Of a DNA stretch of 64,000 nt, positions 1 to 64,000 are shown piece by piece. The stretch lies in assembly GCF_009913435.1 (NCBI RefSeq), contig NZ_CP047895.1:876501-940500 (forward strand), in the 5' to 3' direction. Numbering within the stretch: position 1 is the stretch's first letter; the number at the start of each line of letters is the position of its first letter. The stretch is from Sphingomonas changnyeongensis (GTDB taxonomy: Bacteria; Pseudomonadota; Alphaproteobacteria; Sphingomonadales; Sphingomonadaceae). The notes beneath the pieces are model-generated. The model made no database searches, was not told the DNA's origin, and saw only the letters and a program-made list of their open reading frames with translations. A program made the position numbers and the translations under genes.

Positions 1-61
1 TCGACGCGGCGAGGTAGGGCGCTCGATCCCGGGTCGGGATGACGATGCTGAGGAGCGGCAC
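1..61 (-). CDS. Family 2 glycosyltransferase, N-terminus only (runs off the left edge)
   Basis: About 20 codons are visible. From a GTG at 61 the minus strand reads PLLSIVIPTRDRAPYLAA, the classic N-terminal nucleotide-sugar binding strand of GT-A fold, family 2 glycosyltransferases (hSIVIPTxxR). A GGAG sits six bases before the GTG, and the frame is closed upstream by the TAG that ends the flippase gene, so no longer start is possible. It lies directly downstream of wzx in the same direction, which fits a repeat-unit glycosyltransferase of the polysaccharide locus. Substrate cannot be judged from this fragment. Confidence 0.7.
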   Translation of the reverse strand, partial: MPLLSIVIPTRDRAPYLAAS

Positions 62-85
62 GAAGGTCTCCGAAATATTGCCGGC

Positions 86-1663
86 CTAGAGGCCGAAGGC
101 CCGAACCCGCTGGCGCACCCGCACCAGCAGCGCGCGCCGCGGATGCGGCATGATCAGCAGCATTGTCAACGTGATCGCGAAGAAGCCAAAGCCAAGCTGC
201 AGAAAGGCCGCTGCGCGCCCGCCAATGGGTGGTAACAGCAGGCGGAGCGCAAGCGCGACACCGCCGCCGAGCAGGAGCGGCATCGCAACCGTCACCATCG
301 CCCACCGCAGGCGTTCCGCCGGCAGCAGGCGGGACAGAACCAGCCAGGACAGGATGAGCATCGAGGCAAGATTGAGCGCCGCGAGCACGCCCGCCGCACC
401 GGCGGCGCCCATGTCTTCTGCCGCCCACATCATGGCCGGCAGCATCGCCAGGATGAGGAGGGCGTTCAGCTTGTTCGTCAGCGATGTCCAGCCATGGGCG
501 AGCTGCAGCATGTAAGGGATGTTCGCGAGGGCGTTGAACAGGCTGGCCAGCATCAGCAGCGACAGCGTCGGCGCGGCTGCGCGCGCGACTACGGGCTGCC
601 CTGTCCAGGCCATCAGCGCGTGCTCGGGGAGCGCCAGCACCAGCAGCCCGACCGGAGCCACGGCCACCGCCATCCATTCGCTTGCGGCTCGGAATGCGTC
701 ACTCAGGTCGATTTGCCGACGTGCCGCGGCCAACGCGGTGAAACGTGGCAGAATGGCAGTGGTCAGCGGCTGGACAAGCTGGAGCAGGCCCGCCGCCGCC
801 GTCGCGGCCAGGCTGTAAAGACCGAAATCCGACAAAGACGCCATGCTGCCCACAACGATCTTGTCGGCCTGGGTCAGCAGGAAGGTGAGGAGGGCACTGA
901 GGAACATCCCGCCCGCAAAGCCGCGAACCGCCTTCAGTTCGGCCAGGTCCGGGCGGGCGGGGCCGGCACCCTGCGCGCGGAGGACCATCTTCACGCGGCG
1001 TCGCAGGATTGAAGCAGAGCCGATCGCTACCATCAGATTCCAGCCGAAGAACAGCAGGACGTTCGGCTCGATGAACCTGATAACGAGCAGCGCGCCGCCC
1101 CAGCGCAGCGTTTCAACGGTCACGAGCGCGCCGTTGAGCCAGACCTGATCCTCGATGCCCTGAATGGCCCCGCGATACACCTGTTCGATCCAGCGTATCG
1201 CCGCAAGCGCGCCCATGCAGACAACCGCATATTGCACGTCGCTTCGGGCCAGGCTCTGGGGCTGGAGCCACGTCCTTGTCAGCATGCCGGACATGAGCGC
1301 CACCGTGACCAGGGCGATTGCCGCGATTGCGATGCTCAGCAACTCGATCGATCGCAGCAGGTTGGCAGTGGACTGCCAGGATTTCGATCCAGCCCGCGCG
1401 CGCGACATTTCGAGATTGAGCGTTGGCGTCAGGCCGAAATCGAGCAGCATGGTCCAGGCCTGGACGACTGCGAACGCGCCGATCAGGCCATAGGCCTCGC
1501 TGCCCAGCAGCAGCAGGAAGAGCGGCAGGGACAGCAGCCCGACGAGAGTCGTCCAGGCACGGCCGAGATAGTTGGCGATGGCGTTGGCTTTCACCCGCGA
1601 CGGCAAGCCGTTCGGGCTGTCCGTCGCGGCGGCCTGAGCGGGTGGGGCCGCGCCGCTCCGCAT
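86..1663 (-). CDS. Wzx-like polysaccharide repeat-unit flippase
   Basis: 525 aa, almost entirely hydrophobic with about a dozen membrane segments. It begins with a short polar tail followed by a first segment around residues 30-55 preceded by RVKANAIANYLGRAW, the usual start of Wzx/PST-family lipid-linked oligosaccharide flippases (MOP superfamily). The predicted role is moving undecaprenyl-PP-linked repeat units across the inner membrane. The ATG lies one base after the stop of the Wzy polymerase, so the two are translationally close. Wzx with Wzy, Wza and Wzc in the same locus argues for a Wzx/Wzy-dependent pathway. The function is family-level inference; substrate is unknown. Confidence 0.8.
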   Translation of the reverse strand: MRSGAAPPAQAAATDSPNGLPSRVKANAIANYLGRAWTTLVGLLSLPLFLLLLGSEAYGLIGAFAVVQAWTMLLDFGLTPTLNLEMSRARAGSKSWQSTANLLRSIELLSIAIAAIALVTVALMSGMLTRTWLQPQSLARSDVQYAVVCMGALAAIRWIEQVYRGAIQGIEDQVWLNGALVTVETLRWGGALLVIRFIEPNVLLFFGWNLMVAIGSASILRRRVKMVLRAQGAGPARPDLAELKAVRGFAGGMFLSALLTFLLTQADKIVVGSMASLSDFGLYSLAATAAAGLLQLVQPLTTAILPRFTALAAARRQIDLSDAFRAASEWMAVAVAPVGLLVLALPEHALMAWTGQPVVARAAAPTLSLLMLASLFNALANIPYMLQLAHGWTSLTNKLNALLILAMLPAMMWAAEDMGAAGAAGVLAALNLASMLILSWLVLSRLLPAERLRWAMVTVAMPLLLGGGVALALRLLLPPIGGRAAAFLQLGFGFFAITLTMLLIMPHPRRALLVRVRQRVRAFGL

Positions 1664-1664
1664 T

Positions 1665-2996
1665 TCAAGCAGCGATCGAGGCGGCGGACGACGGATTGGG
1701 CGAGCCGCTCGGCCCGGCGCCGGTGCGCGCTGCGCTTGTGATCCGCAGTCCTGAGAGCAGAATGAAAAAGACGGACGCCTGCAGCGACAGCTTCACCGCC
1801 GGGATGATCCCGTCCCGGAAATGCGGGACGAAAATGGCAACGGCGATCAGATAGGCGCCGACCCGCGCCGGGATATAGCCCCGCTTCAGGAACTCGTCCC
1901 AGCCATTCTGGAAGTGCATGATCCGCTCGAACGCAAAGCCCATGATCAGATAGCAGATCGCGATTGCGCCAAATCCGCCCTGCAATACCACTTCTGCAAG
2001 AAAGCTTGTCGCACCGAGCGGCGCGACGCCCTTGAGCGCCAGGTTTCCCGCATAGACCATCTCGTCCTTCCCCTCCCAGACGAAGCGCGGGATGAAGCCG
2101 GTCAGAGAGTTGATGAAGCGCACTCCATATTCATAGCCAAGGGTCTGGGTCTGCAGGCGTTCGGTGATCCCGGGCAGCGAATGGCCGGCATAAAGACCTT
2201 CGGAGAAGAACAGGAAAATGCCCTGCCCCCAGCCAAGCTCGGCATCGGCGCGCACGGCCGAAACCACGACGAGCACGAACACCGCGATTGCGCCGGCGAT
2301 CACCCGCCACGACGTCGAACTGATCGCCGTTCGCCGTGATAGCAGAATGAAGGCGGGAGGTATGAATGCCGACACGATCTCAAGCCGCTTTGCCCGGATG
2401 GCAAGGATGACAAGCATGATCGCAAGGCAGGTGAGGATCAGCAGTTTGAACGGGATCCGGCCCACGCAAATGCCGAGAATGACTGCATAGGCGATCGTCA
2501 GGCCCATGAACTCGAGCGTCGCATAGACCACGGCATTGCCGGTCGATCCGGTGGCATCCAGCCCCTCAGTCGCATAGCCCGCGAGAAACTCCCGCGTGCC
2601 GAACAAATACACGCCGACAGCGATCAGGCCGATCAGGCCGGCAAAGCCGAAGCGCACGCGTTCGAACGTCAGCACGCCGCTATTGCCGAACCAGGACAGT
2701 TTCGGAGGGGGGATACGCCGTGCCACTGCGCGCCCGATCTGCAGTGCCATAAGCGCGAATGCGATGTGCTGGATCGAATAAAGAGCGAGTTCCTGATCCG
2801 CCGCGAATGGCGCCAAGAATGCCATGTGGTCGTAATTGAGGTCGAAATAACCAGCAACGGCGAGCGGCACGCCGTAATAGAAAATCGACAGGGTGGCGAG
2901 GTCAGCGGCATGCGGAAACCGATCGCGAAACAGGTTCACGACCGCCTGGCCGGTGACGAACAGCGTGATTGCGGTGCAGACAAGGAACACAAACAT
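1665..2996 (-). CDS. Wzy-like oligosaccharide repeat-unit polymerase
   Basis: 443 aa polytopic inner-membrane protein with about 11 hydrophobic segments and a larger periplasmic loop around residues 255-320. The loop contains GFIPRFVWEGKDE, resembling the P-R-x-x-W-x-x-K stretch common in O-antigen/capsule polymerases of the Wzy oligosaccharide-repeat-unit family. It would join repeat units delivered by the adjacent flippase. Start ATG at 2996 is the first residue of a hydrophobic segment; no clear Shine-Dalgarno is seen upstream. It is not homologous in layout to the Wzy_C protein at 16.4-17.8 kb, so the locus carries two polymerase/ligase-type proteins. Exact linkage formed is unknown. Confidence 0.7.
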   Translation of the reverse strand: MFVFLVCTAITLFVTGQAVVNLFRDRFPHAADLATLSIFYYGVPLAVAGYFDLNYDHMAFLAPFAADQELALYSIQHIAFALMALQIGRAVARRIPPPKLSWFGNSGVLTFERVRFGFAGLIGLIAVGVYLFGTREFLAGYATEGLDATGSTGNAVVYATLEFMGLTIAYAVILGICVGRIPFKLLILTCLAIMLVILAIRAKRLEIVSAFIPPAFILLSRRTAISSTSWRVIAGAIAVFVLVVVSAVRADAELGWGQGIFLFFSEGLYAGHSLPGITERLQTQTLGYEYGVRFINSLTGFIPRFVWEGKDEMVYAGNLALKGVAPLGATSFLAEVVLQGGFGAIAICYLIMGFAFERIMHFQNGWDEFLKRGYIPARVGAYLIAVAIFVPHFRDGIIPAVKLSLQASVFFILLSGLRITSAARTGAGPSGSPNPSSAASIAA

Positions 2997-3093
2997 AAGG
3001 GAGGGGCGCTTTCCTCACGCAGCCGACCATGCTGCGCCGTACCTGTCCGATCCACCGGGATCGGCCCTGCGCTACGTAAACCGTGTCTGGCGG

Positions 3094-4596
3094 TCAAGCA
3101 TGACCGATGAGATCGATCTGCGGCCAGCCTGTGCCGAATGCGTGTGCGCCCAGCTGCAGCGTCACCGATTGCCCCTGCCGCCTCGCTGCCGCGATCGGCT
3201 TGTCCGGCCGGTTGGGGGGTGTGTCGGACCGGCGTCCGCCGGCCGTCCAAACGGGTTCGGCCGCGATACCGTTCCCGGCGGCGGACACCAGCAACTGCGC
3301 CGCAGTCAATGTTCCCCCGCCGCCGCCTGCAAGCACCGTTGCCTGCCAGCGCGTCTGCGGGCCAAGCCACGGCATCGAGACGGCCAGGCCGTCCCTATTC
3401 GGCGATATCCGGGCCAGCCCGCTCAGGTTGCGGATGCAGATCGTCCAGTTTGCTGTTTCCGCAGCAATGATCGGATCGCCGCGCATGTCCTCAATGGTGC
3501 CGCCCTCGACACTGAGCGAGCCGCCGCCTGCGCCGATCCGGATCGCATCTTCGGGCATGCGCCGGAACACGCAGTTCGATACCAGAAACCGGCCGTTGCG
3601 CAGATGAAGGCCCTTGGGGGACGGGCTCTGATCATAAACGGCATTCGTCCGTTGGCCATCGAACACGCAGCCCTGGACCGACATCAGCAGATCGGTGCCA
3701 GCCCCCTGATTGACGGCATAACCCGGCGCGTTTCGAAAGGTGCATCCGGTGACCAGCACGTCGCTCGCGCTGGCGCGGCTGTAGATGTAGCCCGCGAAGG
3801 TATCGTACGGGATGTTGTTGGCAAATGTGCAGCCCGCAATGCTGACCGCATCGATTTCCCGCGCGCCATCGTTGAGCAGGATTGCCGCATATCTGGTGTA
3901 GAAGAACCCGGAGTTCGAGATCGTCACGTCCCGGCAACGGCTATCGAACCTTACTCCGTAGTTTGCCAGGTAAAGATTGAGGTTCGACAGCACCAGATTC
4001 TGGCTGTTCCGGATCAGAAAGGCGGTCAGGCACTGATCGATTTCGATATCGGAAATGATGCCATCGGCGGCCTCGATCTCAATGCCGAGACCGACTGCCG
4101 TCAGGAATAGGCCGCTGATCTGAAAGCCCGGAATGGCCGCGAAGATGAATCCCTGATCAGCCGCGCCGCCCAGCCCCATCAGACGTTCGATCCGCACGGG
4201 CAGCCCGCCGGGATCCTCGGTCCCCCGGTTGGCATCGCGGCGGCGTCCCATAACAAAGGTCGACCGTTGCGCGCCAGTGGCGTCGATATAGGTCGAAAGC
4301 CCTTCGCCGATCAGCGACTGACCCTTGCGCAGGAAAACTGTGCCGGTGATCCGGTAGCGGCCGGCCGGGACGATGATCGACGACAGAAGGTCCCACGACC
4401 ATTCAGCATCGGCGCGCGCGGCGCGGTTGAACGCCTCGGTGTCATCGGTGACACCGTCACCCTTGGCGCCGAAATCGCGAACATTGAAAGTTCGGGACGC
4501 CGGGTTCGCCGATGTTGATGTGGCCCTCGCGCTCGAAAGCGCTGGAAGCGCGGCGAGCGCGAGGGCCGTGCGGCGGGGAATCTGCGCCCCAGCCAT
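3094..4596 (-). CDS. Exported right-handed beta-helix protein (pectate lyase 3 / GH28-like fold)
   Basis: 500 aa. The N-terminus has PRRTALALAALPAL, a signal peptide with a twin arginine though not a full Tat consensus. Residues about 34-55 carry DFGAKGDGVTDDT, the hallmark start of Pectate_lyase_3 / polygalacturonase-like beta-helix domains, followed by many short repeats rich in N, G and V (for example GCTFANN, GCTFRNA, NCVFRR), as in a parallel beta helix up to about residue 400. The C-terminal 100 residues look like a separate beta-rich region. Inside a polysaccharide cluster such proteins usually act as a lyase, hydrolase or tailspike-like binding protein on the polymer. Catalytic residues cannot be assigned, so substrate and activity are open. 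Confidence 0.65.
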   Translation of the reverse strand: MAGAQIPRRTALALAALPALSSARATSTSANPASRTFNVRDFGAKGDGVTDDTEAFNRAARADAEWSWDLLSSIIVPAGRYRITGTVFLRKGQSLIGEGLSTYIDATGAQRSTFVMGRRRDANRGTEDPGGLPVRIERLMGLGGAADQGFIFAAIPGFQISGLFLTAVGLGIEIEAADGIISDIEIDQCLTAFLIRNSQNLVLSNLNLYLANYGVRFDSRCRDVTISNSGFFYTRYAAILLNDGAREIDAVSIAGCTFANNIPYDTFAGYIYSRASASDVLVTGCTFRNAPGYAVNQGAGTDLLMSVQGCVFDGQRTNAVYDQSPSPKGLHLRNGRFLVSNCVFRRMPEDAIRIGAGGGSLSVEGGTIEDMRGDPIIAAETANWTICIRNLSGLARISPNRDGLAVSMPWLGPQTRWQATVLAGGGGGTLTAAQLLVSAAGNGIAAEPVWTAGGRRSDTPPNRPDKPIAAARRQGQSVTLQLGAHAFGTGWPQIDLIGHA

Positions 4597-4599
4597 TGT

Positions 4600-5379
4600 T
4601 TATCCGGCGCGCTTCAGAAAGCCGTCGGGGGCGACGGTGATCATCAGCTTGTTTTCGACGCTGCGGTCGATCGTGAACTCGGGATTGTGCTTCAGATACT
4701 CCCAGACGGCCGTTTTCGGGTTGTCGCCCTTGCCCCAGGGGCGGTCGGGGAACATGTCGTCGCTCATGTCCTCGATCACAGTGTCGAAGACGATGCAGTA
4801 GCTGCCCGGCGAAACGAGCGGTGCATAGGCTTCGAGTTCACGTAGAACATGTTCATGGGTGTGGTTGGAATCGAGGATCACAAGAACCCGCGCGTCGCCT
4901 GGAACCTGCTGTTTCACGCGCTCCACCGTATCGGGGGCGATGCTTGAACCCTCGATCAGTGTGATGTTGCCGGACAGCGGATGGGCTTCGATCGCGGCGC
5001 GATTGTGCGCGCGGATGTCGATATCGATCCCGATAACCTTGCGCTTGGACGCCACGGAGATCGTTTCCTCTCCCTTTTCTGCGGCCTCATAGAGGTCGAG
5101 CAGGCGAAGGAGTGACGCGCTCAGTATCAGCGAACCGCCATGCGCAATGCCGGCCTCGACGATCACGGTGGGGCGCACTGCGAAGATGATCTCCTGCAGG
5201 GCCATGACGTCCTGTGGATACTGGATGATCGGACGGCCGAGCCACTGGAAGTGATACGAATACTTCCCTTTGTTGGCTATATTCATCCAATGTGTGGTCG
5301 CGTCCCTCAGCTCCTGGTTGGCCCCCTGAAGTTCGATCTCCTTTGCGCACTCGACCAGAAACTGCTCATTCGGTGACAT
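4600..5379 (-). CDS. CmcI-family (cephalosporin hydroxylase / rhamnosyl O-methyltransferase-like) methyltransferase
   Basis: 259 aa, matching CmcI-family SAM-dependent enzymes in length and layout. The SAM-binding loop is EAGIAHGGS near residue 80, followed by GIDIDIRAHN as the acidic motif near 130, and VLILDSNHTHEHV with the conserved Asp/His cluster near 190. Family members act as sugar O-methyltransferases despite the 'cephalosporin hydroxylase' label. A GAGGAAAAC ribosome site precedes ATG 5379. It sits between the amino-sugar genes and the beta-helix gene, so O-methylation of the repeat unit is the reasonable inference. Confidence 0.75.
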   Translation of the reverse strand: MSPNEQFLVECAKEIELQGANQELRDATTHWMNIANKGKYSYHFQWLGRPIIQYPQDVMALQEIIFAVRPTVIVEAGIAHGGSLILSASLLRLLDLYEAAEKGEETISVASKRKVIGIDIDIRAHNRAAIEAHPLSGNITLIEGSSIAPDTVERVKQQVPGDARVLVILDSNHTHEHVLRELEAYAPLVSPGSYCIVFDTVIEDMSDDMFPDRPWGKGDNPKTAVWEYLKHNPEFTIDRSVENKLMITVAPDGFLKRAG

Positions 5380-5403
5380 GTGTTTTCCTCGCTAAAGCCC
5401 TGA

Positions 5404-6045
5404 CTATTTCGAGATTGGGCGCGCCGGGCACCCGACGACTGTGGCCCCGGGTGCAACATTGCTGACGACGACAGCACCTGCACCGATTGTCGCGCCTCGG
5501 CCGATTGAGACACGCGGCATAATGATCGCACCTGTTCCAACGAACACGTCTTCGCCTATCGAAATCTCGCCGGCGGTGACGGCACCGGGCCCGATATGGC
5601 TGCCATCGCCGACGGAGCTGTCATGGTCAACCTGCGCGCCGGTATTGATGATCACGCTGGAGCCAAGGCGAACGCCGGCTGCGACGATTGCACCGGCCAG
5701 GATCTGGCAGCCATCGCCAACGTGGCTGTTGCTGGCAATCACCGCGGTGCCGTGAATCAGCGTGGGTGTTGCGACGCCCCTGGCGTTCAGCCAGCCCGCC
5801 AGGCGTCGCCGTTCCGCGCCGTGCCCACCCCCTATCGCGACCGCGGCCACCAGCGGCGCATCGCCGCGGGAAGCCAGCCAATGTTCGACATCGCCCTCGT
5901 GGCGCAGCAGGGGTGCCTGATCAAAGGGCGACCGATCGAGTGCGCGGTCAACGACAGCGGCAATCCGATAGCGGTCTCCGATCAGTTCATGCAGAACCCG
6001 CGCCTGTCCCGTCCCGCCCCAGAGCAGGATTTCGGGGATCGTCAC
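5404..6045 (-). CDS. NeuD/PglD-family sugar N-acyltransferase
   Basis: 213 aa. Residues 1-80 form a small Rossmann-like domain starting ILLWGGTGQARVL, as in PglD and NeuD. The rest is a left-handed beta helix of hexapeptide repeats (VGDGSHIGPGAV, IGRGATIGAGAV). The VDHDS near residue 137 places a His where PglD has its catalytic base. Such enzymes transfer acetyl (or another acyl) from acyl-CoA to the amino group of UDP- or CDP-4-amino-4,6-dideoxysugars. Start is GTG 6045, overlapping the aminotransferase stop as GTGA, so translation is probably coupled and the acceptor is probably the aminotransferase product. Confidence 0.8.
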   Translation of the reverse strand: MTIPEILLWGGTGQARVLHELIGDRYRIAAVVDRALDRSPFDQAPLLRHEGDVEHWLASRGDAPLVAAVAIGGGHGAERRRLAGWLNARGVATPTLIHGTAVIASNSHVGDGCQILAGAIVAAGVRLGSSVIINTGAQVDHDSSVGDGSHIGPGAVTAGEISIGEDVFVGTGAIIMPRVSIGRGATIGAGAVVVSNVAPGATVVGCPARPISK

Positions 6046-7142
6046 AATGCGTTCCTGACAACATCACAGACACGCTGAATGTCATCCTCGCTGATTTCGT
6101 GATAGCTGGGCAGGTTGACCGCACGTTCGTAAAGCCCATAGCTGACGGGGTTTTCTTGCCGCCGCTCTTCAAACGCCGGCAGCATGCTCAGCGGCCAGAA
6201 AAAGACGCGTCCGTCAATGTTGTTCTCGGCAAAGCGGTCAAGCAGTCGTGCGCGATCGAAACGGATCGCCGCATCGACGACAATAGTCGGCATCCAGTAG
6301 CCGTTCGAACAATTCTGCGGTTCCGGGTTCATCCTGAGCGGAAGGCCGGCAAGCCGACTACGGTACTGGTCGAAGATCCAGCGCTTGCGTGCAACCAGCT
6401 CTTCGATCCGCTCGATCTGGGCGCAGCCGATCGCCGCTGCGATGTTCGACATCTTGTACTTGAAGCCCACCTCGTCGGCCCAGAATTGGCGCCGCTGGCT
6501 TCGTGCGCGACCATGGTTGCTGAGTGTGAGCACATGTTCGTAGAGCTCGGCATCGTTGGTCACGAACATGCCGCCTTCGCCAGTCGTCATGGTCTTCGTT
6601 CCGTGGAACGAGAAGGTGCCGAACCGCCCGATCGACCCTGCCCGCCGCCCGTGCCAAACGGAGCCCAGGGCTTCCGCCGCGTCCTCGATGATCACGAGCC
6701 CGTGACGATCCGCAATCGCCGATAGCGCGTCGAGCGCCGCGAGGTTGCCATACAAATGGACGGCAATGATCGCTTTTGTGCGCGGCGTTATGGCTGCCTC
6801 GACCCGGTCCGGGTCGATGCACCAGCTGTCTTCAAGCACATCGACGAAAACCGGCTTGGCCCCGACATGAACGATGGGCGCTGCAGAGGCGATCCAGTTG
6901 ATGTCTCCAAGAATGACTTCATCGCCCTCGCCGATGCCAAGCGCGGCTAGTCCCATATGCAAGGCGCCGGTGCAGCTGGATGTGGCGATGGCATGGGCGA
7001 CGCCAAGATGCGCGGCAAAGTCGCGCTCAAGCCGGTGAAGATAGTTGTAGCAGTCCGGGCCCCACCCGTTGCGTGCCGCATCAGTCGCATAAGCGACTTC
7101 GAGGTCGGTGATCGACGGCTTCGTGTAATGAATTCGGTTCAC
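6042..7142 (-). CDS. DegT/DnrJ/EryC1/StrS sugar aminotransferase (perosamine synthetase-like)
   Basis: 366 aa PLP enzyme of the sugar aminotransferase family. It has the substrate-side SSCTGALHMGL motif near residue 55, IEDAAEALG near 152 and the PLP lysine in SFHGTKTMTTGEGG (Lys183). Because the lysine is present it is an aminotransferase, not an RfbH-type 3-dehydratase, in which His replaces Lys. Expected reaction: transfer of an amino group from glutamate to C-4 of the 4-keto-6-deoxysugar made upstream. Start is GTG 7142, forming GTGA with the methyltransferase stop. The first residues (YTKPSITDLE) match the perosamine synthetase-type N-terminus. C-4 rather than C-3 specificity is inference. 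Confidence 0.82.
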   Translation of the reverse strand: MNRIHYTKPSITDLEVAYATDAARNGWGPDCYNYLHRLERDFAAHLGVAHAIATSSCTGALHMGLAALGIGEGDEVILGDINWIASAAPIVHVGAKPVFVDVLEDSWCIDPDRVEAAITPRTKAIIAVHLYGNLAALDALSAIADRHGLVIIEDAAEALGSVWHGRRAGSIGRFGTFSFHGTKTMTTGEGGMFVTNDAELYEHVLTLSNHGRARSQRRQFWADEVGFKYKMSNIAAAIGCAQIERIEELVARKRWIFDQYRSRLAGLPLRMNPEPQNCSNGYWMPTIVVDAAIRFDRARLLDRFAENNIDGRVFFWPLSMLPAFEERRQENPVSYGLYERAVNLPSYHEISEDDIQRVCDVVRNAL

Positions 7143-8362
7143 AACACCTCCAGAGCCGGAACAGCGCGCACGAACTTAGCGCCCCATGTGCGCGCATATG
7201 AAAGCTGGGCGACAACCTCGTCCATCAGGTTCCAGGGAAGGATCAGCACCGTGTCGGGCTTGTCGGCCTGCAGATGATCCTCGCCGACGATCGGGATGCG
7301 GCTGCCAGGCATGAAATTGCCTGCCTTGGCCGGGTTGCGGTCGACCACATAGGGAAGAAGGTCGGGCCGAATGCCGGCAAAGTTCAGCAGGGTATTGCCC
7401 TTGGCGGCCGCGCCATAGGCGGCCACTTTGCGGCCGGCGCGCCGCTGTTCGATCAGAAAGGCCGTCAGGTCGTGCTTCACCTTCTCGGCGCGCGCCTGGA
7501 AGCTGGCATAATAGTCGACTGAACGCATCCCGGCTGCGTCCTCGTGCGCGAGCAGCGCCGCCACGCGCGGCGAGATTTCGTGCGGCCCGTCAGCGCGCTG
7601 CGCGAACACCCGCAGGCTGCCGCCATGGGTCGGCAGTTCTTCCACATCGAACACCTGCAGCCCGTTTGCCGCGAAGATGCGCTCGACCGCAGTCAGCGAA
7701 AGATAGGAATAATGTTCGTGATAGGCGGTATCGAACTGGGTCTCCGCGATCATGCGCAGCAGATGCGGAAACTCGAAGGTCGCGACCCCCGTTGGCTTGA
7801 GCAACGCGGCGAAGCCGCCGACAAAGTCGTTGATGTCGGGAACGTGCGCGAGCACGTTGTTCGCGGCCATCAGATCGGCAGATCGGCCGGCAGCGGCAAG
7901 CTCCTGGCCGAGTGCGACACCGAAAAAGCGCTCGACGATGTCGATGCCTTTGTCACGCGCTGCCTGGGCGGTGCTGGCAGTCGGCTCGATCCCATAATTG
8001 GGAATGCCGGCAGCGGCGACAAACTGCAGCAGATAGCCGTCATTCGCCGCAACCTCGACGACCATGCTGTCGCCATCCAGCCCGAAGCGCGCGCGCATCG
8101 CGGCGACATAGGCTTCACTATGCTTCAGCCATGACGAGGAATAGGAGCTGAAATAGGCATAGTCCTCGGTGAACAGCTCGTCGCTGGCGGCATAGTCTTC
8201 GGTCTGTACCAGCCAGCAATTCTCACACACCATCAGCCGCAGCGGAAACCAGACCTCAGCGGCGTTGAGCTTGGCCGCCTGGAGATAGGCATTTGAGGGC
8301 GGCGCTGCGCCCAGGTCGAGAACCGGCGTGCGCAGCGGCGTCTGGCAATGACGACAGTTCAA
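7139..8362 (-). CDS. NDP-4-keto-sugar C-methyltransferase (NovU/TylC3-type)
   Basis: 407 aa from a TTG at 8362 that overlaps the upstream stop as TTGA. A longer frame exists to 8515, but it would overlap the epimerase gene by about 150 bases and adds no family-like sequence. The N-terminus has two CxxC pairs (CRHC at residues 3-6 and CENC near 40), the zinc-binding domain of this family. A SAM Rossmann fold follows (VVEVAANDGYLL) and then the C-terminal Methyltransf_14 domain (GAAAKGNTLLN). Relatives add a methyl to C-3 or C-5 of 4-keto-6-deoxysugars, giving branched sugars. With RfbF/RfbG next door the donor is probably CDP-4-keto-6-deoxyglucose. Confidence 0.85.
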   Translation of the reverse strand: MNCRHCQTPLRTPVLDLGAAPPSNAYLQAAKLNAAEVWFPLRLMVCENCWLVQTEDYAASDELFTEDYAYFSSYSSSWLKHSEAYVAAMRARFGLDGDSMVVEVAANDGYLLQFVAAAGIPNYGIEPTASTAQAARDKGIDIVERFFGVALGQELAAAGRSADLMAANNVLAHVPDINDFVGGFAALLKPTGVATFEFPHLLRMIAETQFDTAYHEHYSYLSLTAVERIFAANGLQVFDVEELPTHGGSLRVFAQRADGPHEISPRVAALLAHEDAAGMRSVDYYASFQARAEKVKHDLTAFLIEQRRAGRKVAAYGAAAKGNTLLNFAGIRPDLLPYVVDRNPAKAGNFMPGSRIPIVGEDHLQADKPDTVLILPWNLMDEVVAQLSYARTWGAKFVRAVPALEVL

Positions 8363-8919
8363 AATCGGACTCCCAGATAGTTGGCGGGCAGGGACGGCAG
8401 GTTCCGGTCCCTTTCGGACAGATCGGCGATCGGCACTGGCCAGCGAATGCCGATCCGGGGATCGAGCGGCTGAACGCCGGCGTCGGCCGCCGGAACGTAC
8501 GGGGCCGAGTGACAATAGACCAGCAGCACATCGTCGGTCAGCGCCTGGAAACCATGGGCGCAGCCGGGCGGCAGCAGCAGGGCGCGCCCGTTTTCGGCCG
8601 ACAGTGTTTCGGCATGCCAGCCAAGCAGCGTGGGCGAGCCGTGTCGCAGATCGACCGCCACGTCCATCACGGCCCCGCGAATGCAGGTGACGAGCTTGCT
8701 CTCCGCATGGGGCGGTATCTGGTAATGCATGCCCCGCAGGCTGCCACGGCGCGACGTCCAGCTTTCGTTTATCTGGACGACGGGTCCCGGCCAGCCGGCC
8801 TCCGCCAGCGTCTCGGCGCAGAACAGCCGGCCGAAATGGCCCCGCTCATCTCTGAACAGTTGGCGGTCGATGGTCTTCACGCCAGCGATGGGCGTATCCC
8901 CGATCGTCAGCCGCCGCAT
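8359..8919 (-). CDS. RmlC-like (dTDP-4-dehydrorhamnose 3,5-epimerase family) sugar epimerase
   Basis: 186 aa from ATG 8919, overlapping the end of the dehydratase gene by 13 bases; an upstream ATG at 8955 would overlap it further and adds non-family residues. RmlC landmarks are present: FRDERGHFGRLF, then RGMHYQIPP with the catalytic His, KLVTCIRGAVMDVAVDLR, LLPPGCAHGFQ, and VYCHSAPYVP with the active-site Tyr. In CDP- and TDP-branched-sugar clusters such proteins serve as C-5 (or C-3/C-5) epimerases acting after C-methylation, as EvaD and NovW do. No rmlA, rmlB or rmlD lies nearby, so a dTDP-rhamnose role is unlikely here. Confidence 0.82.
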   Translation of the reverse strand: MRRLTIGDTPIAGVKTIDRQLFRDERGHFGRLFCAETLAEAGWPGPVVQINESWTSRRGSLRGMHYQIPPHAESKLVTCIRGAVMDVAVDLRHGSPTLLGWHAETLSAENGRALLLPPGCAHGFQALTDDVLLVYCHSAPYVPAADAGVQPLDPRIGIRWPVPIADLSERDRNLPSLPANYLGVRF

Positions 8920-9965
8920 TGGGCCTGTTCCCAGCCATCGATATCGCGCTCGCACAACGAAAGCGCGTCGCCGCCATCATAGAATGCGCGATACCATTGC
9001 ATCGTCCGGTCCACGCACTGGGCAAGTGACCAGCGCGGGGCAAGGCCAAGCACGCTCCGCGCCTTGGCGGTCTCGAGCGTCAGCAGACCGGCCTCGTGCG
9101 GGCCTTCGGCCTGGCCGAACTCCACGACGCCCGCGCCATAGCTGCGCTGCGCCAGCTCGACCACCGTACGGACATCGGCGGCTTCATGGGTGTGCGGCCC
9201 CATGTTGAAGGCGCCGGCCAGGTCCGGCTGTGCGGACAGGCGTTCTGCGAGCAGCAGATAGCCGGCAAGCGGTTCAAGCACATGCTGCCAGGGGCGGACC
9301 GCATCGGGCCGCCGGATGACCAGCGTGCTGCCGCTGGACCAGGCCCGGACCGCGTCCGGCAGCAGCCGGTCCTGCGACCAGTCGCCGCCCCCGATGACGT
9401 TGCCGGCGCGCGCCGAGGCAAGGCCGACCCCCGCAGTCGCCAGAAACGACCGGCGATAACAGTCGATGGCGATTTCGCAGGCCGCCTTGCTGGCGCTGTA
9501 GGGGTCATGCCCGCCAAGCCGGTCATCCTCCCGATAGGGCAGGACATGTTCGAGATTGGCATAGACCTTGTCGGTGGTGATCGCGACGATCGTGCGCACC
9601 GATGGCGCCCCGCGGCACGCCTCAAGCACATTGACCGTGCCCTGGACGTTGGTGGCAAATGTCTCGACCGGGCTTTGGTAGCTGGCGCGCACCAGCGGCT
9701 GGGCGGCCAGATGAAACACGATCTCCGGCTCGGCCCGCCGCACCAGATCGCTCAGCGTATCCGCATCGCGGATGTCGACGATGCTGTTGTCGATCAGCCC
9801 GGCGAGGCCGGACGCCTCGAAAAGCGACAGGGCGGGTGCCTCAAGGCCCAGACCGGTCACAGAGGCTCCAAGGCGCCGAAGCCAGATCGCCAGCCAGCCG
9901 CCCTTGAAACCGGTCGCGCCGGTCAGCAGGACGCGACGGCCGCGCCAGAAGGAGCCTGAAGGCAT
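8907..9965 (-). CDS. rfbG: CDP-glucose 4,6-dehydratase
   Basis: 352 aa extended SDR. FWRGRRVLLTGATGFKG at the N-terminus is the RfbG version of the NAD-binding GxxGxxG motif. AAQPLVRASYQSP and ITTDKVY follow, then the active-site YSASKAACE (Tyr-x3-Lys). ATG 9965 starts two bases after the rfbF stop; ATG 9983 is also in frame but precedes that stop and lacks family similarity. The enzyme converts CDP-glucose to CDP-4-keto-6-deoxyglucose, the branch point for ascarylose, abequose, tyvelose and branched aminosugars. The immediately upstream RfbF homologue makes the CDP assignment strong. Confidence 0.9.
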   Translation of the reverse strand: MPSGSFWRGRRVLLTGATGFKGGWLAIWLRRLGASVTGLGLEAPALSLFEASGLAGLIDNSIVDIRDADTLSDLVRRAEPEIVFHLAAQPLVRASYQSPVETFATNVQGTVNVLEACRGAPSVRTIVAITTDKVYANLEHVLPYREDDRLGGHDPYSASKAACEIAIDCYRRSFLATAGVGLASARAGNVIGGGDWSQDRLLPDAVRAWSSGSTLVIRRPDAVRPWQHVLEPLAGYLLLAERLSAQPDLAGAFNMGPHTHEAADVRTVVELAQRSYGAGVVEFGQAEGPHEAGLLTLETAKARSVLGLAPRWSLAQCVDRTMQWYRAFYDGGDALSLCERDIDGWEQAQCGG

Positions 9966-9967
9966 GT

Positions 9968-10738
9968 TCACCAGGTCCTCCAAGGCGCGCGGCCGCTGCT
10001 CCAGAGTTCCTCGAGCATGTTCTTTTCCCGCAGCGTGTCCATCGGCTGCCAGAAGCCCAGATGCTCGAAAGCCATCAGCTCGCCCTCGCGGGCAAGGGTT
10101 TCGAGCGGTTCGGCCTCCCAGCTGGTCGCGTCCTCGGCGATGTAGGAGATAACCTTGGGCGACAGGACGAAGAAGCCGCCATTGATCAATGCGCCGTCGC
10201 CCCGTGGCTTTTCAGTAAAGCCGCGCACCTGCCCGTCGACGGAATCGAGCGCGCCATAGCGGCCCGGCGGCCTGACCGCCGTCACGGTCGCCATCCGGCC
10301 ATGCGCACGGTGAAACGCGATAAGGGCCGTCACGTCGACATCGGCGACGCCGTCCCCATAGGTGAAGCAAAAGTCTTCCTCGTCACGCAGATGATGTGCG
10401 ATCCGCTTCAGACGGCCGCCGGTCATGGTGTGCTCGCCGGTGTCGATCAATGTGACCTTCCACGGTTCGGCGCGCCGATGGTGCACCTCGATGCTGTTGG
10501 CAGCGAGGTCGATCGTCACATCGGAGTTGTGGAGAAAGTAATTGGCGAAATATTCCTTGATGAAATATCCTCGATACCCGCAGCATATAATGAAGTCGGA
10601 AACGCCGTGTGACGCATAGATCTTCATGATATGCCACAATATGGGCTTGCCGCCGATTTCGATCATTGGCTTTGGACGCAGGTGCGTCTCTTCGGATAGG
10701 CGCGTGCCAAGGCCACCGGCCAGAATAACGGCCTTCAT
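9968..10738 (-). CDS. rfbF: Glucose-1-phosphate cytidylyltransferase
   Basis: 256 aa, the standard length for RfbF. It opens with [20 protein letters not shown], the nucleotidyltransferase signature with the RfbF-specific SEET, followed by [27 protein letters not shown] (metal-binding Asp) and the C-terminal [13 protein letters not shown]. It makes CDP-glucose from CTP and glucose-1-phosphate and so commits carbon to the CDP-sugar branch. It is the first gene of the tightly spaced sugar operon, with a GGGGAG upstream of ATG 10738 and 29 bases to the stop of the priming transferase. Confidence 0.93.
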
Positions 10739-10767
10739 CTCAGATTTCTCCCCGCCCTTTCAGGAAA

Positions 10768-12039
10768 TCACTTTGATCCATGGCCGGTGACCATGATGCG
10801 AACAGTCTTCATGGCAATAAGAAGGTCAAGCCAGAGCGAATAATTCTTGATGTAGTAAAAGTCGTAGTGCAGCTTGCTGCGGACATCCTCGACTTCGACG
10901 ACGTGCCCTTGGCAGACCTGCGCCCAGCCGGCAATCCCCGGGCGCACGATGTGCCGGTAGCGGTAGAAGGGGATCTCTCGCTCATACCACTCGGACAGAA
11001 CTTCCGCTTCGGGCCGTGGTCCGATCCAGCTCATTTCCCCGCGCAGGACATTGATGATCTGCGGCAACTCGTCCAGTCGCGACGTCCGGAGGAATCTGCC
11101 AAGCGGGTAGATGCGCTGGTCGTCGGTCTGGGTCATGGCCAGTGTCCGGCCGTCCGCCTCGCCTGGCGGCGTGATCCGCATCGTCCGGAACTTGAAGACC
11201 GTGAAGCGCTGGCCGCGATATCCAACGCGCGTTTGCCGAAACAGGACGGGACCCGGAGAGCTGAACTTGATCGCGACCGCGATGATCAACAGGGCGGGCA
11301 GAAACAGGATGCCGCAGACCAGCGCTGCAACCCAGTCCGCCGCGTGCTTGATCGACATATAGGCCGACACGGGGCTGAGCGAGCCGAAGCTGTTTTCGGA
11401 CAGATGCTCCAACTCCACGCGCCCGGTCAGGGATTCCGCCAGATGCTTGAAATGATAGACAGGCACGCCCGCCAGTGCGAGGTCGGTCAGCTTGCGATCC
11501 CATTCGTCAGGCAGGTCCTGCCGCAGGTCGGTGGTCACGGCGTCGAGCCCGTCGAACCCGCATGCGGGCGTGGCGATGGCAATCCAATGAATGCCGCGCA
11601 CGCTCGGCAGCTGTTGACCGTCGACCATGGCGACCACGCCGATCCGGAGCGCCTGGCGCCCCCTGAGGATCGCTACCAGCCAGAAGAACCAGGCCAGGCT
11701 GATGAAATAGCCGGCCACCAGCAGCGGGATGTTATAATCCAGGCGCGCGACGATGAACGCCATGGCAAGGACGCCATAGGCGACCGAAAAGACGGGGAGG
11801 ATGTAGCTGCTGGCTTCAGCCCCGGGATAGGTCGTGATGCTGCGGAACAGCCATGTGCCCAAAAAAATCGCAGCCGCGCTTCCTGCAAGCGTGATGTGCA
11901 GGGGGAGGAGGTAGGCAGTCGAAGAAAGGGTCAGCCAACGCACAGTATAGGGAAGAAGGGCTGCAAGCACCAAGCAGCCCCCTAACTGATTTCGCCATCT
12001 ATAAAGCGGCTGCGGACTCAGTGACTTTACTGCAAACAT
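10768..12039 (-). CDS. Polyprenyl glycosylphosphotransferase (WbaP/GumD-type priming sugar transferase)
   Basis: 423 aa. Four hydrophobic segments lie in the first 130 residues, then a cytosolic stretch, one more segment near residues 225-250, and the catalytic bacterial sugar transferase domain. Catalytic landmarks are FKFRTMR, RTSRLDELPQIINVLRGEM (the DE dyad), SWIGPRPE, and RPGIAGWAQV. It transfers a hexose-1-phosphate from a UDP-sugar (or possibly the CDP-sugar) to undecaprenyl phosphate, starting the repeat unit. The 115-base gap upstream of ATG 12039 carries a repeated motif (see the regulatory entry) and may hold its own promoter. Confidence 0.88.
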   Translation of the reverse strand: MFAVKSLSPQPLYRWRNQLGGCLVLAALLPYTVRWLTLSSTAYLLPLHITLAGSAAAIFLGTWLFRSITTYPGAEASSYILPVFSVAYGVLAMAFIVARLDYNIPLLVAGYFISLAWFFWLVAILRGRQALRIGVVAMVDGQQLPSVRGIHWIAIATPACGFDGLDAVTTDLRQDLPDEWDRKLTDLALAGVPVYHFKHLAESLTGRVELEHLSENSFGSLSPVSAYMSIKHAADWVAALVCGILFLPALLIIAVAIKFSSPGPVLFRQTRVGYRGQRFTVFKFRTMRITPPGEADGRTLAMTQTDDQRIYPLGRFLRTSRLDELPQIINVLRGEMSWIGPRPEAEVLSEWYEREIPFYRYRHIVRPGIAGWAQVCQGHVVEVEDVRSKLHYDFYYIKNYSLWLDLLIAMKTVRIMVTGHGSK

Positions 12040-12154
12040 TGCTTGTCAACCCAAGCCCAACTGGTGTGCGACCGCTCTGGCACCGAAAACGTCCAACTAG
12101 TGTGAACCCGAGCTGGCGTGCGAACGCACATGACCGCTTACCGACGCATAAACC
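12040..12154 (-). promoter_or_regulatory. Intergenic gap before the priming transferase with an 18-nt imperfect direct repeat
   Basis: This is the only sizeable break inside the 17-kb minus-strand run. On the plus strand CCAACTGGTGTGCGACCG (12057-12074) recurs as CCAACTAGTGTGAACCCG (12093-12110), 14 of 18 identical with starts 36 bases apart. A short palindrome GTGCG/CGCAC lies at 12117-12128. Spacing and position suggest a regulator-binding pair or promoter ahead of the sugar-transferase operon. No convincing -35/-10 pair could be called, so the regulatory role is inference. Confidence 0.3.
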
Positions 12155-13357
12155 TTATTGCAAGGCGTTCGGCGGCGCGACGCGGCGGACCCTCACTCCG
12201 TCGACCGCACCGTCCACGCCCGACCCCATGCTTTCCGACTGGGCGGTCAACAGCAATGACTGGCTCGGGCAGCCGGCGGGGACGCTGAACGCAAAGGCAT
12301 GGACCGAACGGCCGCCGCTGGCGAGCTTCGTCTCCGCCAGATTCTGGCCCGACGGGACGCAGATGATTGCGAACTTGCTCGTCCCCAGGGTCGCTCCTTC
12401 CGCCGGGCGAGCCTTGAACTCCAGAGCGAAGCGACCCGGCGGAAGCAGCAGGCGTTGGCTGGCGACCATGCTGCCCGCGCCCACGCGTGCCTCGAGGTGA
12501 AGCTCACCGCCGTCGGTGCCACGCAGAATTTCGGCCCGGGCGTCGCCGGAATCTTCCAGACGCCAGTCGAAGATGGTCGGAAGCCGGAGCGTTTCGTTGA
12601 AGTCGCCGTTGCGCACCTCGATCGGCTGGGCACGCGGGGCCTGGAGGCGATAGAGGCGCCAGGCCGCCGCGACATCGTTCTTCTCCGCCAGCCGCTGGAC
12701 AAGGATGCCGATCGGTTCATGGCGCACGGTTCCGCCCGAACGATAGACCGCGTCGACCAGCTGCGACGCCGAGCTCAGATCCTGGGTTTGCGCGCTCAGA
12801 TAGTCGAGAAAGCTGTTCTTCCACGGGGTGCCGGCTGCAAGCATGCGCGCAAGCGGCGCGCGGATCGCCGGATCTGCGGCGGCTGACGCCAGGATCGGGA
12901 ACAGGATGGTCGGCATGTTTTTGCCGACCCGCAAAGCAATGTCGTAATGGCCAAGCGCGCGGCCGATATCGTTGCGCTGCACCGCCAGCTCGATGGCCCA
13001 GAGCTGGGTTGGCAGATCGCGCCGCGAGATCGCCTGCGAATATTCGAGCATCGCGGCCGATCGGTCGATCTGGCCCTGGCGGGCGAACGCCATGCTCAGG
13101 GCACCGGCGGCAGCGGCGCTGGTCGGGTCGCGTCGCAGTGCCCGCCGCGCCGTCCCGATCGCTTCGGGAAAGGCGTCTTTCAGCTGATATTGCGCCGTCC
13201 GTCCTAGCACCAGTGCATTGTCGGGCGCGAACCGGGCCGCCAGCACCGGCGCCGAGCGGCGGAGTCCGATGCCGACGCCGAAGGCGACAGCCTGCCAGGC
13301 AAGCACCGCCAGCCCGGCGACGAGGATGATCTGCGGGGCGCGGTTCAGTGCGGCCAT
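12155..13357 (-). CDS. Membrane-anchored TPR protein of the polysaccharide locus
   Basis: 400 aa from ATG 13357 (a GTG at 13363 is equally possible; the open frame extends into the kinase gene, but those residues are repetitive and unlike a start). One N-terminal membrane segment (PQIILVAGLAVLAWQAVAFG) is followed by helical repeats at about residues 50-200 with TPR-like spacing (ARRALRRDPTSAAAAGALSMA, IDRSAAMLEYSQ). A beta-rich C-terminal domain of about 130 residues ends the protein. It starts 16 bases after the Wzc kinase stop. TPR proteins at this place are often scaffolds for polysaccharide assembly or export, but no specific function can be assigned. Confidence 0.6.
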   Translation of the reverse strand: MAALNRAPQIILVAGLAVLAWQAVAFGVGIGLRRSAPVLAARFAPDNALVLGRTAQYQLKDAFPEAIGTARRALRRDPTSAAAAGALSMAFARQGQIDRSAAMLEYSQAISRRDLPTQLWAIELAVQRNDIGRALGHYDIALRVGKNMPTILFPILASAAADPAIRAPLARMLAAGTPWKNSFLDYLSAQTQDLSSASQLVDAVYRSGGTVRHEPIGILVQRLAEKNDVAAAWRLYRLQAPRAQPIEVRNGDFNETLRLPTIFDWRLEDSGDARAEILRGTDGGELHLEARVGAGSMVASQRLLLPPGRFALEFKARPAEGATLGTSKFAIICVPSGQNLAETKLASGGRSVHAFAFSVPAGCPSQSLLLTAQSESMGSGVDGAVDGVRVRRVAPPNALQ

Positions 13358-13373
13358 CGCCACGACGTTGGGC

Positions 13374-15584
13374 TCACGCCGTGCCCGACTGACCATAGCC
13401 ATAGCCATAGTCATAGCCGAGGCTCGCCCTGCGGGATTCGAACTTGGTCAGCACCGCCCCGATGATGCGCGCGCCGGAGTCCGACAGGCGCGCAAGCGCC
13501 GTCGCGACCTGACGCGAGCGCACGCCATGGGATTCGACGGCATAGACCACGCCTTCGACGCGCGCGCCGATCAGCGGCGCATCGGCAAGGCCCATCACGG
13601 GCGGACTGTCGATGACCACATGGTCGAACTGCTCGAGCAGGCGGTTGAGCAGCGTCGACAGCCGGTCGCTGGAGAGCAGTTCGGCGGCATTGGGCGGCAA
13701 TGGGCCGGCCGTCATTGCTGCAAAGCCGAAGCGCGTCGTCGGGACGAGCAGCCCTTGCAGCTCGTCCTCGCCAGCCAGATAGTTGCTGAGCCCCCGCGAC
13801 TGGTCGACATCGAGCAGGCTCTGGACCGAGGGCGATCGCATGTCGCCGTCGACAAGCACGACCCGACGGCCGCTGCGTGCAAGCATGGTCGCGATCGAAA
13901 GTGCTGTGGTCGACTTGCCTTCAGCAGGCCGCGTGCTGGTGACCGAGAGCGTGCTGGGCACACCGCGTTCGCTGACGAAACGCAGATTGGCCTGGACGGC
14001 CAGATACGCGTCGAACAGCGGCGACTTGCGGTCGTCGAGCGCATCCGAGGGCTCGACATCCATGGTCCGCGGCACAGTCCCCAGCAGCGGAATGCCGAGC
14101 CTTTGCCGCACTTCCGACGGATCGGTGATCGATTCATCGATATGATCGAGCAGGAGCGCCGCGCCGACACCCAGCATCGTGCCAAGCACTGCCGAAATGA
14201 AAAGGTTGAGGAACAGGCGCGGGCTGGATCGCCGGTCGGGGGCCGAGGCGGTATCGACAACGGCGATGTTGTTGACGCCGACGCCGCCGGTAATCCCGAT
14301 TTCCTTGTAGCGTTGCAGCAGGCCGTCATAGAGGGCGCGGTTGGTGTCCACCTCGCGCTGATAGATATTGTACTGGATGCTGCGCCGTTTCAGGTTCAGC
14401 AGATCACCCTTCAGGTCTTCGACCCGTTTGGCGAGCTGCTGCTCGCGGTCGAGTGCGCTGTTGAACTCGCCGCCGATCGATCCCGAAACGCGGACCTCTT
14501 CGCGCGCGATGCCGCGATCGAGCTGCGCGAGCTGCGCCTTCATTGCCCGCACGGCCGGATAGTCATCCTCGAACTGCGACGTCAGCTTCTGCAGATCGGC
14601 GGCCAGTTCGGCACGGCGCGCACGCAGCGTGTTGATCGCCGGGTTTTCGAGCGCCTCGGCCGTATCGCCGGCCCGGCCCCTTTGCTGATGGAACCGTGCC
14701 TGGGCCTTCACGCGTTCGGCAGTGGCTTTGGCAAGCTCGATATTGAGCGATGCCAGATTGTCGGCCACGATCGAACGTTCTGCGCGACTGTCACTGGGGC
14801 CGCCGGTCGTGGGCAGGTTAATGATGCGCTGGGCCGAGGCATAGGCGACGAGCTGGCGCTCTGACTCTTCGAGCCGCTGGCGCAGCTGGCCAAGGCGGTT
14901 CTCGAGGAACGTTCGCGCATAGGAGCTGGCCTCGTAACGGCGCTGCAGCGTCGCCTGGATGAAATTCTCGGCCCAGGCATTGGCGATCCGGGCGGACAGT
15001 TCCGCATCGGGCGTGGTGACTGACACATCGACGAGCCGCGACAGGCGGATCGGGTTGATCCCGACGACCTTGAGCAGCGCCTCGGCCGCCAGCCGCGTGC
15101 GGAGCGCGCGGTTCGCGGGCGTGAAGCCCTCCGCGTCTCCGTTCTGGATGCCGTGGTTGGACAGGTCGACCCCGAACATGCGGAAGAAAGCGGGGTCGTC
15201 CTGCAGCTTGAGCTTGCCGACGACGCGCTCGGAAAGGCCCTGCGAGCGCAGCAGACCATATTGCGTCTGATAGAATTCCTGGTCCGCGTCGCTCGCTTCC
15301 TGCTCGACACCTTGCAGATTGACGATCTTTTTGGATTCGCGGGCGATTTCGATCCGCGTGATCGCCGTATATTTGGGCGTCATCAGCAGAGTGATGACCA
15401 AGCCGAGCAGGATGAAACCGACGATCGTTCCGGCAATCAGGAACTTCCAGCGCTTGGCAATCCGCAGATATTCAAGCGCGATTGGCGTGTCTTCGCGGCC
15501 GGTTTCGCCACGAAGTGCGGCCCCGGCTTTAGGCAGAACGCTGCCCGCGTCGCGCGGGCTGAAAACTTCTGGGCGGTTCATCAC
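13374..15584 (-). CDS. wzc: Polysaccharide co-polymerase / tyrosine autokinase (Wzc/ExoP/GumC family)
   Basis: 736 aa. The N-terminal Wzz domain has a first membrane segment near residues 48-70, then a long coiled-coil periplasmic part (about 170-410, rich in L, R, Q and E). The GNVR-type loop precedes the second segment near 450. The cytosolic kinase has Walker A RPAEGKSTTAL near 553, Walker A' VVLVDGDMRSP and Walker B HVVIDSPPV near 660. The tail ends YDYGYGYGQ, a tyrosine cluster expected to be autophosphorylated. It controls chain length and gates export together with the Wza protein encoded six bases upstream. Confidence 0.92.
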   Translation of the reverse strand: MMNRPEVFSPRDAGSVLPKAGAALRGETGREDTPIALEYLRIAKRWKFLIAGTIVGFILLGLVITLLMTPKYTAITRIEIARESKKIVNLQGVEQEASDADQEFYQTQYGLLRSQGLSERVVGKLKLQDDPAFFRMFGVDLSNHGIQNGDAEGFTPANRALRTRLAAEALLKVVGINPIRLSRLVDVSVTTPDAELSARIANAWAENFIQATLQRRYEASSYARTFLENRLGQLRQRLEESERQLVAYASAQRIINLPTTGGPSDSRAERSIVADNLASLNIELAKATAERVKAQARFHQQRGRAGDTAEALENPAINTLRARRAELAADLQKLTSQFEDDYPAVRAMKAQLAQLDRGIAREEVRVSGSIGGEFNSALDREQQLAKRVEDLKGDLLNLKRRSIQYNIYQREVDTNRALYDGLLQRYKEIGITGGVGVNNIAVVDTASAPDRRSSPRLFLNLFISAVLGTMLGVGAALLLDHIDESITDPSEVRQRLGIPLLGTVPRTMDVEPSDALDDRKSPLFDAYLAVQANLRFVSERGVPSTLSVTSTRPAEGKSTTALSIATMLARSGRRVVLVDGDMRSPSVQSLLDVDQSRGLSNYLAGEDELQGLLVPTTRFGFAAMTAGPLPPNAAELLSSDRLSTLLNRLLEQFDHVVIDSPPVMGLADAPLIGARVEGVVYAVESHGVRSRQVATALARLSDSGARIIGAVLTKFESRRASLGYDYGYGYGQSGTA

Positions 15585-15589
15585 AATCC

Positions 15590-16300
15590 CTACTGGATGA
15601 TAGCCACAAGCGGGGCGGCAAGCAGCGGCGCGGTCGCGACCACATCGCCGAACAGCCGCCGAGCGGGCGAGTCACCGACGACGACCACGTCGTTGGCGAA
15701 GATTGAGGGATCCGGATAAACCCCGCGGCGGATCGCCGACAGATTGTACAGCCCGGCCATGCGCTGGCCGTTTACCTGACGAAGAATGACGACGTCGGTG
15801 GCCTTGCCGAACTCGGAAAGTCCCTTGGCGGAGGCGATTGCCCGCATCAGCGTCGTCTGGTTCGTGACCGGATAAAGGCCCGGCTCCTTCACCTCGCCAT
15901 CGACGGTCACCACCTGGCTGACCGAAGACTTGACATTGATCGTCACGTCCGGATCGCGCACATAGCGACCGCGGAGCCTCGAGGCGATTTCCTCCGACAG
16001 TTCCAACGGCGTCTTCCCGCGGGCATCGACCTGGCCGACCAATGGCATGGTGATCTGACCGCTCAGGTCGACCTGCAGTTCGCGGCTCAGTTCGGGGACG
16101 CCGAACACGCCCACCTCGATGACGTCGAGCGGACCGATCAGGCTGGCGCGTTCGCCGGACGACAGATCGCCTCGGGCCGGCTCGGGCAGGACGGAGTTGT
16201 CGGTGATGATCGCCAGCCCCGGCGCCGGCCGAAGCTGGGCGCGCTGGGCGCAGGCGGAAAGCAAGATCAGCACCGCGCATGCGGCTAGAAGGGAACGCAT
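15590..16300 (-). CDS. wza: Wza-like outer-membrane polysaccharide export lipoprotein
   Basis: 236 aa from ATG 16300, chosen over 16342 because MRSLLAACAVLILLSACAQ is a compact lipoprotein signal with lipobox LSAC. The Poly_export domain follows (GPLDVIEVGVFGVPELS near residue 55 and DVTINVKSS near 115), then an SLBB domain (VTVDGEVKEPGLYPV). The protein is shorter than E. coli Wza and lacks an obvious C-terminal amphipathic helix, like many alphaproteobacterial OPX proteins. It forms the periplasmic/outer-membrane channel that works with the Wzc-type protein encoded immediately downstream. Confidence 0.9.
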   Translation of the reverse strand: MRSLLAACAVLILLSACAQRAQLRPAPGLAIITDNSVLPEPARGDLSSGERASLIGPLDVIEVGVFGVPELSRELQVDLSGQITMPLVGQVDARGKTPLELSEEIASRLRGRYVRDPDVTINVKSSVSQVVTVDGEVKEPGLYPVTNQTTLMRAIASAKGLSEFGKATDVVILRQVNGQRMAGLYNLSAIRRGVYPDPSIFANDVVVVGDSPARRLFGDVVATAPLLAAPLVAIIQ

Positions 16301-16380
16301 CGGAAATCCGGGCTCGATACTTAGAGGAAGCGCGTTAGCCATAAGGGCTGCACGTAGTTAGGTAAAGCAACGGATGCCCC

Positions 16381-17808
16381 TCAAGCCAGACGCTCGCCGC
16401 GCGCGAGCCTAAGGTGGTCAAGCGCCGTCGCGACAATGAAGACGAGCGCAGCGGCGATCGCCATCATCGTTGGGGTGCGCAGCGGATAGTCGACCGCGCT
16501 GGCGAGTGCCATGAGACCAAGGGCCAGGCTGGCCGCGCGCCCCCGGACCACGGCGACATGCGTCGTGCGGTTCGCCCATAGCCTGATCGTCGCCATGCCG
16601 AGCCAGGCGATCGCGCCCAGTAGCAGCAGGCATGCCGGCAAGCCGCCTTCCAGCACGATTTGCAGCAGGTCGTTATGGGCCTGATTGAAATAGATCGTGT
16701 CGAGAAGATCCGTCGGTTCCACGCGGCGGAACACCGCATCAAAAGATCCAAATCCCGATCCGAAGGGCAGGAAATCAACGGCAAGCGCGACCACCACGGG
16801 CGCGGCGCGCGCCCGCATGTCGGCTGACGGGTCGTTGCCGACAAGGCGCTCAACAGCCTCGCCGCGTCCGGACGCCACCGCGACGATGGCCGCAGCCACC
16901 GCAATCGCAAGGGCGCCGAACACCAGCAGGGTCGACTTGCGTTTGCTGGCTGACGCACGGGCACCCCACCAGCTCAGAAATATTGCCGCAGCGCCAGCCA
17001 GGCCGACCGCACCCAGGGCGAGGCCCGCCCGGGACCCGGTGGCGAGCAGCACCATTACCAGTAGAACGAGTGCCAGCCCGACGCCCCAGCGTGCGATCGT
17101 GCCGCGATTGCCACTTCGCCGGATCACCTGCCAGCCGGTCGCCAGCGGGATCCCGATGGCCAGCAGCAGGGCCTGATGGTTCCGGTTGGCAAAAATGCCC
17201 GCCGCCTGAAGGTCGAACCCGGTTGCGTAAATCGCCCGGACCAGCTGCCCGCCGGTAATCAGCTGGATGGTTTCGACGCTCAGGGCGAAGGCGATGACGG
17301 CAAGGATTGTCGGATACACCCATTCGCGGGCGCGGCTGTCCAGCCCGGCCAGACCCCATAGAACGGCCAGCGGAACCGTGAGCGCCAGCAGTGCATTGAC
17401 CGCCATGTCGGGCACAATGGCAAGCGGACGCCATGGCTGCGCAATCCCGGCGAGCGTTGCCGCCGCGGCAAAGTCTTCGCGGCCCGGCAGTGCCGTCCAG
17501 ATCGCGGGCGGAAGCGGAACAAGCTGCACGAACACCAGCATGATCGCGCCGCCCAACAGCAGCGCCGGCGCGCGCAAAGATGGCAGGTCGTTCGGCAGGC
17601 GACGGAAGCATGCCCAGGCGATTGTCGCAATCGCCACCAATCGAACGGGAATCTGCACGACCCGGTCATAGCGGCTCGATCCGCCCAGAAAGACCAGAAC
17701 GATCACGAAAAGGGCCAGCAACATGTGGAAGCCATGGGCGCGGAAAAAGGCTGGAATATCCGCGCGTCGCGTCTGGTGGTGCCGCGTCCGCTTAGTCTTG
17801 ACCCGCAT
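16381..17808 (-). CDS. O-antigen ligase / Wzy_C-domain polymerase
   Basis: 475 aa from ATG 17808 (in-frame ATG 17862 adds a poor N-terminus). About 12 membrane segments. The signature region GSGFGSFDAVFR followed by AHNDLLQIVLEGGLPACLLLL (about residues 345-400) is the large periplasmic loop and next helix of Wzy_C/WaaL proteins, including the conserved His-Asn-Asp. Members either polymerise repeat units or ligate polymer to lipid A core. It is the most upstream gene of the cluster and lies 80 bases before wza. Whether it or the 1.7-3.0 kb protein is the polymerase cannot be settled from sequence. Confidence 0.8.
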   Translation of the reverse strand: MRVKTKRTRHHQTRRADIPAFFRAHGFHMLLALFVIVLVFLGGSSRYDRVVQIPVRLVAIATIAWACFRRLPNDLPSLRAPALLLGGAIMLVFVQLVPLPPAIWTALPGREDFAAAATLAGIAQPWRPLAIVPDMAVNALLALTVPLAVLWGLAGLDSRAREWVYPTILAVIAFALSVETIQLITGGQLVRAIYATGFDLQAAGIFANRNHQALLLAIGIPLATGWQVIRRSGNRGTIARWGVGLALVLLVMVLLATGSRAGLALGAVGLAGAAAIFLSWWGARASASKRKSTLLVFGALAIAVAAAIVAVASGRGEAVERLVGNDPSADMRARAAPVVVALAVDFLPFGSGFGSFDAVFRRVEPTDLLDTIYFNQAHNDLLQIVLEGGLPACLLLLGAIAWLGMATIRLWANRTTHVAVVRGRAASLALGLMALASAVDYPLRTPTMMAIAAALVFIVATALDHLRLARGERLA

Positions 17809-18173
17809 CACTCGCCCGTCGCCGCATCTGGAAGCACAGCATTTCGCCCATTCCCTGTCCAATCCGCCTGTCCATGGTCATGGGTACATGTTCATGTCGA
17901 CGTGCCCTGCTCATGGTCATGCATGGAAATCAAGCCCGAACGTTGTTTCGGGCACATGATCGATCGCATCTGTCCAGCTCTGCGCCTGGCCGCGCATCAA
18001 TGGGCGAAAAGCCGCGTAACGATTGGCGCCAACCAAAAGATAGCGCGCTCCACACTGTCGGTGGGCATGGGGCGGACGGTGGCGATGTTATGTCGAGTGA
18101 CGATGGCGAAAACAGTGCTTTGCCGACCTTGCTTCAACTGTCGTCATGCGGTGGTCCCGCCCTCCCTTTCTAT
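17809..18173. other. 365-base non-coding stretch between the polysaccharide locus and the LytTR gene
   Basis: No convincing gene. Around 17873-17925 there is a run of CATG-containing words (six within about 55 bases). An inverted repeat, GCCCGAAC with GTTTCGGGC, lies at about 17934-17952 and could act as a hairpin. The promoter of the leftward polysaccharide operon should lie within about the first 150 bases, but I could not call boxes. The right end is the 3' flank of the LytTR gene. Confidence 0.35.
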
Positions 18174-19001
18174 TCACAGCCACCCCGCCGCGCGCAGGGT
18201 GGTGACGGCGCTGCGCGACACCGGGGCGGTCAAGCCGTTGGTCAGGTGCAGGTTCATCGACCGGGCGGTGCCGTCGACGCGCACCACCGCATGGCGCGCG
18301 ACCCACCACGACCGGTGCGTCTTCAGGCCTTCGACCGCGGCCATCGCCTCGATCGCGCGCGCGAGCGGCATCAGCACCAGCTCCGATCCGCGCGGCGAAT
18401 GGATGCGGACATAATGATCCTCCATCTGCAGCGCGATGACGTCGCTGCTGAACAGGGCCGCGTGCGCTGCCGGGGCCGGGCGCGACTGGGGAGGCGACGG
18501 GGACTGGGCCAGTGACGGGGCGACGGACCGGCTGCGGCGCGCGCGGCGGATCGCAAGCGCGGTTCCCGGCACCACCACCATGCCGATGATGACGACCTGA
18601 GCGTACCAGATGGCCGGCGACAGGCCGAGCCGGGCGAGTTCGGGCCACAACCAGAAGGCGAACGACCGCGTTGCCCAAGCCTGTGGCACGCTCGCGGCCA
18701 GTACCCACGCCAGCAGCAGCGCCCAGAATCGCCGCCCGCCCCCGGCATGGCGGCGCATCGCCAGCCCCAGCCCGGCCCCGTAGAGCGCGAGGCCGCACCA
18801 CATGCTCGCCACCCAATAGAGGATGCGCACCGGCGCGCTGCCGTTCAGATAGCTGCCAAACGGCCCCAGCATGCCAAGCAGCACGCCCCCGGCACTCGTC
18901 AGCGCCAGCACGCGAACGACGCTGCCCGGCACCGAGGCGGCGGGCGCAGGTTGGGCAGAGGCGGCAGCGGCGGCAGGAGGAGCGGGGGCGAAATCGGCCA
19001 T
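18174..19001 (-). CDS. Membrane-bound LytTR-domain transcription regulator
   Basis: 275 aa from ATG 19001; the open frame continues far upstream, but those residues are low-complexity and overlap the divergent promoter region. After a Pro/Ala-rich start (residues 1-25), four hydrophobic segments occur near 28-52, 60-85, 92-112 and 125-150. A proline-rich linker precedes a C-terminal LytTR DNA-binding domain (about 180-275) with LQMEDHYVRIHS, LARAIEAM and HRSWWVARHAVV, the usual LytTR core. It has no response-regulator receiver domain, so signals would come through the membrane part. It is divergent from the secreted hydrolase gene, which may be its target. Confidence 0.8.
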   Translation of the reverse strand: MADFAPAPPAAAAASAQPAPAASVPGSVVRVLALTSAGGVLLGMLGPFGSYLNGSAPVRILYWVASMWCGLALYGAGLGLAMRRHAGGGRRFWALLLAWVLAASVPQAWATRSFAFWLWPELARLGLSPAIWYAQVVIIGMVVVPGTALAIRRARRSRSVAPSLAQSPSPPQSRPAPAAHAALFSSDVIALQMEDHYVRIHSPRGSELVLMPLARAIEAMAAVEGLKTHRSWWVARHAVVRVDGTARSMNLHLTNGLTAPVSRSAVTTLRAAGWL

Positions 19002-19221
19002 GCCCGTTCCTAATGCGATTTGACGGTCGGTGGAATCTCCCGGCCCTGGCGATAACGCGGGAGCGCAGGGTGATGGCGCGCGCTCCTGTGCCGTTTCCGA
19101 CCGTCCCGTTTCCTCCAGTCCCGTTTGCCGGGTCGCGAACCCGTTCGCCCATTCACGAAATCCGGCTCGCAGGGGCCGGAAAAGCCTGTCGATACCGGCG
19201 GCGCAACTTTGGAGTGCCGTC

Positions 19222-20262
19222 ATGTCTGCTCGTCTGTTTCTGCGCCTTGCCCCTGCGATGCTGTGCCTGTCGGCACCGGCCCATGGCCAGGGTGCCGCCG
19301 CCCCTGCGTCCGTCCCCGCTGCCGTTCCGGGCCAGGCGGCGACGCGTGCCGAGGCGGGCGCGGGCGTCGGCTTTGAGCAGGCGCGCATGGGGGACGGCAC
19401 TGAGATCGGCATCTGGTTTCCGGCCTATGGCGCGGCAAAGCCGCAGCGGCTGGGCCTGTATGCGCAACAGGCCATCACTGGTGCCGCCCCGGCCGGCCGC
19501 CGGCTGCCGCTGATCGTCATGTCGCACGGCAATGGCGGGCATTTTGCCGGCCATTCCGACACGGCGGCGGCGCTGGCGCGCGCCGGCTTCGTCGTCGCGT
19601 CACTCACCCATCCGGGCGACAATTGGCGCGACCAGAGCCGGGCGACGCAGATGAATGGCCGCGTCACCGCGCTTACGGCGCTCATCACCCATATGCTGGA
19701 AAGCTGGCAGCATCATGCGGTGCTCGATCCGCAGCGGGTCGGCGCGTTCGGCTTTTCGGCGGGCGGCTTCACCGTGCTCGCCGCCGCCGGGGGACGGCCC
19801 GACCTTGCCCGCATGGGCCGCCACTGCGCCGATCATCCAGGCTTTTTCGATTGCGGGGTGGTGAAGGCGCATCCGCTGCCCGATCCCGCATGGACGGCCC
19901 GGCCGGACCGCCGCATCAAGGCGGTGGTCGCCGCCGCGCCGGCACTGGGCTTCACCTTTGGCCGCACGGGGCTGAGCCGCGTGACCATGCCCGTCCAGCT
20001 GTGGCGGGCCGACAATGACCCGGTGCTGCCCGCGCCCTTTTATGCCGATGCCGTGCGCGCCGATCTGCCGCGCCGGCCCGAATTCCACGCCGTTCCCGGG
20101 GCCGGACATTTCGATTTCCTCGCGCCCTGCGATGCCGGCGGGGCGCTGGCGCGCATCTGCGCGACCGAGGGGTTCGACCGGGGGGCTTTCCACGCCCGGT
20201 TCAATGCTGAGGTGGTGCGGTTTTTCCGCCGGCATCTGGCCCGCGCGCAAAGGCCGGGCTGA
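19222..20262 (+). CDS. Secreted alpha/beta hydrolase (dienelactone hydrolase-like)
   Basis: 346 aa from ATG 19222 with a signal peptide (LFLRLAPAMLCLSAPAHGQ, cleavage after AHG). The fold shows an HGNGGHF oxyanion loop near residue 100, nucleophile elbow GFSAGGF near 175, an acid in RADNDPVLP near 265, and the catalytic His in GAGHFDF near 293. This is the pattern of COG4188 'predicted dienelactone hydrolases'. Cys residues in the cap (HCADHPGFFDCG) could form a disulphide in the periplasm. Substrate unknown; ester hydrolysis is the family expectation. The 220-base gap upstream is shared with the divergent LytTR gene. Confidence 0.8.
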   Translation: MSARLFLRLAPAMLCLSAPAHGQGAAAPASVPAAVPGQAATRAEAGAGVGFEQARMGDGTEIGIWFPAYGAAKPQRLGLYAQQAITGAAPAGRRLPLIVMSHGNGGHFAGHSDTAAALARAGFVVASLTHPGDNWRDQSRATQMNGRVTALTALITHMLESWQHHAVLDPQRVGAFGFSAGGFTVLAAAGGRPDLARMGRHCADHPGFFDCGVVKAHPLPDPAWTARPDRRIKAVVAAAPALGFTFGRTGLSRVTMPVQLWRADNDPVLPAPFYADAVRADLPRRPEFHAVPGAGHFDFLAPCDAGGALARICATEGFDRGAFHARFNAEVVRFFRRHLARAQRPG

Positions 20263-20373
20263 GGATGGGCGGCGTGGACAGAAGGGGCGCGCAAACCGCC
20301 CGTTTCGTCCGCCAGTGATCGCAAAATGGATTTCACCAGCGCCCGGCGCGCACAGGACGACTGCCGGAAAAGA

Positions 20374-20448
20374 TGGTGACCCCTACGGGAATCGAACCCG
20401 TGTTTCAGCCGTGAAAGGGCCGCGTCCTAACCGCTAGACGAAGGGGCC
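20374..20448 (-). tRNA. tRNA-Glu (anticodon UUC), CCA encoded
   Basis: Reading the minus strand from 20448, the sequence starts GGCCCCTTCGTCTAGCGG, with anticodon loop CTTTCAC (anticodon TTC) and T-arm GGGTTCGATTCCC. The acceptor stem pairs GGCCCCT with AGGGGTC (one G-T pair). The discriminator A is followed by encoded CCA at 20376-20374. All cloverleaf parts are present, and the sequence matches bacterial tRNA-Glu closely. Confidence 0.96.
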
Positions 20449-20495
20449 ATCGCTGGCGAGGCGCTCCGTTAGACGGGTCCGAAGCGCTGGTCAAG

Positions 20496-22295
20496 TCACT
20501 CAACCCATGCTGCGTCATCAATATGCATTTCTGCTGCCGGCCGGGTGCCCCAATCATCGGTTTTGGCCCGTCCGGCCAGCCACAGCCGCCGGTCCGCAGG
20601 CGCGCCGAGCAGCGCCTGACCCAGATCGGTGTCGGCGGCGCGGAAGGCGACGGCCTTCACCCGCGCACCGTCCTCGCCGGCCAGAATCGTGCGCACATGG
20701 CCGCTGCCGACAATATCGGCGCGCACGATCCTGACCGGCCCGGTCGCGACGCGCGGCGCGGGCCAGCCCATGCCGTAAGGCCCGGCCTCGTCGAGCGCCT
20801 CGATCAGGCTTGGCGACAGGCCGCGCGGGCTGACCACGGCATCGATGGCAAGCGCGCGCGACGCCGTGGCCGCCGCCACCGCATCGCCCAGCCGTTCGTT
20901 GAGGAAATCGCGCAGCGAATCGACCCGGTCGGCCGTTACCGTCAGCCCCGCCGCCATTGCATGGCCGCCGCCCGCGACCAGCAGCCCCGAATCGCGCGCG
21001 GCCATCACCGCCGCGCCCAGATCGACACCCGCGACCGACCGGCCCGATCCCTTGCCGATCCCGGCCTCGTCGATGCCGATCACGATTGCCGGCCGGCCCA
21101 GCCGTTCCTTCAGCCGCCCGGCGACGATGCCGATCACCCCCGGATGCCAGCCCGCGCCTGCAACGATCTGCACGGCATCGTCGCTGCGCGCCGCCGCTTC
21201 GGCCGCCTGCTGGACCTCGGCCTCGATCGCGCGGCGTTCTTCGTTCAGCGCGTCGAGCTCGGCGGCGATTCGGGCGGCCTCGTCAGGGTCGCTGGTGGTC
21301 AGCAGCCTGACCCCCAGGTCCGACCGCCCGACCCGCCCGCCGGCATTGATGCGCGGGCCGAGCGCAAAGCCCAGATCATGGGTGAGCGGCGCGCGCGACA
21401 GCCGCGCGGCGCGGGCGAGCGCGGTCAGCCCGATATTGCGGCCCGCCGCCATCACCTTCAGCCCCTGGGCGACAAAGGCGCGGTTGAGGCCCTTGAGCGC
21501 CGCCACATCGGCAACCGTGCCGAGCGCGACCAGATCGAGCAGGTCGATCAGCCGGGGTTCGGGCCGGGTGCGGAAATGGCCGCGTCCGCGCAGCTCGCGC
21601 AGCAGCGCCGCACCCAGCAGAAAGGCGACGCCGACCGCCGCCAGATGGCCATGCGCCGCGCCCTCATCCTCGTCGAGCCGGTTGGGATTGACGAGCGCAT
21701 AGGCCTCGGGAAGCGCGCTTGAGCATTTGTGATGATCAACGACGATCACCTCTGCCCCCGCCGCGCGGGCCATGGCGAGCGCCTCGAACGCCTGAGCGCC
21801 GCAATCGACGGTGACGATCAGCCGCGTGCCGCTCTCCGCGATCCTGACCAGCGCCTCGCCGCTTGGGCCATAGCCTTCCATCAGCCGGTCGGGGATATAG
21901 GCGGCGGGCGACAGGCCGAGCCCGGCGAGCAGGCGGATCAGCAGCGCGGCCGAGGTTGCGCCATCGACATCATAATCGCCGAACACCGTCACCGCCTCGC
22001 CGCGCTCGACCGCATCGGCCAGCCGCGCGGCCGCCCGGTCCATGTCGCGGAAGATCGACGGATCGGGCATGAACGCGCGGATCGTCGGCGCGCGGTAGAT
22101 CGGCACCGCGTCGCGCGGGCAGCCGCGCGTCATCAGCAGCTGCGTGACCAGATCATCGGGCCTGAGATCGCGGTCGATCCCGTCGGTGGGCGCGCCGCGC
22201 CAGTGCCAGGGCTGGCCCAGCACCGAACGGGTCACCCCCAGGGCCGGGGGGAGAGCGGAAGGCGGCAGGGCTGTCATCGGGGGGCGGTGCTCCAT
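20496..22295 (-). CDS. recJ: Single-stranded-DNA-specific exonuclease RecJ
   Basis: 599 aa, usual for RecJ. The DHH phosphoesterase motifs are visible: VFGDYDVDGATSAALLIRLL near residue 105, VTVDCGAQAFEAL near 160, VVDHHKC near 185, and the DHHA1 motif GGGHAMAAGLTV near 440. It degrades ssDNA 5'->3' in recombination and repair, using Mn or Mg held by the Asp/His motifs. An in-frame ATG at 22277 is an alternative start. It lies downstream of glpX in the same direction. Confidence 0.95.
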   Translation of the reverse strand: MEHRPPMTALPPSALPPALGVTRSVLGQPWHWRGAPTDGIDRDLRPDDLVTQLLMTRGCPRDAVPIYRAPTIRAFMPDPSIFRDMDRAAARLADAVERGEAVTVFGDYDVDGATSAALLIRLLAGLGLSPAAYIPDRLMEGYGPSGEALVRIAESGTRLIVTVDCGAQAFEALAMARAAGAEVIVVDHHKCSSALPEAYALVNPNRLDEDEGAAHGHLAAVGVAFLLGAALLRELRGRGHFRTRPEPRLIDLLDLVALGTVADVAALKGLNRAFVAQGLKVMAAGRNIGLTALARAARLSRAPLTHDLGFALGPRINAGGRVGRSDLGVRLLTTSDPDEAARIAAELDALNEERRAIEAEVQQAAEAAARSDDAVQIVAGAGWHPGVIGIVAGRLKERLGRPAIVIGIDEAGIGKGSGRSVAGVDLGAAVMAARDSGLLVAGGGHAMAAGLTVTADRVDSLRDFLNERLGDAVAAATASRALAIDAVVSPRGLSPSLIEALDEAGPYGMGWPAPRVATGPVRIVRADIVGSGHVRTILAGEDGARVKAVAFRAADTDLGQALLGAPADRRLWLAGRAKTDDWGTRPAAEMHIDDAAWVE

Positions 22296-22342
22296 CCCCC
22301 GTTCCTAGCCGCTGCCTGCCCGCCGCGCCAAGCGGCAGGGCT

Positions 22343-22358
22343 GCCCCGCCAGCGGGGC
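22343..22358 (-). terminator. Possible hairpin after glpX
   Basis: GCCCCGC and GCGGGGC pair with a two-base loop just past the glpX stop codon (minus strand). There is no T tract on the minus-strand side, so intrinsic termination is doubtful. It may only be GC-rich spacer. Confidence 0.3.
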
Positions 22359-22363
22359 GGGGC

Positions 22364-23332
22364 TCAGCCTTCGCCCTGGTGTTCGCCGCGCACCCAGCGC
22401 ACGGTGCCGGTCGAGGCGCGCATGACGACGCTTTCGGTGGTCATCCGGCCGCCCTTCAGCCGCTTCACCCCGTCGAGCAGCGATCCGTCGGTCACGCCGG
22501 TCGCGGCAAAGATGCAGTCGCCGCTGGCAAGTTCGGTCAGGTCGTAGATCTTGTTCAGATCCTCGATCCCCCATTTGCGCGCGCGTGCGCGCTCATCCTC
22601 GTTGCGGAACAGCAGCCGGCCCTTGAACTGGCCGCCGACGCAGCGCAGCGCCGCCGCCGCCAGCACGCCCTCGGGCGCGCCGCCCGACCCCATATAGACG
22701 TCGATCGTCGTGTCGGGGTCGGTCGTCGCGATCACGCCCGCCACATCGCCATCGGGGATCAGCATGATGCCGCAGCCGACCTCGCGCAGTTCGGCGATCA
22801 GCTTTTCATGCCGCGGCCGGTCGAGCACGCAGGCGATCACCTCGTCCGGGCGCACGCCCTTGGCGGCGGCGATGGCGCGGATATTGTCGGCCGGGCTGCG
22901 ATCAAGGTCGATCACGCCTTCGGGATAGCCGGGGCCGACGGCCAGCTTGTCCATATAGACGTCGGGCGCGTTGAGCAGGCAGCCCTTCTCGGCGATGGCG
23001 AGCACGGCAAGCGCATTCGGCCCGGCCTTGGCGGTGATCGTCGTGCCTTCGAGCGGGTCGAGCGCGATGTCGATCGCCGGGCCGGTGCCCGAGCCGACCT
23101 TTTCGCCGATATAGAGCATCGGCGCTTCGTCGCGCTCGCCCTCGCCGATCACGACGGTGCCGTTGACATCAAGCTCGTTGAGCGCGGCGCGCATCGCCTC
23201 GACGGCGGCAGCATCGGCCGCCTTTTCATTGCCCCGTCCGATCAGCCGCGACGCCGCAATCGCCGCCGCTTCGGTGACCCGCACCATTTCGAGCACCAGC
23301 ACGCGGTCGAGATTCTGGCTTGCCGTGACCAT
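22364..23332 (-). CDS. glpX: Class II fructose-1,6-bisphosphatase
   Basis: 322 aa from ATG 23332 (MVTASQNLDRVLVLEMVRVTE). The open frame to 23413 adds 27 residues unlike the family. GEGERDEAPMLYIGEKVG near residue 60 and DPLEGTTITA near 90 are the GlpX metal- and phosphate-binding motifs, and GSGGAPEGVLAAAAL near 190 completes the site. It dephosphorylates fructose-1,6-bisphosphate in gluconeogenesis (some homologues also take sedoheptulose bisphosphate). In related genomes it normally follows hom directly; here a small plus-strand gene and a repeat lie between them. Confidence 0.95.
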   Translation of the reverse strand: MVTASQNLDRVLVLEMVRVTEAAAIAASRLIGRGNEKAADAAAVEAMRAALNELDVNGTVVIGEGERDEAPMLYIGEKVGSGTGPAIDIALDPLEGTTITAKAGPNALAVLAIAEKGCLLNAPDVYMDKLAVGPGYPEGVIDLDRSPADNIRAIAAAKGVRPDEVIACVLDRPRHEKLIAELREVGCGIMLIPDGDVAGVIATTDPDTTIDVYMGSGGAPEGVLAAAALRCVGGQFKGRLLFRNEDERARARKWGIEDLNKIYDLTELASGDCIFAATGVTDGSLLDGVKRLKGGRMTTESVVMRASTGTVRWVRGEHQGEG

Positions 23333-23490
23333 GAAGACGCATCCCCTGTCCGAATAATCAGTCTGCTTACGCGCGCCGCGATAGGCGACGAAGGTTGCGA
23401 TGTCGAGAATCACCCCGCGGCCATGGTTCAGTCATCGTTCACGCCGCTGCTCTAGCCTCTGCCCGGCAAAGACAGCGGGGGAGGCGGCCC

Positions 23491-23874
23491 ATGATCCTGA
23501 TGCGCGTGATGGCGGGACTGGTGCAGGCGCTCGGGGCCGAACCGCCGCCGATGCTCCCGGCCGCCCCACCGCCCGATGCGGTTGCGACCTATGACCGGAT
23601 GACCCGTATCGAGCCGCGCTGCCAGGCGCCGGCAGGGCAGGACATTCTGGTGTGCGCGCGCCGCGGCGCCGACCGCTACCGCGTGCCGTTTCTGGTTCCG
23701 ACGCCGGGCGATCCGCGCAACCTCGGCCCGCATGGCGAGCGCGCCGCCCTGCTCTACCGGGCCAGCCCGTGCGAGGAATCGGGGCCGTTCCTGATCGGCT
23801 GCGGGATGGCCGGCGTCACCGTCAGCACCAATCTGGGCACCGGACGCGTCGAACCGCGGCCGCTCGCCCCCTGA
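23491..23874 (+). CDS. Small secreted or periplasmic hypothetical protein
   Basis: 127 aa, unrecognised. ATG 23491 is preceded by GGGGGAGG at a good distance. The N-terminus is only weakly signal-like (MRVMAGLVQALGA). There are four Cys residues (positions about 49, 56, 97 and 108), suggesting disulphides outside the cytoplasm, and the middle is Pro-rich. It is a single gene facing the hom gene, with the repeat element between their stops. Confidence 0.55.
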   Translation: MILMRVMAGLVQALGAEPPPMLPAAPPPDAVATYDRMTRIEPRCQAPAGQDILVCARRGADRYRVPFLVPTPGDPRNLGPHGERAALLYRASPCEESGPFLIGCGMAGVTVSTNLGTGRVEPRPLAP

Positions 23875-23952
23875 GGGGGTGTTTTTGTTTGAGTTGCGGC
23901 ACCGTTGTTTGTGATTGGGAAGAACGGCACCGGGAGTTTTGGTTTGAGTTGC

Positions 23953-24032
23953 GGCACCGGCCCGCTCCCCCACCCGGCCACCCATAGCGTATCCTGCCGT
24001 TGGGTGGCCGGGTGGGGGAGCGGGCCGGTGCC
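23953..24032. repeat. Dispersed intergenic palindrome, copy 1 (loop inverted)
   Basis: Perfect 32-bp inverted arms (23953-23984 and 24001-24032), starting GGCACCGGCCCGCTCCCCCA, flank a 16-base loop. The arms are identical to those at 56.4 and 59.8 kb. The loop reads as the reverse complement of the loop in the other copies (ACGGCAGGATACGCTA versus ACGGCAGTATCATA). To the right is a conserved tail with a second small hairpin (GCGCC-gtaa-GGCGC) and GCACAAACAACC. To the left, GAAGAACGGCACCGGG is a partial extra copy of the flank. It sits between convergent genes and could also stop transcription. Confidence 0.9.
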
Positions 24033-24082
24033 GCCCCCGCGCCGTAAGGCGCAGCACAAACAACCGGGAGCGGGCCTCCCGC

Positions 24083-25372
24083 TCAATCGAGGATATGCAT
24101 CAGCATCGGCTGGCCGCGCAGCCAGGGGGCGCCGTCCAGCCGCTCGATCGCCTGGGCGACCGCACGTTCGGGGCCTTTATGGGTGACGATCGCCACCAGC
24201 ACGCCGCCATCGGGCATCGCGCCGCGCTGGATCAGGCTTTCGATCGACACGCCCGAATCGCGCATCGCCGCCGCGATTTCGGCCAGCACGCCGACCTTGT
24301 CGTCGACCGTGAAGCGCAGATAGGCACGGCCTTCGCGCGCACCCGGATCGGCGGGCGGCTGTTCGCCGAGCGCCGCGACGGGCATGGCAAAGGCCGGGCC
24401 ATATTCGCCGCGCGCAATGTCGATCAGGTCCGCCACGACCGCGCTGGCTGTCGGCCCGTCGCCCGCGCCGCGCCCCTGAAACAGCAGCCGGCCGACGAAA
24501 TTGCCCTCGGCCACCACTGCGTTCAGCGATCCGGTGACATGGGCAAGCGGATGGCTGACCGGCACCAGATGCGGGTGGATGCGCTGGAACAGCCCGTCGG
24601 CGCGCATTTCGGCATGGCCGAGCAGCCGGATGCGGAAGCCGAGCGCCGCCGCCTCGGCGATGTCGGCGGCCAGCACATGGCGGATGCCGGTGGTGCCGAC
24701 GCCGGGAAAATCGATCCGCGTGCCAAAGGCGAGGCTGGCGAGGATCGACAGCTTGTGCGCGGCATCGACCCCGTCAATGTCGAAACCGGGATCGGCCTCG
24801 GCATAGCCGAGCGCCTGCGCCTCGGCGAGCACATCGGCAAAGTCGCGCCCCTCGGCCTCCATGGTCGACAGGATATAATTGCAGGTGCCGTTCAGAATGC
24901 CATAGACCTGCTGGATGCGGTTGGCCGCCGCGCCTTCGCGCAGCCCCTTGATGACCGGAATGCCGCCGGCGACTGCCGCTTCATATTTGAACGCCACATT
25001 GCCCGCCTCGGCGGCGCTCGCGAGTTCCAGCCCGTGATGGGCGATCATCGCCTTGTTGGCGGTCACCAGCGCCTTGCCGGCGGCGATCGTCCGCCGCGCG
25101 AGGGTGAGCGCCGGGCCGTCGCTGCCGCCGATCAGTTCGACGACCACATCGACGCCGTCCAGCGCCGCCATCTCGCCCATGTCGTCGATCCACCGGAAGC
25201 GCGACAGATCGACGCCGCGGTCCTTCGCCCGGTCGCGCGCCGAGACGGCGACGATCTCGATCGGCCGCCCGGCGCGGCGCGCGATCAGATCGGCATTGGT
25301 GTCGAGCAGGCGGACGACGCCGCCGCCCACCGTTCCCAGGCCCGCCAGGGCGATTTTCAAGGCTTCAGTCAT
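24083..25372 (-). CDS. hom: Homoserine dehydrogenase
   Basis: 429 aa from ATG 25372 (an ATG at 25381 is also in frame). NAD(P)-binding IALAGLGTVGGGVVRLL lies at residues 6-22. The catalytic region has YEAAVAGGIPVIKGL and GILNGTCNYILSTMEAEG near 180, and a C-terminal ACT domain runs from about 350 to 429 (FTVDDKVGVLAEIAAAM), expected to bind threonine for feedback control. It reduces aspartate semialdehyde to homoserine for threonine and methionine synthesis. Only 25 bases separate its start from the divergent gene's start, so promoters must overlap coding sequence. Confidence 0.95.
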   Translation of the reverse strand: MTEALKIALAGLGTVGGGVVRLLDTNADLIARRAGRPIEIVAVSARDRAKDRGVDLSRFRWIDDMGEMAALDGVDVVVELIGGSDGPALTLARRTIAAGKALVTANKAMIAHHGLELASAAEAGNVAFKYEAAVAGGIPVIKGLREGAAANRIQQVYGILNGTCNYILSTMEAEGRDFADVLAEAQALGYAEADPGFDIDGVDAAHKLSILASLAFGTRIDFPGVGTTGIRHVLAADIAEAAALGFRIRLLGHAEMRADGLFQRIHPHLVPVSHPLAHVTGSLNAVVAEGNFVGRLLFQGRGAGDGPTASAVVADLIDIARGEYGPAFAMPVAALGEQPPADPGAREGRAYLRFTVDDKVGVLAEIAAAMRDSGVSIESLIQRGAMPDGGVLVAIVTHKGPERAVAQAIERLDGAPWLRGQPMLMHILD

Positions 25373-25397
25373 GCCGATCATGGGCTAAAGGGCCGGC

Positions 25398-26240
25398 ATG
25401 GCAAGTCAATCGCCCATTGCGCCGCCGCCGGGTTCGCCCGCGATCCTGATCCTCGCCGGCAAGCGCGACGGCCGGCTCGATCCGCTCGCCGAACAGGCGG
25501 GTGTCAGCCACAAGGCGGTGGTGCCGATCCGCGGCAAGCCGCTGATCGTCTGGGTGCTCGAAGCCGCCGAGGCGGCATGGCCCGACAGCCCGATCTATGT
25601 CTCGATCCATGACGCGGCGGTGATCGCCGGCCTGCCGATCGTGGCGCGGCTGCAGGCGGCCGGGCGGCTGATCGCGGTGCCCGCCGGGCCGGGGATCGTC
25701 GAGAGCCTGGAGGCGGTGGTCGCGGCGGCGGGCGACCGTGCCTGGCCGATGCTGGTGACGACCGCCGACAATGTGCTGGTCACGCCCGAGGCGTTGCGCC
25801 GGCTGCATGACGAGGCGGTGCGGGACGGGGCCGGGGCGGCCCTGTCGGTTGCCAGCCGCGAACAGATCCTCGCCGCCCATCCCGAGGGGCAGCGGCGTTT
25901 CTACGAGTTTGCCGATGTCGCGATTTCCAACTGCAACGCCTATTGGCTGGCCGATGCGGCGGCGCTGCGCGCGGCGGAAAGCTTTCGCGGCGGCGGCCAG
26001 TTCATCAAGACGCCCGGCGCGATCCTGAAGGCGTTCGGGCTGTGGAACCTGATCGGCTTTCGCCGCCGCTGGTGGTCGCTCGACCGCATCATGGCCAATC
26101 TGTCGCGCCGTTTCGGCGTGCGCGTCCGGCCGGTGTTCGTGACCGACGGGGCGCTGGCGGTCGATGTCGACAATCCGCGCACCTATGCCATTGCCGAAGT
26201 CCTGCTCGCCAGCCGCAAGCCGGAAGCGCGGGAGGCATGA
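25398..26240 (+). CDS. MobA-like NTP transferase-domain protein
   Basis: 280 aa. N-terminal ILILAGKRDGRLDPLAEQAG resembles the LAGGxxxRM loop of GT-A-fold nucleotidyltransferases but with Lys replacing the second Gly of the loop. HKAVVPIRGKPLIVWVLEA follows, with VTTADNVLVTPEAL as the metal-binding Asp region near residue 125. The remainder (GLWNLIGFRRRWWSLDRI) is unusual for MobA, so cofactor synthesis is not implied. It is followed by a histidine phosphatase overlapping as ATGA, so the pair may act on the same phosphorylated sugar or cyclitol. Substrate unknown. Confidence 0.7.
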   Translation: MASQSPIAPPPGSPAILILAGKRDGRLDPLAEQAGVSHKAVVPIRGKPLIVWVLEAAEAAWPDSPIYVSIHDAAVIAGLPIVARLQAAGRLIAVPAGPGIVESLEAVVAAAGDRAWPMLVTTADNVLVTPEALRRLHDEAVRDGAGAALSVASREQILAAHPEGQRRFYEFADVAISNCNAYWLADAAALRAAESFRGGGQFIKTPGAILKAFGLWNLIGFRRRWWSLDRIMANLSRRFGVRVRPVFVTDGALAVDVDNPRTYAIAEVLLASRKPEAREA

Positions 26241-26866
26241 GCCGCATCTTCATCGCCCGCCACGGCGAAACCGTGTTCAACGCCGCGCGGCGGATGCAGG
26301 GCGACCAGCTCGACACGCCGCTGACCCGCGCGGGCTTTGCCCAGGCCGATGCGATGGGCCGGGGGCTGCGCGACTGGCTGGGGGATGCGCCCGCCGCGCT
26401 CGAGCTCTGGTCCTCGCCCTATGGGCGGGCGCTGCAGACGCTCGCCATCATCGCCGAACATATTGGCGGCGACTGGCATGGCTGCCGCCGCGACCAGCGG
26501 CTGGCCGAGATCAATGTCGGCGGCTGGGGCGGGCGCAGCTATGCCGAGATCATCGCCGAGCAGGGCGAGATCGTCTGCCGCGACACCCATCTGTTCGCGG
26601 TGCGCCCGCCCGGCGGCGAATGGTATGACGAGATCGCCGCCCGCCTGTCCGGCTGGATCGCCGATCATGGCCGCGCGCCCGGCGACCGGCTGGTGATCAT
26701 GCACGGCATGTCGTCGCGCGTGCTGCGCGGGCTGCTCACCGGCCTGCCCGTCGATCCGCGCTGGCGCGCACCCGTCGCGCCGCATCTGCCGCAGGGCACG
26801 ATGGTGGTCATCGAGGGCGGGCGCGAGGCGATCGTCCATCTGGGCGGCGGCGCGGCCCCGGCATGA
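26237..26866 (+). CDS. Histidine phosphatase (phosphoglycerate mutase-like)
   Basis: 209 aa. It starts MSRIFIARHGETVFNAARR, the RHGE phosphohistidine motif, with LWSSPYGRALQT near residue 60 and a second catalytic His in VIMHGMSSRVLRG near 157. RLAEINVGGWGGRSYAEI carries the conserved Glu. This is the pattern of general acid phosphatases/mutases (CobC, GpmB and related); specificity cannot be read from sequence. Its ATG overlaps the preceding stop and its stop overlaps the next ATG, giving a three-gene translationally coupled unit. Confidence 0.85.
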   Translation: MSRIFIARHGETVFNAARRMQGDQLDTPLTRAGFAQADAMGRGLRDWLGDAPAALELWSSPYGRALQTLAIIAEHIGGDWHGCRRDQRLAEINVGGWGGRSYAEIIAEQGEIVCRDTHLFAVRPPGGEWYDEIAARLSGWIADHGRAPGDRLVIMHGMSSRVLRGLLTGLPVDPRWRAPVAPHLPQGTMVVIEGGREAIVHLGGGAAPA

Positions 26867-27384
26867 TCCGGGCGGCGGCGATCCGCACGGTGCTGGCCGC
26901 CGCCGCCGCGACCGGCCTGACGCCCGCGCCGGCGGCGGGGCGCGAGGATCTGGGCATTTATGGCCGCTGGGGGGCGTTTCGTGACCCGGCAGCCCGGCGC
27001 TGCCATGCGATTGCGCGGCCCGTGCGCCCCGCCCCGCCGGCGGGGCGGGCGATGCCCGATCAGCCTTATGCCAGCATCGGCTTCTGGCCCGGCCGCCAGC
27101 CGGGCGGGCAGCTGCACCTGCGCCTCAGCCGCGCGCATGGCGGGGCGGCCGGGCCGGTGCTGTCGGTCGGCGGCCGTCGATTCGCGCTGATCGCCCGCGG
27201 GGTCGATGCCTGGGCCGCCGATCAGCGGATGGACGCCGCGATCATCGCGGCGCTGCGCAGTGCCGAGCAGATGACGATATCGGGCCGCACGGCAGGCGGG
27301 GTCGGATTTGCCGACCATTATGCGCTGCGCGGGGCGGCCTCGGCGATCGATGCCGCAATGATCGGCTGCGCCGTGCGTCGATAA
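26863..27384 (+). CDS. Secreted protein, possibly invasion-associated locus B (IalB)-like
   Basis: 173 aa with an N-terminal signal (AAAIRTVLAAAAATGLTPAPAAG). The middle shows an IalB-like order: GRWGAFRDPAARRCHAIARP, a beta-strand stretch PGGQLHLRLSR, and a terminal GCAVRR. Two Cys (about 47 and 170) are placed as in that family, where they bond. Its ATG overlaps the phosphatase stop, though a periplasmic protein is an odd partner for two cytosolic enzymes. Family assignment is tentative. Confidence 0.5.
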   Translation: MIRAAAIRTVLAAAAATGLTPAPAAGREDLGIYGRWGAFRDPAARRCHAIARPVRPAPPAGRAMPDQPYASIGFWPGRQPGGQLHLRLSRAHGGAAGPVLSVGGRRFALIARGVDAWAADQRMDAAIIAALRSAEQMTISGRTAGGVGFADHYALRGAASAIDAAMIGCAVRR

Positions 27385-27550
27385 GCGGATGTCGGTCCGG
27401 CGTCTGGCGCAGTTGTTCTGAAGAAATATCGTTAATGATCCGCTTTGGGACGGGGCGAATTTAACCAAAGACGGATGATAAACGAATCGTTACTTGGGCT
27501 TCATCCAGTCCGGTCTGGTCCGGATCTCCGATTTCAAAAGGGGTGTAGCC

Positions 27551-28237
27551 ATGAAGTCTGTCGCTCTCGCGTTCGTCCTCGCCGCCACGCTGGCCGCGCC
27601 GGCGTCTGCCGCCAACCTGCTGGTCAATGGCAGCTTCGAGAACGGCTTCAATGGCTGGACGCTGGGCGGCACCTCCGGCGACGGGGTGCAGCCCGCGGTG
27701 ATCAACTATAACAGCGCGACCGCCTATCCGACCGGCGCCTATGGCGAGGCCGTGCCGGCGACCAACAGCGCGGCCAATCCCGGCTTTGACGCGGTCGGCA
27801 GCAAGGCCGCCTATTTCGTCGCCGACCTCGCCCGGCCGCAGACCCTGTCGCAGACCGTCAATGTGATTTCGGGCACCAACTACACCTTCGGCTTCGACGT
27901 CTATCTGCCGTTCAACGGCGCGGCCAACCCGAACGATGCCAGCTTCACCGCTTCGGTCGGCGGCATCCAGTTCGCCAGCTTCTCGGCAAGCGGCCAGCCG
28001 GCAGGCAAGTGGCTGACCTTCAAGTCGAGCGGCGTCGCCACCGTCACCGGGCCGAGCACCTTCCAGTTCACCTTCAACAGCTTTGGCATTCCGGCCAAGG
28101 ACTTCGTGGTCGACCGCGTGTTCTTCGCGCCCACCGACGCGGTGCCGGAACCCGCCAGCTGGGCGATGATGATCACCGGCTTCGGCCTGGCCGGCATGGG
28201 CCTGCGCCGCCGCGCGGCCACCGCCGCCTTCGCCTGA
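27551..28237 (+). CDS. PEPxxWA-CTERM sorting-domain secreted protein
   Basis: 228 aa from ATG 27551, with AAGGGGTG upstream. A signal peptide (SVALAFVLAATLAAPASA) is followed by NLLVNGSFENGFNGWTLGG, the start of a jelly-roll carbohydrate-binding-like domain. The C-terminus PEPASWAMMITGFGLAGMGLRRR is the PEPxxWA-CTERM tripartite sorting tag: motif, membrane segment, arginine cluster. Such proteins are cleaved by an exosortase, a system linked to exopolysaccharide export. No exosortase gene is in the window. The 166-base upstream gap is AT-richer and probably holds its promoter. Confidence 0.9.
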   Translation: MKSVALAFVLAATLAAPASAANLLVNGSFENGFNGWTLGGTSGDGVQPAVINYNSATAYPTGAYGEAVPATNSAANPGFDAVGSKAAYFVADLARPQTLSQTVNVISGTNYTFGFDVYLPFNGAANPNDASFTASVGGIQFASFSASGQPAGKWLTFKSSGVATVTGPSTFQFTFNSFGIPAKDFVVDRVFFAPTDAVPEPASWAMMITGFGLAGMGLRRRAATAAFA

Positions 28238-28261
28238 TCCGCCTTTCAGTTGCGCAGCGCC

Positions 28262-28357
28262 GGGCCGCCGCTCCTTGGAGCGGCGGCCCAATCCCCGTTA
28301 TCAGGCCCGTCGCTCCTCGGAGCGGCGGCCCAATCCTCGTTAGGGGGCTCGCCCCCC
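28262..28357. repeat. Tandem hairpin units between the PEP-CTERM gene and rlmN
   Basis: A 13-bp stem with a TT loop (GGGCCGCCGCTCC / GGAGCGGCGGCCC, 28262-28289) is followed by CAATCCCCGTTA. A second, imperfect copy of the same unit ends at about 28331 and is followed by CAATCCTCGTTAG. Then comes a third short stem, GGGGGC/GCCCCC. Unit spacing is about 42 bases. It resembles clustered REP-type elements and may stabilise or end the upstream mRNA. Confidence 0.7.
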
Positions 28358-28399
28358 GACGCTCGCAAAAATGCCGCATTCCGCTTACATGGGACCGCG

Positions 28400-29596
28400 A
28401 TGACCCCGACCATGCAGATGCCCGGCCATATCGACCCCGTGCCCGTGCCGCGCGCCGCCACCCCGCGCGCCGACGGGCGCATTGACCTGATCGGCCTTGC
28501 GCGCGACCAGATCCGCGACACGCTGGAGGCCGCCGGGCTGGAGCCGCGCCAGGCGCGGTTGCGCGCCAAGCAGCTGTGGCATTGGATCTACAATCGCGGC
28601 GTCACCGATTTCTCGCTGATGACCGACATTGCCAAGGCGCAGCAGCCCTGGCTGGCCGAACGATTCGCCATCGGCCGCCCCGAAGTGGTCGAGGCGCAGG
28701 TCTCGTCCGACGGCACGCGCAAATGGCTGCTGCGGTCCGATGACGGCCAGGATTATGAAATGGTGTTCATCCCCGATGCCGATCGGGGAACGCTGTGCGT
28801 GTCGAGCCAGGTCGGCTGCACGCTCAACTGCCGGTTCTGCCACACCGGCACGATGCGGCTGGTGCGCAACCTGAGTGCGGGCGAGATTGTCGGCCAGGTG
28901 ATGCTGGCGCGCGACGCGCTCGGCGAATGGCCGAGCCAGCCCGAGGGGCGGCTGCTGACCAACATCGTGATGATGGGCATGGGCGAGCCGCTTTATAACT
29001 TCGACAATGTCCGCGACGCGCTGCGCATCGTGATGGACGGCGACGGCATCGCCCTGTCCAAGCGGCGCATCACGCTGTCGACCGCGGGCGTCGTCCCCAA
29101 AATGGCTCAGGCCGGCACCGAGATCGGCGTCAACCTGGCCGTGTCGCTGCATGCGGTGACCAAGGAGGTGCGTGACGAGATCGTGCCGCTCAACCGCAAA
29201 TACGGGATCGAGGAGCTGCTCCAGGCCTGTGCCGACTATCCGGGCGCCAATAATGCCCGGCGCATTACCTTTGAATATGTGATGCTGAAGGACCGCAACG
29301 ACAGCGACGAGGATGCGCGCGAGCTGGTGCGGCTGCTGCGCAAATACCGGCTGCCGGCCAAGGTCAACCTCATCCCCTTCAACCCCTGGCCGGGCGCACC
29401 CTATGAATGTTCGACGCCCGAGCGGGTGCAGCGTTTTTCCGACATCGTGTTCGAAGCCGGTATTTCCGCCCCCGTGCGGACGCCGCGCGGCCGCGACATC
29501 ATGGCCGCCTGCGGCCAGCTGAAATCGGCCGCCCAGAAAAAGAGCCGGGCGGAGCTTGATCGGCTGGTCGAGGAAAAACAGGCCGCGCTCGGCTGA
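28400..29596 (+). CDS. rlmN: 23S rRNA (adenine(2503)-C(2))-methyltransferase
   Basis: 398 aa from ATG 28400 (the open frame extends back through the hairpin repeats, which are not coding). The radical-SAM CxxxCxxC motif is [12 protein letters not shown] near residue 145. The N-terminal [14 protein letters not shown] is the RNA-binding part, and the second catalytic Cys lies in AACGQL near 373. RlmN methylates A2503 of 23S rRNA and A37 of some tRNAs through a Cys-bound intermediate. Length and motif order are standard. Confidence 0.96.
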
Positions 29597-29716
29597 TCCT
29601 GCGCCTGCGCGCCAGCCGCCCGTTCCGCCCCTCCCGCTGCCCGCCCGCACCTGCTAGCCTTGGCTGATCGCCGGGGCCTGTAACCGGGCCAGCCGCACGC
29701 GCGAACGGGAGGGCGT

Positions 29717-30592
29717 ATGGGCATCAGCACGCAGGATGACGGCACGCAGGACAGCGGCACGCAGGCCCGCGCCGCCGGGCGGGGCATTTACCGGCACCGG
29801 CTGGCGACGCGGCTGTGGCACTGGGTCAATGCGGCGGCGGTCGCGCTGCTGCTGATGAGCGGGGCGATGATCTTCAACGCCCATCCCCGGCTCTATTGGG
29901 GTGAATATGGCGCCAATCCCGACCGCGCCTGGCTGCACATCGGCGCGACCGAGCGCACCGGCTATCTGTCGGTTGCCGGCTGGCGGTTCGACACCAGCGG
30001 CGTGCTGGGGCGCTGGACCGATGCGTCGGGCGTGACGCGCACCCGCGCCTTTCCGCACTGGGCGACGATCCCCTCGGGCTATAATCTGGCGCTCGCCCGG
30101 CGCTGGCACATGGCGCTGGCGCTGCTGCTGTCCTTTGCGCTGCTGGGGTTCATGCTGGCGAGCCTGCTGAACGGCCATGCCGCGCGCGATCTGCGGCTGC
30201 GCGCGCGCGAGCTGCGCCCGGCGCATCTGCGGGCCGACATTATCGCCCATCTGCGGCTGCGCTTTCACGATCCGGCCGATCCGGCGGCGTTCAACACCTT
30301 GCAGAAGATCAGCTATGCGGCGGTGATTTTCGGGCTGATCCCGCTGATGATCGTGACCGGCCTTGCCATGTCGCCGGGCATGGATGCCGGCTATCCGTGG
30401 CTGAGCGGCATGTTCGGCGGGCGGCAATCGGCGCGCTCCGTGCATTTCATCGCTGCCGCCGCGCTGCTCGGCTTCATCGCCATCCATCTGCTGCTGGTGC
30501 TGCTGTCCGGGCCGCTGCGCCAGATTGCGGGGATGATCACCGGCTGGGTGCCCGGCGATTCGCGCGCGCCCATGACCGGAGCGGCGGCATGA
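29717..30592 (+). CDS. Cytochrome b (b561/hydrogenase-type) membrane subunit
   Basis: 291 aa. YRHRLATRLWHWVNAAAVALLLMSG (residues 25-50) starts a cytochrome b561 / Ni-Fe hydrogenase b-type domain with a heme-ligand His. Further segments lie near 130-155, 200-225 and 240-265, with His in RRWHMALALL and VHFIAAAALLGFIAIHLLL. It probably passes electrons between the quinone pool and the periplasmic molybdoenzyme encoded next, whose ATG overlaps its stop. A 100-residue insertion between helices 1 and 2 is periplasmic. The electron partner is inferred from the gene overlap. Confidence 0.82.
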   Translation: MGISTQDDGTQDSGTQARAAGRGIYRHRLATRLWHWVNAAAVALLLMSGAMIFNAHPRLYWGEYGANPDRAWLHIGATERTGYLSVAGWRFDTSGVLGRWTDASGVTRTRAFPHWATIPSGYNLALARRWHMALALLLSFALLGFMLASLLNGHAARDLRLRARELRPAHLRADIIAHLRLRFHDPADPAAFNTLQKISYAAVIFGLIPLMIVTGLAMSPGMDAGYPWLSGMFGGRQSARSVHFIAAAALLGFIAIHLLLVLLSGPLRQIAGMITGWVPGDSRAPMTGAAA

Positions 30593-31350
30593 GCGGCGGC
30601 GTGACGCTGTCGCGGCGGCGGCTGATCGGCGGGCTGGCGGCGGGCGGGCTGCTGGGCGGGTGCGACCGGCTGGGCGAGGTGCCGGCGGTGCGCCATTTGC
30701 TGTTTTCGGCCGAGGATGCGCACCGCGCGCTCCAGCGCCGGCTGGTCGACCGGATGGCGCTGGCGCGCGAATATCGCGAAGACCAGATGTCGCCGGTGTT
30801 CCGCATGAACGGCACCCGCAATCCCGGCACTGCGGACTATGCCGCGCATCTGGCAAATGGCTTTGCCGACTGGCGGCTGCGGGTCGACGGGCTGGTCGCC
30901 CGGCCGCTGGCGCTCGACCTTGCCGCGATCAAGGCGATGCCGATGCGCACCCAGATCACCCGGCACGACTGTGTCGAGGGGTGGAGCGCGATCGGCAAAT
31001 GGCATGGCCCGCCGCTGTCGCTGCTGCTCGACCGGGCGGGGCTGCGGCCGGAGGCGCGCTATATCGTCTTTCACTGCGCCGACAGCCTGGGCGGGCGGCC
31101 ATATTATGAATCGATCGATCTGGTCGATGCGTTCCATCCGCAGACGATCCTTGCCTGGGGGATGAACAACCGCACCCTGCCCGTCGGCCATGGCGCGCCG
31201 CTGCGCCTGCGCGTCGAACGGCAGCTGGGCTATAAACAGGCCAAATATGTGATGCGGATCGAAGCGGTGGCAAGCCTCGCGGCCATCCATGGCGGCAAGG
31301 GCGGGCTGTGGGAGGATCTGGCCGGTTATGAATGGTATGCCGGCATCTGA
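30589..31350 (+). CDS. Periplasmic sulfite-oxidase-fold molybdopterin oxidoreductase (MsrP/YedY-like)
   Basis: 254 aa with a Tat signal (SRRRLIGGLAAGGLLGGC). HDCVEGWSAIGKWHGPPL near residue 125 carries the Cys that binds molybdenum and the surrounding loop of the sulfite oxidase family. GMNNRTLPVGHGAPLRLRV near 190 and GYKQAKYVMRIE complete the Moco domain. The Cys at the end of the signal could alternatively be a lipobox (LLGGC). It pairs with the cytochrome b, like MsrP with MsrQ, but that b subunit is not MsrQ-like. Substrate (a sulfoxide or another oxidised group) is unknown. Confidence 0.85.
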   Translation: MSGGVTLSRRRLIGGLAAGGLLGGCDRLGEVPAVRHLLFSAEDAHRALQRRLVDRMALAREYREDQMSPVFRMNGTRNPGTADYAAHLANGFADWRLRVDGLVARPLALDLAAIKAMPMRTQITRHDCVEGWSAIGKWHGPPLSLLLDRAGLRPEARYIVFHCADSLGGRPYYESIDLVDAFHPQTILAWGMNNRTLPVGHGAPLRLRVERQLGYKQAKYVMRIEAVASLAAIHGGKGGLWEDLAGYEWYAGI

Positions 31351-31428
31351 GCCGCCGCGCGCGCAACCGCCTGGCCGGCCCGGCCGTTGCGCAGCCAATC
31401 CATCCTCTGGACACAAGCGAGGCCGGCC

Positions 31429-32685
31429 ATGTTCCTTCTCGACCAGCTGCTTGCCCGCGCCGTCCGCGCTGGTGAACTGACCGTCACCTATGCCGATGGC
31501 CGGATCGCCCGTTACGGCCAGCCCGCGCCCGGCCGCGCGCCGGTCGCGATCCGCTTTGCCGACCGCGCGACCCCCGGCCGCATCGCCCGCAACCCGCGCA
31601 TCGGCGCGGGCGAGGCCTATATGGATGGGCGGCTGATCGTCGAGCAGGGCGATGTGCTCGATCTTGTCCGGCTGATCCGCGGCGGCCTGCCGTTTGAAAC
31701 CGGCGGTCGGCTGGAACCGCCCGCTGTCTGGCGGCGGGCGCTGGGTGCGGTCGCGGGGCGGATCGACCGATTGAACTGGTCGCGGCGCGCGCGGCGCAAT
31801 GTCGCCCATCATTATGATCTGTCGGACGGGCTCTACGACCTGTTTCTGGACGCCGACCGCCAATATAGCTGCGCCTATTTCACCGATCCCGCCCAGAGCC
31901 TCGAGACCGCACAGGCCGACAAAAAGGCGCATATCGCCGCCAAGCTCGCGCTCGCGCCGGGGCAAAGCGTGCTCGACATCGGCTGTGGCTGGGGCGGGCT
32001 GGCGCTTTACCTGCACCGGGTCGCCGGGGTCGATGTGCTGGGCATCACCCTGTCGCACGAACAGCTGCGCGTCGCCCGCCGCCGCGCCGCCGAAGCGGGC
32101 GTTGCTGACCATGTGCGGTTCGAACTGGTCGATTATCGCGATGTCTCCGGGCGGTTCGACCGCATCGTCTCGGTCGGCATGTTCGAACATGTCGGCCCGC
32201 CGCATTACCGGACGTTTTTCCGCCAGTGCCGCAATCTGCTGGCCGAGGACGGGGTGATGCTGCTGCACACGATCGGCCGCATGGGCGGGCCGGGCGTGAC
32301 CGACAGCTGGACGTCCAAATATATCTTCCCCGGCGGCTATATCCCGGCGCTCAGCGAGATTGTCGCCGCGAGCGAGCCGTCGCGGCTGATCGCCGCCGAT
32401 ATTGAGACGCTGCGCCTGCATTATGCGCTCACCATCCAGCACTGGTATGACCGGACGGTCGCCCGCCGTGCCGAGATCGAGGCGCTGTACGACGCCCGCT
32501 TCTACCGCATGTGGTGCTTCTATCTGGCCGGCGCGCTGACCGCCTTTGAAAGCGGCGGGCTGTGCAATTACCAGCTGCAATATGTCCGCGACCGGCGCGC
32601 GCTGCCGATCACGCGCGATTACATGGCCGCCGCCGAAGCGCGGCTGCGCGCCGCTCCCGCCCCGTTGGTGCCGGCCCCTGCCTGA
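31429..32685 (+). CDS. cfa: Cyclopropane-fatty-acyl-phospholipid synthase-family methyltransferase
   Basis: 418 aa from ATG 31429. The N-terminal domain (about 1-110) with GEAYMDGRLIVEQGDVLDL is typical of CFA synthases. The SAM domain has VLDIGCGWGGLALYLHR near residue 180 and VSVGMFEHVGPPHYRTFF near 245, where Glu/His bind bicarbonate. IFPGGYIPALSE near 300 and RMWCFYLAGALTAFESGG near 360 are conserved. It adds a methylene across the double bond of unsaturated phospholipid acyl chains. Whether it is the main Cfa or a paralogue is not decidable here. Confidence 0.9.
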   Translation: MFLLDQLLARAVRAGELTVTYADGRIARYGQPAPGRAPVAIRFADRATPGRIARNPRIGAGEAYMDGRLIVEQGDVLDLVRLIRGGLPFETGGRLEPPAVWRRALGAVAGRIDRLNWSRRARRNVAHHYDLSDGLYDLFLDADRQYSCAYFTDPAQSLETAQADKKAHIAAKLALAPGQSVLDIGCGWGGLALYLHRVAGVDVLGITLSHEQLRVARRRAAEAGVADHVRFELVDYRDVSGRFDRIVSVGMFEHVGPPHYRTFFRQCRNLLAEDGVMLLHTIGRMGGPGVTDSWTSKYIFPGGYIPALSEIVAASEPSRLIAADIETLRLHYALTIQHWYDRTVARRAEIEALYDARFYRMWCFYLAGALTAFESGGLCNYQLQYVRDRRALPITRDYMAAAEARLRAAPAPLVPAPA

Positions 32686-32745
32686 TCCGCCATTGCGCCC
32701 GCGCGGCTTTGTGCATAGTCGGCGGCGAAACGGAGGTTTGTGGGC

Positions 32746-33984
32746 ATGACGGACAAGCGCCAGCGCGCGGAGCAGATCAACCGGGTCGTCCTCGCCTTTT
32801 CGGGCGGGCTCGACACCAGCGTGATCCTGAAATGGCTGCAGCAGACCTATGGCTGCGAGGTCGTGACCTTCACCGCCGATCTCGGCCAGGGCGAGGAGCT
32901 CGAGCCGGCACGGCAGAAGGCCGCGCTGATGGGCGTCAAGCCCGAGCATATCTTCATCGACGATCTGCGCGACGAGTTCGTGCGCGATTATGTGTTCCCG
33001 ATGATGCGGGCGAACGCGGTCTATGAGGGCCAGTATCTGCTCGGCACCTCGATCGCCCGCCCGCTGATCGCCAAGCGGCAGATCGAGATCGCCCGCGCGG
33101 TCGGCGCCGACGCGGTCAGCCATGGCGCGACCGGCAAGGGCAATGACCAGGTGCGGTTCGAGCTGGGCTATTATGCGCTTCAGCCCGACATCAAGGTGAT
33201 CGCGCCCTGGCGCGAATGGGATCTGACCAGCCGCACCCGCCTGATCGAGTTTGCCGAGGCGCACCAGATCCCGATTCCGCGCGACAAGCGCGGCGAGGCG
33301 CCGTTTTCGACCGATGCGAACCTGCTGCACACCTCGTCCGAGGGCAAGGTGCTCGAGGATCCGTGGGACGAGGTGCCCGATTATGTCTTCTCGCGCACCG
33401 TCAATCCCGAGGATGCGCCCGACACGCCCGAATATCTGACCATCGATTTCGAGCGCGGCGATGCCGTTGCCGTCGATGGCGAGGGGCTGGGGCCGGCCGA
33501 TCTGCTTGCCCGGCTCAATGATTTCGGCCGCCGCCACGGCATCGGCCGGCTCGATCTGGTCGAAAACCGGTTCGTGGGCATGAAGTCGCGCGGCATGTAC
33601 GAGACGCCGGGCGGCACGATCCTGCATCTTGCCCACCGCGCGATCGAGCAGGTGACGCTCGACCGCGGGGCCGCGCATCTGAAGGACCAGCTGATGCCGC
33701 GCTATGCGGAGCTGATCTATAACGGCTTCTGGTTCTCGCCCGAGCGCGAGATGCTGCAGGCGGCGATCGATCACAGCCAGCAGCATGTCACCGGCACCGT
33801 GCGGCTGAAGCTCTACAAGGGCGCGGCGCATGTCGTCGGCCGGCGCGCCGATCCGCGCCACAATCTCTATTCTGCCAAGATCGTCACCTTCGAGGACGAT
33901 GCCGGGGCCTATGACCAGCGCGACGCCGAAGGGTTCATCAAGCTCAATGCGCTGAGGCTCCGTCTGCTCGGGCAGCGCGGATGA
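32746..33984 (+). CDS. argG: Argininosuccinate synthase
   Basis: 412 aa from ATG 32746, with CGGAGG upstream; a GTG six bases earlier is not needed. [18 protein letters not shown] near residue 15 is the ATP pyrophosphatase loop. Conserved [14 protein letters not shown] near 127 and [12 protein letters not shown] near 285 bind citrulline and aspartate. It joins citrulline and aspartate in arginine synthesis. argB lies about 9 kb away on the other strand, so the pathway genes are not one operon. Confidence 0.97.
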
Positions 33985-33990
33985 CCCTGT

Positions 33991-34013
33991 CTCTCTCCCG
34001 CCCCGGGAGAGAG
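33991..34013 (+). terminator. Perfect 10-bp hairpin just after argG
   Basis: CTCTCTCCCG and CGGGAGAGAG (33991-34000, 34004-34013) pair fully around a CCC loop, seven bases past the argG stop. No T tract follows. It would lie in the leader of the next gene if that starts at ATG 34020, and could be a transcription or processing signal. Confidence 0.45.
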
Positions 34014-34019
34014 GCGCGG

Positions 34020-35773
34020 ATGGCGGGCGTGGTGCCGCTGGCCCTGGGGCTGGCGGTGGCGCTGACCGCGCTGCAGGTGTTTCTGGCCTGGGCCGATCTG
34101 TCGGCGCGGGTGCTGCCCATGGCCGACGACATGCTGCGCCTGGCCGGGATCCGCGACTGGCTGGCCGGGCAGGCGGCGGGTGACCTGACCCAGCTCCGTC
34201 TCGGCCCGCCGGGCGGCACCGCGCTCGACTGGTCGCGGCTGCCCGATCTGGTGCCGGCGCTGCTTGTCGCCGCGCTGTCGCCCGTGACCGGTCCGGCGCG
34301 GGCCGAGCTGGTGGCGCTGGTGCTGTGGCCCGAGCTGCTGTTTTTTGCCCATATGCTGATCGCCGCGGCGCTGGCGCGCACCCTGGCCGGGCCGCGCGCG
34401 GCGCTGATCGCCGTGGTGCTTGCCGCGCTCGCGACGCCCGCCGCCGCCGCCTTCCGGCCGGGGGCGATTGGCGGGCTGGGCATGGGCATCGTCGCGGTCG
34501 AGGCGGCGATGCTCGCGCTGGTGCGCGGCCGCTTCGGTGCAGCCGGACTGCTCGCGGCGCTCGCGCTCGCCATCGGCCCGGAGGCCACGCCGCCGCTGCT
34601 GGCCGCCCTGGTCGCGCTGATCGGGATCTGGGCGGCGGACCGCCCGGCGGTGACCGGCGGCGCGCTCCTGCGCGGCGGCGCGGGGCTGGCCGCCGGGGCC
34701 GTCGCCGATGCGGTGCTTTTGCCTCAGGGCGGCAGCTGTCCGGGCTTTGCGGTTGGCGGGTCGGGGCGGCGGGCGTGGCCGGGCTGGCGCTGGTCGCGCT
34801 CGGCCTGCTCGCCCCGCGTCTGGCCGATCCGCGCTGGCGGCTGGGCGCGGCGGCGGCGCTCGCCCTGCTCGCATGGGCGGTGATCATGGCGCTGATGCCG
34901 GCCTGCGCAGCCGGAGCCGGTGACGATCCGCTGCTGCGCGCGATCCATCCGGATGGTTTCGGCTTTGCCGCCGCCGGCATCCGCCAGTCGGCGGGGGCAT
35001 GGGTGGCGGCGGCCGGGCTGGGCGCGACCGGGCTGGCCGCCTTTGCCGTGTCGCTGGCGCGCCGCGCTGCGCCCGTGCGCGACCGGCAGGACGACATCTC
35101 CGCGCATGCCGCACAGGCGGCGCTGCTGCTCGCGGCGGGCGTCGCCGGGGCGCTGCTCGGCGGGCTCGCCAACCTGTCGGTTGCGGCCTTTGGCGCGGCG
35201 CTCGCCGTGCCGCTGCTCGCGCGGGCCGTGCTCGCGGTGCTTGGCCGGCGCTGGCCGGCGCGGCTCGGCCTGTCGCTGGCGGCGATCGGGCTCGTCTGGC
35301 AGACGCTCGGCCTCGCGCTCGATCTGGCGCGCGGACGCCCGGCGGCGGTGATGGCGCGCGCCCATGCGGCGATCGGCGCGGGCTGCCAGGCGGCGCGCAC
35401 GCTCGACCAGATCGACCGGCTCGCGCCCGGCACCGTCGCTGCCCCGCCCGAGCTTGGCGGGCATCTGCTGGGGGCGACGCGCCACCGCGTGCTTGCGGCC
35501 CCGGTGGCGGCGGCGCAGGCGGGCAACCGCGCCTGGTATGACCTGATCCTCGCCGCGCCTGACACCGCCCGCTATCAGGCGGCGCTGTGGGCGGTCGATT
35601 ATGTGCTGCTGTGCCCGGAAAGCCTGGCCGATCTGCCGGTGCCGCTGCCGCCGCGCAGCCTTGCCGCGCGGCTGCGCGCCGGCGATGCCCCCGACTGGAT
35701 GGAGCCGGTGCTGATCCTCGGCAGCCGGGCGCGGATGTGGCGGGTCTTGCCGGTGGCGGCGTCCGCCCGGTAG
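34020..35773 (+). CDS. GT-C-like polytopic membrane protein, frameshifted
   Basis: Read with one base restored this is a 584-aa, roughly 11-helix membrane protein. It is a paralogue of the 39486-41288 product: both have DD in the first loop (PMADDMLRLAGIRDWLAGQ versus DTDDNLRMAQVRAWLAGQ), then PPGG...WSR and a C-terminal soluble domain. The Asp pair fits the metal/donor site of GT-C glycosyltransferases. The frame changes at the T4 run 34717-34720; a fifth T joins VLF-ASGRQ, matching FASYANRQ of the paralogue. ATG 33981 overlaps the argG stop, but 34020 after the hairpin fits better. Substrate unknown. Confidence 0.7.
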
Positions 35774-35783
35774 AGGCGCGCGC

Positions 35784-37293
35784 GTGACGTCTTCCCCGAA
35801 CTGGCTCGACCGGCGCGCGACCGCCATTGCCCTGATGCTGCTGGCGGCGCTGCCGCTGCTGTGGCCGCAGGTGCCGCCGCTGATCGACGTGATCGGCCAT
35901 ATGGGCCGGTACCGCGTCGAGACCGCGCGCGATGTCGCCTCACTCGCCACCGGCTTCGGCTTTGAATGGCGGCTGATCGGCAATCTGGGCATCGACCTGC
36001 TGATCCTGCCGCTCGCGCCGCTGATCGGGGTCGAGGCGGGCACCAAGCTGATCGTGATGCTGATCCCGGTGCTGACCGTCGCGGCGCTGCTGTGGCTGTC
36101 GCGCGAGGTGCATGGCCGGGTGCAGCCGCATCTGCTGTTCGCGCTGCCGCTGGCTTACGGCTTCCCGTTCCATTTCGGCTTCATCAATTTCTGCCTGTCG
36201 GTCGCGCTGTCGCTGGCGGCGCTCGCGCTGTGGATCCGGCTCGGGCGGCAGGACAGGCTCAGGCTGCGCGCCGGGCTGTTCCTGGTCATCGGCGCGCTGC
36301 TCTGGGTCGTCCATATGGTCGGCTGGGGGATGCTGGGCATCGGCGCGTTCGGGGCGGAGTTCGTCCGCCTGCGCCGCGCCGGGCGCGGCGTGGTGGCGGC
36401 GGGGCTGGGGGCAGGCATTGCCTGCCTGCCGCTGGCCGCCGCGTTCGGGCTGATGGCGCTCGTCAAAAGCGAATCGCCCCAGGCGCGCAGCTGGGATTTC
36501 TTCAACTGGGGGCCAAGCTCTACTGGGTGCTGTCGCTGCTGCGCGACCGGTGGCGCGATCTCGACATCATTTCGGCCGGCATCGTCTATCTGATGATCCT
36601 GACCGCCTTGGTCGACCGGCGGCTGCGGGTCGATCCGGTGCTGGCGCTGCCAGCGCTGCTCGGGCTGGGGGTGTTCGTGCTGATGCCGCGCGTCGCGGTC
36701 GGCTCGGCCTATGCCGATATGCGGCTTTTGCCCTGGATCGCGATGCTGGCGCTCGCCGCCGTCGCGGTCCGCCCCGGCCATGCGCGGCTGGCGACGGTGA
36801 TCGCGGTCGCGGGCCTGGCCTTTGTCGGGCTGCGCGCCGGCGCGACGACGGCGAGTTTCCTGCTTTACGACCGGCTGCACCGGGACGAGGCGCGCGCGCT
36901 CGATCATCTGCCGCGCGGCGCGCCGGTGCTGTCGCTGGTCGCGCGCAACTGCCGCTGGGAATGGACGACCGCCCGGACCGAGCATCTGCCCGCACTCGCC
37001 ATCGTGCGCCGCGATTCCTTCACCAACGACCAGTGGGCGGTCGACAATGCCCAGCTGATCAGCATCCGCCAGCCGGGCGTCGGCCGTTATGGCCGCGATC
37101 CGTCGCACATCGTCTTCCCCAAATGGTGCCGGGGCGGCGAAGGCTCGGATCTCGACCGCGCGGCTGCCGAGTTCAACCGCCAGGCCTTTGACTATCTCTG
37201 GACGATCCATGCCCCGCCGGGGCGGTGCGCGCCGCCGATCTGACGCTGGTCTGGACGAATGGCCGCTCCGCGCTCTACCGGGTGGTGAAATAG
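35784..37293 (+). CDS. Polytopic membrane protein of the glycosylation locus, frameshifted twice
   Basis: GTG 35784, with GAGG upstream. With two bases restored the product is about 503 aa and has roughly 10 hydrophobic segments. The first break is at the G5 run 36508-36512: a sixth G gives FFNWGAKLYWVLSLL. The second is at G4 37219-37222: a fifth G gives APPGAVRAADLTLVWTNG and the natural end SALYRVVK before TAG 37293. It lacks the DD loop of its neighbours, carrying IDVIGHMGRYRVE instead. The C-terminal soluble part (WAVDNAQLISIRQPG) resembles other sphingomonad membrane proteins of unknown function. An envelope role is inferred from neighbours. Confidence 0.6.
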
Positions 37294-37304
37294 GAAACCC
37301 CGCC

Positions 37305-38366
37305 ATGCGCCGCCCGGATCAGTCGTCAGCCCCGTCGCCCCTGCTGTCCATCGTCGTCCCCTGCTACAATGAGGAGGCGTGCCTGCCCGAGCTGCACCGC
37401 CGCCTGTCTGCGGCGGCGCGCGCGGCGGTGGGCGACGCGCATGAAATCGTGCTCGTCAATGACGGGTCGCGCGATGCCAGCTGGCGGGTGATGCAGACGC
37501 TGGCCGCCGCCGATCCCCATGTCGTTGCGGTCAACCTGTCGCGCAATCACGGCCATCAGCTGGCGCTGACCGCAGGGCTCGATCTGTGTGGCGGCGCGCG
37601 CATCCTGATCATCGATGCCGATCTGCAGGACCCGCCTGAGCTGCTGGGCGCGATGATGGCCGAAATGGACGCGGCCGAGGCCGATGTCGTCTATGCGGTG
37701 CGCCGCCAGCGCGAGGGCGAGACCTGGTTCAAGCGGGCGAGCGCTGCCGGTTTCTACCGGCTGCTGTCGCGGCTGTCGCCGACGCCGATCCCGGTCGATA
37801 CCGGCGATTTCCGGCTGATGAGCCGCCGCGCGCTCGACGCGCTGCTCAGCCTGCCCGAACAGGCGCGCTTCATCCGCGGCATGGTGGCGTGGATCGGCTT
37901 CCGCCAGGTCCCGTTCCTTTATGATCGGGCCGAGCGTCATGCCGGCACGTCCAAATATCCGCTGGCGAAGATGATCGCCTTCGCGCTCGATGCGGTGACC
38001 GGATTTTCGGTCGCGCCGCTGCGGCTGGCGAGCCATTTCGGCCTCTGGCTGGGGGCCGCGTCGGTGCTGCTGCTCGGCTATATCCTGATCGCCTGGGCGC
38101 GCGGGGCGACGGTCGAGGGCTGGACCTCGCTGATGTTCGTCGTCGTGACGCTGGGCGCGGTGCAGATGTTCGTGCTCGGCATGATCGGCGAATATCTGGG
38201 CCGGCTCTATATCGAGGCGAAGCGGCGGCCGCTCTATCTGGTCGCCGACATTGTCGGCGGCGACCATGACGGCCGCCGCGCCTCGGCCCGGCTGGGCTAT
38301 GTCGCGGGCGATGCGATGGCGACGAACGACACGCCCGGCGGCATCGGCACGCGCCCGACCAGATAG
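37305..38366 (+). CDS. Family 2 glycosyltransferase, GtrB/ArnC-type polyprenyl-phosphate transferase
   Basis: 353 aa from ATG 37305. LLSIVVPCYNEEACLPELHRR near residue 15 and VLVNDGSRDASW open the GT-A domain. IIDADLQDPPELL near 105 has the DXD-like Asp, and GDFRLMSRRALDAL near 170 is conserved. Two C-terminal membrane segments near 240-262 and 275-300 anchor it, as in GtrB, ArnC and DPM1-like enzymes. It would make undecaprenyl-phosphate-sugar, the donor for GT-C enzymes on the outer face of the inner membrane. Its 3' end overlaps the convergent methyltransferase gene by 70 bases. Confidence 0.88.
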   Translation: MRRPDQSSAPSPLLSIVVPCYNEEACLPELHRRLSAAARAAVGDAHEIVLVNDGSRDASWRVMQTLAAADPHVVAVNLSRNHGHQLALTAGLDLCGGARILIIDADLQDPPELLGAMMAEMDAAEADVVYAVRRQREGETWFKRASAAGFYRLLSRLSPTPIPVDTGDFRLMSRRALDALLSLPEQARFIRGMVAWIGFRQVPFLYDRAERHAGTSKYPLAKMIAFALDAVTGFSVAPLRLASHFGLWLGAASVLLLGYILIAWARGATVEGWTSLMFVVVTLGAVQMFVLGMIGEYLGRLYIEAKRRPLYLVADIVGGDHDGRRASARLGYVAGDAMATNDTPGGIGTRPTR

Positions 38367-39027
38367 CGTTCCAGCCCGAATATCCCCTCGAACAGCGCAT
38401 TGAGCGGCGCGGGCGGCAGCGCGTCGTCGCTCGACGTGCGGCCGGTCAGCCGCCCGGCGATGCGCGCCGCCGCTGCAAGCGGGAACAGCAGCGCGTTGAA
38501 CGGGCTGAACAGCTCAAGCTTCAGCCCGGCATCTGCGATCACCGCCTTGAGCGCGCGCGCGGTGTAGCGGCGCTGGTGATGATTGACCTCGTCATGCGCG
38601 CTCCACATCCAGGGATGGGCGGGGACGGTGATCAGGATCCGCCCGCCGGGCCTGAGCGTCTGAGCGATGCGGACCAGCGAGGCGCGGTCATCGACGACAT
38701 GTTCGATCACGTCGAGCACCGCGACCAGATCATAATGCGCGTCGGCGACGCCCGCGAGCGCGGGCAGCGGCGCGTCGAGCACCGGCTTGCCGAACCGGGC
38801 GCTCGCCAGCGCACGCGCCTCCGCATCGATCTCGATCCCGTCGACGCTGCCGAACCGGGCGAGCATGGCGAGGTTGTGGCCGGTGCCGCAGCCGATTTCG
38901 AGCAGCCGGGCATTGGCGGGCAGGGGATGTGGCGGGCGATCAGCCCAGCCAGGATCTCGCGCCGGGCGCGATACCACCAGTGGCGGCTGTCCAGCTCCGC
39001 CATGCGGTCATAGACGATGCGTTCCAT
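38297..39027 (-). CDS. Class I SAM-dependent methyltransferase, frameshifted
   Basis: With one base restored the product is 243 aa. It begins MERIVYDRMAELDSRHWWYRARR, a start common to sphingomonad methyltransferases, and after the break continues ANARLLEIGCGTGHNLAMLARF (motif I), VLDVIEHVVDDRASL (motif II region) and RPGGRILITVPAHPWMWS. The break is at the plus-strand G4 run 38923-38926; a fifth base on the coding strand gives RHIPLPANARLL in frame. ATG 39027 overlaps the gtrA stop (ATGA), so it is co-translated with gtrA. Acceptor unknown, possibly a lipid-linked sugar. Confidence 0.75.
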
Positions 39028-39440
39028 CAGCCGAACACCCAGTTGCGGTTGAGCAGGAAGGTGACGACCGGCGTCACGAACACCATCGGCACCACCGCCC
39101 ACCATGGCTCGCCGCCCGCCAGGTCGGTCAGCGACCAGACCCACAGGCTGTTGAGGCTGAAGCTGACCAGCGAGACGATGACGAAGCGCCCGGTGGTGCG
39201 CGCCACATTGTCGCGCCGGCCATGGCCGCGAAAGCTCCAGCGGCTGTGCATGACATAGCCGATCAGCGCCGCGACCAGATAGGCAAGCACATTGGCGGCA
39301 AGCGGCGGCACGCCCATGAACTGCGCCGGCACCGCATAGACGGCCGCGCCCAAAAGGGTGACGAAGCCGCCGGTGATCAGGAATCGCACCAGCTGGCCAT
39401 AGAGCGCGCGCTGTTCGGGCGGAATCCGCGCCATCAGCAT
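39027..39440 (-). CDS. gtrA: GtrA-family membrane protein
   Basis: 137 aa from ATG 39440 (39434 also possible; the open frame to 39503 would overlap the divergent gene). Four hydrophobic segments (LVRFLITGGFVTLLGAAVY, AANVLAYLVAALIGYVMHS, FVIVSLVSFSLNSLWVW, VVPMVFVTPVVTFLLNRNWVF) fit GtrA exactly, including the terminal NRxWVF. GtrA proteins are thought to flip polyprenyl-phosphate-linked sugars. With the GtrB-like GT2 and the GT-C proteins nearby this makes a gtrABC-like set. Confidence 0.88.
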   Translation of the reverse strand: MLMARIPPEQRALYGQLVRFLITGGFVTLLGAAVYAVPAQFMGVPPLAANVLAYLVAALIGYVMHSRWSFRGHGRRDNVARTTGRFVIVSLVSFSLNSLWVWSLTDLAGGEPWWAVVPMVFVTPVVTFLLNRNWVFG

Positions 39441-39485
39441 ATCGAATGGTTCACCTTTCACGCCGACCGCCCTAATGCGCTCGTC

Positions 39486-41288
39486 ATGCAATGGGAACCG
39501 CAACGTCGCGCCGATGATCCGTTACAGCCGGTCTGGGACTGGCTGGGGCGGCACTGGCAGGCCGTGCTGGTGATCTGTTGGCTGCTGCTGTGCGCCTGGA
39601 TGCTGTCGGAGCGCGCGGGCGCGATCCGCGGCTTCGCCCTGCCCGACACCGACGACAATCTGCGCATGGCGCAGGTCCGCGCCTGGCTGGCCGGGCAGGA
39701 CTGGTTCGACCTTCGCCAGATGAAGCTCAACCCGCCGGGCGGCTTCAACATCCACTGGTCGCGGATCGTCGATCTGCCGATCGCGGCGCTGATCCTTGGC
39801 CTGCGCCCGTTCATCGGTGGGGCGATGGCGGAAAAGGCGGCGGTCGCGATCGCGCCGATGCTGCCGCTGCTGCTCGCGATGTTTTCGCTGGCGCTGGCCG
39901 CGCGGCGGCTGGTCGCGCCCGGCGCATGGCTGCTCGCTGCCGCGCTTTTGCCCTTTGCCCATGGCACGATGGGCATGTTCCGCCCGCTCAGGATCGATCA
40001 TCATGGCTGGCAGCTGGCGCTGCTCGCGCTCACCATCGCCGCACTGGCCGATCCGCGGCGCGGGCGCGGGGGCATGGTGGTGGGCATCGCCAGCGCAGTG
40101 TCGCTGGCGATCGGGCTTGAGCTGCTGCCCTATATCGCGGTCGCAGGGGCCTCGATCGTGCTGCGCTGGGTCGTCCATGCCGATGCGCGGCCGCGCATGC
40201 TTGCCTATGCGCTGTCCTTCGGGCTGGCGACGATTATCGCCTATGTCGTCTTTGCCTCCTATGCCAATCGCCAGCCGCTGTGCGACGCGCTGACCCCGGT
40301 GTGGCTGACGACGGTTGCGGTCGCCTGTCTGGCGGTTGCCGCCATCGGGATCGCCCCGGCCGAGACATGGCGCGGCCGCTTGCTGTTCGCGGGCTTTGCC
40401 GGGGCGGCGACGCTCGCTTTTTTCTGGTTCGCCTGGCCCGGCTGCCATGGCCGGCCCGAGGGCGTGTCGCCCGAACTCTACCGGCTGTGGCTGGGCAATG
40501 TCCGTGAGGCCAAGCCGCTGTTCGCGCAGGACTGGCCGCTGTTCACCGGGCTGTCGGTGCTGCCGGCGCTGGGGCTGGGCGGGGCGGCTTACTGCCTGTG
40601 GCGTGCGCGCGGCACCGAGACGGTCTATCCCTGGCTGTCGGTGATCGTGATGTCGCTGTTCTCGGTCGCCATGCTGGTCTGGCAGGTGCGCGCCGGGCCG
40701 GCGTCGCAGCTGATCGGCCTGTTCGGCTGCGCCGGGATGGTGTGGACGCTGGTGCTGCGCGCGCGCGCCTCGACCCGGCTGCTCGTGCGGGTCATTGTGC
40801 CGGCGGGGCTGCTGTGCGCGGTTCCTGCGGCAAGCCTGGTCGGCGCGCTGCCTATCTATCCCAAATCGCGCCCCGGCCCGCTGCGCGCCAAGATCAACCG
40901 CGCCAGCCGGCTGTGCCCGACGCTGGCCGCGCTGGCCCCCATAGGCCGCCTGCCGGCGACGACCATCTTCACCTTTGTCGATCTCGGCCCCCGGCTGATC
41001 ACCGTCACGCATCACAAGGCGATTGCCGGCCCGTACCACCGCAATGGCGACGCGATCCTCGACGTCCATCACGCCTTTGACGGCACGCCGGAGCGCGCGC
41101 GCGCGATCATCCGCGCGCATGGCGCGACGCATCTGCTGGTCTGCCCCTATCTGCCCGAATCGACGGTCTACAAGGCGCGCAGCCCCAAGGGCTTTTACGC
41201 ACGGCTGGAGCGCGGGGAGCGGTTCGACTGGCTGGAGCCCGTCACCCTGCCCGCAAAATCGCCCTATTGGCTGTGGCGGCTGCGTTAG
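39486..41288 (+). CDS. GT-C-like polytopic membrane protein (intact paralogue of 34020-35773)
   Basis: 600 aa from ATG 39486, 45 bases from the divergent gtrA start. About 11 membrane segments precede a C-terminal soluble domain of about 130 residues (LITVTHHKAIAGPYHRNGDAI...). The loop after helix 1 has DTDDNLRMAQVRAWLAGQ and NPPGGFNIHWSRIVDLP, with an Asp pair placed like the catalytic acidic residues of GT-C enzymes. RIDHHGWQL near residue 175 is also distinctive. It is probably the GtrC-like transferase using the lipid-P-sugar made by the GT2. Annotation as glycosyltransferase is inference. Confidence 0.68.
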   Translation: MQWEPQRRADDPLQPVWDWLGRHWQAVLVICWLLLCAWMLSERAGAIRGFALPDTDDNLRMAQVRAWLAGQDWFDLRQMKLNPPGGFNIHWSRIVDLPIAALILGLRPFIGGAMAEKAAVAIAPMLPLLLAMFSLALAARRLVAPGAWLLAAALLPFAHGTMGMFRPLRIDHHGWQLALLALTIAALADPRRGRGGMVVGIASAVSLAIGLELLPYIAVAGASIVLRWVVHADARPRMLAYALSFGLATIIAYVVFASYANRQPLCDALTPVWLTTVAVACLAVAAIGIAPAETWRGRLLFAGFAGAATLAFFWFAWPGCHGRPEGVSPELYRLWLGNVREAKPLFAQDWPLFTGLSVLPALGLGGAAYCLWRARGTETVYPWLSVIVMSLFSVAMLVWQVRAGPASQLIGLFGCAGMVWTLVLRARASTRLLVRVIVPAGLLCAVPAASLVGALPIYPKSRPGPLRAKINRASRLCPTLAALAPIGRLPATTIFTFVDLGPRLITVTHHKAIAGPYHRNGDAILDVHHAFDGTPERARAIIRAHGATHLLVCPYLPESTVYKARSPKGFYARLERGERFDWLEPVTLPAKSPYWLWRLR

Positions 41289-41335
41289 AGCGGTTTCCAG
41301 TCGGCGGAATCACCTGACGGCTCGAAAACCGCTCT
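41287..41335. terminator. Inverted repeat between convergent GT-C and marC genes
   Basis: AGAGCGGTTT (41287-41296) pairs with AAACCGCTCT (41326-41335) around a 29-base loop. It begins inside the GT-C stop codon and ends within the last bases before the marC stop, exactly between converging genes. The AGAGCGGTTTnC/GnAAACCGCTCT word is common as an intergenic element in alphaproteobacteria. It may stop transcription in both directions or be a REP-like sequence. Confidence 0.55.
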
Positions 41336-41954
41336 AGCTGAGCGCGCCGCGAATGCCGTCGATCACGAACTGGACGGCCAGCGCCGCCAGGATGACGCCG
41401 AGCACGCGGGTGATCATCGCCTCGATCTTGTGGCCGACCAGCCGCATCAGCGGCCCGGCGACCAGCAGCGCCACCATGGTGAGCAGCAGCACGCCGCCCA
41501 GCGCCGCCAGCACGGTCAGGCTTTCCGACCATCCGGTGCCGCGCGACATCAGCAGCATGGCGCTGGCGATCGATCCGGGCCCGGCGATCATCGGGATGCC
41601 CATCGGAAACACCGACACATCCTCGATCGCGGGCTGGGCCTTCACCTCCTCGGCACGCGATTCGCGGCGTTCCTGGCGCTTCTCGAACACCATTTCGAGC
41701 GCGATCAGGAACAGCATCACCCCGCCCGCGATGCGGAATGCATCAAGGCTGATGCCCAGCGCGCGCAGGAACACCTCGCCGAAAATCGCAAAGGCGAACA
41801 GGATGGCGGCGGCGACCATGACCGACCGGATCGCCATCGCGCGGCGGTGCGCGGGCGTCGCGCCCGCGGTCAGGCTGGCGAAGATCGGCGCGCAGCCCGG
41901 CGGGTCGATGACGACGAAAAACGTCGCAAAGGCGGAGGCGAACAGCTCGATCAT
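41334..41954 (-). CDS. marC: MarC-family integral membrane protein
   Basis: 206 aa with six hydrophobic segments. FFVVIDPPGCAPIFASLTAG near the start and PMGIPMIAGPGSIASAML near residue 115 are the two MarC/UPF0056 signature half-repeats. Family function is unsettled; the old link to multiple antibiotic resistance has not held, so no transport substrate is claimed. It is followed upstream by folD, yggT and argB on the same strand, a common alphaproteobacterial order. Confidence 0.9.
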   Translation of the reverse strand: MIELFASAFATFFVVIDPPGCAPIFASLTAGATPAHRRAMAIRSVMVAAAILFAFAIFGEVFLRALGISLDAFRIAGGVMLFLIALEMVFEKRQERRESRAEEVKAQPAIEDVSVFPMGIPMIAGPGSIASAMLLMSRGTGWSESLTVLAALGGVLLLTMVALLVAGPLMRLVGHKIEAMITRVLGVILAALAVQFVIDGIRGALS

Positions 41955-41961
41955 CGGGTCG

Positions 41962-42852
41962 TCACAGCCCGGCGGGGATCGGCTGGCCGTGGCGGCGGCA
42001 GGCCGACACCAGGGTGTTGCGCAGCAGCACGGCGATGGTCATCGGGCCGACGCCGCGCGGCACCGGGGTGATCGCGCCGGCAACCGCGCGCGCTGAATCG
42101 AAATCGACATCGCCGACCAGCCGGGTCTTGCCCGGCTCGGCCCCCGCGACGCGGTTGATCCCGACATCGATGACGGTCGCGCCGGGTTTCAGCCAGTCGC
42201 CCTTGACCATCAGCGGCCGGCCGACGGCGGCGACGACGATATCGGCGCGGCGGCACAGCGCCGGCAGGTCGCGGGTGCGCGAATGGGCGATGGTCACGGT
42301 CGCGCTTTCGGCGAGCAGCAGCTGCGCCATCGGCTTGCCGACGATGTTGGACCGGCCGATCACCACCGCATCCAGCCCCGACAGGTCGCCCAGCTCGGCC
42401 TTCAGCAGCATCAGGCAGCCAAGCGGTGTGCAGGGGACGAACCCGTCCAGCCCGATCCCCAGCCGCCCGACATTGAGCGCGTGAAAGCCGTCGACATCCT
42501 TGTCCGGGTCGATCGCGTCGATCACCGCCTGGGCGTCGATCTGCGCGGGCAGCGGCAGCTGGACGAGGATGCCGTCAACCGCGGGATCGGCATTCAGCCG
42601 GGCGATGAGCGCGAGCAGCGAATCCTGTTCGGTTTCGGCGGGCAGCCGGTATTCGGTGCCGGCCATGCCGGCCTCGCGCGTCGCCTTGCCCTTGGCGCCG
42701 ACATAGACCTGGCTTGCCGGATCCTCGCCGACCAGCACCACCGCCAGGCCCGGCGCGCGGCCGATCCGTGCCTTGAGCGCTTCGGCCCCTTCGGCCACCC
42801 GGGCGCGCAGCCCGGCGGCAAAGCCATGCCCGTCGATGATCCGCGCCGCCAT
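41962..42852 (-). CDS. folD: Bifunctional methylene-THF dehydrogenase / methenyl-THF cyclohydrolase
   Basis: 296 aa. [17 protein letters not shown] near residue 45 contains the catalytic Tyr and Lys. [12 protein letters not shown] near 97 and [17 protein letters not shown] near 165 (NADP-binding) are classic FolD motifs, followed by [18 protein letters not shown] near 265. It interconverts 5,10-methylene-THF and 10-formyl-THF, feeding purine synthesis and formylation. The start is ATG 42852, ten bases after yggT. Confidence 0.96.
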
Positions 42853-42862
42853 CGTCCGCCCC

Positions 42863-43159
42863 TCAGACGCCCAGATACATGGAGGCGAGCTGGGTGCGGA
42901 GCAGCCGGTCGATCAGGCCGATCACCAGCAGCACCACCAGCGGCGACAGGTCGAGCGCGCCGAGATCGGGCAGGATGCGCCGGATCGGCCGGTAGAGCGG
43001 GGTCGTCAGCCGGTCGAGCGCCTCGAAGATCGACCGCACGACATCGTTATAGGTGTTGATCACGTTGAACGCGACCAGCCAGGACAGCACCGCCTGGATG
43101 ATGATGATCCACCAGATAATGTTGATGATGTAGAGCAGGGCGGTCAGGATCAGGGTCAT
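42863..43159 (-). CDS. yggT: YggT-family membrane protein
   Basis: 98 aa, two hydrophobic segments ([23 protein letters not shown] and [17 protein letters not shown]) joined by a loop with [23 protein letters not shown], the YggT/Ycf19 signature PxxRPxRRxxPxxG-xDxSP. In plants and cyanobacteria relatives help assemble membrane complexes; in proteobacteria a role in osmotic stress has been suggested. It sits between argB and folD. Confidence 0.93.
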
Positions 43160-43218
43160 GTCGGGTCGTTATCCTTGATCTGTCGTCGGGTGCCAGGCGG
43201 TCGGTGGTCGGTCCCCGG

Positions 43219-44124
43219 TCACGCCCGGACGAGCGTGCCGACGCCGCGGTCGGTGAACATTTCGAGCAGCACCGCATGGGGCACGCGGCCGTCGAGGATC
43301 ACCGCCGCATCGACCCCGTTGGCCACGGCGTGCAGGCAGGTTTCCAGCTTGGGTATCATGCCCCCGCTGATCGTGCCATCCTCGCGCAGGCGGCGCACCT
43401 GATCGGGGCCGATATCGGTCAGCAGCTGGCCGGATTTGTCGAGCACACCCGCCACATCGGTCAGCAGGAACAGCCGCGCCGCGCCCAGCCCAGCAGCCAG
43501 AGCGCCGGCCATGGTGTCGGCATTGATGTTGTAGGTCTCGCCCTTGTCGTCGACGCCGATCGGCGCGACCACCGGGATCATGCCGGCGATTTCCAGATGA
43601 TCGATCAGCGTGGTGTCGACCGAAACCGGCGCGCCGACAAAGCCCAGATCGACGATCGTCTCCTCGTCGCGGTCGGCGTCATAGGTGACATGTTCGAGCT
43701 TTTCGGCGCGCACCAGCTTGCCGTCCTTGCCCGAAATGCCGACCGCCCGGCCGCCCGCCTGGTTGATCCAGGTGACGATTTCCTTGTTGATCGTGCCCGA
43801 CAGCACCATTTCGGCAACCGTCGCGGTTTCCGCGTCGGTCACGCGCAGGCCGTTCACAAACTCCGACTGGACGCCCAGTTTCTTGAGCATCGAGCCGATC
43901 TGCGGGCCGCCGCCATGGACGACGACCGGGTTGATGCCGATCGCCTTCAGCAGCACGACATCCTGGGCAAAGCTGGCGGCAAGCGCGGGATCGCCCATCG
44001 CATGGCCGCCATATTTGACGACAAAGGTCTGGCCGGCATAGCGCTGCATATAGGGCAGCGCCTCGATCAGAATGTCGGCGCGCGACACGGGTCCGGGCTC
44101 GGCAGGGTTCGGGGCAGGCGTCAT
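43219..44124 (-). CDS. argB: Acetylglutamate kinase
   Basis: 301 aa from ATG 44124, which overlaps the transporter stop as [16 protein letters not shown] near residue 36 (Lys), [17 protein letters not shown] near 65 and GLRVTD near 90 are ArgB motifs. [18 protein letters not shown] near 192 and [16 protein letters not shown] near 213 complete the amino-acid-kinase fold. It phosphorylates N-acetylglutamate, the second step of arginine synthesis and often the arginine-inhibited one. The open frame runs on upstream in this frame to 44919, but that is antisense-like sequence inside yhhQ. Confidence 0.96.
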
Positions 44125-44828
44125 CAGGCAATTTCCATCGGGCGGGCGTCGAGGCGGCGGGCAAGCCCCACCAATATATAGATGAGCGCCGGCACCAGCA
44201 GCGCCGACAGCGTGACCTTGGCCAGCATCTGCCCGGCGATCAGTTCGCCGATCGGGAAGACGCCGTAAAAGGCGATGGTGACGAACAGCAAGGTGTCGAC
44301 GATCTGCGACAGGATGCTGGCAATGCCGGCGCGCAGCCACAGCCCCCGGCTGCCCGCACCGCCCTTGCTGCCCTTCAGCCAGGAAAACAGCGTGACGTTC
44401 AGCGTCTGCGACGTGCCATAGGCGATGATGCCGCCCAGCCAGATCCGCCATGTCTGGCCCATCATCAGCTGGAAGGCGTCGCGATAGGCGGGGTCCATGT
44501 CGGGCGCGGGCGGCAGCGACCAGACGATCAGCGACAGCAGCAGCGACACGATCAGCGGCACGAACCCGATCCGCACCAGCCGGTTGGCGATCGCCTGTCC
44601 GTAAAGCTCGGCGACCGCGCTTGAAATCACGACCAGCAGCAGAAAGGCGAAAATGCCCGCCTCGACTGCCAGCGGCCCGATCGCCACCTGCTTGTTGCCA
44701 AGGACGCCGGCGATGCACACCATCCCGCCGTAAAGAATGGCGAACAGGAACAGCGACGGCGATGGCATCGGGGCCGGCGAAGCCGGGGGCATCGGGGCCG
44801 GCGAAGCCGGGGCGGCGGGTTCGGTCAT
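44124..44828 (-). CDS. yhhQ: Queuosine precursor transporter (YhhQ family)
   Basis: 234 aa from ATG 44828. After a repetitive Pro/Ala stretch ([15 protein letters not shown]) come six membrane segments. [21 protein letters not shown] and [17 protein letters not shown] near residues 45-80 match the Vut_1/YhhQ family, with the conserved Glu in AEh[21 protein letters not shown] near 185 is also typical. It would import preQ0/preQ1 for tRNA queuosine. An in-frame extension to 45119 reads through repeat A and is not family-like. Confidence 0.88.
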
Positions 44829-44850
44829 GGCGCCTGCTAACGGGTTTGCG

Positions 44851-45053
44851 CGGCGGGGTCCATATTGGCGGGGCGGCGGTCCACGCCCTTGACCTCGCTC
44901 CGGTGCTCCGCGCGGGCATGCAGGTGCGAGACGTCGGGGCTTCTTTGGCTTATGGGATTTGGCCTTTGTCCCAAAGTCCCGAGCCTCGGCAACAGTCCGC
45001 TTTTGCACCTCTTTCGAAAAAACTTGACAGTCTGAAACCGACCCCGAAGCGGT
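44851..45053. repeat. Direct repeat A (left flank of cargo 1)
   Basis: Matches 45833-46035 over 203 bases without indels and about 16 substitutions. It starts CGGCGGGGTCCATATTGGCG, contains the run TTCTTTGGCTTATGGGATTT and ends near CCGACCCC. It codes for nothing convincing; the minus-strand reading gives a long open frame only because it is stop-poor. Confidence 0.88.
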
Positions 45054-45093
45054 CATTAGCAAGGGCGCTGAGACTGTTGCAGCTAATGGCAGG

Positions 45094-45512
45094 TCAACGC
45101 GGCTCCACCGAAGGAACAACTACGGTAGGACGGTAGGCCTGATCGATGAAGCTGAGGCACCAATTCATAGTTAGAAACAAGCCCGCTTCGCTTTGGGGAT
45201 CGATCCTGATCCGGCAGATGTAATCGTCCCCTTCGGCATTAGGGGCATCGTGATAAAGGTATGCAATTGCTGCCTCACCTGCCCCATACTGGAGGGTTGT
45301 CATGGCTATTTGACCACCCTGTGAATGCTGGCGGGCCGAGGTCGTGCGCTTCAACGGTTCAGGTTCCTGGTCAATCAGCTGCTCAAGGGTTGCCTTGGTC
45401 TCCTCAGCAGAGGGGCACGAAAGATGTCAGCTTCATGGCCCCCTCGGTCTTCGTTCGAGAAAGAGAACGCTGGGGCTAGGGACGCGCCAACAAGCAGCAA
45501 GAGCTTGAACAC
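45094..45512 (-). CDS. Small secreted hypothetical protein, frameshifted (cargo 1)
   Basis: GTG 45512 follows AAGGAG with a seven-base spacer. The start encodes a clear signal peptide, FKLLLLVGASLAPAFSFS. The frame then breaks; adding one base at the G4 run 45412-45415 joins HEADIFRAP to SAEETKATLEQLIDQEPE and on to the stop at 45094, giving 139 aa. The mature part has two Cys (YICRI and NWCLSF). No family is recognised. It lies between repeats A and C, and its base composition is visibly less GC-rich than that of the flanking core genes, suggesting transfer. Confidence 0.55.
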
Positions 45513-45570
45513 ACGACATCTCCTTCCGAACCTGGCAGCCCACTGGTTACATGAAGTAGTGGCAGAAAAC

Positions 45571-45830
45571 CACCCATCTGCGGTCATTGGGCGCTTTCGC
45601 TTTCACTCCCGACAGCGGACATGGCATCAGGCTTCCGTGCCGCCTCCTTGGCCTTTGCCGGACGCGAGGCCATCGGTGAAAGCTGCACGAAATCAGATAT
45701 CTGAAACCTATCTGTCGGTCCCGCGCGACTTTCCCCATTGGCGCGCCGCCGTGTAGCCGAGATAGCCGGTTGCAAACAGCGCGTAGAGCGGCTCGGGCAG
45801 GCTTGCCAGATAGGCGCCCATGTCCTGGGC
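45571..45830. repeat. Direct repeat C (includes a truncated holin 3' end)
   Basis: 260 bases matching 46966-47225 with about 13 substitutions and no indels. Its right part (to about 45709) encodes on the minus strand the last 37 residues of the 3TM holin (MGAYLASLPEPLYALFATGY...KSRGTDR), identical at protein level to the full gene at 47.1 kb. At 45831 the match stops inside that gene and repeat B begins almost at once. This is a duplication junction and a holin fragment, not a separate gene. Confidence 0.9.
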
Positions 45831-45832
45831 GG

Positions 45833-46035
45833 CGGCGGGGTCCATATTGGCGGGGCAGCGGTCCACGCCCTCGACCTCGCTCCGATGCTCCGCGCGGCCG
45901 GGCAGGCGCGAGACGTCGGGGCTTCTTTGGCTTATGGGATTTGGCCTTTGTTCCAAAGTCCGAAGCCTCAGGAACAGTCCGCTTTCGCACCTCTTTCGAA
46001 AAAACCTGACAGGCTGAAACCGACCCCAAAGCGGC
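45833..46035. repeat. Direct repeat B (left flank of cargo 2)
   Basis: Second copy of the 44851-45053 sequence at a constant offset of 982 bases. It is fused to the right end of repeat C, so C plus B form one 465-base unit between the two cargo genes. Copy A lacks the C half and copy D lacks the B half. Confidence 0.88.
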
Positions 46036-46117
46036 CTTCGCATGAGGCACCTGATGAAGGCGTGATTGAATGTCCTAGCTATCTCAAGTATGCAGGAGTG
46101 CTGGCTTAGAGAAACGT

Positions 46118-46954
46118 ATGACCAGCACCCTTCCTCCCGTTCACGCCGCTTTTGTCGCACGCATCCTCGCGGCGGTGAAGCATCATCCGTATGTCGACGG
46201 TCTGCTTGCGGGTGGCTCGTTCATCCATGGCGGATTGGACGAACACTCGGATCTGGATTTCGTCCTCGTGATCGACGAGGTTGCATATCCGCAGGTCATG
46301 AATTCACGAATGGCATTTGCACAAAGCCTGGGCACGCTGATCAGCGCCTTTTCGGGAGAACATGTGGGCGAGCCGCGCTTGCTGATCTGCCTTTACGGGC
46401 CCCCGCTGCTCCACGTGGACCTGAAATTCGTGACTGCATCCGATCTTGATCACCGAATCGAGATGCCTGCGGTGCTGTTTGCGCGCGATCGCGAACGCAT
46501 CGCGGCACAGCTTGGCGCCGCGACGATCGCTTGGCCCAACATGAGCCCGGACTGGTTCGAAGCACGCGCCTGGATTTGGCTGCACTACGCCGCCACCAAG
46601 CTGCTGCGCGGCGAACTGTTCGAAGCGGTTGGCATGCTTTCCTTCTTCCGTGAACAGGTGCTCGGTCCGATGCTATACCGCCGGGCAGGTCTGCCGCAGC
46701 GCGGGGTCAGACGGATCGAGATGCTTGGCCTCGACGGGGACAAAGCGCTTGCATCGACAGCGCCGCAGCTTGAGGCTGCGTCGGTCAGAGCTGCGCTTCT
46801 ATCGGCGCTTAACTTGTATCTCCAACTTCGGGCGGATGCGCCGCCGCAGAACGCCACCGATGGTATGCCGTCTATGTTGCTGAGCTTTCTTGGAGCTGAC
46901 CTGTCTTGCTCGAACGTCATCTCGGTTCCAGACGCACAGGACGTGATTGATTGA
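46118..46954 (+). CDS. Nucleotidyltransferase-domain protein (cargo 2)
   Basis: 278 aa. GLLAGGSFIHGGLDEHSDLD near residues 29-48, with following FVLV, is the pol-beta-type nucleotidyltransferase motif (hGS-x9-13-DhD), and HVDLKFV near 103 supplies the third Asp. The C-terminal half is helical (WFEARAWIWLHYAATKLLRG), as in aminoglycoside or small-molecule nucleotidyltransferases. I cannot name a substrate; antibiotic adenylylation is possible but not shown. It lies between repeats B and D, reads opposite to its neighbours and is less GC-rich, so recent acquisition is likely. Confidence 0.75.
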   Translation: MTSTLPPVHAAFVARILAAVKHHPYVDGLLAGGSFIHGGLDEHSDLDFVLVIDEVAYPQVMNSRMAFAQSLGTLISAFSGEHVGEPRLLICLYGPPLLHVDLKFVTASDLDHRIEMPAVLFARDRERIAAQLGAATIAWPNMSPDWFEARAWIWLHYAATKLLRGELFEAVGMLSFFREQVLGPMLYRRAGLPQRGVRRIEMLGLDGDKALASTAPQLEAASVRAALLSALNLYLQLRADAPPQNATDGMPSMLLSFLGADLSCSNVISVPDAQDVID

Positions 46955-46965
46955 CGGCAGCTTCC

Positions 46966-47225
46966 CACCCATCTGCGGTCATTGGGCGCTTTCGCTTTCA
47001 CTCCCAGCAGCGGACATAGCATCAGGCTTCCGTGCCGCCTCCTTGGCTTTTGCCGGGCACAAGGCCATTGGTGAAAGCTGCATAAAATCAGATATCTGAA
47101 ACCTATCTATCGGTTCCGCGCGACTTTCCCCATTGGCGCGCCGCCGTGTAGCCGAGATAGCCGGTTGCAAACAGCGCGTAGAGCGGCTCGGGCAGGCTTG
47201 CCAGATAGGCGCCCATGCCCTGGGC
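46966..47225. repeat. Direct repeat D (overlaps the intact holin gene)
   Basis: Right-hand copy of the 45571-45830 sequence at a constant offset of 1395. Unlike C, it continues into the complete holin coding sequence, so it marks the ancestral locus and C the derived fragment. Confidence 0.9.
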
Positions 47226-47516
47226 GATGGCCGCGCCGAAGCGCGGTGACAGCGCGCTGATCAGCCCCATCGGGATCGACCACAGCAGCAGCGCATAGAT
47301 CACATAGAGAAAGGCCGGCCGGGCCCGGCTGGTCCAGGGATCGGCCGCGCCGGCTTCGGCCAGGATCGCCGACATCTGCATGCGCAGCGCGTCCAGTTCC
47401 TGCGTGCCTTCGAGCCGCAGCAGTTCGAGCTTGGCCGCGTCGCGGGCGCGCGGGTCCGGGATCACCCGGTCGATCAGCCGGGCGACGGGGCCGATCAGGC
47501 CATCAAGCACGGGCAT
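47103..47516 (-). CDS. 3TM-family phage holin
   Basis: 137 aa from ATG 47516. An amphipathic N-terminus (ARLIDRVIPDPRARDAAKLELLRLEG) precedes WTSRARPAFLYVIYALLLWSI and then two further hydrophobic segments. WxxRxRPxFLYVxY is the signature of the GTA/3TM holin family. It would permeabilise the inner membrane so that the adjacent endolysin reaches the wall. The start lies 14 bases inside the endolysin 3' end. Only these two lysis genes are present, with no other phage genes around. Confidence 0.85.
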   Translation of the reverse strand: MPVLDGLIGPVARLIDRVIPDPRARDAAKLELLRLEGTQELDALRMQMSAILAEAGAADPWTSRARPAFLYVIYALLLWSIPMGLISALSPRFGAAIAQGMGAYLASLPEPLYALFATGYLGYTAARQWGKSRGTDR

Positions 47517-48117
47517 GGGCGTCGTCTCCGGCAAGGGGGATGGTCCTGGGGGCGTCGGTCGGGCGCGGTGCCGCCGCCTGGCCGATGCGGTGGGCGAGCC
47601 AGCCATAGACAAAGGCCTCATTGGCCGGGCGCGTTTCGGCGAGGCGCAGATAGCGTTCGCCCTGCAGCGATTCGACCGCCTTCACCAGCACCGTCTCGCC
47701 CGCCTGTCCGCGTGTGGCCAGAAAGCCGTCGATCGCTGAGAGCGTCCGTGGCCCGATCCGCCCGTCAATGGCGATATCGGCATAATCGCGCGCGCCGCGG
47801 TTGAGCGCGTTGAGCGCACGCTGGAGAAAGCCGATCGCGGTGCGCGGCCCCATATTGACCCCGGTGTCGAACATCTCCGCCGCCAGCAGCGGCGCGCGGG
47901 TGCCGACCGCATCGAGGCGGGGCCTGAGCCAGTATATGCGCCGGTAAATCTCCGCCGCCGCCGCCCGGGAGAGGGTGCTGACCGGCCCGGCATGGCCGTG
48001 CGCGCGCGCCGTGGCGGCGGTGATTCCCCATTTGGTCGGCCCGCCGCGGTCGGCGGGGTGATCGACATAGCCGCCCTCCCGCGCGATCACTGCGTCGATC
48101 AGTTCGTCCACCATCAC
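47503..48117 (-). CDS. GH108 endolysin / N-acetylmuramidase-like protein
   Basis: 204 aa. REGGYVDHPADRGGPTKWGIT near residues 13-33 holds the catalytic Glu of glycoside hydrolase 108 (ZliS/secretion-activator family). AAEMFDTGVNMGPRTAIGFLQRALN near 85-110 continues into the C-terminal peptidoglycan-binding PG_binding_3 domain (DGRIGPRTLSAIDGFL). No signal peptide, as expected where a holin releases the enzyme. With the holin it forms a lysis pair. Confidence 0.88.
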   Translation of the reverse strand: MMVDELIDAVIAREGGYVDHPADRGGPTKWGITAATARAHGHAGPVSTLSRAAAAEIYRRIYWLRPRLDAVGTRAPLLAAEMFDTGVNMGPRTAIGFLQRALNALNRGARDYADIAIDGRIGPRTLSAIDGFLATRGQAGETVLVKAVESLQGERYLRLAETRPANEAFVYGWLAHRIGQAAAPRPTDAPRTIPLAGDDAHARA

Positions 48118-48181
48118 TGCGCCGCTCCTGGTTTGAACAGGGCGGCAGGAATAACCAGATAGGTTATATGTAGGACAGAAA

Positions 48182-48210
48182 AAAATCCTCCCCGCGAAAG
48201 GGAGGATTTT
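48182..48210. terminator. Bidirectional intrinsic terminator after tRNA-Pro
   Basis: AAAATCCTCCC (48182-48192) pairs with GGGAGGATTTT (48200-48210) around CGCGAAA. A-rich and T-rich ends give a T tract on both strands. It is placed immediately downstream of the leftward tRNA-Pro gene and 65 bases upstream of the endolysin start. Confidence 0.9.
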
Positions 48211-48211
48211 T

Positions 48212-48288
48212 TGGTCGGGGCGACAGGATTCGAACCTGCGACCCCCACACCCCCAGTGTGATGCGCTACCAGGCTGCGCTACGCCCCG
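48212..48288 (-). tRNA. tRNA-Pro (anticodon GGG), CCA encoded
   Basis: From 48288 on the minus strand: CGGGGCGTAGCGCAGCCTGG, anticodon loop CTGGGGG (anticodon GGG), T-arm CAGGTTCGAATCCTG, acceptor stem CGGGGCG with CGCCCCG, discriminator A and encoded CCA at 48214-48212. 77 bases, a full cloverleaf, followed by a strong terminator. Confidence 0.96.
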
Positions 48289-48350
48289 ACCGGAGGGCGC
48301 GACATATGCGCCCGCGCCGCCAAAGGCAAGCGGGCTTGAAACCGCCGGGC

Positions 48351-49151
48351 TCAGCCGGCGCGCTTGGCCTCGGGCATATGCTCGCCGATCAGCCGATAGG
48401 CGCGCTCATACCATTTGCTGCCGGGGTAATTGGCGCCCAGCACGGCGGCGGCCTTTTTCGCCTCTTCGGGCACGCCCAGCGCCAGATAGCTCTCGGTCAG
48501 CCGCAGCAGCGCTTCGGGCGTGTGGGTGGTGGTCTGATATTCGTCGGTGACCTTGCGGAACCGGTAGGTCGAGGCCAGCCACTGGCCGCGCCGCTGGTAG
48601 AAGCGGCCGACCTCCATCTCCTTGCCGGCAAGATGGTCGTTGATCAGGTCAAGCTTCAGCCGCGCGTCGCGGGCATAGGCGGTGTTGGGATAGCGGCGCG
48701 TCAGCTCGCCCATGGCATTCAGCGCCTGCTGGGTCAGCTTCTGGTCGCGGGTGACGTCGCTGATCTGCTCGTAATAATCGAGCGCGATCAGATAATAGGC
48801 ATAGGGCGCGTCCTTGTTGCCCGGATGGAGCGACAGGAAGCGCTGCGCCGAGCTGATCGATTCGTTGTAATCGCCCGACAGATAATAGGAAAATGCGCTC
48901 ATCAGCTGGGCGCGCCGCGCCCAGACCGAATAGGGGTGCTGGCGCTCGACCTCGTCGAACAGCTGCGCGGCTTCCTTGTAGCGGCGCGTGTCGAGCCGCG
49001 CCTTGGCCGCCGAGTAAAGCGTGTTCACATCGCGCGCGATATAGGCGGTGTCGCGCTTCGGCCCGCTGGTCGCGCAGCCGGACAGAGCGAGCATGACGGC
49101 AAGACCGGCACAGGCGGCGAGACCAAGCGGGCGGGAGAAGCGGAAATCCAT
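48351..49151 (-). CDS. bamD: Outer-membrane protein assembly factor BamD
   Basis: 266 aa from ATG 49151; longer frames add low-complexity residues before the signal. The signal has lipobox LSGC ([13 protein letters not shown]). Five TPR-like repeats follow: [35 protein letters not shown], then [19 protein letters not shown] and on to [14 protein letters not shown], the YfiO/BamD layout. It is a lipoprotein of the BAM complex that supports BamA in inserting beta-barrels. Confidence 0.95.
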
Positions 49152-49170
49152 GGGGCCTGTCCTAACGCCT

Positions 49171-49551
49171 TTAAATCCGGGGGGGCAAGCCGTGCGGCAG
49201 CAGCGCGGCGGCGATCCAGCGCCCTTCGCCGCGCAGCACGCCCCAGGCGCGGGCGGCGGCGCGGCTGTCCATCGCCTCGATGCCGATGCCTTCGGCCTCG
49301 ATCGCGGCCGCAAGCGCCGGGGCGGGGCGCACGAGCACCGGCCCGGTGCCGATCAGGATGAACTCGGGCCTGAGCGCGATCAGCGGCGCGAGCAGATCAA
49401 GATCGAGCGATGTCGCCTCGATCGGCCGCCACCAGTCGGGCGAAAGCAGCGCGCCGCCGCTGGTCGCCACGCCGTCGATCCGGAAGCCGGGGCCGGCAAA
49501 GCCGGTGATGACCGGGCCGGGCGCCCGGGCCTCTGGGCGCAGCTCGGGCAT
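49171..49551 (-). CDS. Mth938-like / DUF498 domain protein
   Basis: 126 aa from ATG 49551, overlapping the secF stop as ATGA. The fold shows VITGFAGPGFRIDG at the start, then LSPDWWRPIEATSLDL, and RPEFILIGTGPVLVRPAPAL near residue 65, the NDUFAF3/Mth938 core. The family includes a mitochondrial complex I assembly factor; the bacterial role is unknown. Position after secF is the common alphaproteobacterial arrangement. Confidence 0.88.
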   Translation of the reverse strand: MPELRPEARAPGPVITGFAGPGFRIDGVATSGGALLSPDWWRPIEATSLDLDLLAPLIALRPEFILIGTGPVLVRPAPALAAAIEAEGIGIEAMDSRAAARAWGVLRGEGRWIAAALLPHGLPPRI

Positions 49552-50522
49552 CAGTCGGGCCGGCGTTCCGCGCCGCCGATCCGCTCCGCCCCCGGCTCCG
49601 CTCCCGATTTGGGGACGAAGCTTTCGCCGGTCACGTTCAGCCACAACAGGATCGGGGCGGAAATATAGATCGACGAGAAGGTGCCGATGATGATGCCGAG
49701 CAGCATCGCGGCGGTGAAGCCGAAGATCACATCCGGCCCGATCGCGAGCAGCAGGCCCAGCGTCATGATCAGCGACAGCGAGGTGACGATAGTGCGCGAC
49801 AGCGTTTCGTTGACCGACAGGTCGAGCAGGGTGCGCATGTCCATCTTGCGGTATTTGCGCAGATTCTCGCGGATGCGGTCATAGGTGACGATGGTGTCGT
49901 TGAGCGAATAGCCGATGATCGTCAGGATCGCCGCGACGACGTTGAGGTCGAAATCAAGCTGGGTCAGCGCGAAAAAGCCGAAGGTCAGCGCCACGTCGTG
50001 GAACAGCGCGAACAGCGCCCCCACCCCGAACTGCCATTCAAAGCTGAACCAGATATAGAGCGCGATGCCGAGCATCGCGAGGCCGAGCGCCCAGGCCCCG
50101 GTGCGGAACAGCTCGCCCGACACCTTGCCCGACACCGTTTCCACCGCGTCGAAGCGCGCGCCCGGAAACGCCTTGCCGACCGCTTCGCGCACCTGGCTGG
50201 CGGCACGGTTCGCGCCCTCCTCACCGCCCGGCGGCAGCGGCAGCCGGATCGACATGTCGCGCGGCGAGCCGAATTGCTGGATCGTCGCCTCGCCCAGCCC
50301 CAGCCGGTCGACCGTGGTGCGCAGCGCCTCGGCATCGACCGGGGTCGCGAACTGCACGCGCAGCATCTGCCCGCCGACAAAATCGACGCCGAGATTGAGC
50401 CCGCGCACGCCCACCAGCACGCCCGAGCCGAGGATCAGCACGACCGACAGCACGAGCGCCACAATCCGGTAGCGCAGGAACTGGATGTTGGTGTTGTCGG
50501 GAACGAGTTTGAGCGGACGCAT
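49551..50522 (-). CDS. secF: Protein-export membrane protein SecF
   Basis: 323 aa. Six membrane segments. GVDFVGGQMLRVQF near residue 30 is the SecF version of the D1 motif, and GYSLNDTIVTYDRIRENLRKY near 210 is the highly conserved D4/D5 block. With SecD it uses the proton gradient to finish Sec-dependent translocation on the periplasmic side. ATG 50522 overlaps the secD stop. Confidence 0.95.
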   Translation of the reverse strand: MRPLKLVPDNTNIQFLRYRIVALVLSVVLILGSGVLVGVRGLNLGVDFVGGQMLRVQFATPVDAEALRTTVDRLGLGEATIQQFGSPRDMSIRLPLPPGGEEGANRAASQVREAVGKAFPGARFDAVETVSGKVSGELFRTGAWALGLAMLGIALYIWFSFEWQFGVGALFALFHDVALTFGFFALTQLDFDLNVVAAILTIIGYSLNDTIVTYDRIRENLRKYRKMDMRTLLDLSVNETLSRTIVTSLSLIMTLGLLLAIGPDVIFGFTAAMLLGIIIGTFSSIYISAPILLWLNVTGESFVPKSGAEPGAERIGGAERRPD

Positions 50523-52116
50523 CAGATCACGATCTCTTTCGGGCGGTTGCGCTTCAGCCAGTCCGCGACCAGCAGACGGGTGAAGGTCACGCCGGTGAAC
50601 ACGGAGGTGACGATCCCGATCGCCAGCACGACCGCAAAGCCGCGCACCGGGCCGGAGCCGAACACGAACATGATGATCGCCGAAATCACATTGGTGACAT
50701 TGGCGTCGAAGATCGCGCGGCTTGCCTCCTTATAGCCGAACTCGACCGACTGGATCGGGCCGCGCCCGCGCCGCTGTTCCTCGCGGATGCGCTCGTTGAT
50801 CAGCACATTGGCGTCGACCGCCGCACCGATGGTCAGCACGAAGCCGGCAATGCCGGGCAGGGTCAGCGTCGCGCCGATCATCGCCATGATGCCGAGCACC
50901 AGGAACGCGTTCACCGCCAGCGCCAGCGACGTGTAGACGCCGAACCGCGCATAGGTGACCAGCATGAACAGGATCAGCGCCACCGTCGCGACGATGCCGG
51001 CGATCACGCCCTTGCGGATCGAATCGGCCCCAGATCGGGGCCGACCGTGCGTTCCTCGATCACCTTGAGCGCGACCGGCAGCTTGCCCGAGCGCAGCGCG
51101 ATCGCCAGCTGGTTGGCGCTTTCAACGGTGAAATTGCCCGAAATCTGCGCCTGGCCGCCCAGGATCGGTTCGTTGATGTTGGGGGCCGAGATCACCTGAT
51201 TGTCGAGGATGATCGCGAACGGCTTGTTGACATTTTCCTGCGTCACCCGCGCGAATTTGCGCCCGCCCGCGCCGTCGAACCGGATGTTGACCACCGGGGC
51301 GTTGGTGCGCTGGTCGAACCCCTGCGAGGCGTCGATCAGCTGGTCGCCCGAAATCAGCACGCTGCGCTTGACCGCGATCAGCGGCACGCCCAGCGGATTG
51401 TCGGGATAGGGCAGGATCTGGCTGCCGACGGGCGCGCGGCCCTGCGCCAGATCGGTCGGGCTGGCGGCGATGTCGACCAGCTTGAACTCAAGCTTGGCGG
51501 TCTTGCCGAGCAGCGCCTTGAGCGCTTCGGGGTTCTGCAGGCCCGGCACCTGCACGACGATGCGTGCCCGGCCCTGGCGGATGATCGTCGGCTCGCGCGT
51601 GCCCAGCTCGTCGATGCGCTTGCGCACCACCTCGGTCGCGACCTGCATCGCCTTGTCGACGGCATCGGCAAGGCCCGCCTCGGTCGGCGTCACGATCACG
51701 CGGTTGGAATCGACAACGCGCACATCCCAGTCGCGCTGGCCGGTCACGCCGACGCCGGTCGTCAGCGCGCGGACGCGCTCGACCGCCGGGTCGACCTGGC
51801 CCGCGTCGCGGACGAAAAAGCTGATCCGGCCGCTGGCGGTCGAAATATCGCCGATCGCGATGCGCGGCTGGTTGCGGCGCATTTCGGTGCGGATCGTTTC
51901 TTCCATCTGGGCCAGCCGCTGCTTGGCGACATCGGCGGTGTCGGCTTCGAGCAGGATGTGGCTGCCGCCCGACAGGTCGAGGCCCAGATTGATGCGCGGG
52001 CTGGGCAGGCCGGCCGGCCACAGCCGTTCGGGCACCAGGCTCGGCACCGCGAACAGGATGCCGATGACGGTCGTGACGATGACCGCCCAGATCTTCCAGC
52101 GCGGGAAATCGAGCAT
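50522..52116 (-). CDS. secD: Protein-export membrane protein SecD, frameshifted as read
   Basis: Two frames make one SecD. The upstream part (51004-52116) has the first membrane segment, LGLDLSGGSHILLEAD, and the P1 periplasmic domain up to IEERTVGPDLG. The downstream part (50522-51007) has IAGIVATVALILFMLVTYARFG, TLPGIAGFVLTIGAAVDANVL and FTRLLVADWL. A missing base at the C4 run 51028-51031 (GGGG on the coding strand) breaks them; restoring it gives DLGADSIRKGVIAG, the conserved junction, and a 531-aa protein. SecD is needed for efficient export, so a true knockout is improbable. ATG 52116 overlaps the yajC stop. Confidence 0.93.
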
Positions 52117-52454
52117 CAGTCGTTCGCCGGTTTGCTGCCGCCCAGCGGCTGAACGTCGGTCAGCGTCGATTTGACCGCGCGGACCCGCATCTGCGGCGCA
52201 AGTTCGACCTCGACATGATGGTCCTCGACCTTGGTCACCTTGCCGACCAGGCCGCCGCCGGTGACGACGGTGTCGCCCTTCTTCACGGCGGCAAGCTTGG
52301 CCTGATGCTCCTTCATCCGCTTCTGCTGCGGACGGATCAGCAGGAACCAGAAGATGACGAAGATGAGCAGCAGCGGCACCATCTGCACGAAAAAGGCGGC
52401 GCTGCCGGCGCCGGCGGCGCCAGTGGCTTGGGCGTAAGCGGGGGTTTCGAACAT
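52116..52454 (-). CDS. yajC: Preprotein translocase subunit YajC
   Basis: 112 aa from ATG 52454 (52475 also in frame). One N-terminal membrane segment, FVQMVPLLLIFVIFWFLLIRPQQKRMKEHQ, contains the YajC signature FxxRPQQKRxKxH. The small cytosolic domain follows (GDTVVTGGGLVGKV). It is an accessory of SecDF-YidC. First gene of the yajC-secD-secF-DUF498 operon, divergent from recN. Confidence 0.95.
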   Translation of the reverse strand: MFETPAYAQATGAAGAGSAAFFVQMVPLLLIFVIFWFLLIRPQQKRMKEHQAKLAAVKKGDTVVTGGGLVGKVTKVEDHHVEVELAPQMRVRAVKSTLTDVQPLGGSKPAND

Positions 52455-52615
52455 TGCTGCGGTCTGTGCCTGCACTGGGGCCGGAAAAGTCCGGCCGGGA
52501 AAGCCGCGCGCCTATCATGCGCGCCGTGCCGCTGGCAACCACCGCCGCGCCACCGCTGCCCCGCCACCACCACCAAGCTTGCCGCGCGCGCGCGGATGCA
52601 GCTAACCAGCAGGCG

Positions 52616-56319
<3,704 letters not shown>

Positions 56320-56392
56320 CCGGGAAGAACGGATTGTTGGTGGTGCGGCTCACGCCGCACGGCGGCACCGGGTGTTGTTTGCTGGGAAGAAC

Positions 56393-56470
56393 GGCACCGG
56401 CCCGCTCCCCCACCCGGCCACCCAACGGCAGTATCATATGGGTGGCCGGGTGGGGGAGCGGGCCGGTGCC
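56393..56470. repeat. Dispersed intergenic palindrome, copy 2
   Basis: Perfect 32-bp arms (56393-56424 and 56439-56470), identical to copies 1 and 3, around the loop ACGGCAGTATCATA. The right flank has GCGCC-gcaa-GGCGC and GCACAAACAACC. Further right, at 56505-56529, lies an inverted partial copy of the left flank (GGAGCGGGCCGGTGCCGTTC). It lies between the convergent ligA and DUF2459 genes. Confidence 0.92.
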
Positions 56471-56544
56471 GCCCCTGCGCCGCAAGGCGCAGCACAAACA
56501 ACCGGAGCGGGCCGGTGCCGTTCTTCCCGAACAAACACCCCCCG

Positions 56545-57168
56545 CTACCGCCACTGCATCACGGTGGCGCTGAGCGGGGTCCACCAGCCGGTCCGCACGC
56601 CGGCGTCGCGGAGCACCGCGCCCGTCCAGCCATTGCAGGTGAACAGCAGCGAATAGCGCCCGGTCGCCGGGTAAAACACGTCCGCCGGGCCATAGCCGGC
56701 AAGGGGGCGCGGGCGGCCGGGGGCGAAGCTCCGCCGGATGGCGGCGACCAGCCGGCGATATTCATGGGGCCTGAGGCGGAGCGGCCGCGCGCCCGGTGGC
56801 GGCGCGGTCAGGTGATCGACATGGATCAGCGTGGCGTCGCTGCCGAACGCGGCGGCGATCAGCGGACCGGGCCGGGCATCCTGCCAGCGCGGGGTGCCCA
56901 GATAGACGTGGCGCTCGCCCCAGCCGATCCAGATCAGCGGCCCGGCGCGGCGCGGATCGGCCAGGTCGCCGGGGCGCACCAGATCGCCGAGCGCCGATGC
57001 CGGCAGCACGATGCCGCTGTGGACGCCATTGGTCGCGACATGGACGGTGATGCCGGTGTCGGGCGGCGACCAGCGCGGATTGACCGGCACCGCGCCGAGC
57101 AGTGCCGCCAGCGCCGGATAGGCGAGCGCGGTAAACCCGGCCGCCATGATGATGCGTGCCGCCATCAC
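56545..57168 (-). CDS. DUF2459 (TIGR02117) domain protein
   Basis: 207 aa. One N-terminal membrane or signal segment (IIMAAGFTALAYPALAALLG), then ITVHVATNGVHSGIVLPA near residue 40, WIGWGERHVYLG near 80 and TCNGWTGAVLRDAGVRTGWWTPL near 178. This is the His/Gly/Cys pattern of the TIGR02117 family, sometimes listed near urease or PHB genes. Its NVHSD-like loop and late Cys suggest an NlpC-like fold, which is inference. Function unknown; probably periplasm-facing. Confidence 0.8.
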   Translation of the reverse strand: MMAARIIMAAGFTALAYPALAALLGAVPVNPRWSPPDTGITVHVATNGVHSGIVLPASALGDLVRPGDLADPRRAGPLIWIGWGERHVYLGTPRWQDARPGPLIAAAFGSDATLIHVDHLTAPPPGARPLRLRPHEYRRLVAAIRRSFAPGRPRPLAGYGPADVFYPATGRYSLLFTCNGWTGAVLRDAGVRTGWWTPLSATVMQWR

Positions 57169-57212
57169 AGCGGCTTATCGCTTTTTCGCGCTGCCCGGTC
57201 TAGGAATGGCGC

Positions 57213-58079
57213 ATGGAAACGCATGTGCTCGACCGCCCGCCCGAAGGCGCGGGTGCCGATTGGACGATCCCGCAGAACTGGGCGGCCTATACCGCCGAGG
57301 ATCATGCGACCTGGGACCGGCTGTTTGCGCGGCAGAGCAAGCTGCTGCCCGGCCGCGCGTCAGACGCGTTCCTGCGCGGGCTGGATGTGCTGCGCCTGTC
57401 CAAGCCCGGCATCCCCGATTTCGAGGAGCTGTCCGAACGGCTGATGAAGCTGACCGGCTGGCAGGTCGTCGCGGTGCCGGGGCTGGTGCCCGACCATGTG
57501 TTCTACGAACATCTGGCCAATCGCCGCTTCGTCGCGGGCAATTTCATCCGCCGGCCCGATCAGCTCGACTATCTGCAGGAACCCGATGTATTCCACGATG
57601 TGTTCGGCCATGTGCCGATGCTCGCGGACCCGGTATTTGCCGATTATGTCGTCGCCTGGGGCGAAGGCGGGCTGCGGTCGATGCGCTACAATGCCATCCA
57701 CCGGCTGGCGCGGCTCTACTGGTACACGGTCGAGTTCGGGCTGATCGAGGAGGATGGCCGGCTGAAAATCTATGGCTCGGGCATCGTGTCGAGCAAGGGC
57801 GAGAGCCTGTTCGCGCTCGACGATCCAAGCCCCAACCGGCTGGGCTTCGACCTCGCCCGGGTGATGCGCACCGAATATCGGATCGACGATTATCAGCAGA
57901 ATTATTTCGTGATCCCGAGCTTTGAAGACCTGCTGCGGGTCACGGTCGAGACCGATTTCGCGCCGCTTTATGCCGAGCTGGCGGCGCTGCCCGACATTTC
58001 CATCGCCGAAATCCTGCCCGGCGACCGCGTCATCACCCGCGGCACCCAGGACTATGCCCGGTCGCGTGCCGCCGGGTGA
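57213..58079 (+). CDS. phhA: Phenylalanine 4-monooxygenase
   Basis: 288 aa, the bacterial single-domain form. PDVFHDVFGHVPML near residues 126-139 contains the two iron-binding His, and WYTVEFGLIEE near 170 supplies the Glu. YGSGIVSSKGE near 190 and FDLARVMRTEYRIDDYQ near 215 are conserved in biopterin-dependent aromatic hydroxylases. It converts phenylalanine to tyrosine. Start ATG 57213 is 44 bases from the divergent DUF2459 gene. Confidence 0.95.
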   Translation: METHVLDRPPEGAGADWTIPQNWAAYTAEDHATWDRLFARQSKLLPGRASDAFLRGLDVLRLSKPGIPDFEELSERLMKLTGWQVVAVPGLVPDHVFYEHLANRRFVAGNFIRRPDQLDYLQEPDVFHDVFGHVPMLADPVFADYVVAWGEGGLRSMRYNAIHRLARLYWYTVEFGLIEEDGRLKIYGSGIVSSKGESLFALDDPSPNRLGFDLARVMRTEYRIDDYQQNYFVIPSFEDLLRVTVETDFAPLYAELAALPDISIAEILPGDRVITRGTQDYARSRAAG

Positions 58080-58100
58080 TCGGCCGCTGCGAATAACGGC

Positions 58101-59054
58101 TTAGATGTCGAGCGCCCAGCCGTCCCGGCCCTTGGGGTCGGGCGGGGTTGCCGGCACGAACCGGGTCGCGCCGGCCTTGAGGCGCAGGATCGTCCAGTCG
58201 CCGCGCCGGTCGGCCGCTTCGAGCGTGCAGCCACAGGCTTCAAAGGCGGCAACCAGCTCGGCGCGCTGTGTTTCCAGCAGCCCGGCGAGGAGGATGGTCG
58301 CGTCCGCCGCCGCAATCGCCGCCAGTTCGGGGGCCATCGACATCAGCGGCCCGGCCAGGATGTTGGCGATCACCAGATCATAGGGCGCAGCGGCGACGAT
58401 CGCGTCGTCGAGCGTGCCGTCGGCAACGATCAGCTTCAGCCCGGCGATGCTGTTGGCGGCGGCGTTTTCCGCCGTGACCGCGATCGCCGCCGGGTCGATA
58501 TCGGTCGCGGTCACCGCCGCGTCCGGCCACAGATGGGCGGCGGCGAAGGCCAGCAGCCCGGTGCCGGTGCCGATGTCGATGACATTGGCAAAATGCTGGC
58601 CGGCCAGCGCGTCGAGCATCGCCAGGCAGCCCGATGTCGTCGCATGATGCCCGGTGCCGAAGGCGCGGCCGGCATCGATCAGAAAGGCGCGCCCGCCCGG
58701 CGGCGGCGCGACCGGATGGGCGCTGGTATGGACGACGAACCGGCCCTCGCGGATCGGCTCCAGCCCCTGCTGGCTGAGCGTCACCCAGTCCTGCGCGCCG
58801 AGCGCCTCGACCACCGGCTCGATATCGGCCGCGCTCGGCACCAGCGCGCGGATCGCGGCCAGCATCGCCGCATCGGGCGCGCGCTCCAGATAGGCGTCGA
58901 GCCGCCAGCGTTCGCGGTCGTCCTCGACCTCCTCGCTGGTCATCAGCACGGCATCGATGTCGATCAGCCCGGCATCGATCGCCTCCGCCTCGGCCCGGGT
59001 GCAGGGCAGCGAGACCTTCCAGCTGTCGATCGCACCGCCTGCGTCAGCGGACAT
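58101..59054 (-). CDS. prmA: Ribosomal protein L11 methyltransferase
   Basis: 317 aa. FGTGHHATTSGCLAML near residue 130 and VIDIGTGTGLLAFAAAHL near 155 are PrmA SAM motifs, with VIANILAGPLMSMAPEL near 230 as the NILA motif. The N-terminal substrate-recognition domain (about 1-95) is present. It trimethylates L11. The start lies 11 bases inside the upstream SDR gene end. Confidence 0.93.
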   Translation of the reverse strand: MSADAGGAIDSWKVSLPCTRAEAEAIDAGLIDIDAVLMTSEEVEDDRERWRLDAYLERAPDAAMLAAIRALVPSAADIEPVVEALGAQDWVTLSQQGLEPIREGRFVVHTSAHPVAPPPGGRAFLIDAGRAFGTGHHATTSGCLAMLDALAGQHFANVIDIGTGTGLLAFAAAHLWPDAAVTATDIDPAAIAVTAENAAANSIAGLKLIVADGTLDDAIVAAAPYDLVIANILAGPLMSMAPELAAIAAADATILLAGLLETQRAELVAAFEACGCTLEAADRRGDWTILRLKAGATRFVPATPPDPKGRDGWALDI

Positions 59055-59724
59055 AGGAGGCCCCGTTGATGTCGAGCACCGCGCCGGTCATCGAGGCGGG
59101 CGCATCGAGCGCGAGATAGCGGATCGCCGAGGCCACTTCCTCGGGCATGGCCACGCGGCCGAGCGGGATGTCGGCCAGCAGCCTGTCGCCGCCGCGGCTT
59201 TCCAGATAATCCTCGGCCATGCCGGTCATGGTGAAGCCCGGGCAGATGGCGAAGGCAAGGATCGACTGGCGCGCATAGGCGCGGGCGATCGATTTGGTCA
59301 TGCCGACCATCCCGGCCTTGGACGCGGCATAATGCCAGTGCGCCGGGCTGTCGCCGCGATAGGCGGCGCGGCTGGCGACATTGACGATCCGCCCGCCGCC
59401 CTGATCGGTAAAGTGCCGGACGGCCAGCCGGCACAGCTCCGCCGATGCGGTCAGGTTGATGCGCATCGTGCGCTCCCACGCCGCCACCCAGTCGTCATGC
59501 TCGAGATCGAGCGGGGCGGCTTCGAACACGCCGGCATTGTTGACGAGCACATCGATCCGCCCGTCAAGCGCGTCGAGCGCCTTGTGCCAGATCGCCTGCG
59601 GCGTTGCCGGATCGGCCAGATCGCCATCGGCGCTGCTGGTGCCGAACACCCGGCAGTCGGAAAGCGCAGCGGCGGCGGCGGCGCCAATGCCCCGGCTCGC
59701 GCCGGTCAGAAGGACATGGATCAT
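59044..59724 (-). CDS. SDR-family oxidoreductase (FabG-like)
   Basis: 226 aa. Classical SDR: VLLTGASRGIGAAAA (TGxxxGxG) at residues 4-18, NNAGV near 66, a catalytic Ser in NVASRAAYRG, YAASKAG (Tyr-x3-Lys) near 137, and ICPGFTMTGMAED near 164. The cofactor loop after beta-1 is short (FGTSSADGDLAD), giving a small protein for the family. Substrate unknown. The repeat element copy 3 lies upstream of its start. Confidence 0.85.
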   Translation of the reverse strand: MIHVLLTGASRGIGAAAAAALSDCRVFGTSSADGDLADPATPQAIWHKALDALDGRIDVLVNNAGVFEAAPLDLEHDDWVAAWERTMRINLTASAELCRLAVRHFTDQGGGRIVNVASRAAYRGDSPAHWHYAASKAGMVGMTKSIARAYARQSILAFAICPGFTMTGMAEDYLESRGGDRLLADIPLGRVAMPEEVASAIRYLALDAPASMTGAVLDINGASYVR

Positions 59725-59804
59725 GCCCGGCGCCTAGCCGGTCTGCGGCCGGCCGCCAAGGCGGCTGGTCGTGAGCGCGGGGTTTGTTTTTGTTGGGGAA
59801 GAAC

Positions 59805-59882
59805 GGCACCGGCCCGCTCCCCCACCCGGCCACCCAACGGCAGTATCATATGGGTGGCCGGGTGGGGGAGCGGGCCGGTGCC
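59805..59882. repeat. Dispersed intergenic palindrome, copy 3
   Basis: Perfect 32-bp arms (59805-59836 and 59851-59882) with the same loop as copy 2. The right flank GCGCC-gtga-GGCGC is followed by CAACAAACAAC and then a second flank copy (TGCGCCGCAAGTCGCAGCACAAACAA), so the tail is duplicated here. It fills the gap between two leftward genes: the chemoreceptor 3' end and the SDR start. Confidence 0.92.
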
Positions 59883-59948
59883 GCCCCCGCGCCGTGAGGC
59901 GCGCAACAAACAACTTCCTGCGCCGCAAGTCGCAGCACAAACAATCCC

Positions 59949-61310
59949 TCAGGCCACCAGCTTCACATAATCGGTCGCCGCGGCGCGCAGCTGGCCCAGC
60001 TGGGCGTCGACGCGGCGGAAGCCGGTTTCCAGCTGGTCGATCTCGCTGGCGACATTTTCGGTGTCCTGGCGGATCGCGGCGATGGTCGCCGACATGGAAT
60101 CGGCGGCCAGGGCGGTTTCGTCCACGGCGGCAGTGATCATCGTCACCGTCTGGGCCTGGGTTTCCATCGCCGTGCGGATGCGGTCGGCCGATTGCTGGAC
60201 CTCGCCCACCGTGTCGCGGATCGAGCTGTTGGCGTCGACCGTGGTGCGCGTTGCCGCCTGAATGGTGGCGATCTTGGCGGCGATGTCATCGGTGGCGCGT
60301 GCCGTCTGGTTGGCGAGGCTCTTCACCTCCTGCGCGACGACGGCAAAGCCGCGCCCGGCATCGCCCGCGCGGGCGGCCTCGATCGTGGCGTTGAGCGCCA
60401 GCAGATTGGTCTGGCCGGCAATGTCGCGGATCAGCCCCAGAATCGATTCGATCGACTGGGCATGGGCGGACAGCGCCTCGGACACGCTGACCGCATCGCC
60501 GGCCTGGGCGGCGGCGCGGGTGGCGATATTGGCCGCGACTTCGACCTCGCTGCGCGCATCCTCGATCGCGCGGATCAGCCCGGCGGCGGTGTGCGCGGCC
60601 TCGCGCATCGCGACCGCCGACTGTTCGGCGGCGGCGGCCACTTCGCTTGCCTTGCCCAGCATCCCGCGCGCGGCGGCCGAGGCATCGGACGCCTGGTTGC
60701 GCAGCGTTTCGCCAAGCGAAAAGGCGCTCGACACCTCGGTTGCGATGCGGCTCTGGAACATGTCGGCATGCTGCGACCGCTCGGCCGAGGCGCGGTTGGC
60801 GCGCAGTTCGCTGACATGGGCCGACATGATGTCGGCTTCCATGATCATGATCCGCCGGATCGCGCGGGCAAGGTTGCGGAACCGTTCCCGCTCGTCGCCG
60901 CATTTGTCGTAAAGCACGTCGATCACATGGTCATAGGTCAGGCTGAGCGCCGCCAGCGTGGTGTGCAGCGGCACGCCCGCCGCCTCTGACCGCGCCGCAT
61001 TCTGCCGCGCCAGATCCGCCCAGCGTTCGCTGCGCGGATTGCTGAACCGTTCGCGCGTGTAGAGCAGGCTGTCCTCGACGAAGCGGGTCAGGCGCTCGCC
61101 GCCGATCTTCGCCGCCACATTGGGCGAGGCATTGTAAGCCTGCCAGAAAAATGCAGCGATATCCGGTAGATGGCCGTCAACCAGGGTGCTCACCTCGCGC
61201 AGCTGCGCTTCGAGCGTGCCTTCGCGGTCGAACTCGCGCAGCCGGTCGGCGATGGTGGCGGCGCGAACAGGCTGGCGGGCCGGGTGGGACGCGGAGGATG
61301 TGGCGGTCAC
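59949..61310 (-). CDS. Soluble chemoreceptor with a globin-coupled-sensor-like N-terminus
   Basis: 453 aa from GTG 61310, preceded by AGGA; no ATG fits, and the longer frame runs into the divergent sdh promoter. Residues about 25-170 are helical with [32 protein letters not shown] and [20 protein letters not shown], the order of protoglobin/globin-coupled sensors. The usual proximal His four residues before the Gly of GVPL is Ser here (SEAAGVPL). Residues 200-440 are an MCP signalling domain with hairpin tip [20 protein letters not shown]. No membrane segment, so it is cytosolic. No che genes are in view. Confidence 0.8.
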
Positions 61311-61460
61311 GGCGTTGGTTCCTGGCAGGCTGTGCTTGGCCCCCGGGTTAGGGGATTTTGGTAAAGCCGCGGTTAAACCTGCGCTTTCCCGCTTCGCCCG
61401 GTTGCACCTTGGCGCAGACGGGCTAAGACGCAGCCCGACAGCAACGCAAAGGGGCTCGAT

Positions 61461-61877
61461 ATGAGCAGCAGCAACCGCACGCGGCCCTTGTCGCCGCACC
61501 TGACCATCTGGCGCTGGGGCCCGCATATGGCGGTGTCGATCCTCCACCGCGCCACCGGGTCGGGCATGGCGACGGTTGGGGCCATATTGCTGGTCTGGTG
61601 GCTGGTGGCGCTGGCCAGCGGCGAGGCGGCCTATCAGGGCTTTCTCGACCTGTTCACGCTCAAATCCGGCGGTCTGAACATCGCCGGCTATGTGCTGGGC
61701 ATCGGGCTCAGCCTCAGCTTCTTCCAGCACATGGCATCGGGCGTCCGCCATCTGGTGATGGATATGGGCGCGAACTTCGAGCTCAAATCGAACAAACGCT
61801 CGGCCCAGCTGACCTGGGCCTTCTCGGTCGTCGCGACCGCCTTGTTCTGGACCTATATTCTGGTGGTGAAGGGCTGA
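61461..61877 (+). CDS. sdhC: Succinate dehydrogenase cytochrome b556 subunit
   Basis: 138 aa, three membrane segments. [26 protein letters not shown] at residues 8-33 is the SdhC signature (Ser and Arg near the quinone site), and [14 protein letters not shown] near 83-96 carries the heme-ligand His. It anchors complex II. AAAGGGG lies upstream of ATG 61461. Its TGA overlaps the sdhD ATG (TGATG). Confidence 0.95.
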
Positions 61878-62260
61878 TGGGAACGGGAACGCAGATCGGC
61901 CGCGTGCGCGGCCTGGGCTCCGCCAAATCGGGTGCCCATCACTGGTGGACCCACAGGCTGACGGCGGGATCGAACTTCCTGCTGATGCTGTGGTTCATCT
62001 TCTCGATCGCCCGGCTGCCGTCGCTCGATTACGCGACGGTGACCGCGTGGCTGCAGGATCCGCTGGCGGCGGTGCCGATGATGCTGACGGTGCTCAGCGT
62101 GTTCTGGCATTTCCGCATGGGGCTGCAGGTCGTCATCGAGGACTATCAGCACAATGAGCAGCGCGTGCTCTGGCTCGTCGCGCTCAACTTCTACGCGGTC
62201 GGCGCGGGCGCGCTGGCCATCTTCTCGATCCTCAAGATCGCCTTTGCGGGAGCTGCCTGA
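61877..62260 (+). CDS. sdhD: Succinate dehydrogenase membrane anchor subunit
   Basis: 127 aa from ATG 61877, three membrane segments. [20 protein letters not shown] at residues 14-33 is the alphaproteobacterial SdhD start, and [20 protein letters not shown] near 80-99 contains the second heme His and the quinone-site Asp-Tyr. Overlaps sdhC and sdhA by single-base TGATG junctions, so the three are translated together. Confidence 0.95.
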
Positions 62261-64000
62261 TGGCGGACGCCTATAAGATCATCGACCACAGCTATGACGC
62301 CGTCATCGTGGGGGCCGGCGGGGCCGGCCTGCGCGCGACGATGGGCGTGGCCGGCGCGGGGCTCAAGACCGCGTGCATCACCAAGGTCTTCCCGACGCGC
62401 AGCCACACGGTCGCCGCGCAGGGCGGCATCGCCGCGTCGCTCGGCAATATGGGGCCGGACCACTGGACCTGGCACATGTACGACACCGTCAAGGGGTCGG
62501 ACTGGCTGGGCGACCAGGACGCGATCGAATATCTGTGCCGCGAGGCACCGGCTGCGGTCTATGAACTCGAACATGCCGGCATGCCGTTTTCGCGCACCAC
62601 CGAAGGCCGCATCTATCAGCGGCCGTTCGGCGGCATGATGCAGAATATGGGTGAAGGCCCGCCGGCGCAGCGCACCTGCGCGGCGGCCGACCGCACCGGC
62701 CATGCGATGCTGCACACGCTGTATCAGCAGAGCCTGAAATATGATGCGGACTTCTTCATCGAATATTTCGCGCTCGACCTGATCATGGAAGACGGCGTGT
62801 GCCGGGGCGTGATCGCTCTGTGCATGGAAGACGGCACGATCCACCGCTTCCGCAGCCATGCCGTGGTGCTGGCGACCGGCGGCTATGGCCGCGCCTGGTT
62901 CTCGGCGACCTCGGCCCATACCTGCACCGGCGACGGCAATGCGATGGTGCTGCGCGCAGGGCTGCCGCTTCAGGACATGGAGTTCGTGCAGTTCCACCCG
63001 ACCGGCATTTACGGCGCGGGCGTGCTGATCACCGAGGGCGCGCGCGGCGAGGGCGGCTATCTGACCAACGCCCAGGGCGAGCGGTTCATGGAACGCTATG
63101 CCCCCTCGGCCAAGGATCTGGCCAGCCGCGACGTCGTCAGCCGGTCGATGGCGATGGAGATCCGCGAGGGCCGCGGCGTCGGCAAGGAAGCCGATCACAT
63201 CTATCTGCACCTCGACCATATCGACCCCAAGGTGCTGGCCGAACGCCTGCCGGGCATCACCGAGACCGGCAAGATCTTTGCCGGGGTCGATCTGACCCGC
63301 CAGCCGCTGCCGGTGGTGCCGACCGTCCATTACAATATGGGCGGCATCCCGACCAATTATCATGGCGAGGTGGTGACGCTGAAGGACGGCAACCCCGATT
63401 CGGTGGTGCCGGGCCTGTTCGCCGTCGGCGAGGCGGCGTGCGTGTCCGTGCACGGTGCCAACCGGCTCGGCTCCAACTCGCTCATCGATCTGGTGGTGTT
63501 CGGCCGGGCGACCGGCCTCAGGATCGCCGACATCCTGAAGCCCAACACGCCGCACAATCCGCTGCCCAAGGGTGCCGAGGAGCAGGCGCTGGCCCGGCTC
63601 GACCGGTTCCGCCACGCGGCCGGCAGCGCGCCGACCGCACAGATCCGGCGCGAGATGCAGAAGACGATGCAGGCCCATGCCGCGGTGTTCCGGGATTCGG
63701 CCCTGCTCGCCGAAGGGCAGACCAAGATCGACGCGATCGCGCGTTCGATCGAGGATGTGCGCGTGACCGACCGGTCGATGGTGTGGAACACCGATCTGAT
63801 CGAAACGCTCGAGCTCGACAATCTGCTCGGCCAGGCGGTCGTCACCATGCATTCCGCCGCCAACCGCAAGGAAAGCCGCGGCGCGCATATGCATGAGGAC
63901 TTCCCCGACCGCGACGACGCCAACTGGATGAAGCACACGGTGACGTGGCTGAAGCCCGAAGGCGGCGTGTCGATCGACTATCGCCCGGTGCACGAATACA
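62260..64000 (+). CDS. sdhA: Succinate dehydrogenase flavoprotein subunit (3' end beyond the window)
   Basis: 580 codons are visible; the last about 20 lie outside. [18 protein letters not shown] near residue 15 binds [21 protein letters not shown] near 45 has the His that holds FAD covalently, and [25 protein letters not shown] near 240-265 includes active-site residues. [18 protein letters not shown] near 400 is conserved. It oxidises succinate to fumarate. sdhB is expected just beyond the right edge. Confidence 0.97.

Follow-up and report, generated by a model that had tools for sequence, protein, structure and literature searches.

The window analysed here, a stretch of 64,000 nt from the genome of Sphingomonas changnyeongensis, contains five genes that are interrupted by six breaks of the reading frame, all of them within 16.3 kb (Table 1). 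The runs printed at the six coordinates are T4, G5, G4, G4, G4 and C4, as listed in the first-pass annotation, and the breaks interrupt real genes, as was established by alignment with the congeneric genome G003 for four sites and by homologues for the other two.

Table 1. Genes of the window that are interrupted by frame breaks
Gene	Position	Strand	State in the printed sequence
Membrane-protein-like gene, two pieces (246 + 350 codons)	33981..35773	+	Split in two frames near 34717-34720 (T4)
503-aa gene (length in G003), no Pfam hit	35784..37293	+	Read in three frames, with the joints at 36508-36512 (G5) and 37219-37222 (G4)
Methyltransferase gene (PF13489)	38297..39027	-	Two pieces, interrupted at 38923-38926 (G4); putative start codon at 39027
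139-aa family gene, no Pfam hit	45094..45512	-	86-aa ORF as printed; frame broken at 45412-45415 (G4)
secD	50522..52116	-	Two pieces, interrupted at 51028-51031 (C4); adjoins secF; putative start at 52116, from the stop of the preceding gene

The genome itself (3.0 Mb in 2 contigs, estimated completeness 99.35%) was compared with G003 (280 contigs, 80% complete), to which it is ~92% (91.7%) identical in DNA sequence where aligned, with 98% identity between the SecF proteins. The best named SecF matches came from Sphingomonas, Sphingobium and other Sphingomonadaceae at ≤75% identity, in a set from which records of the genome itself were possibly left out. Pieces of the blastn alignment that were shorter than 300 bases, below 85% identity or overlapping a longer piece were dropped, and the remaining pieces covered 132,073 bases. 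Of these, 31,503 lay in the window; the rest came from 13 of 17 stretches (20 kb each) sampled elsewhere in the genome, the other four giving no alignment. The G003 sample consisted of 103 stretches, each from a different contig of the ~280 and some cut at 20 kb, with a total of 966,918 bases.

At all four sites that could be compared, G003 is free of the break and its frames are open, while longer relatives are known for the genes at the other two. That the close relative does not share the breaks is what consensus error predicts. The alignment places the window one base short at 36510, 37223, 38924 and 51029, in agreement with the positions first proposed. The 503-aa gene is represented in G003 by one open frame of 504 codons (stop included) running across both break positions, and tblastn with its product located residues 1–242, 197–480 and 478–503 in successive frames of the window, joining at the breaks. 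The same arrangement was seen for the methyltransferase (one open frame of 283 codons including the stop in G003), with residues 1–76 and 74–282 in successive window frames that join at the break, and for SecD (one open frame of 462 codons, stop included, counted from a downstream start), with residues 1–304 and 301–472.

Both pieces of the membrane-protein-like gene match successive parts of a paralogue at 39264-41285, as well as successive parts of three homologues of 592–606 aa; no useful name for these two membrane-type proteins was returned by Pfam and NCBIfam. The G003 contig C201 stops at window position 34603 and contig C242 aligns only from 34845, and since the G003 DNA skips this site, the break near 34717 was placed by homology only, to within less than base precision. 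C242 itself opens with 243 bases (L131:1-243) that are without a match to the window, and a database protein from this contig starts in sequence of a different family (PF06041, P0013); an erroneous join made in assembly, at the edge of the contig, may be the reason.

Ten further proteins in the database, of 139 aa in nine cases and 138 aa in one, match the 86-aa ORF with 54–93% identity (sequences were read for six of the ten), and their N-terminal part is encoded in the neighbouring frame, upstream of the break at 45412. The printed ORF is therefore the C-terminal fragment of a longer protein, for which the Pfam and NCBIfam search gave no useful family name. All ten relatives lie on contigs of ≤9,711 bases. 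The region around this gene and the ORF at 46118-46954, which is nucleotidyltransferase-like by the look of its sequence, contains two pairs of long direct repeats between 44850 and 47231 (276 nt, 93%; 203 nt, 92%), which gives the appearance of a cassette that was duplicated and then interrupted, and a muramidase-like gene (47506-48117; NF040573, score below the cut-off) lies alongside.

It had been proposed that every frame is repaired by adding one base to the run. The loss of one base was borne out at the four sites covered by G003, but at three of them (36508, 38923 and 51028) the addition of a base to the run is only one possible account, as the extra base in G003 differs from the run letter. 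Either a substitution in the lineage of the window lengthened the run, which would have raised its error-proneness, or a neighbouring base was lost; these three sites fit pure homopolymer loss only if an extra substitution is allowed for.

Raw counts of frame switches were of no use, as gene overlaps are indistinguishable from breaks in them, and were replaced by overlap length and alignment. A frame model based on codon usage, in which switches were counted only if both frames continue for >45 bases, by itself picked out three of the six breaks (34717, 36508 and 38923) and missed the other three, with the break at 45412 located where the model calls non-coding sequence. At the remaining direct frame switches of the window, the frame ends after no more than 35 bases and a start codon lies close by, like at normal gene junctions, with the exception of a switch of 63 bases at 30530; there the start lies at the usual 4-base overlap and no frame-changing indel relative to G003 is present, so that the alignment indicates a normal gene overlap. 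Given this overlap and the three missed breaks, the frame model was used as a rough measure.

Losses prevail in this one-sided way beyond the window as well, as consensus error predicts. Within sequence that is coding in G003, isolated one-base indels in the aligned 132 kb amounted to 16 losses versus a single gain (two-sided sign test on 16/17, ~0.0003), and 15 of the 16 losses were located in or beside G/C runs of 3–5, while G/C runs of ≥3 make up ~10% of the aligned coding bases. Outside coding sequence or at its edges, 10 losses and 7 gains were found; the underlying table leaves out compound gaps, and its labels are unreliable near gene edges. Gene splits were confirmed for 11/16 coding losses, the others being L143:1091, L137:19566, L145:13194, L148:17000 and L134:2110, and the split was likewise unconfirmed for the sole coding gain (L137:10453).

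A tblastn search with 12 G003 ORFs found 11 of them split in our genome and one ambiguous, with a total of 14 frame changes (four in the window), every one of which goes in the direction of loss. For eleven of these the DNA alignment has an isolated one-base loss at the same place. The other three are compound, namely the change in a TonB receptor, one of the pair in a PQQ enzyme and one of the pair in L263:2750-5224, where the second change carries a length difference of ~56 bases and is thus not a clean one-base loss. Cleanly split genes include murD, an error-prone DNA polymerase and a metZ-like (O-succinylhomoserine sulfhydrylase-like) gene. The Mur ligase middle domain is split at C1 100,319-100,686, and four other Mur ligase matches have open frames, with a second murD possibly among them; similarly, the other polymerase III alpha match is open. 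A murA-like ORF of G003 (L137:9606-9968) has no counterpart to residues 92–233 in the corresponding stretch, and this case (L137:9701) is odd in G003 itself and was given little weight.

The G003-aligned sample thus contains 11–14 frame changes in 132 kb, or 8 to 11 per 100 kb, as compared to 9.4 per 100 kb in the window (6 breaks in 64 kb). The notion of the window as a hot spot of damage was rejected on these figures: the breaks are not local, and the window is an average sample of the genome. Candidates of the frame model occurred in 12 of the 17 stretches sampled outside the window (not all confirmed). With the window included, the count was 23 candidates in 404 kb of our genome (21 of the loss type; 5.7 per 100 kb), among them the normal overlap at 30530, versus 11 in 682 kb of G003 (8 of the loss type; 1.6 per 100 kb, contigs ≤9 kb excluded). 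Samples of 100 kb each from G007, G013 and G021 gave 0, 1 and 0 candidates, respectively.

Losses per run rise with length, at 2/622, 9/151 and 4/23 for presumed true G/C lengths of 4, 5 and 6, as calculated from all 15 G/C losses on the assumption that the lost base equals the run letter, and with only runs that are wholly aligned and coding by the model in the denominators. A general shortening of long G/C runs in the consensus was considered but not borne out, as G/C runs of 5, 6 and 7 occur at 123.8, 20.8 and 2.2 per 100 kb in the sample of our genome and at 124.8, 22.0 and 2.5 per 100 kb in G003, a normal spectrum by a test that does flag another genome, G012. Unlike G012, the consensus is thus affected mildly rather than grossly.

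Taken together, the indels are mostly single-base losses, lie in homopolymers and more often in longer ones, are spread regardless of gene importance (murD and secD included) and are absent from G003 at 4/4 comparable sites, which is the pattern expected of homopolymer error. We consider it very probable that the five genes are intact and that six places of the printed consensus each lack one base through homopolymer undercalls of long reads. A long-read consensus would under-count short homopolymers, mostly G/C runs with a true length of 4–6; polishing with accurate reads may have been absent or incomplete, and the residual undercalls would leave about ten frame breaks per 100 kb across the genome. 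The use of long reads is suggested by the assembly in 2 contigs, and G003, to judge from its 280 contigs, was probably sequenced by other means. Reads would then be expected to show one more base at the runs. Several observations sit less easily with consensus error: the normal run spectrum means that the errors are sparse and leave longer runs without visible shortening, the extra base in G003 differs from the run letter at three sites, gene splits were unconfirmed for five coding losses and the gain, the second piece of the gene broken at 34717 has a high ratio of amino-acid to synonymous changes, and 8/11 of the candidates in G003 are also of the loss type.

The first-pass annotation had preferred consensus error to real decay, and this preference is supported by the intact frames of G003 and the one-sided losses elsewhere, with the dependence on run length by itself also fitting real slippage. 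A recent decay, in which the lineage lost genes through frameshift, is very improbable. Each break taken singly would look identical under decay, and since G003 is a separate lineage (91.7% identity), its intact copies are compatible with a very recent break. The excess of 16 losses over 1 gain speaks against decay, as do the genes that were hit: the cell wall depends on MurD and good growth on SecD, so that breaks in murD and secD are hard to credit as real, with the reservation of a possible second murD. Neither relaxed selection nor other disabling changes of the kind expected in pseudogenes were found in the codon comparison with G003, which covered 37,404 codons with 1,936 amino-acid and 6,104 synonymous-only changes, and in which the single nonsense substitution (L148:10615) lies in a gapped stretch. 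Amino-acid change is low in secD (9 amino-acid versus 61 synonymous changes) and in the 503-aa gene (11 versus 66), and the ratios for these genes and the methyltransferase (13 versus 41) are within the range of unbroken neighbours. It is higher in the gene broken at 34717, the second piece of which has the highest ratio among the listed window segments (49 versus 65), but also in its unbroken paralogue, which is close in ratio (80 versus 111).

Less probable again is a mismatch-repair mutator strain with true contractions of runs, or phase variation based on such runs. The climb of the loss rate with run length would fit a mutator; such a strain is, however, expected to give gains as well as losses and to strike long runs most, and here the losses are one-sided and runs of 6–7 are present at normal frequency. 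Disabling of mutS or mutL was not found, the frames of MutS (887 aa) and MutL (665 aa) being open without stops, and phase variation is not expected in murD or secD. The faintest chance is left to the view that the printed run lengths are right and that slippage of RNA polymerase or the ribosome restores the frames. The pieces of secD appear to be conserved together, as do those of the 503-aa gene, which recoding would produce as well, but G003 reads the four comparable sites in one frame, and the printed runs are only 3–5 long, whereas frame-restoring slippage is known from much longer runs; an equally small probability goes to a lineage in which hundreds of breaks in short runs, those of murD and secD among them, are tolerated or recoded through systematic slippage of the frame on G/C runs.

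If consensus error is accepted, the phenomenon is technical and of low biological interest, and its consequence is a warning on quality, in that a genome with a completeness score of 99.35% yet carries perhaps one false frame break in about every ten kb. The advice to treat claims of absent proteins with care holds, and any claim of a missing protein, a pseudogene or two separate genes in this genome needs comparison with relatives first.

A similar situation is described in the Kastor report (PMC12007338), according to which errors of long-read sequencing are mostly short indels in homopolymers, with deletions after runs, and such errors frameshift or fragment many genes while completeness scores can be too good. 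Our genome resembles this description in the single-base homopolymer deletions that split otherwise intact genes and in a completeness score that flatters the state of the genes, and differs from it in that the printed runs are only 3–5 long, the run spectrum is normal and the errors are known from the assembly alone. The comparison with G012, a genome of the same family in one contig, shows a likeness in the many candidate breaks, mostly of the loss type (24 of 32 in 100 kb), and a difference in the runs, as G/C runs of 5 are down to 21 per 100 kb in G012 and its 100-kb sample contains no run of ≥6, while our genome has kept them; the consensus of G012 is badly affected, and far worse than that of the genome described here.
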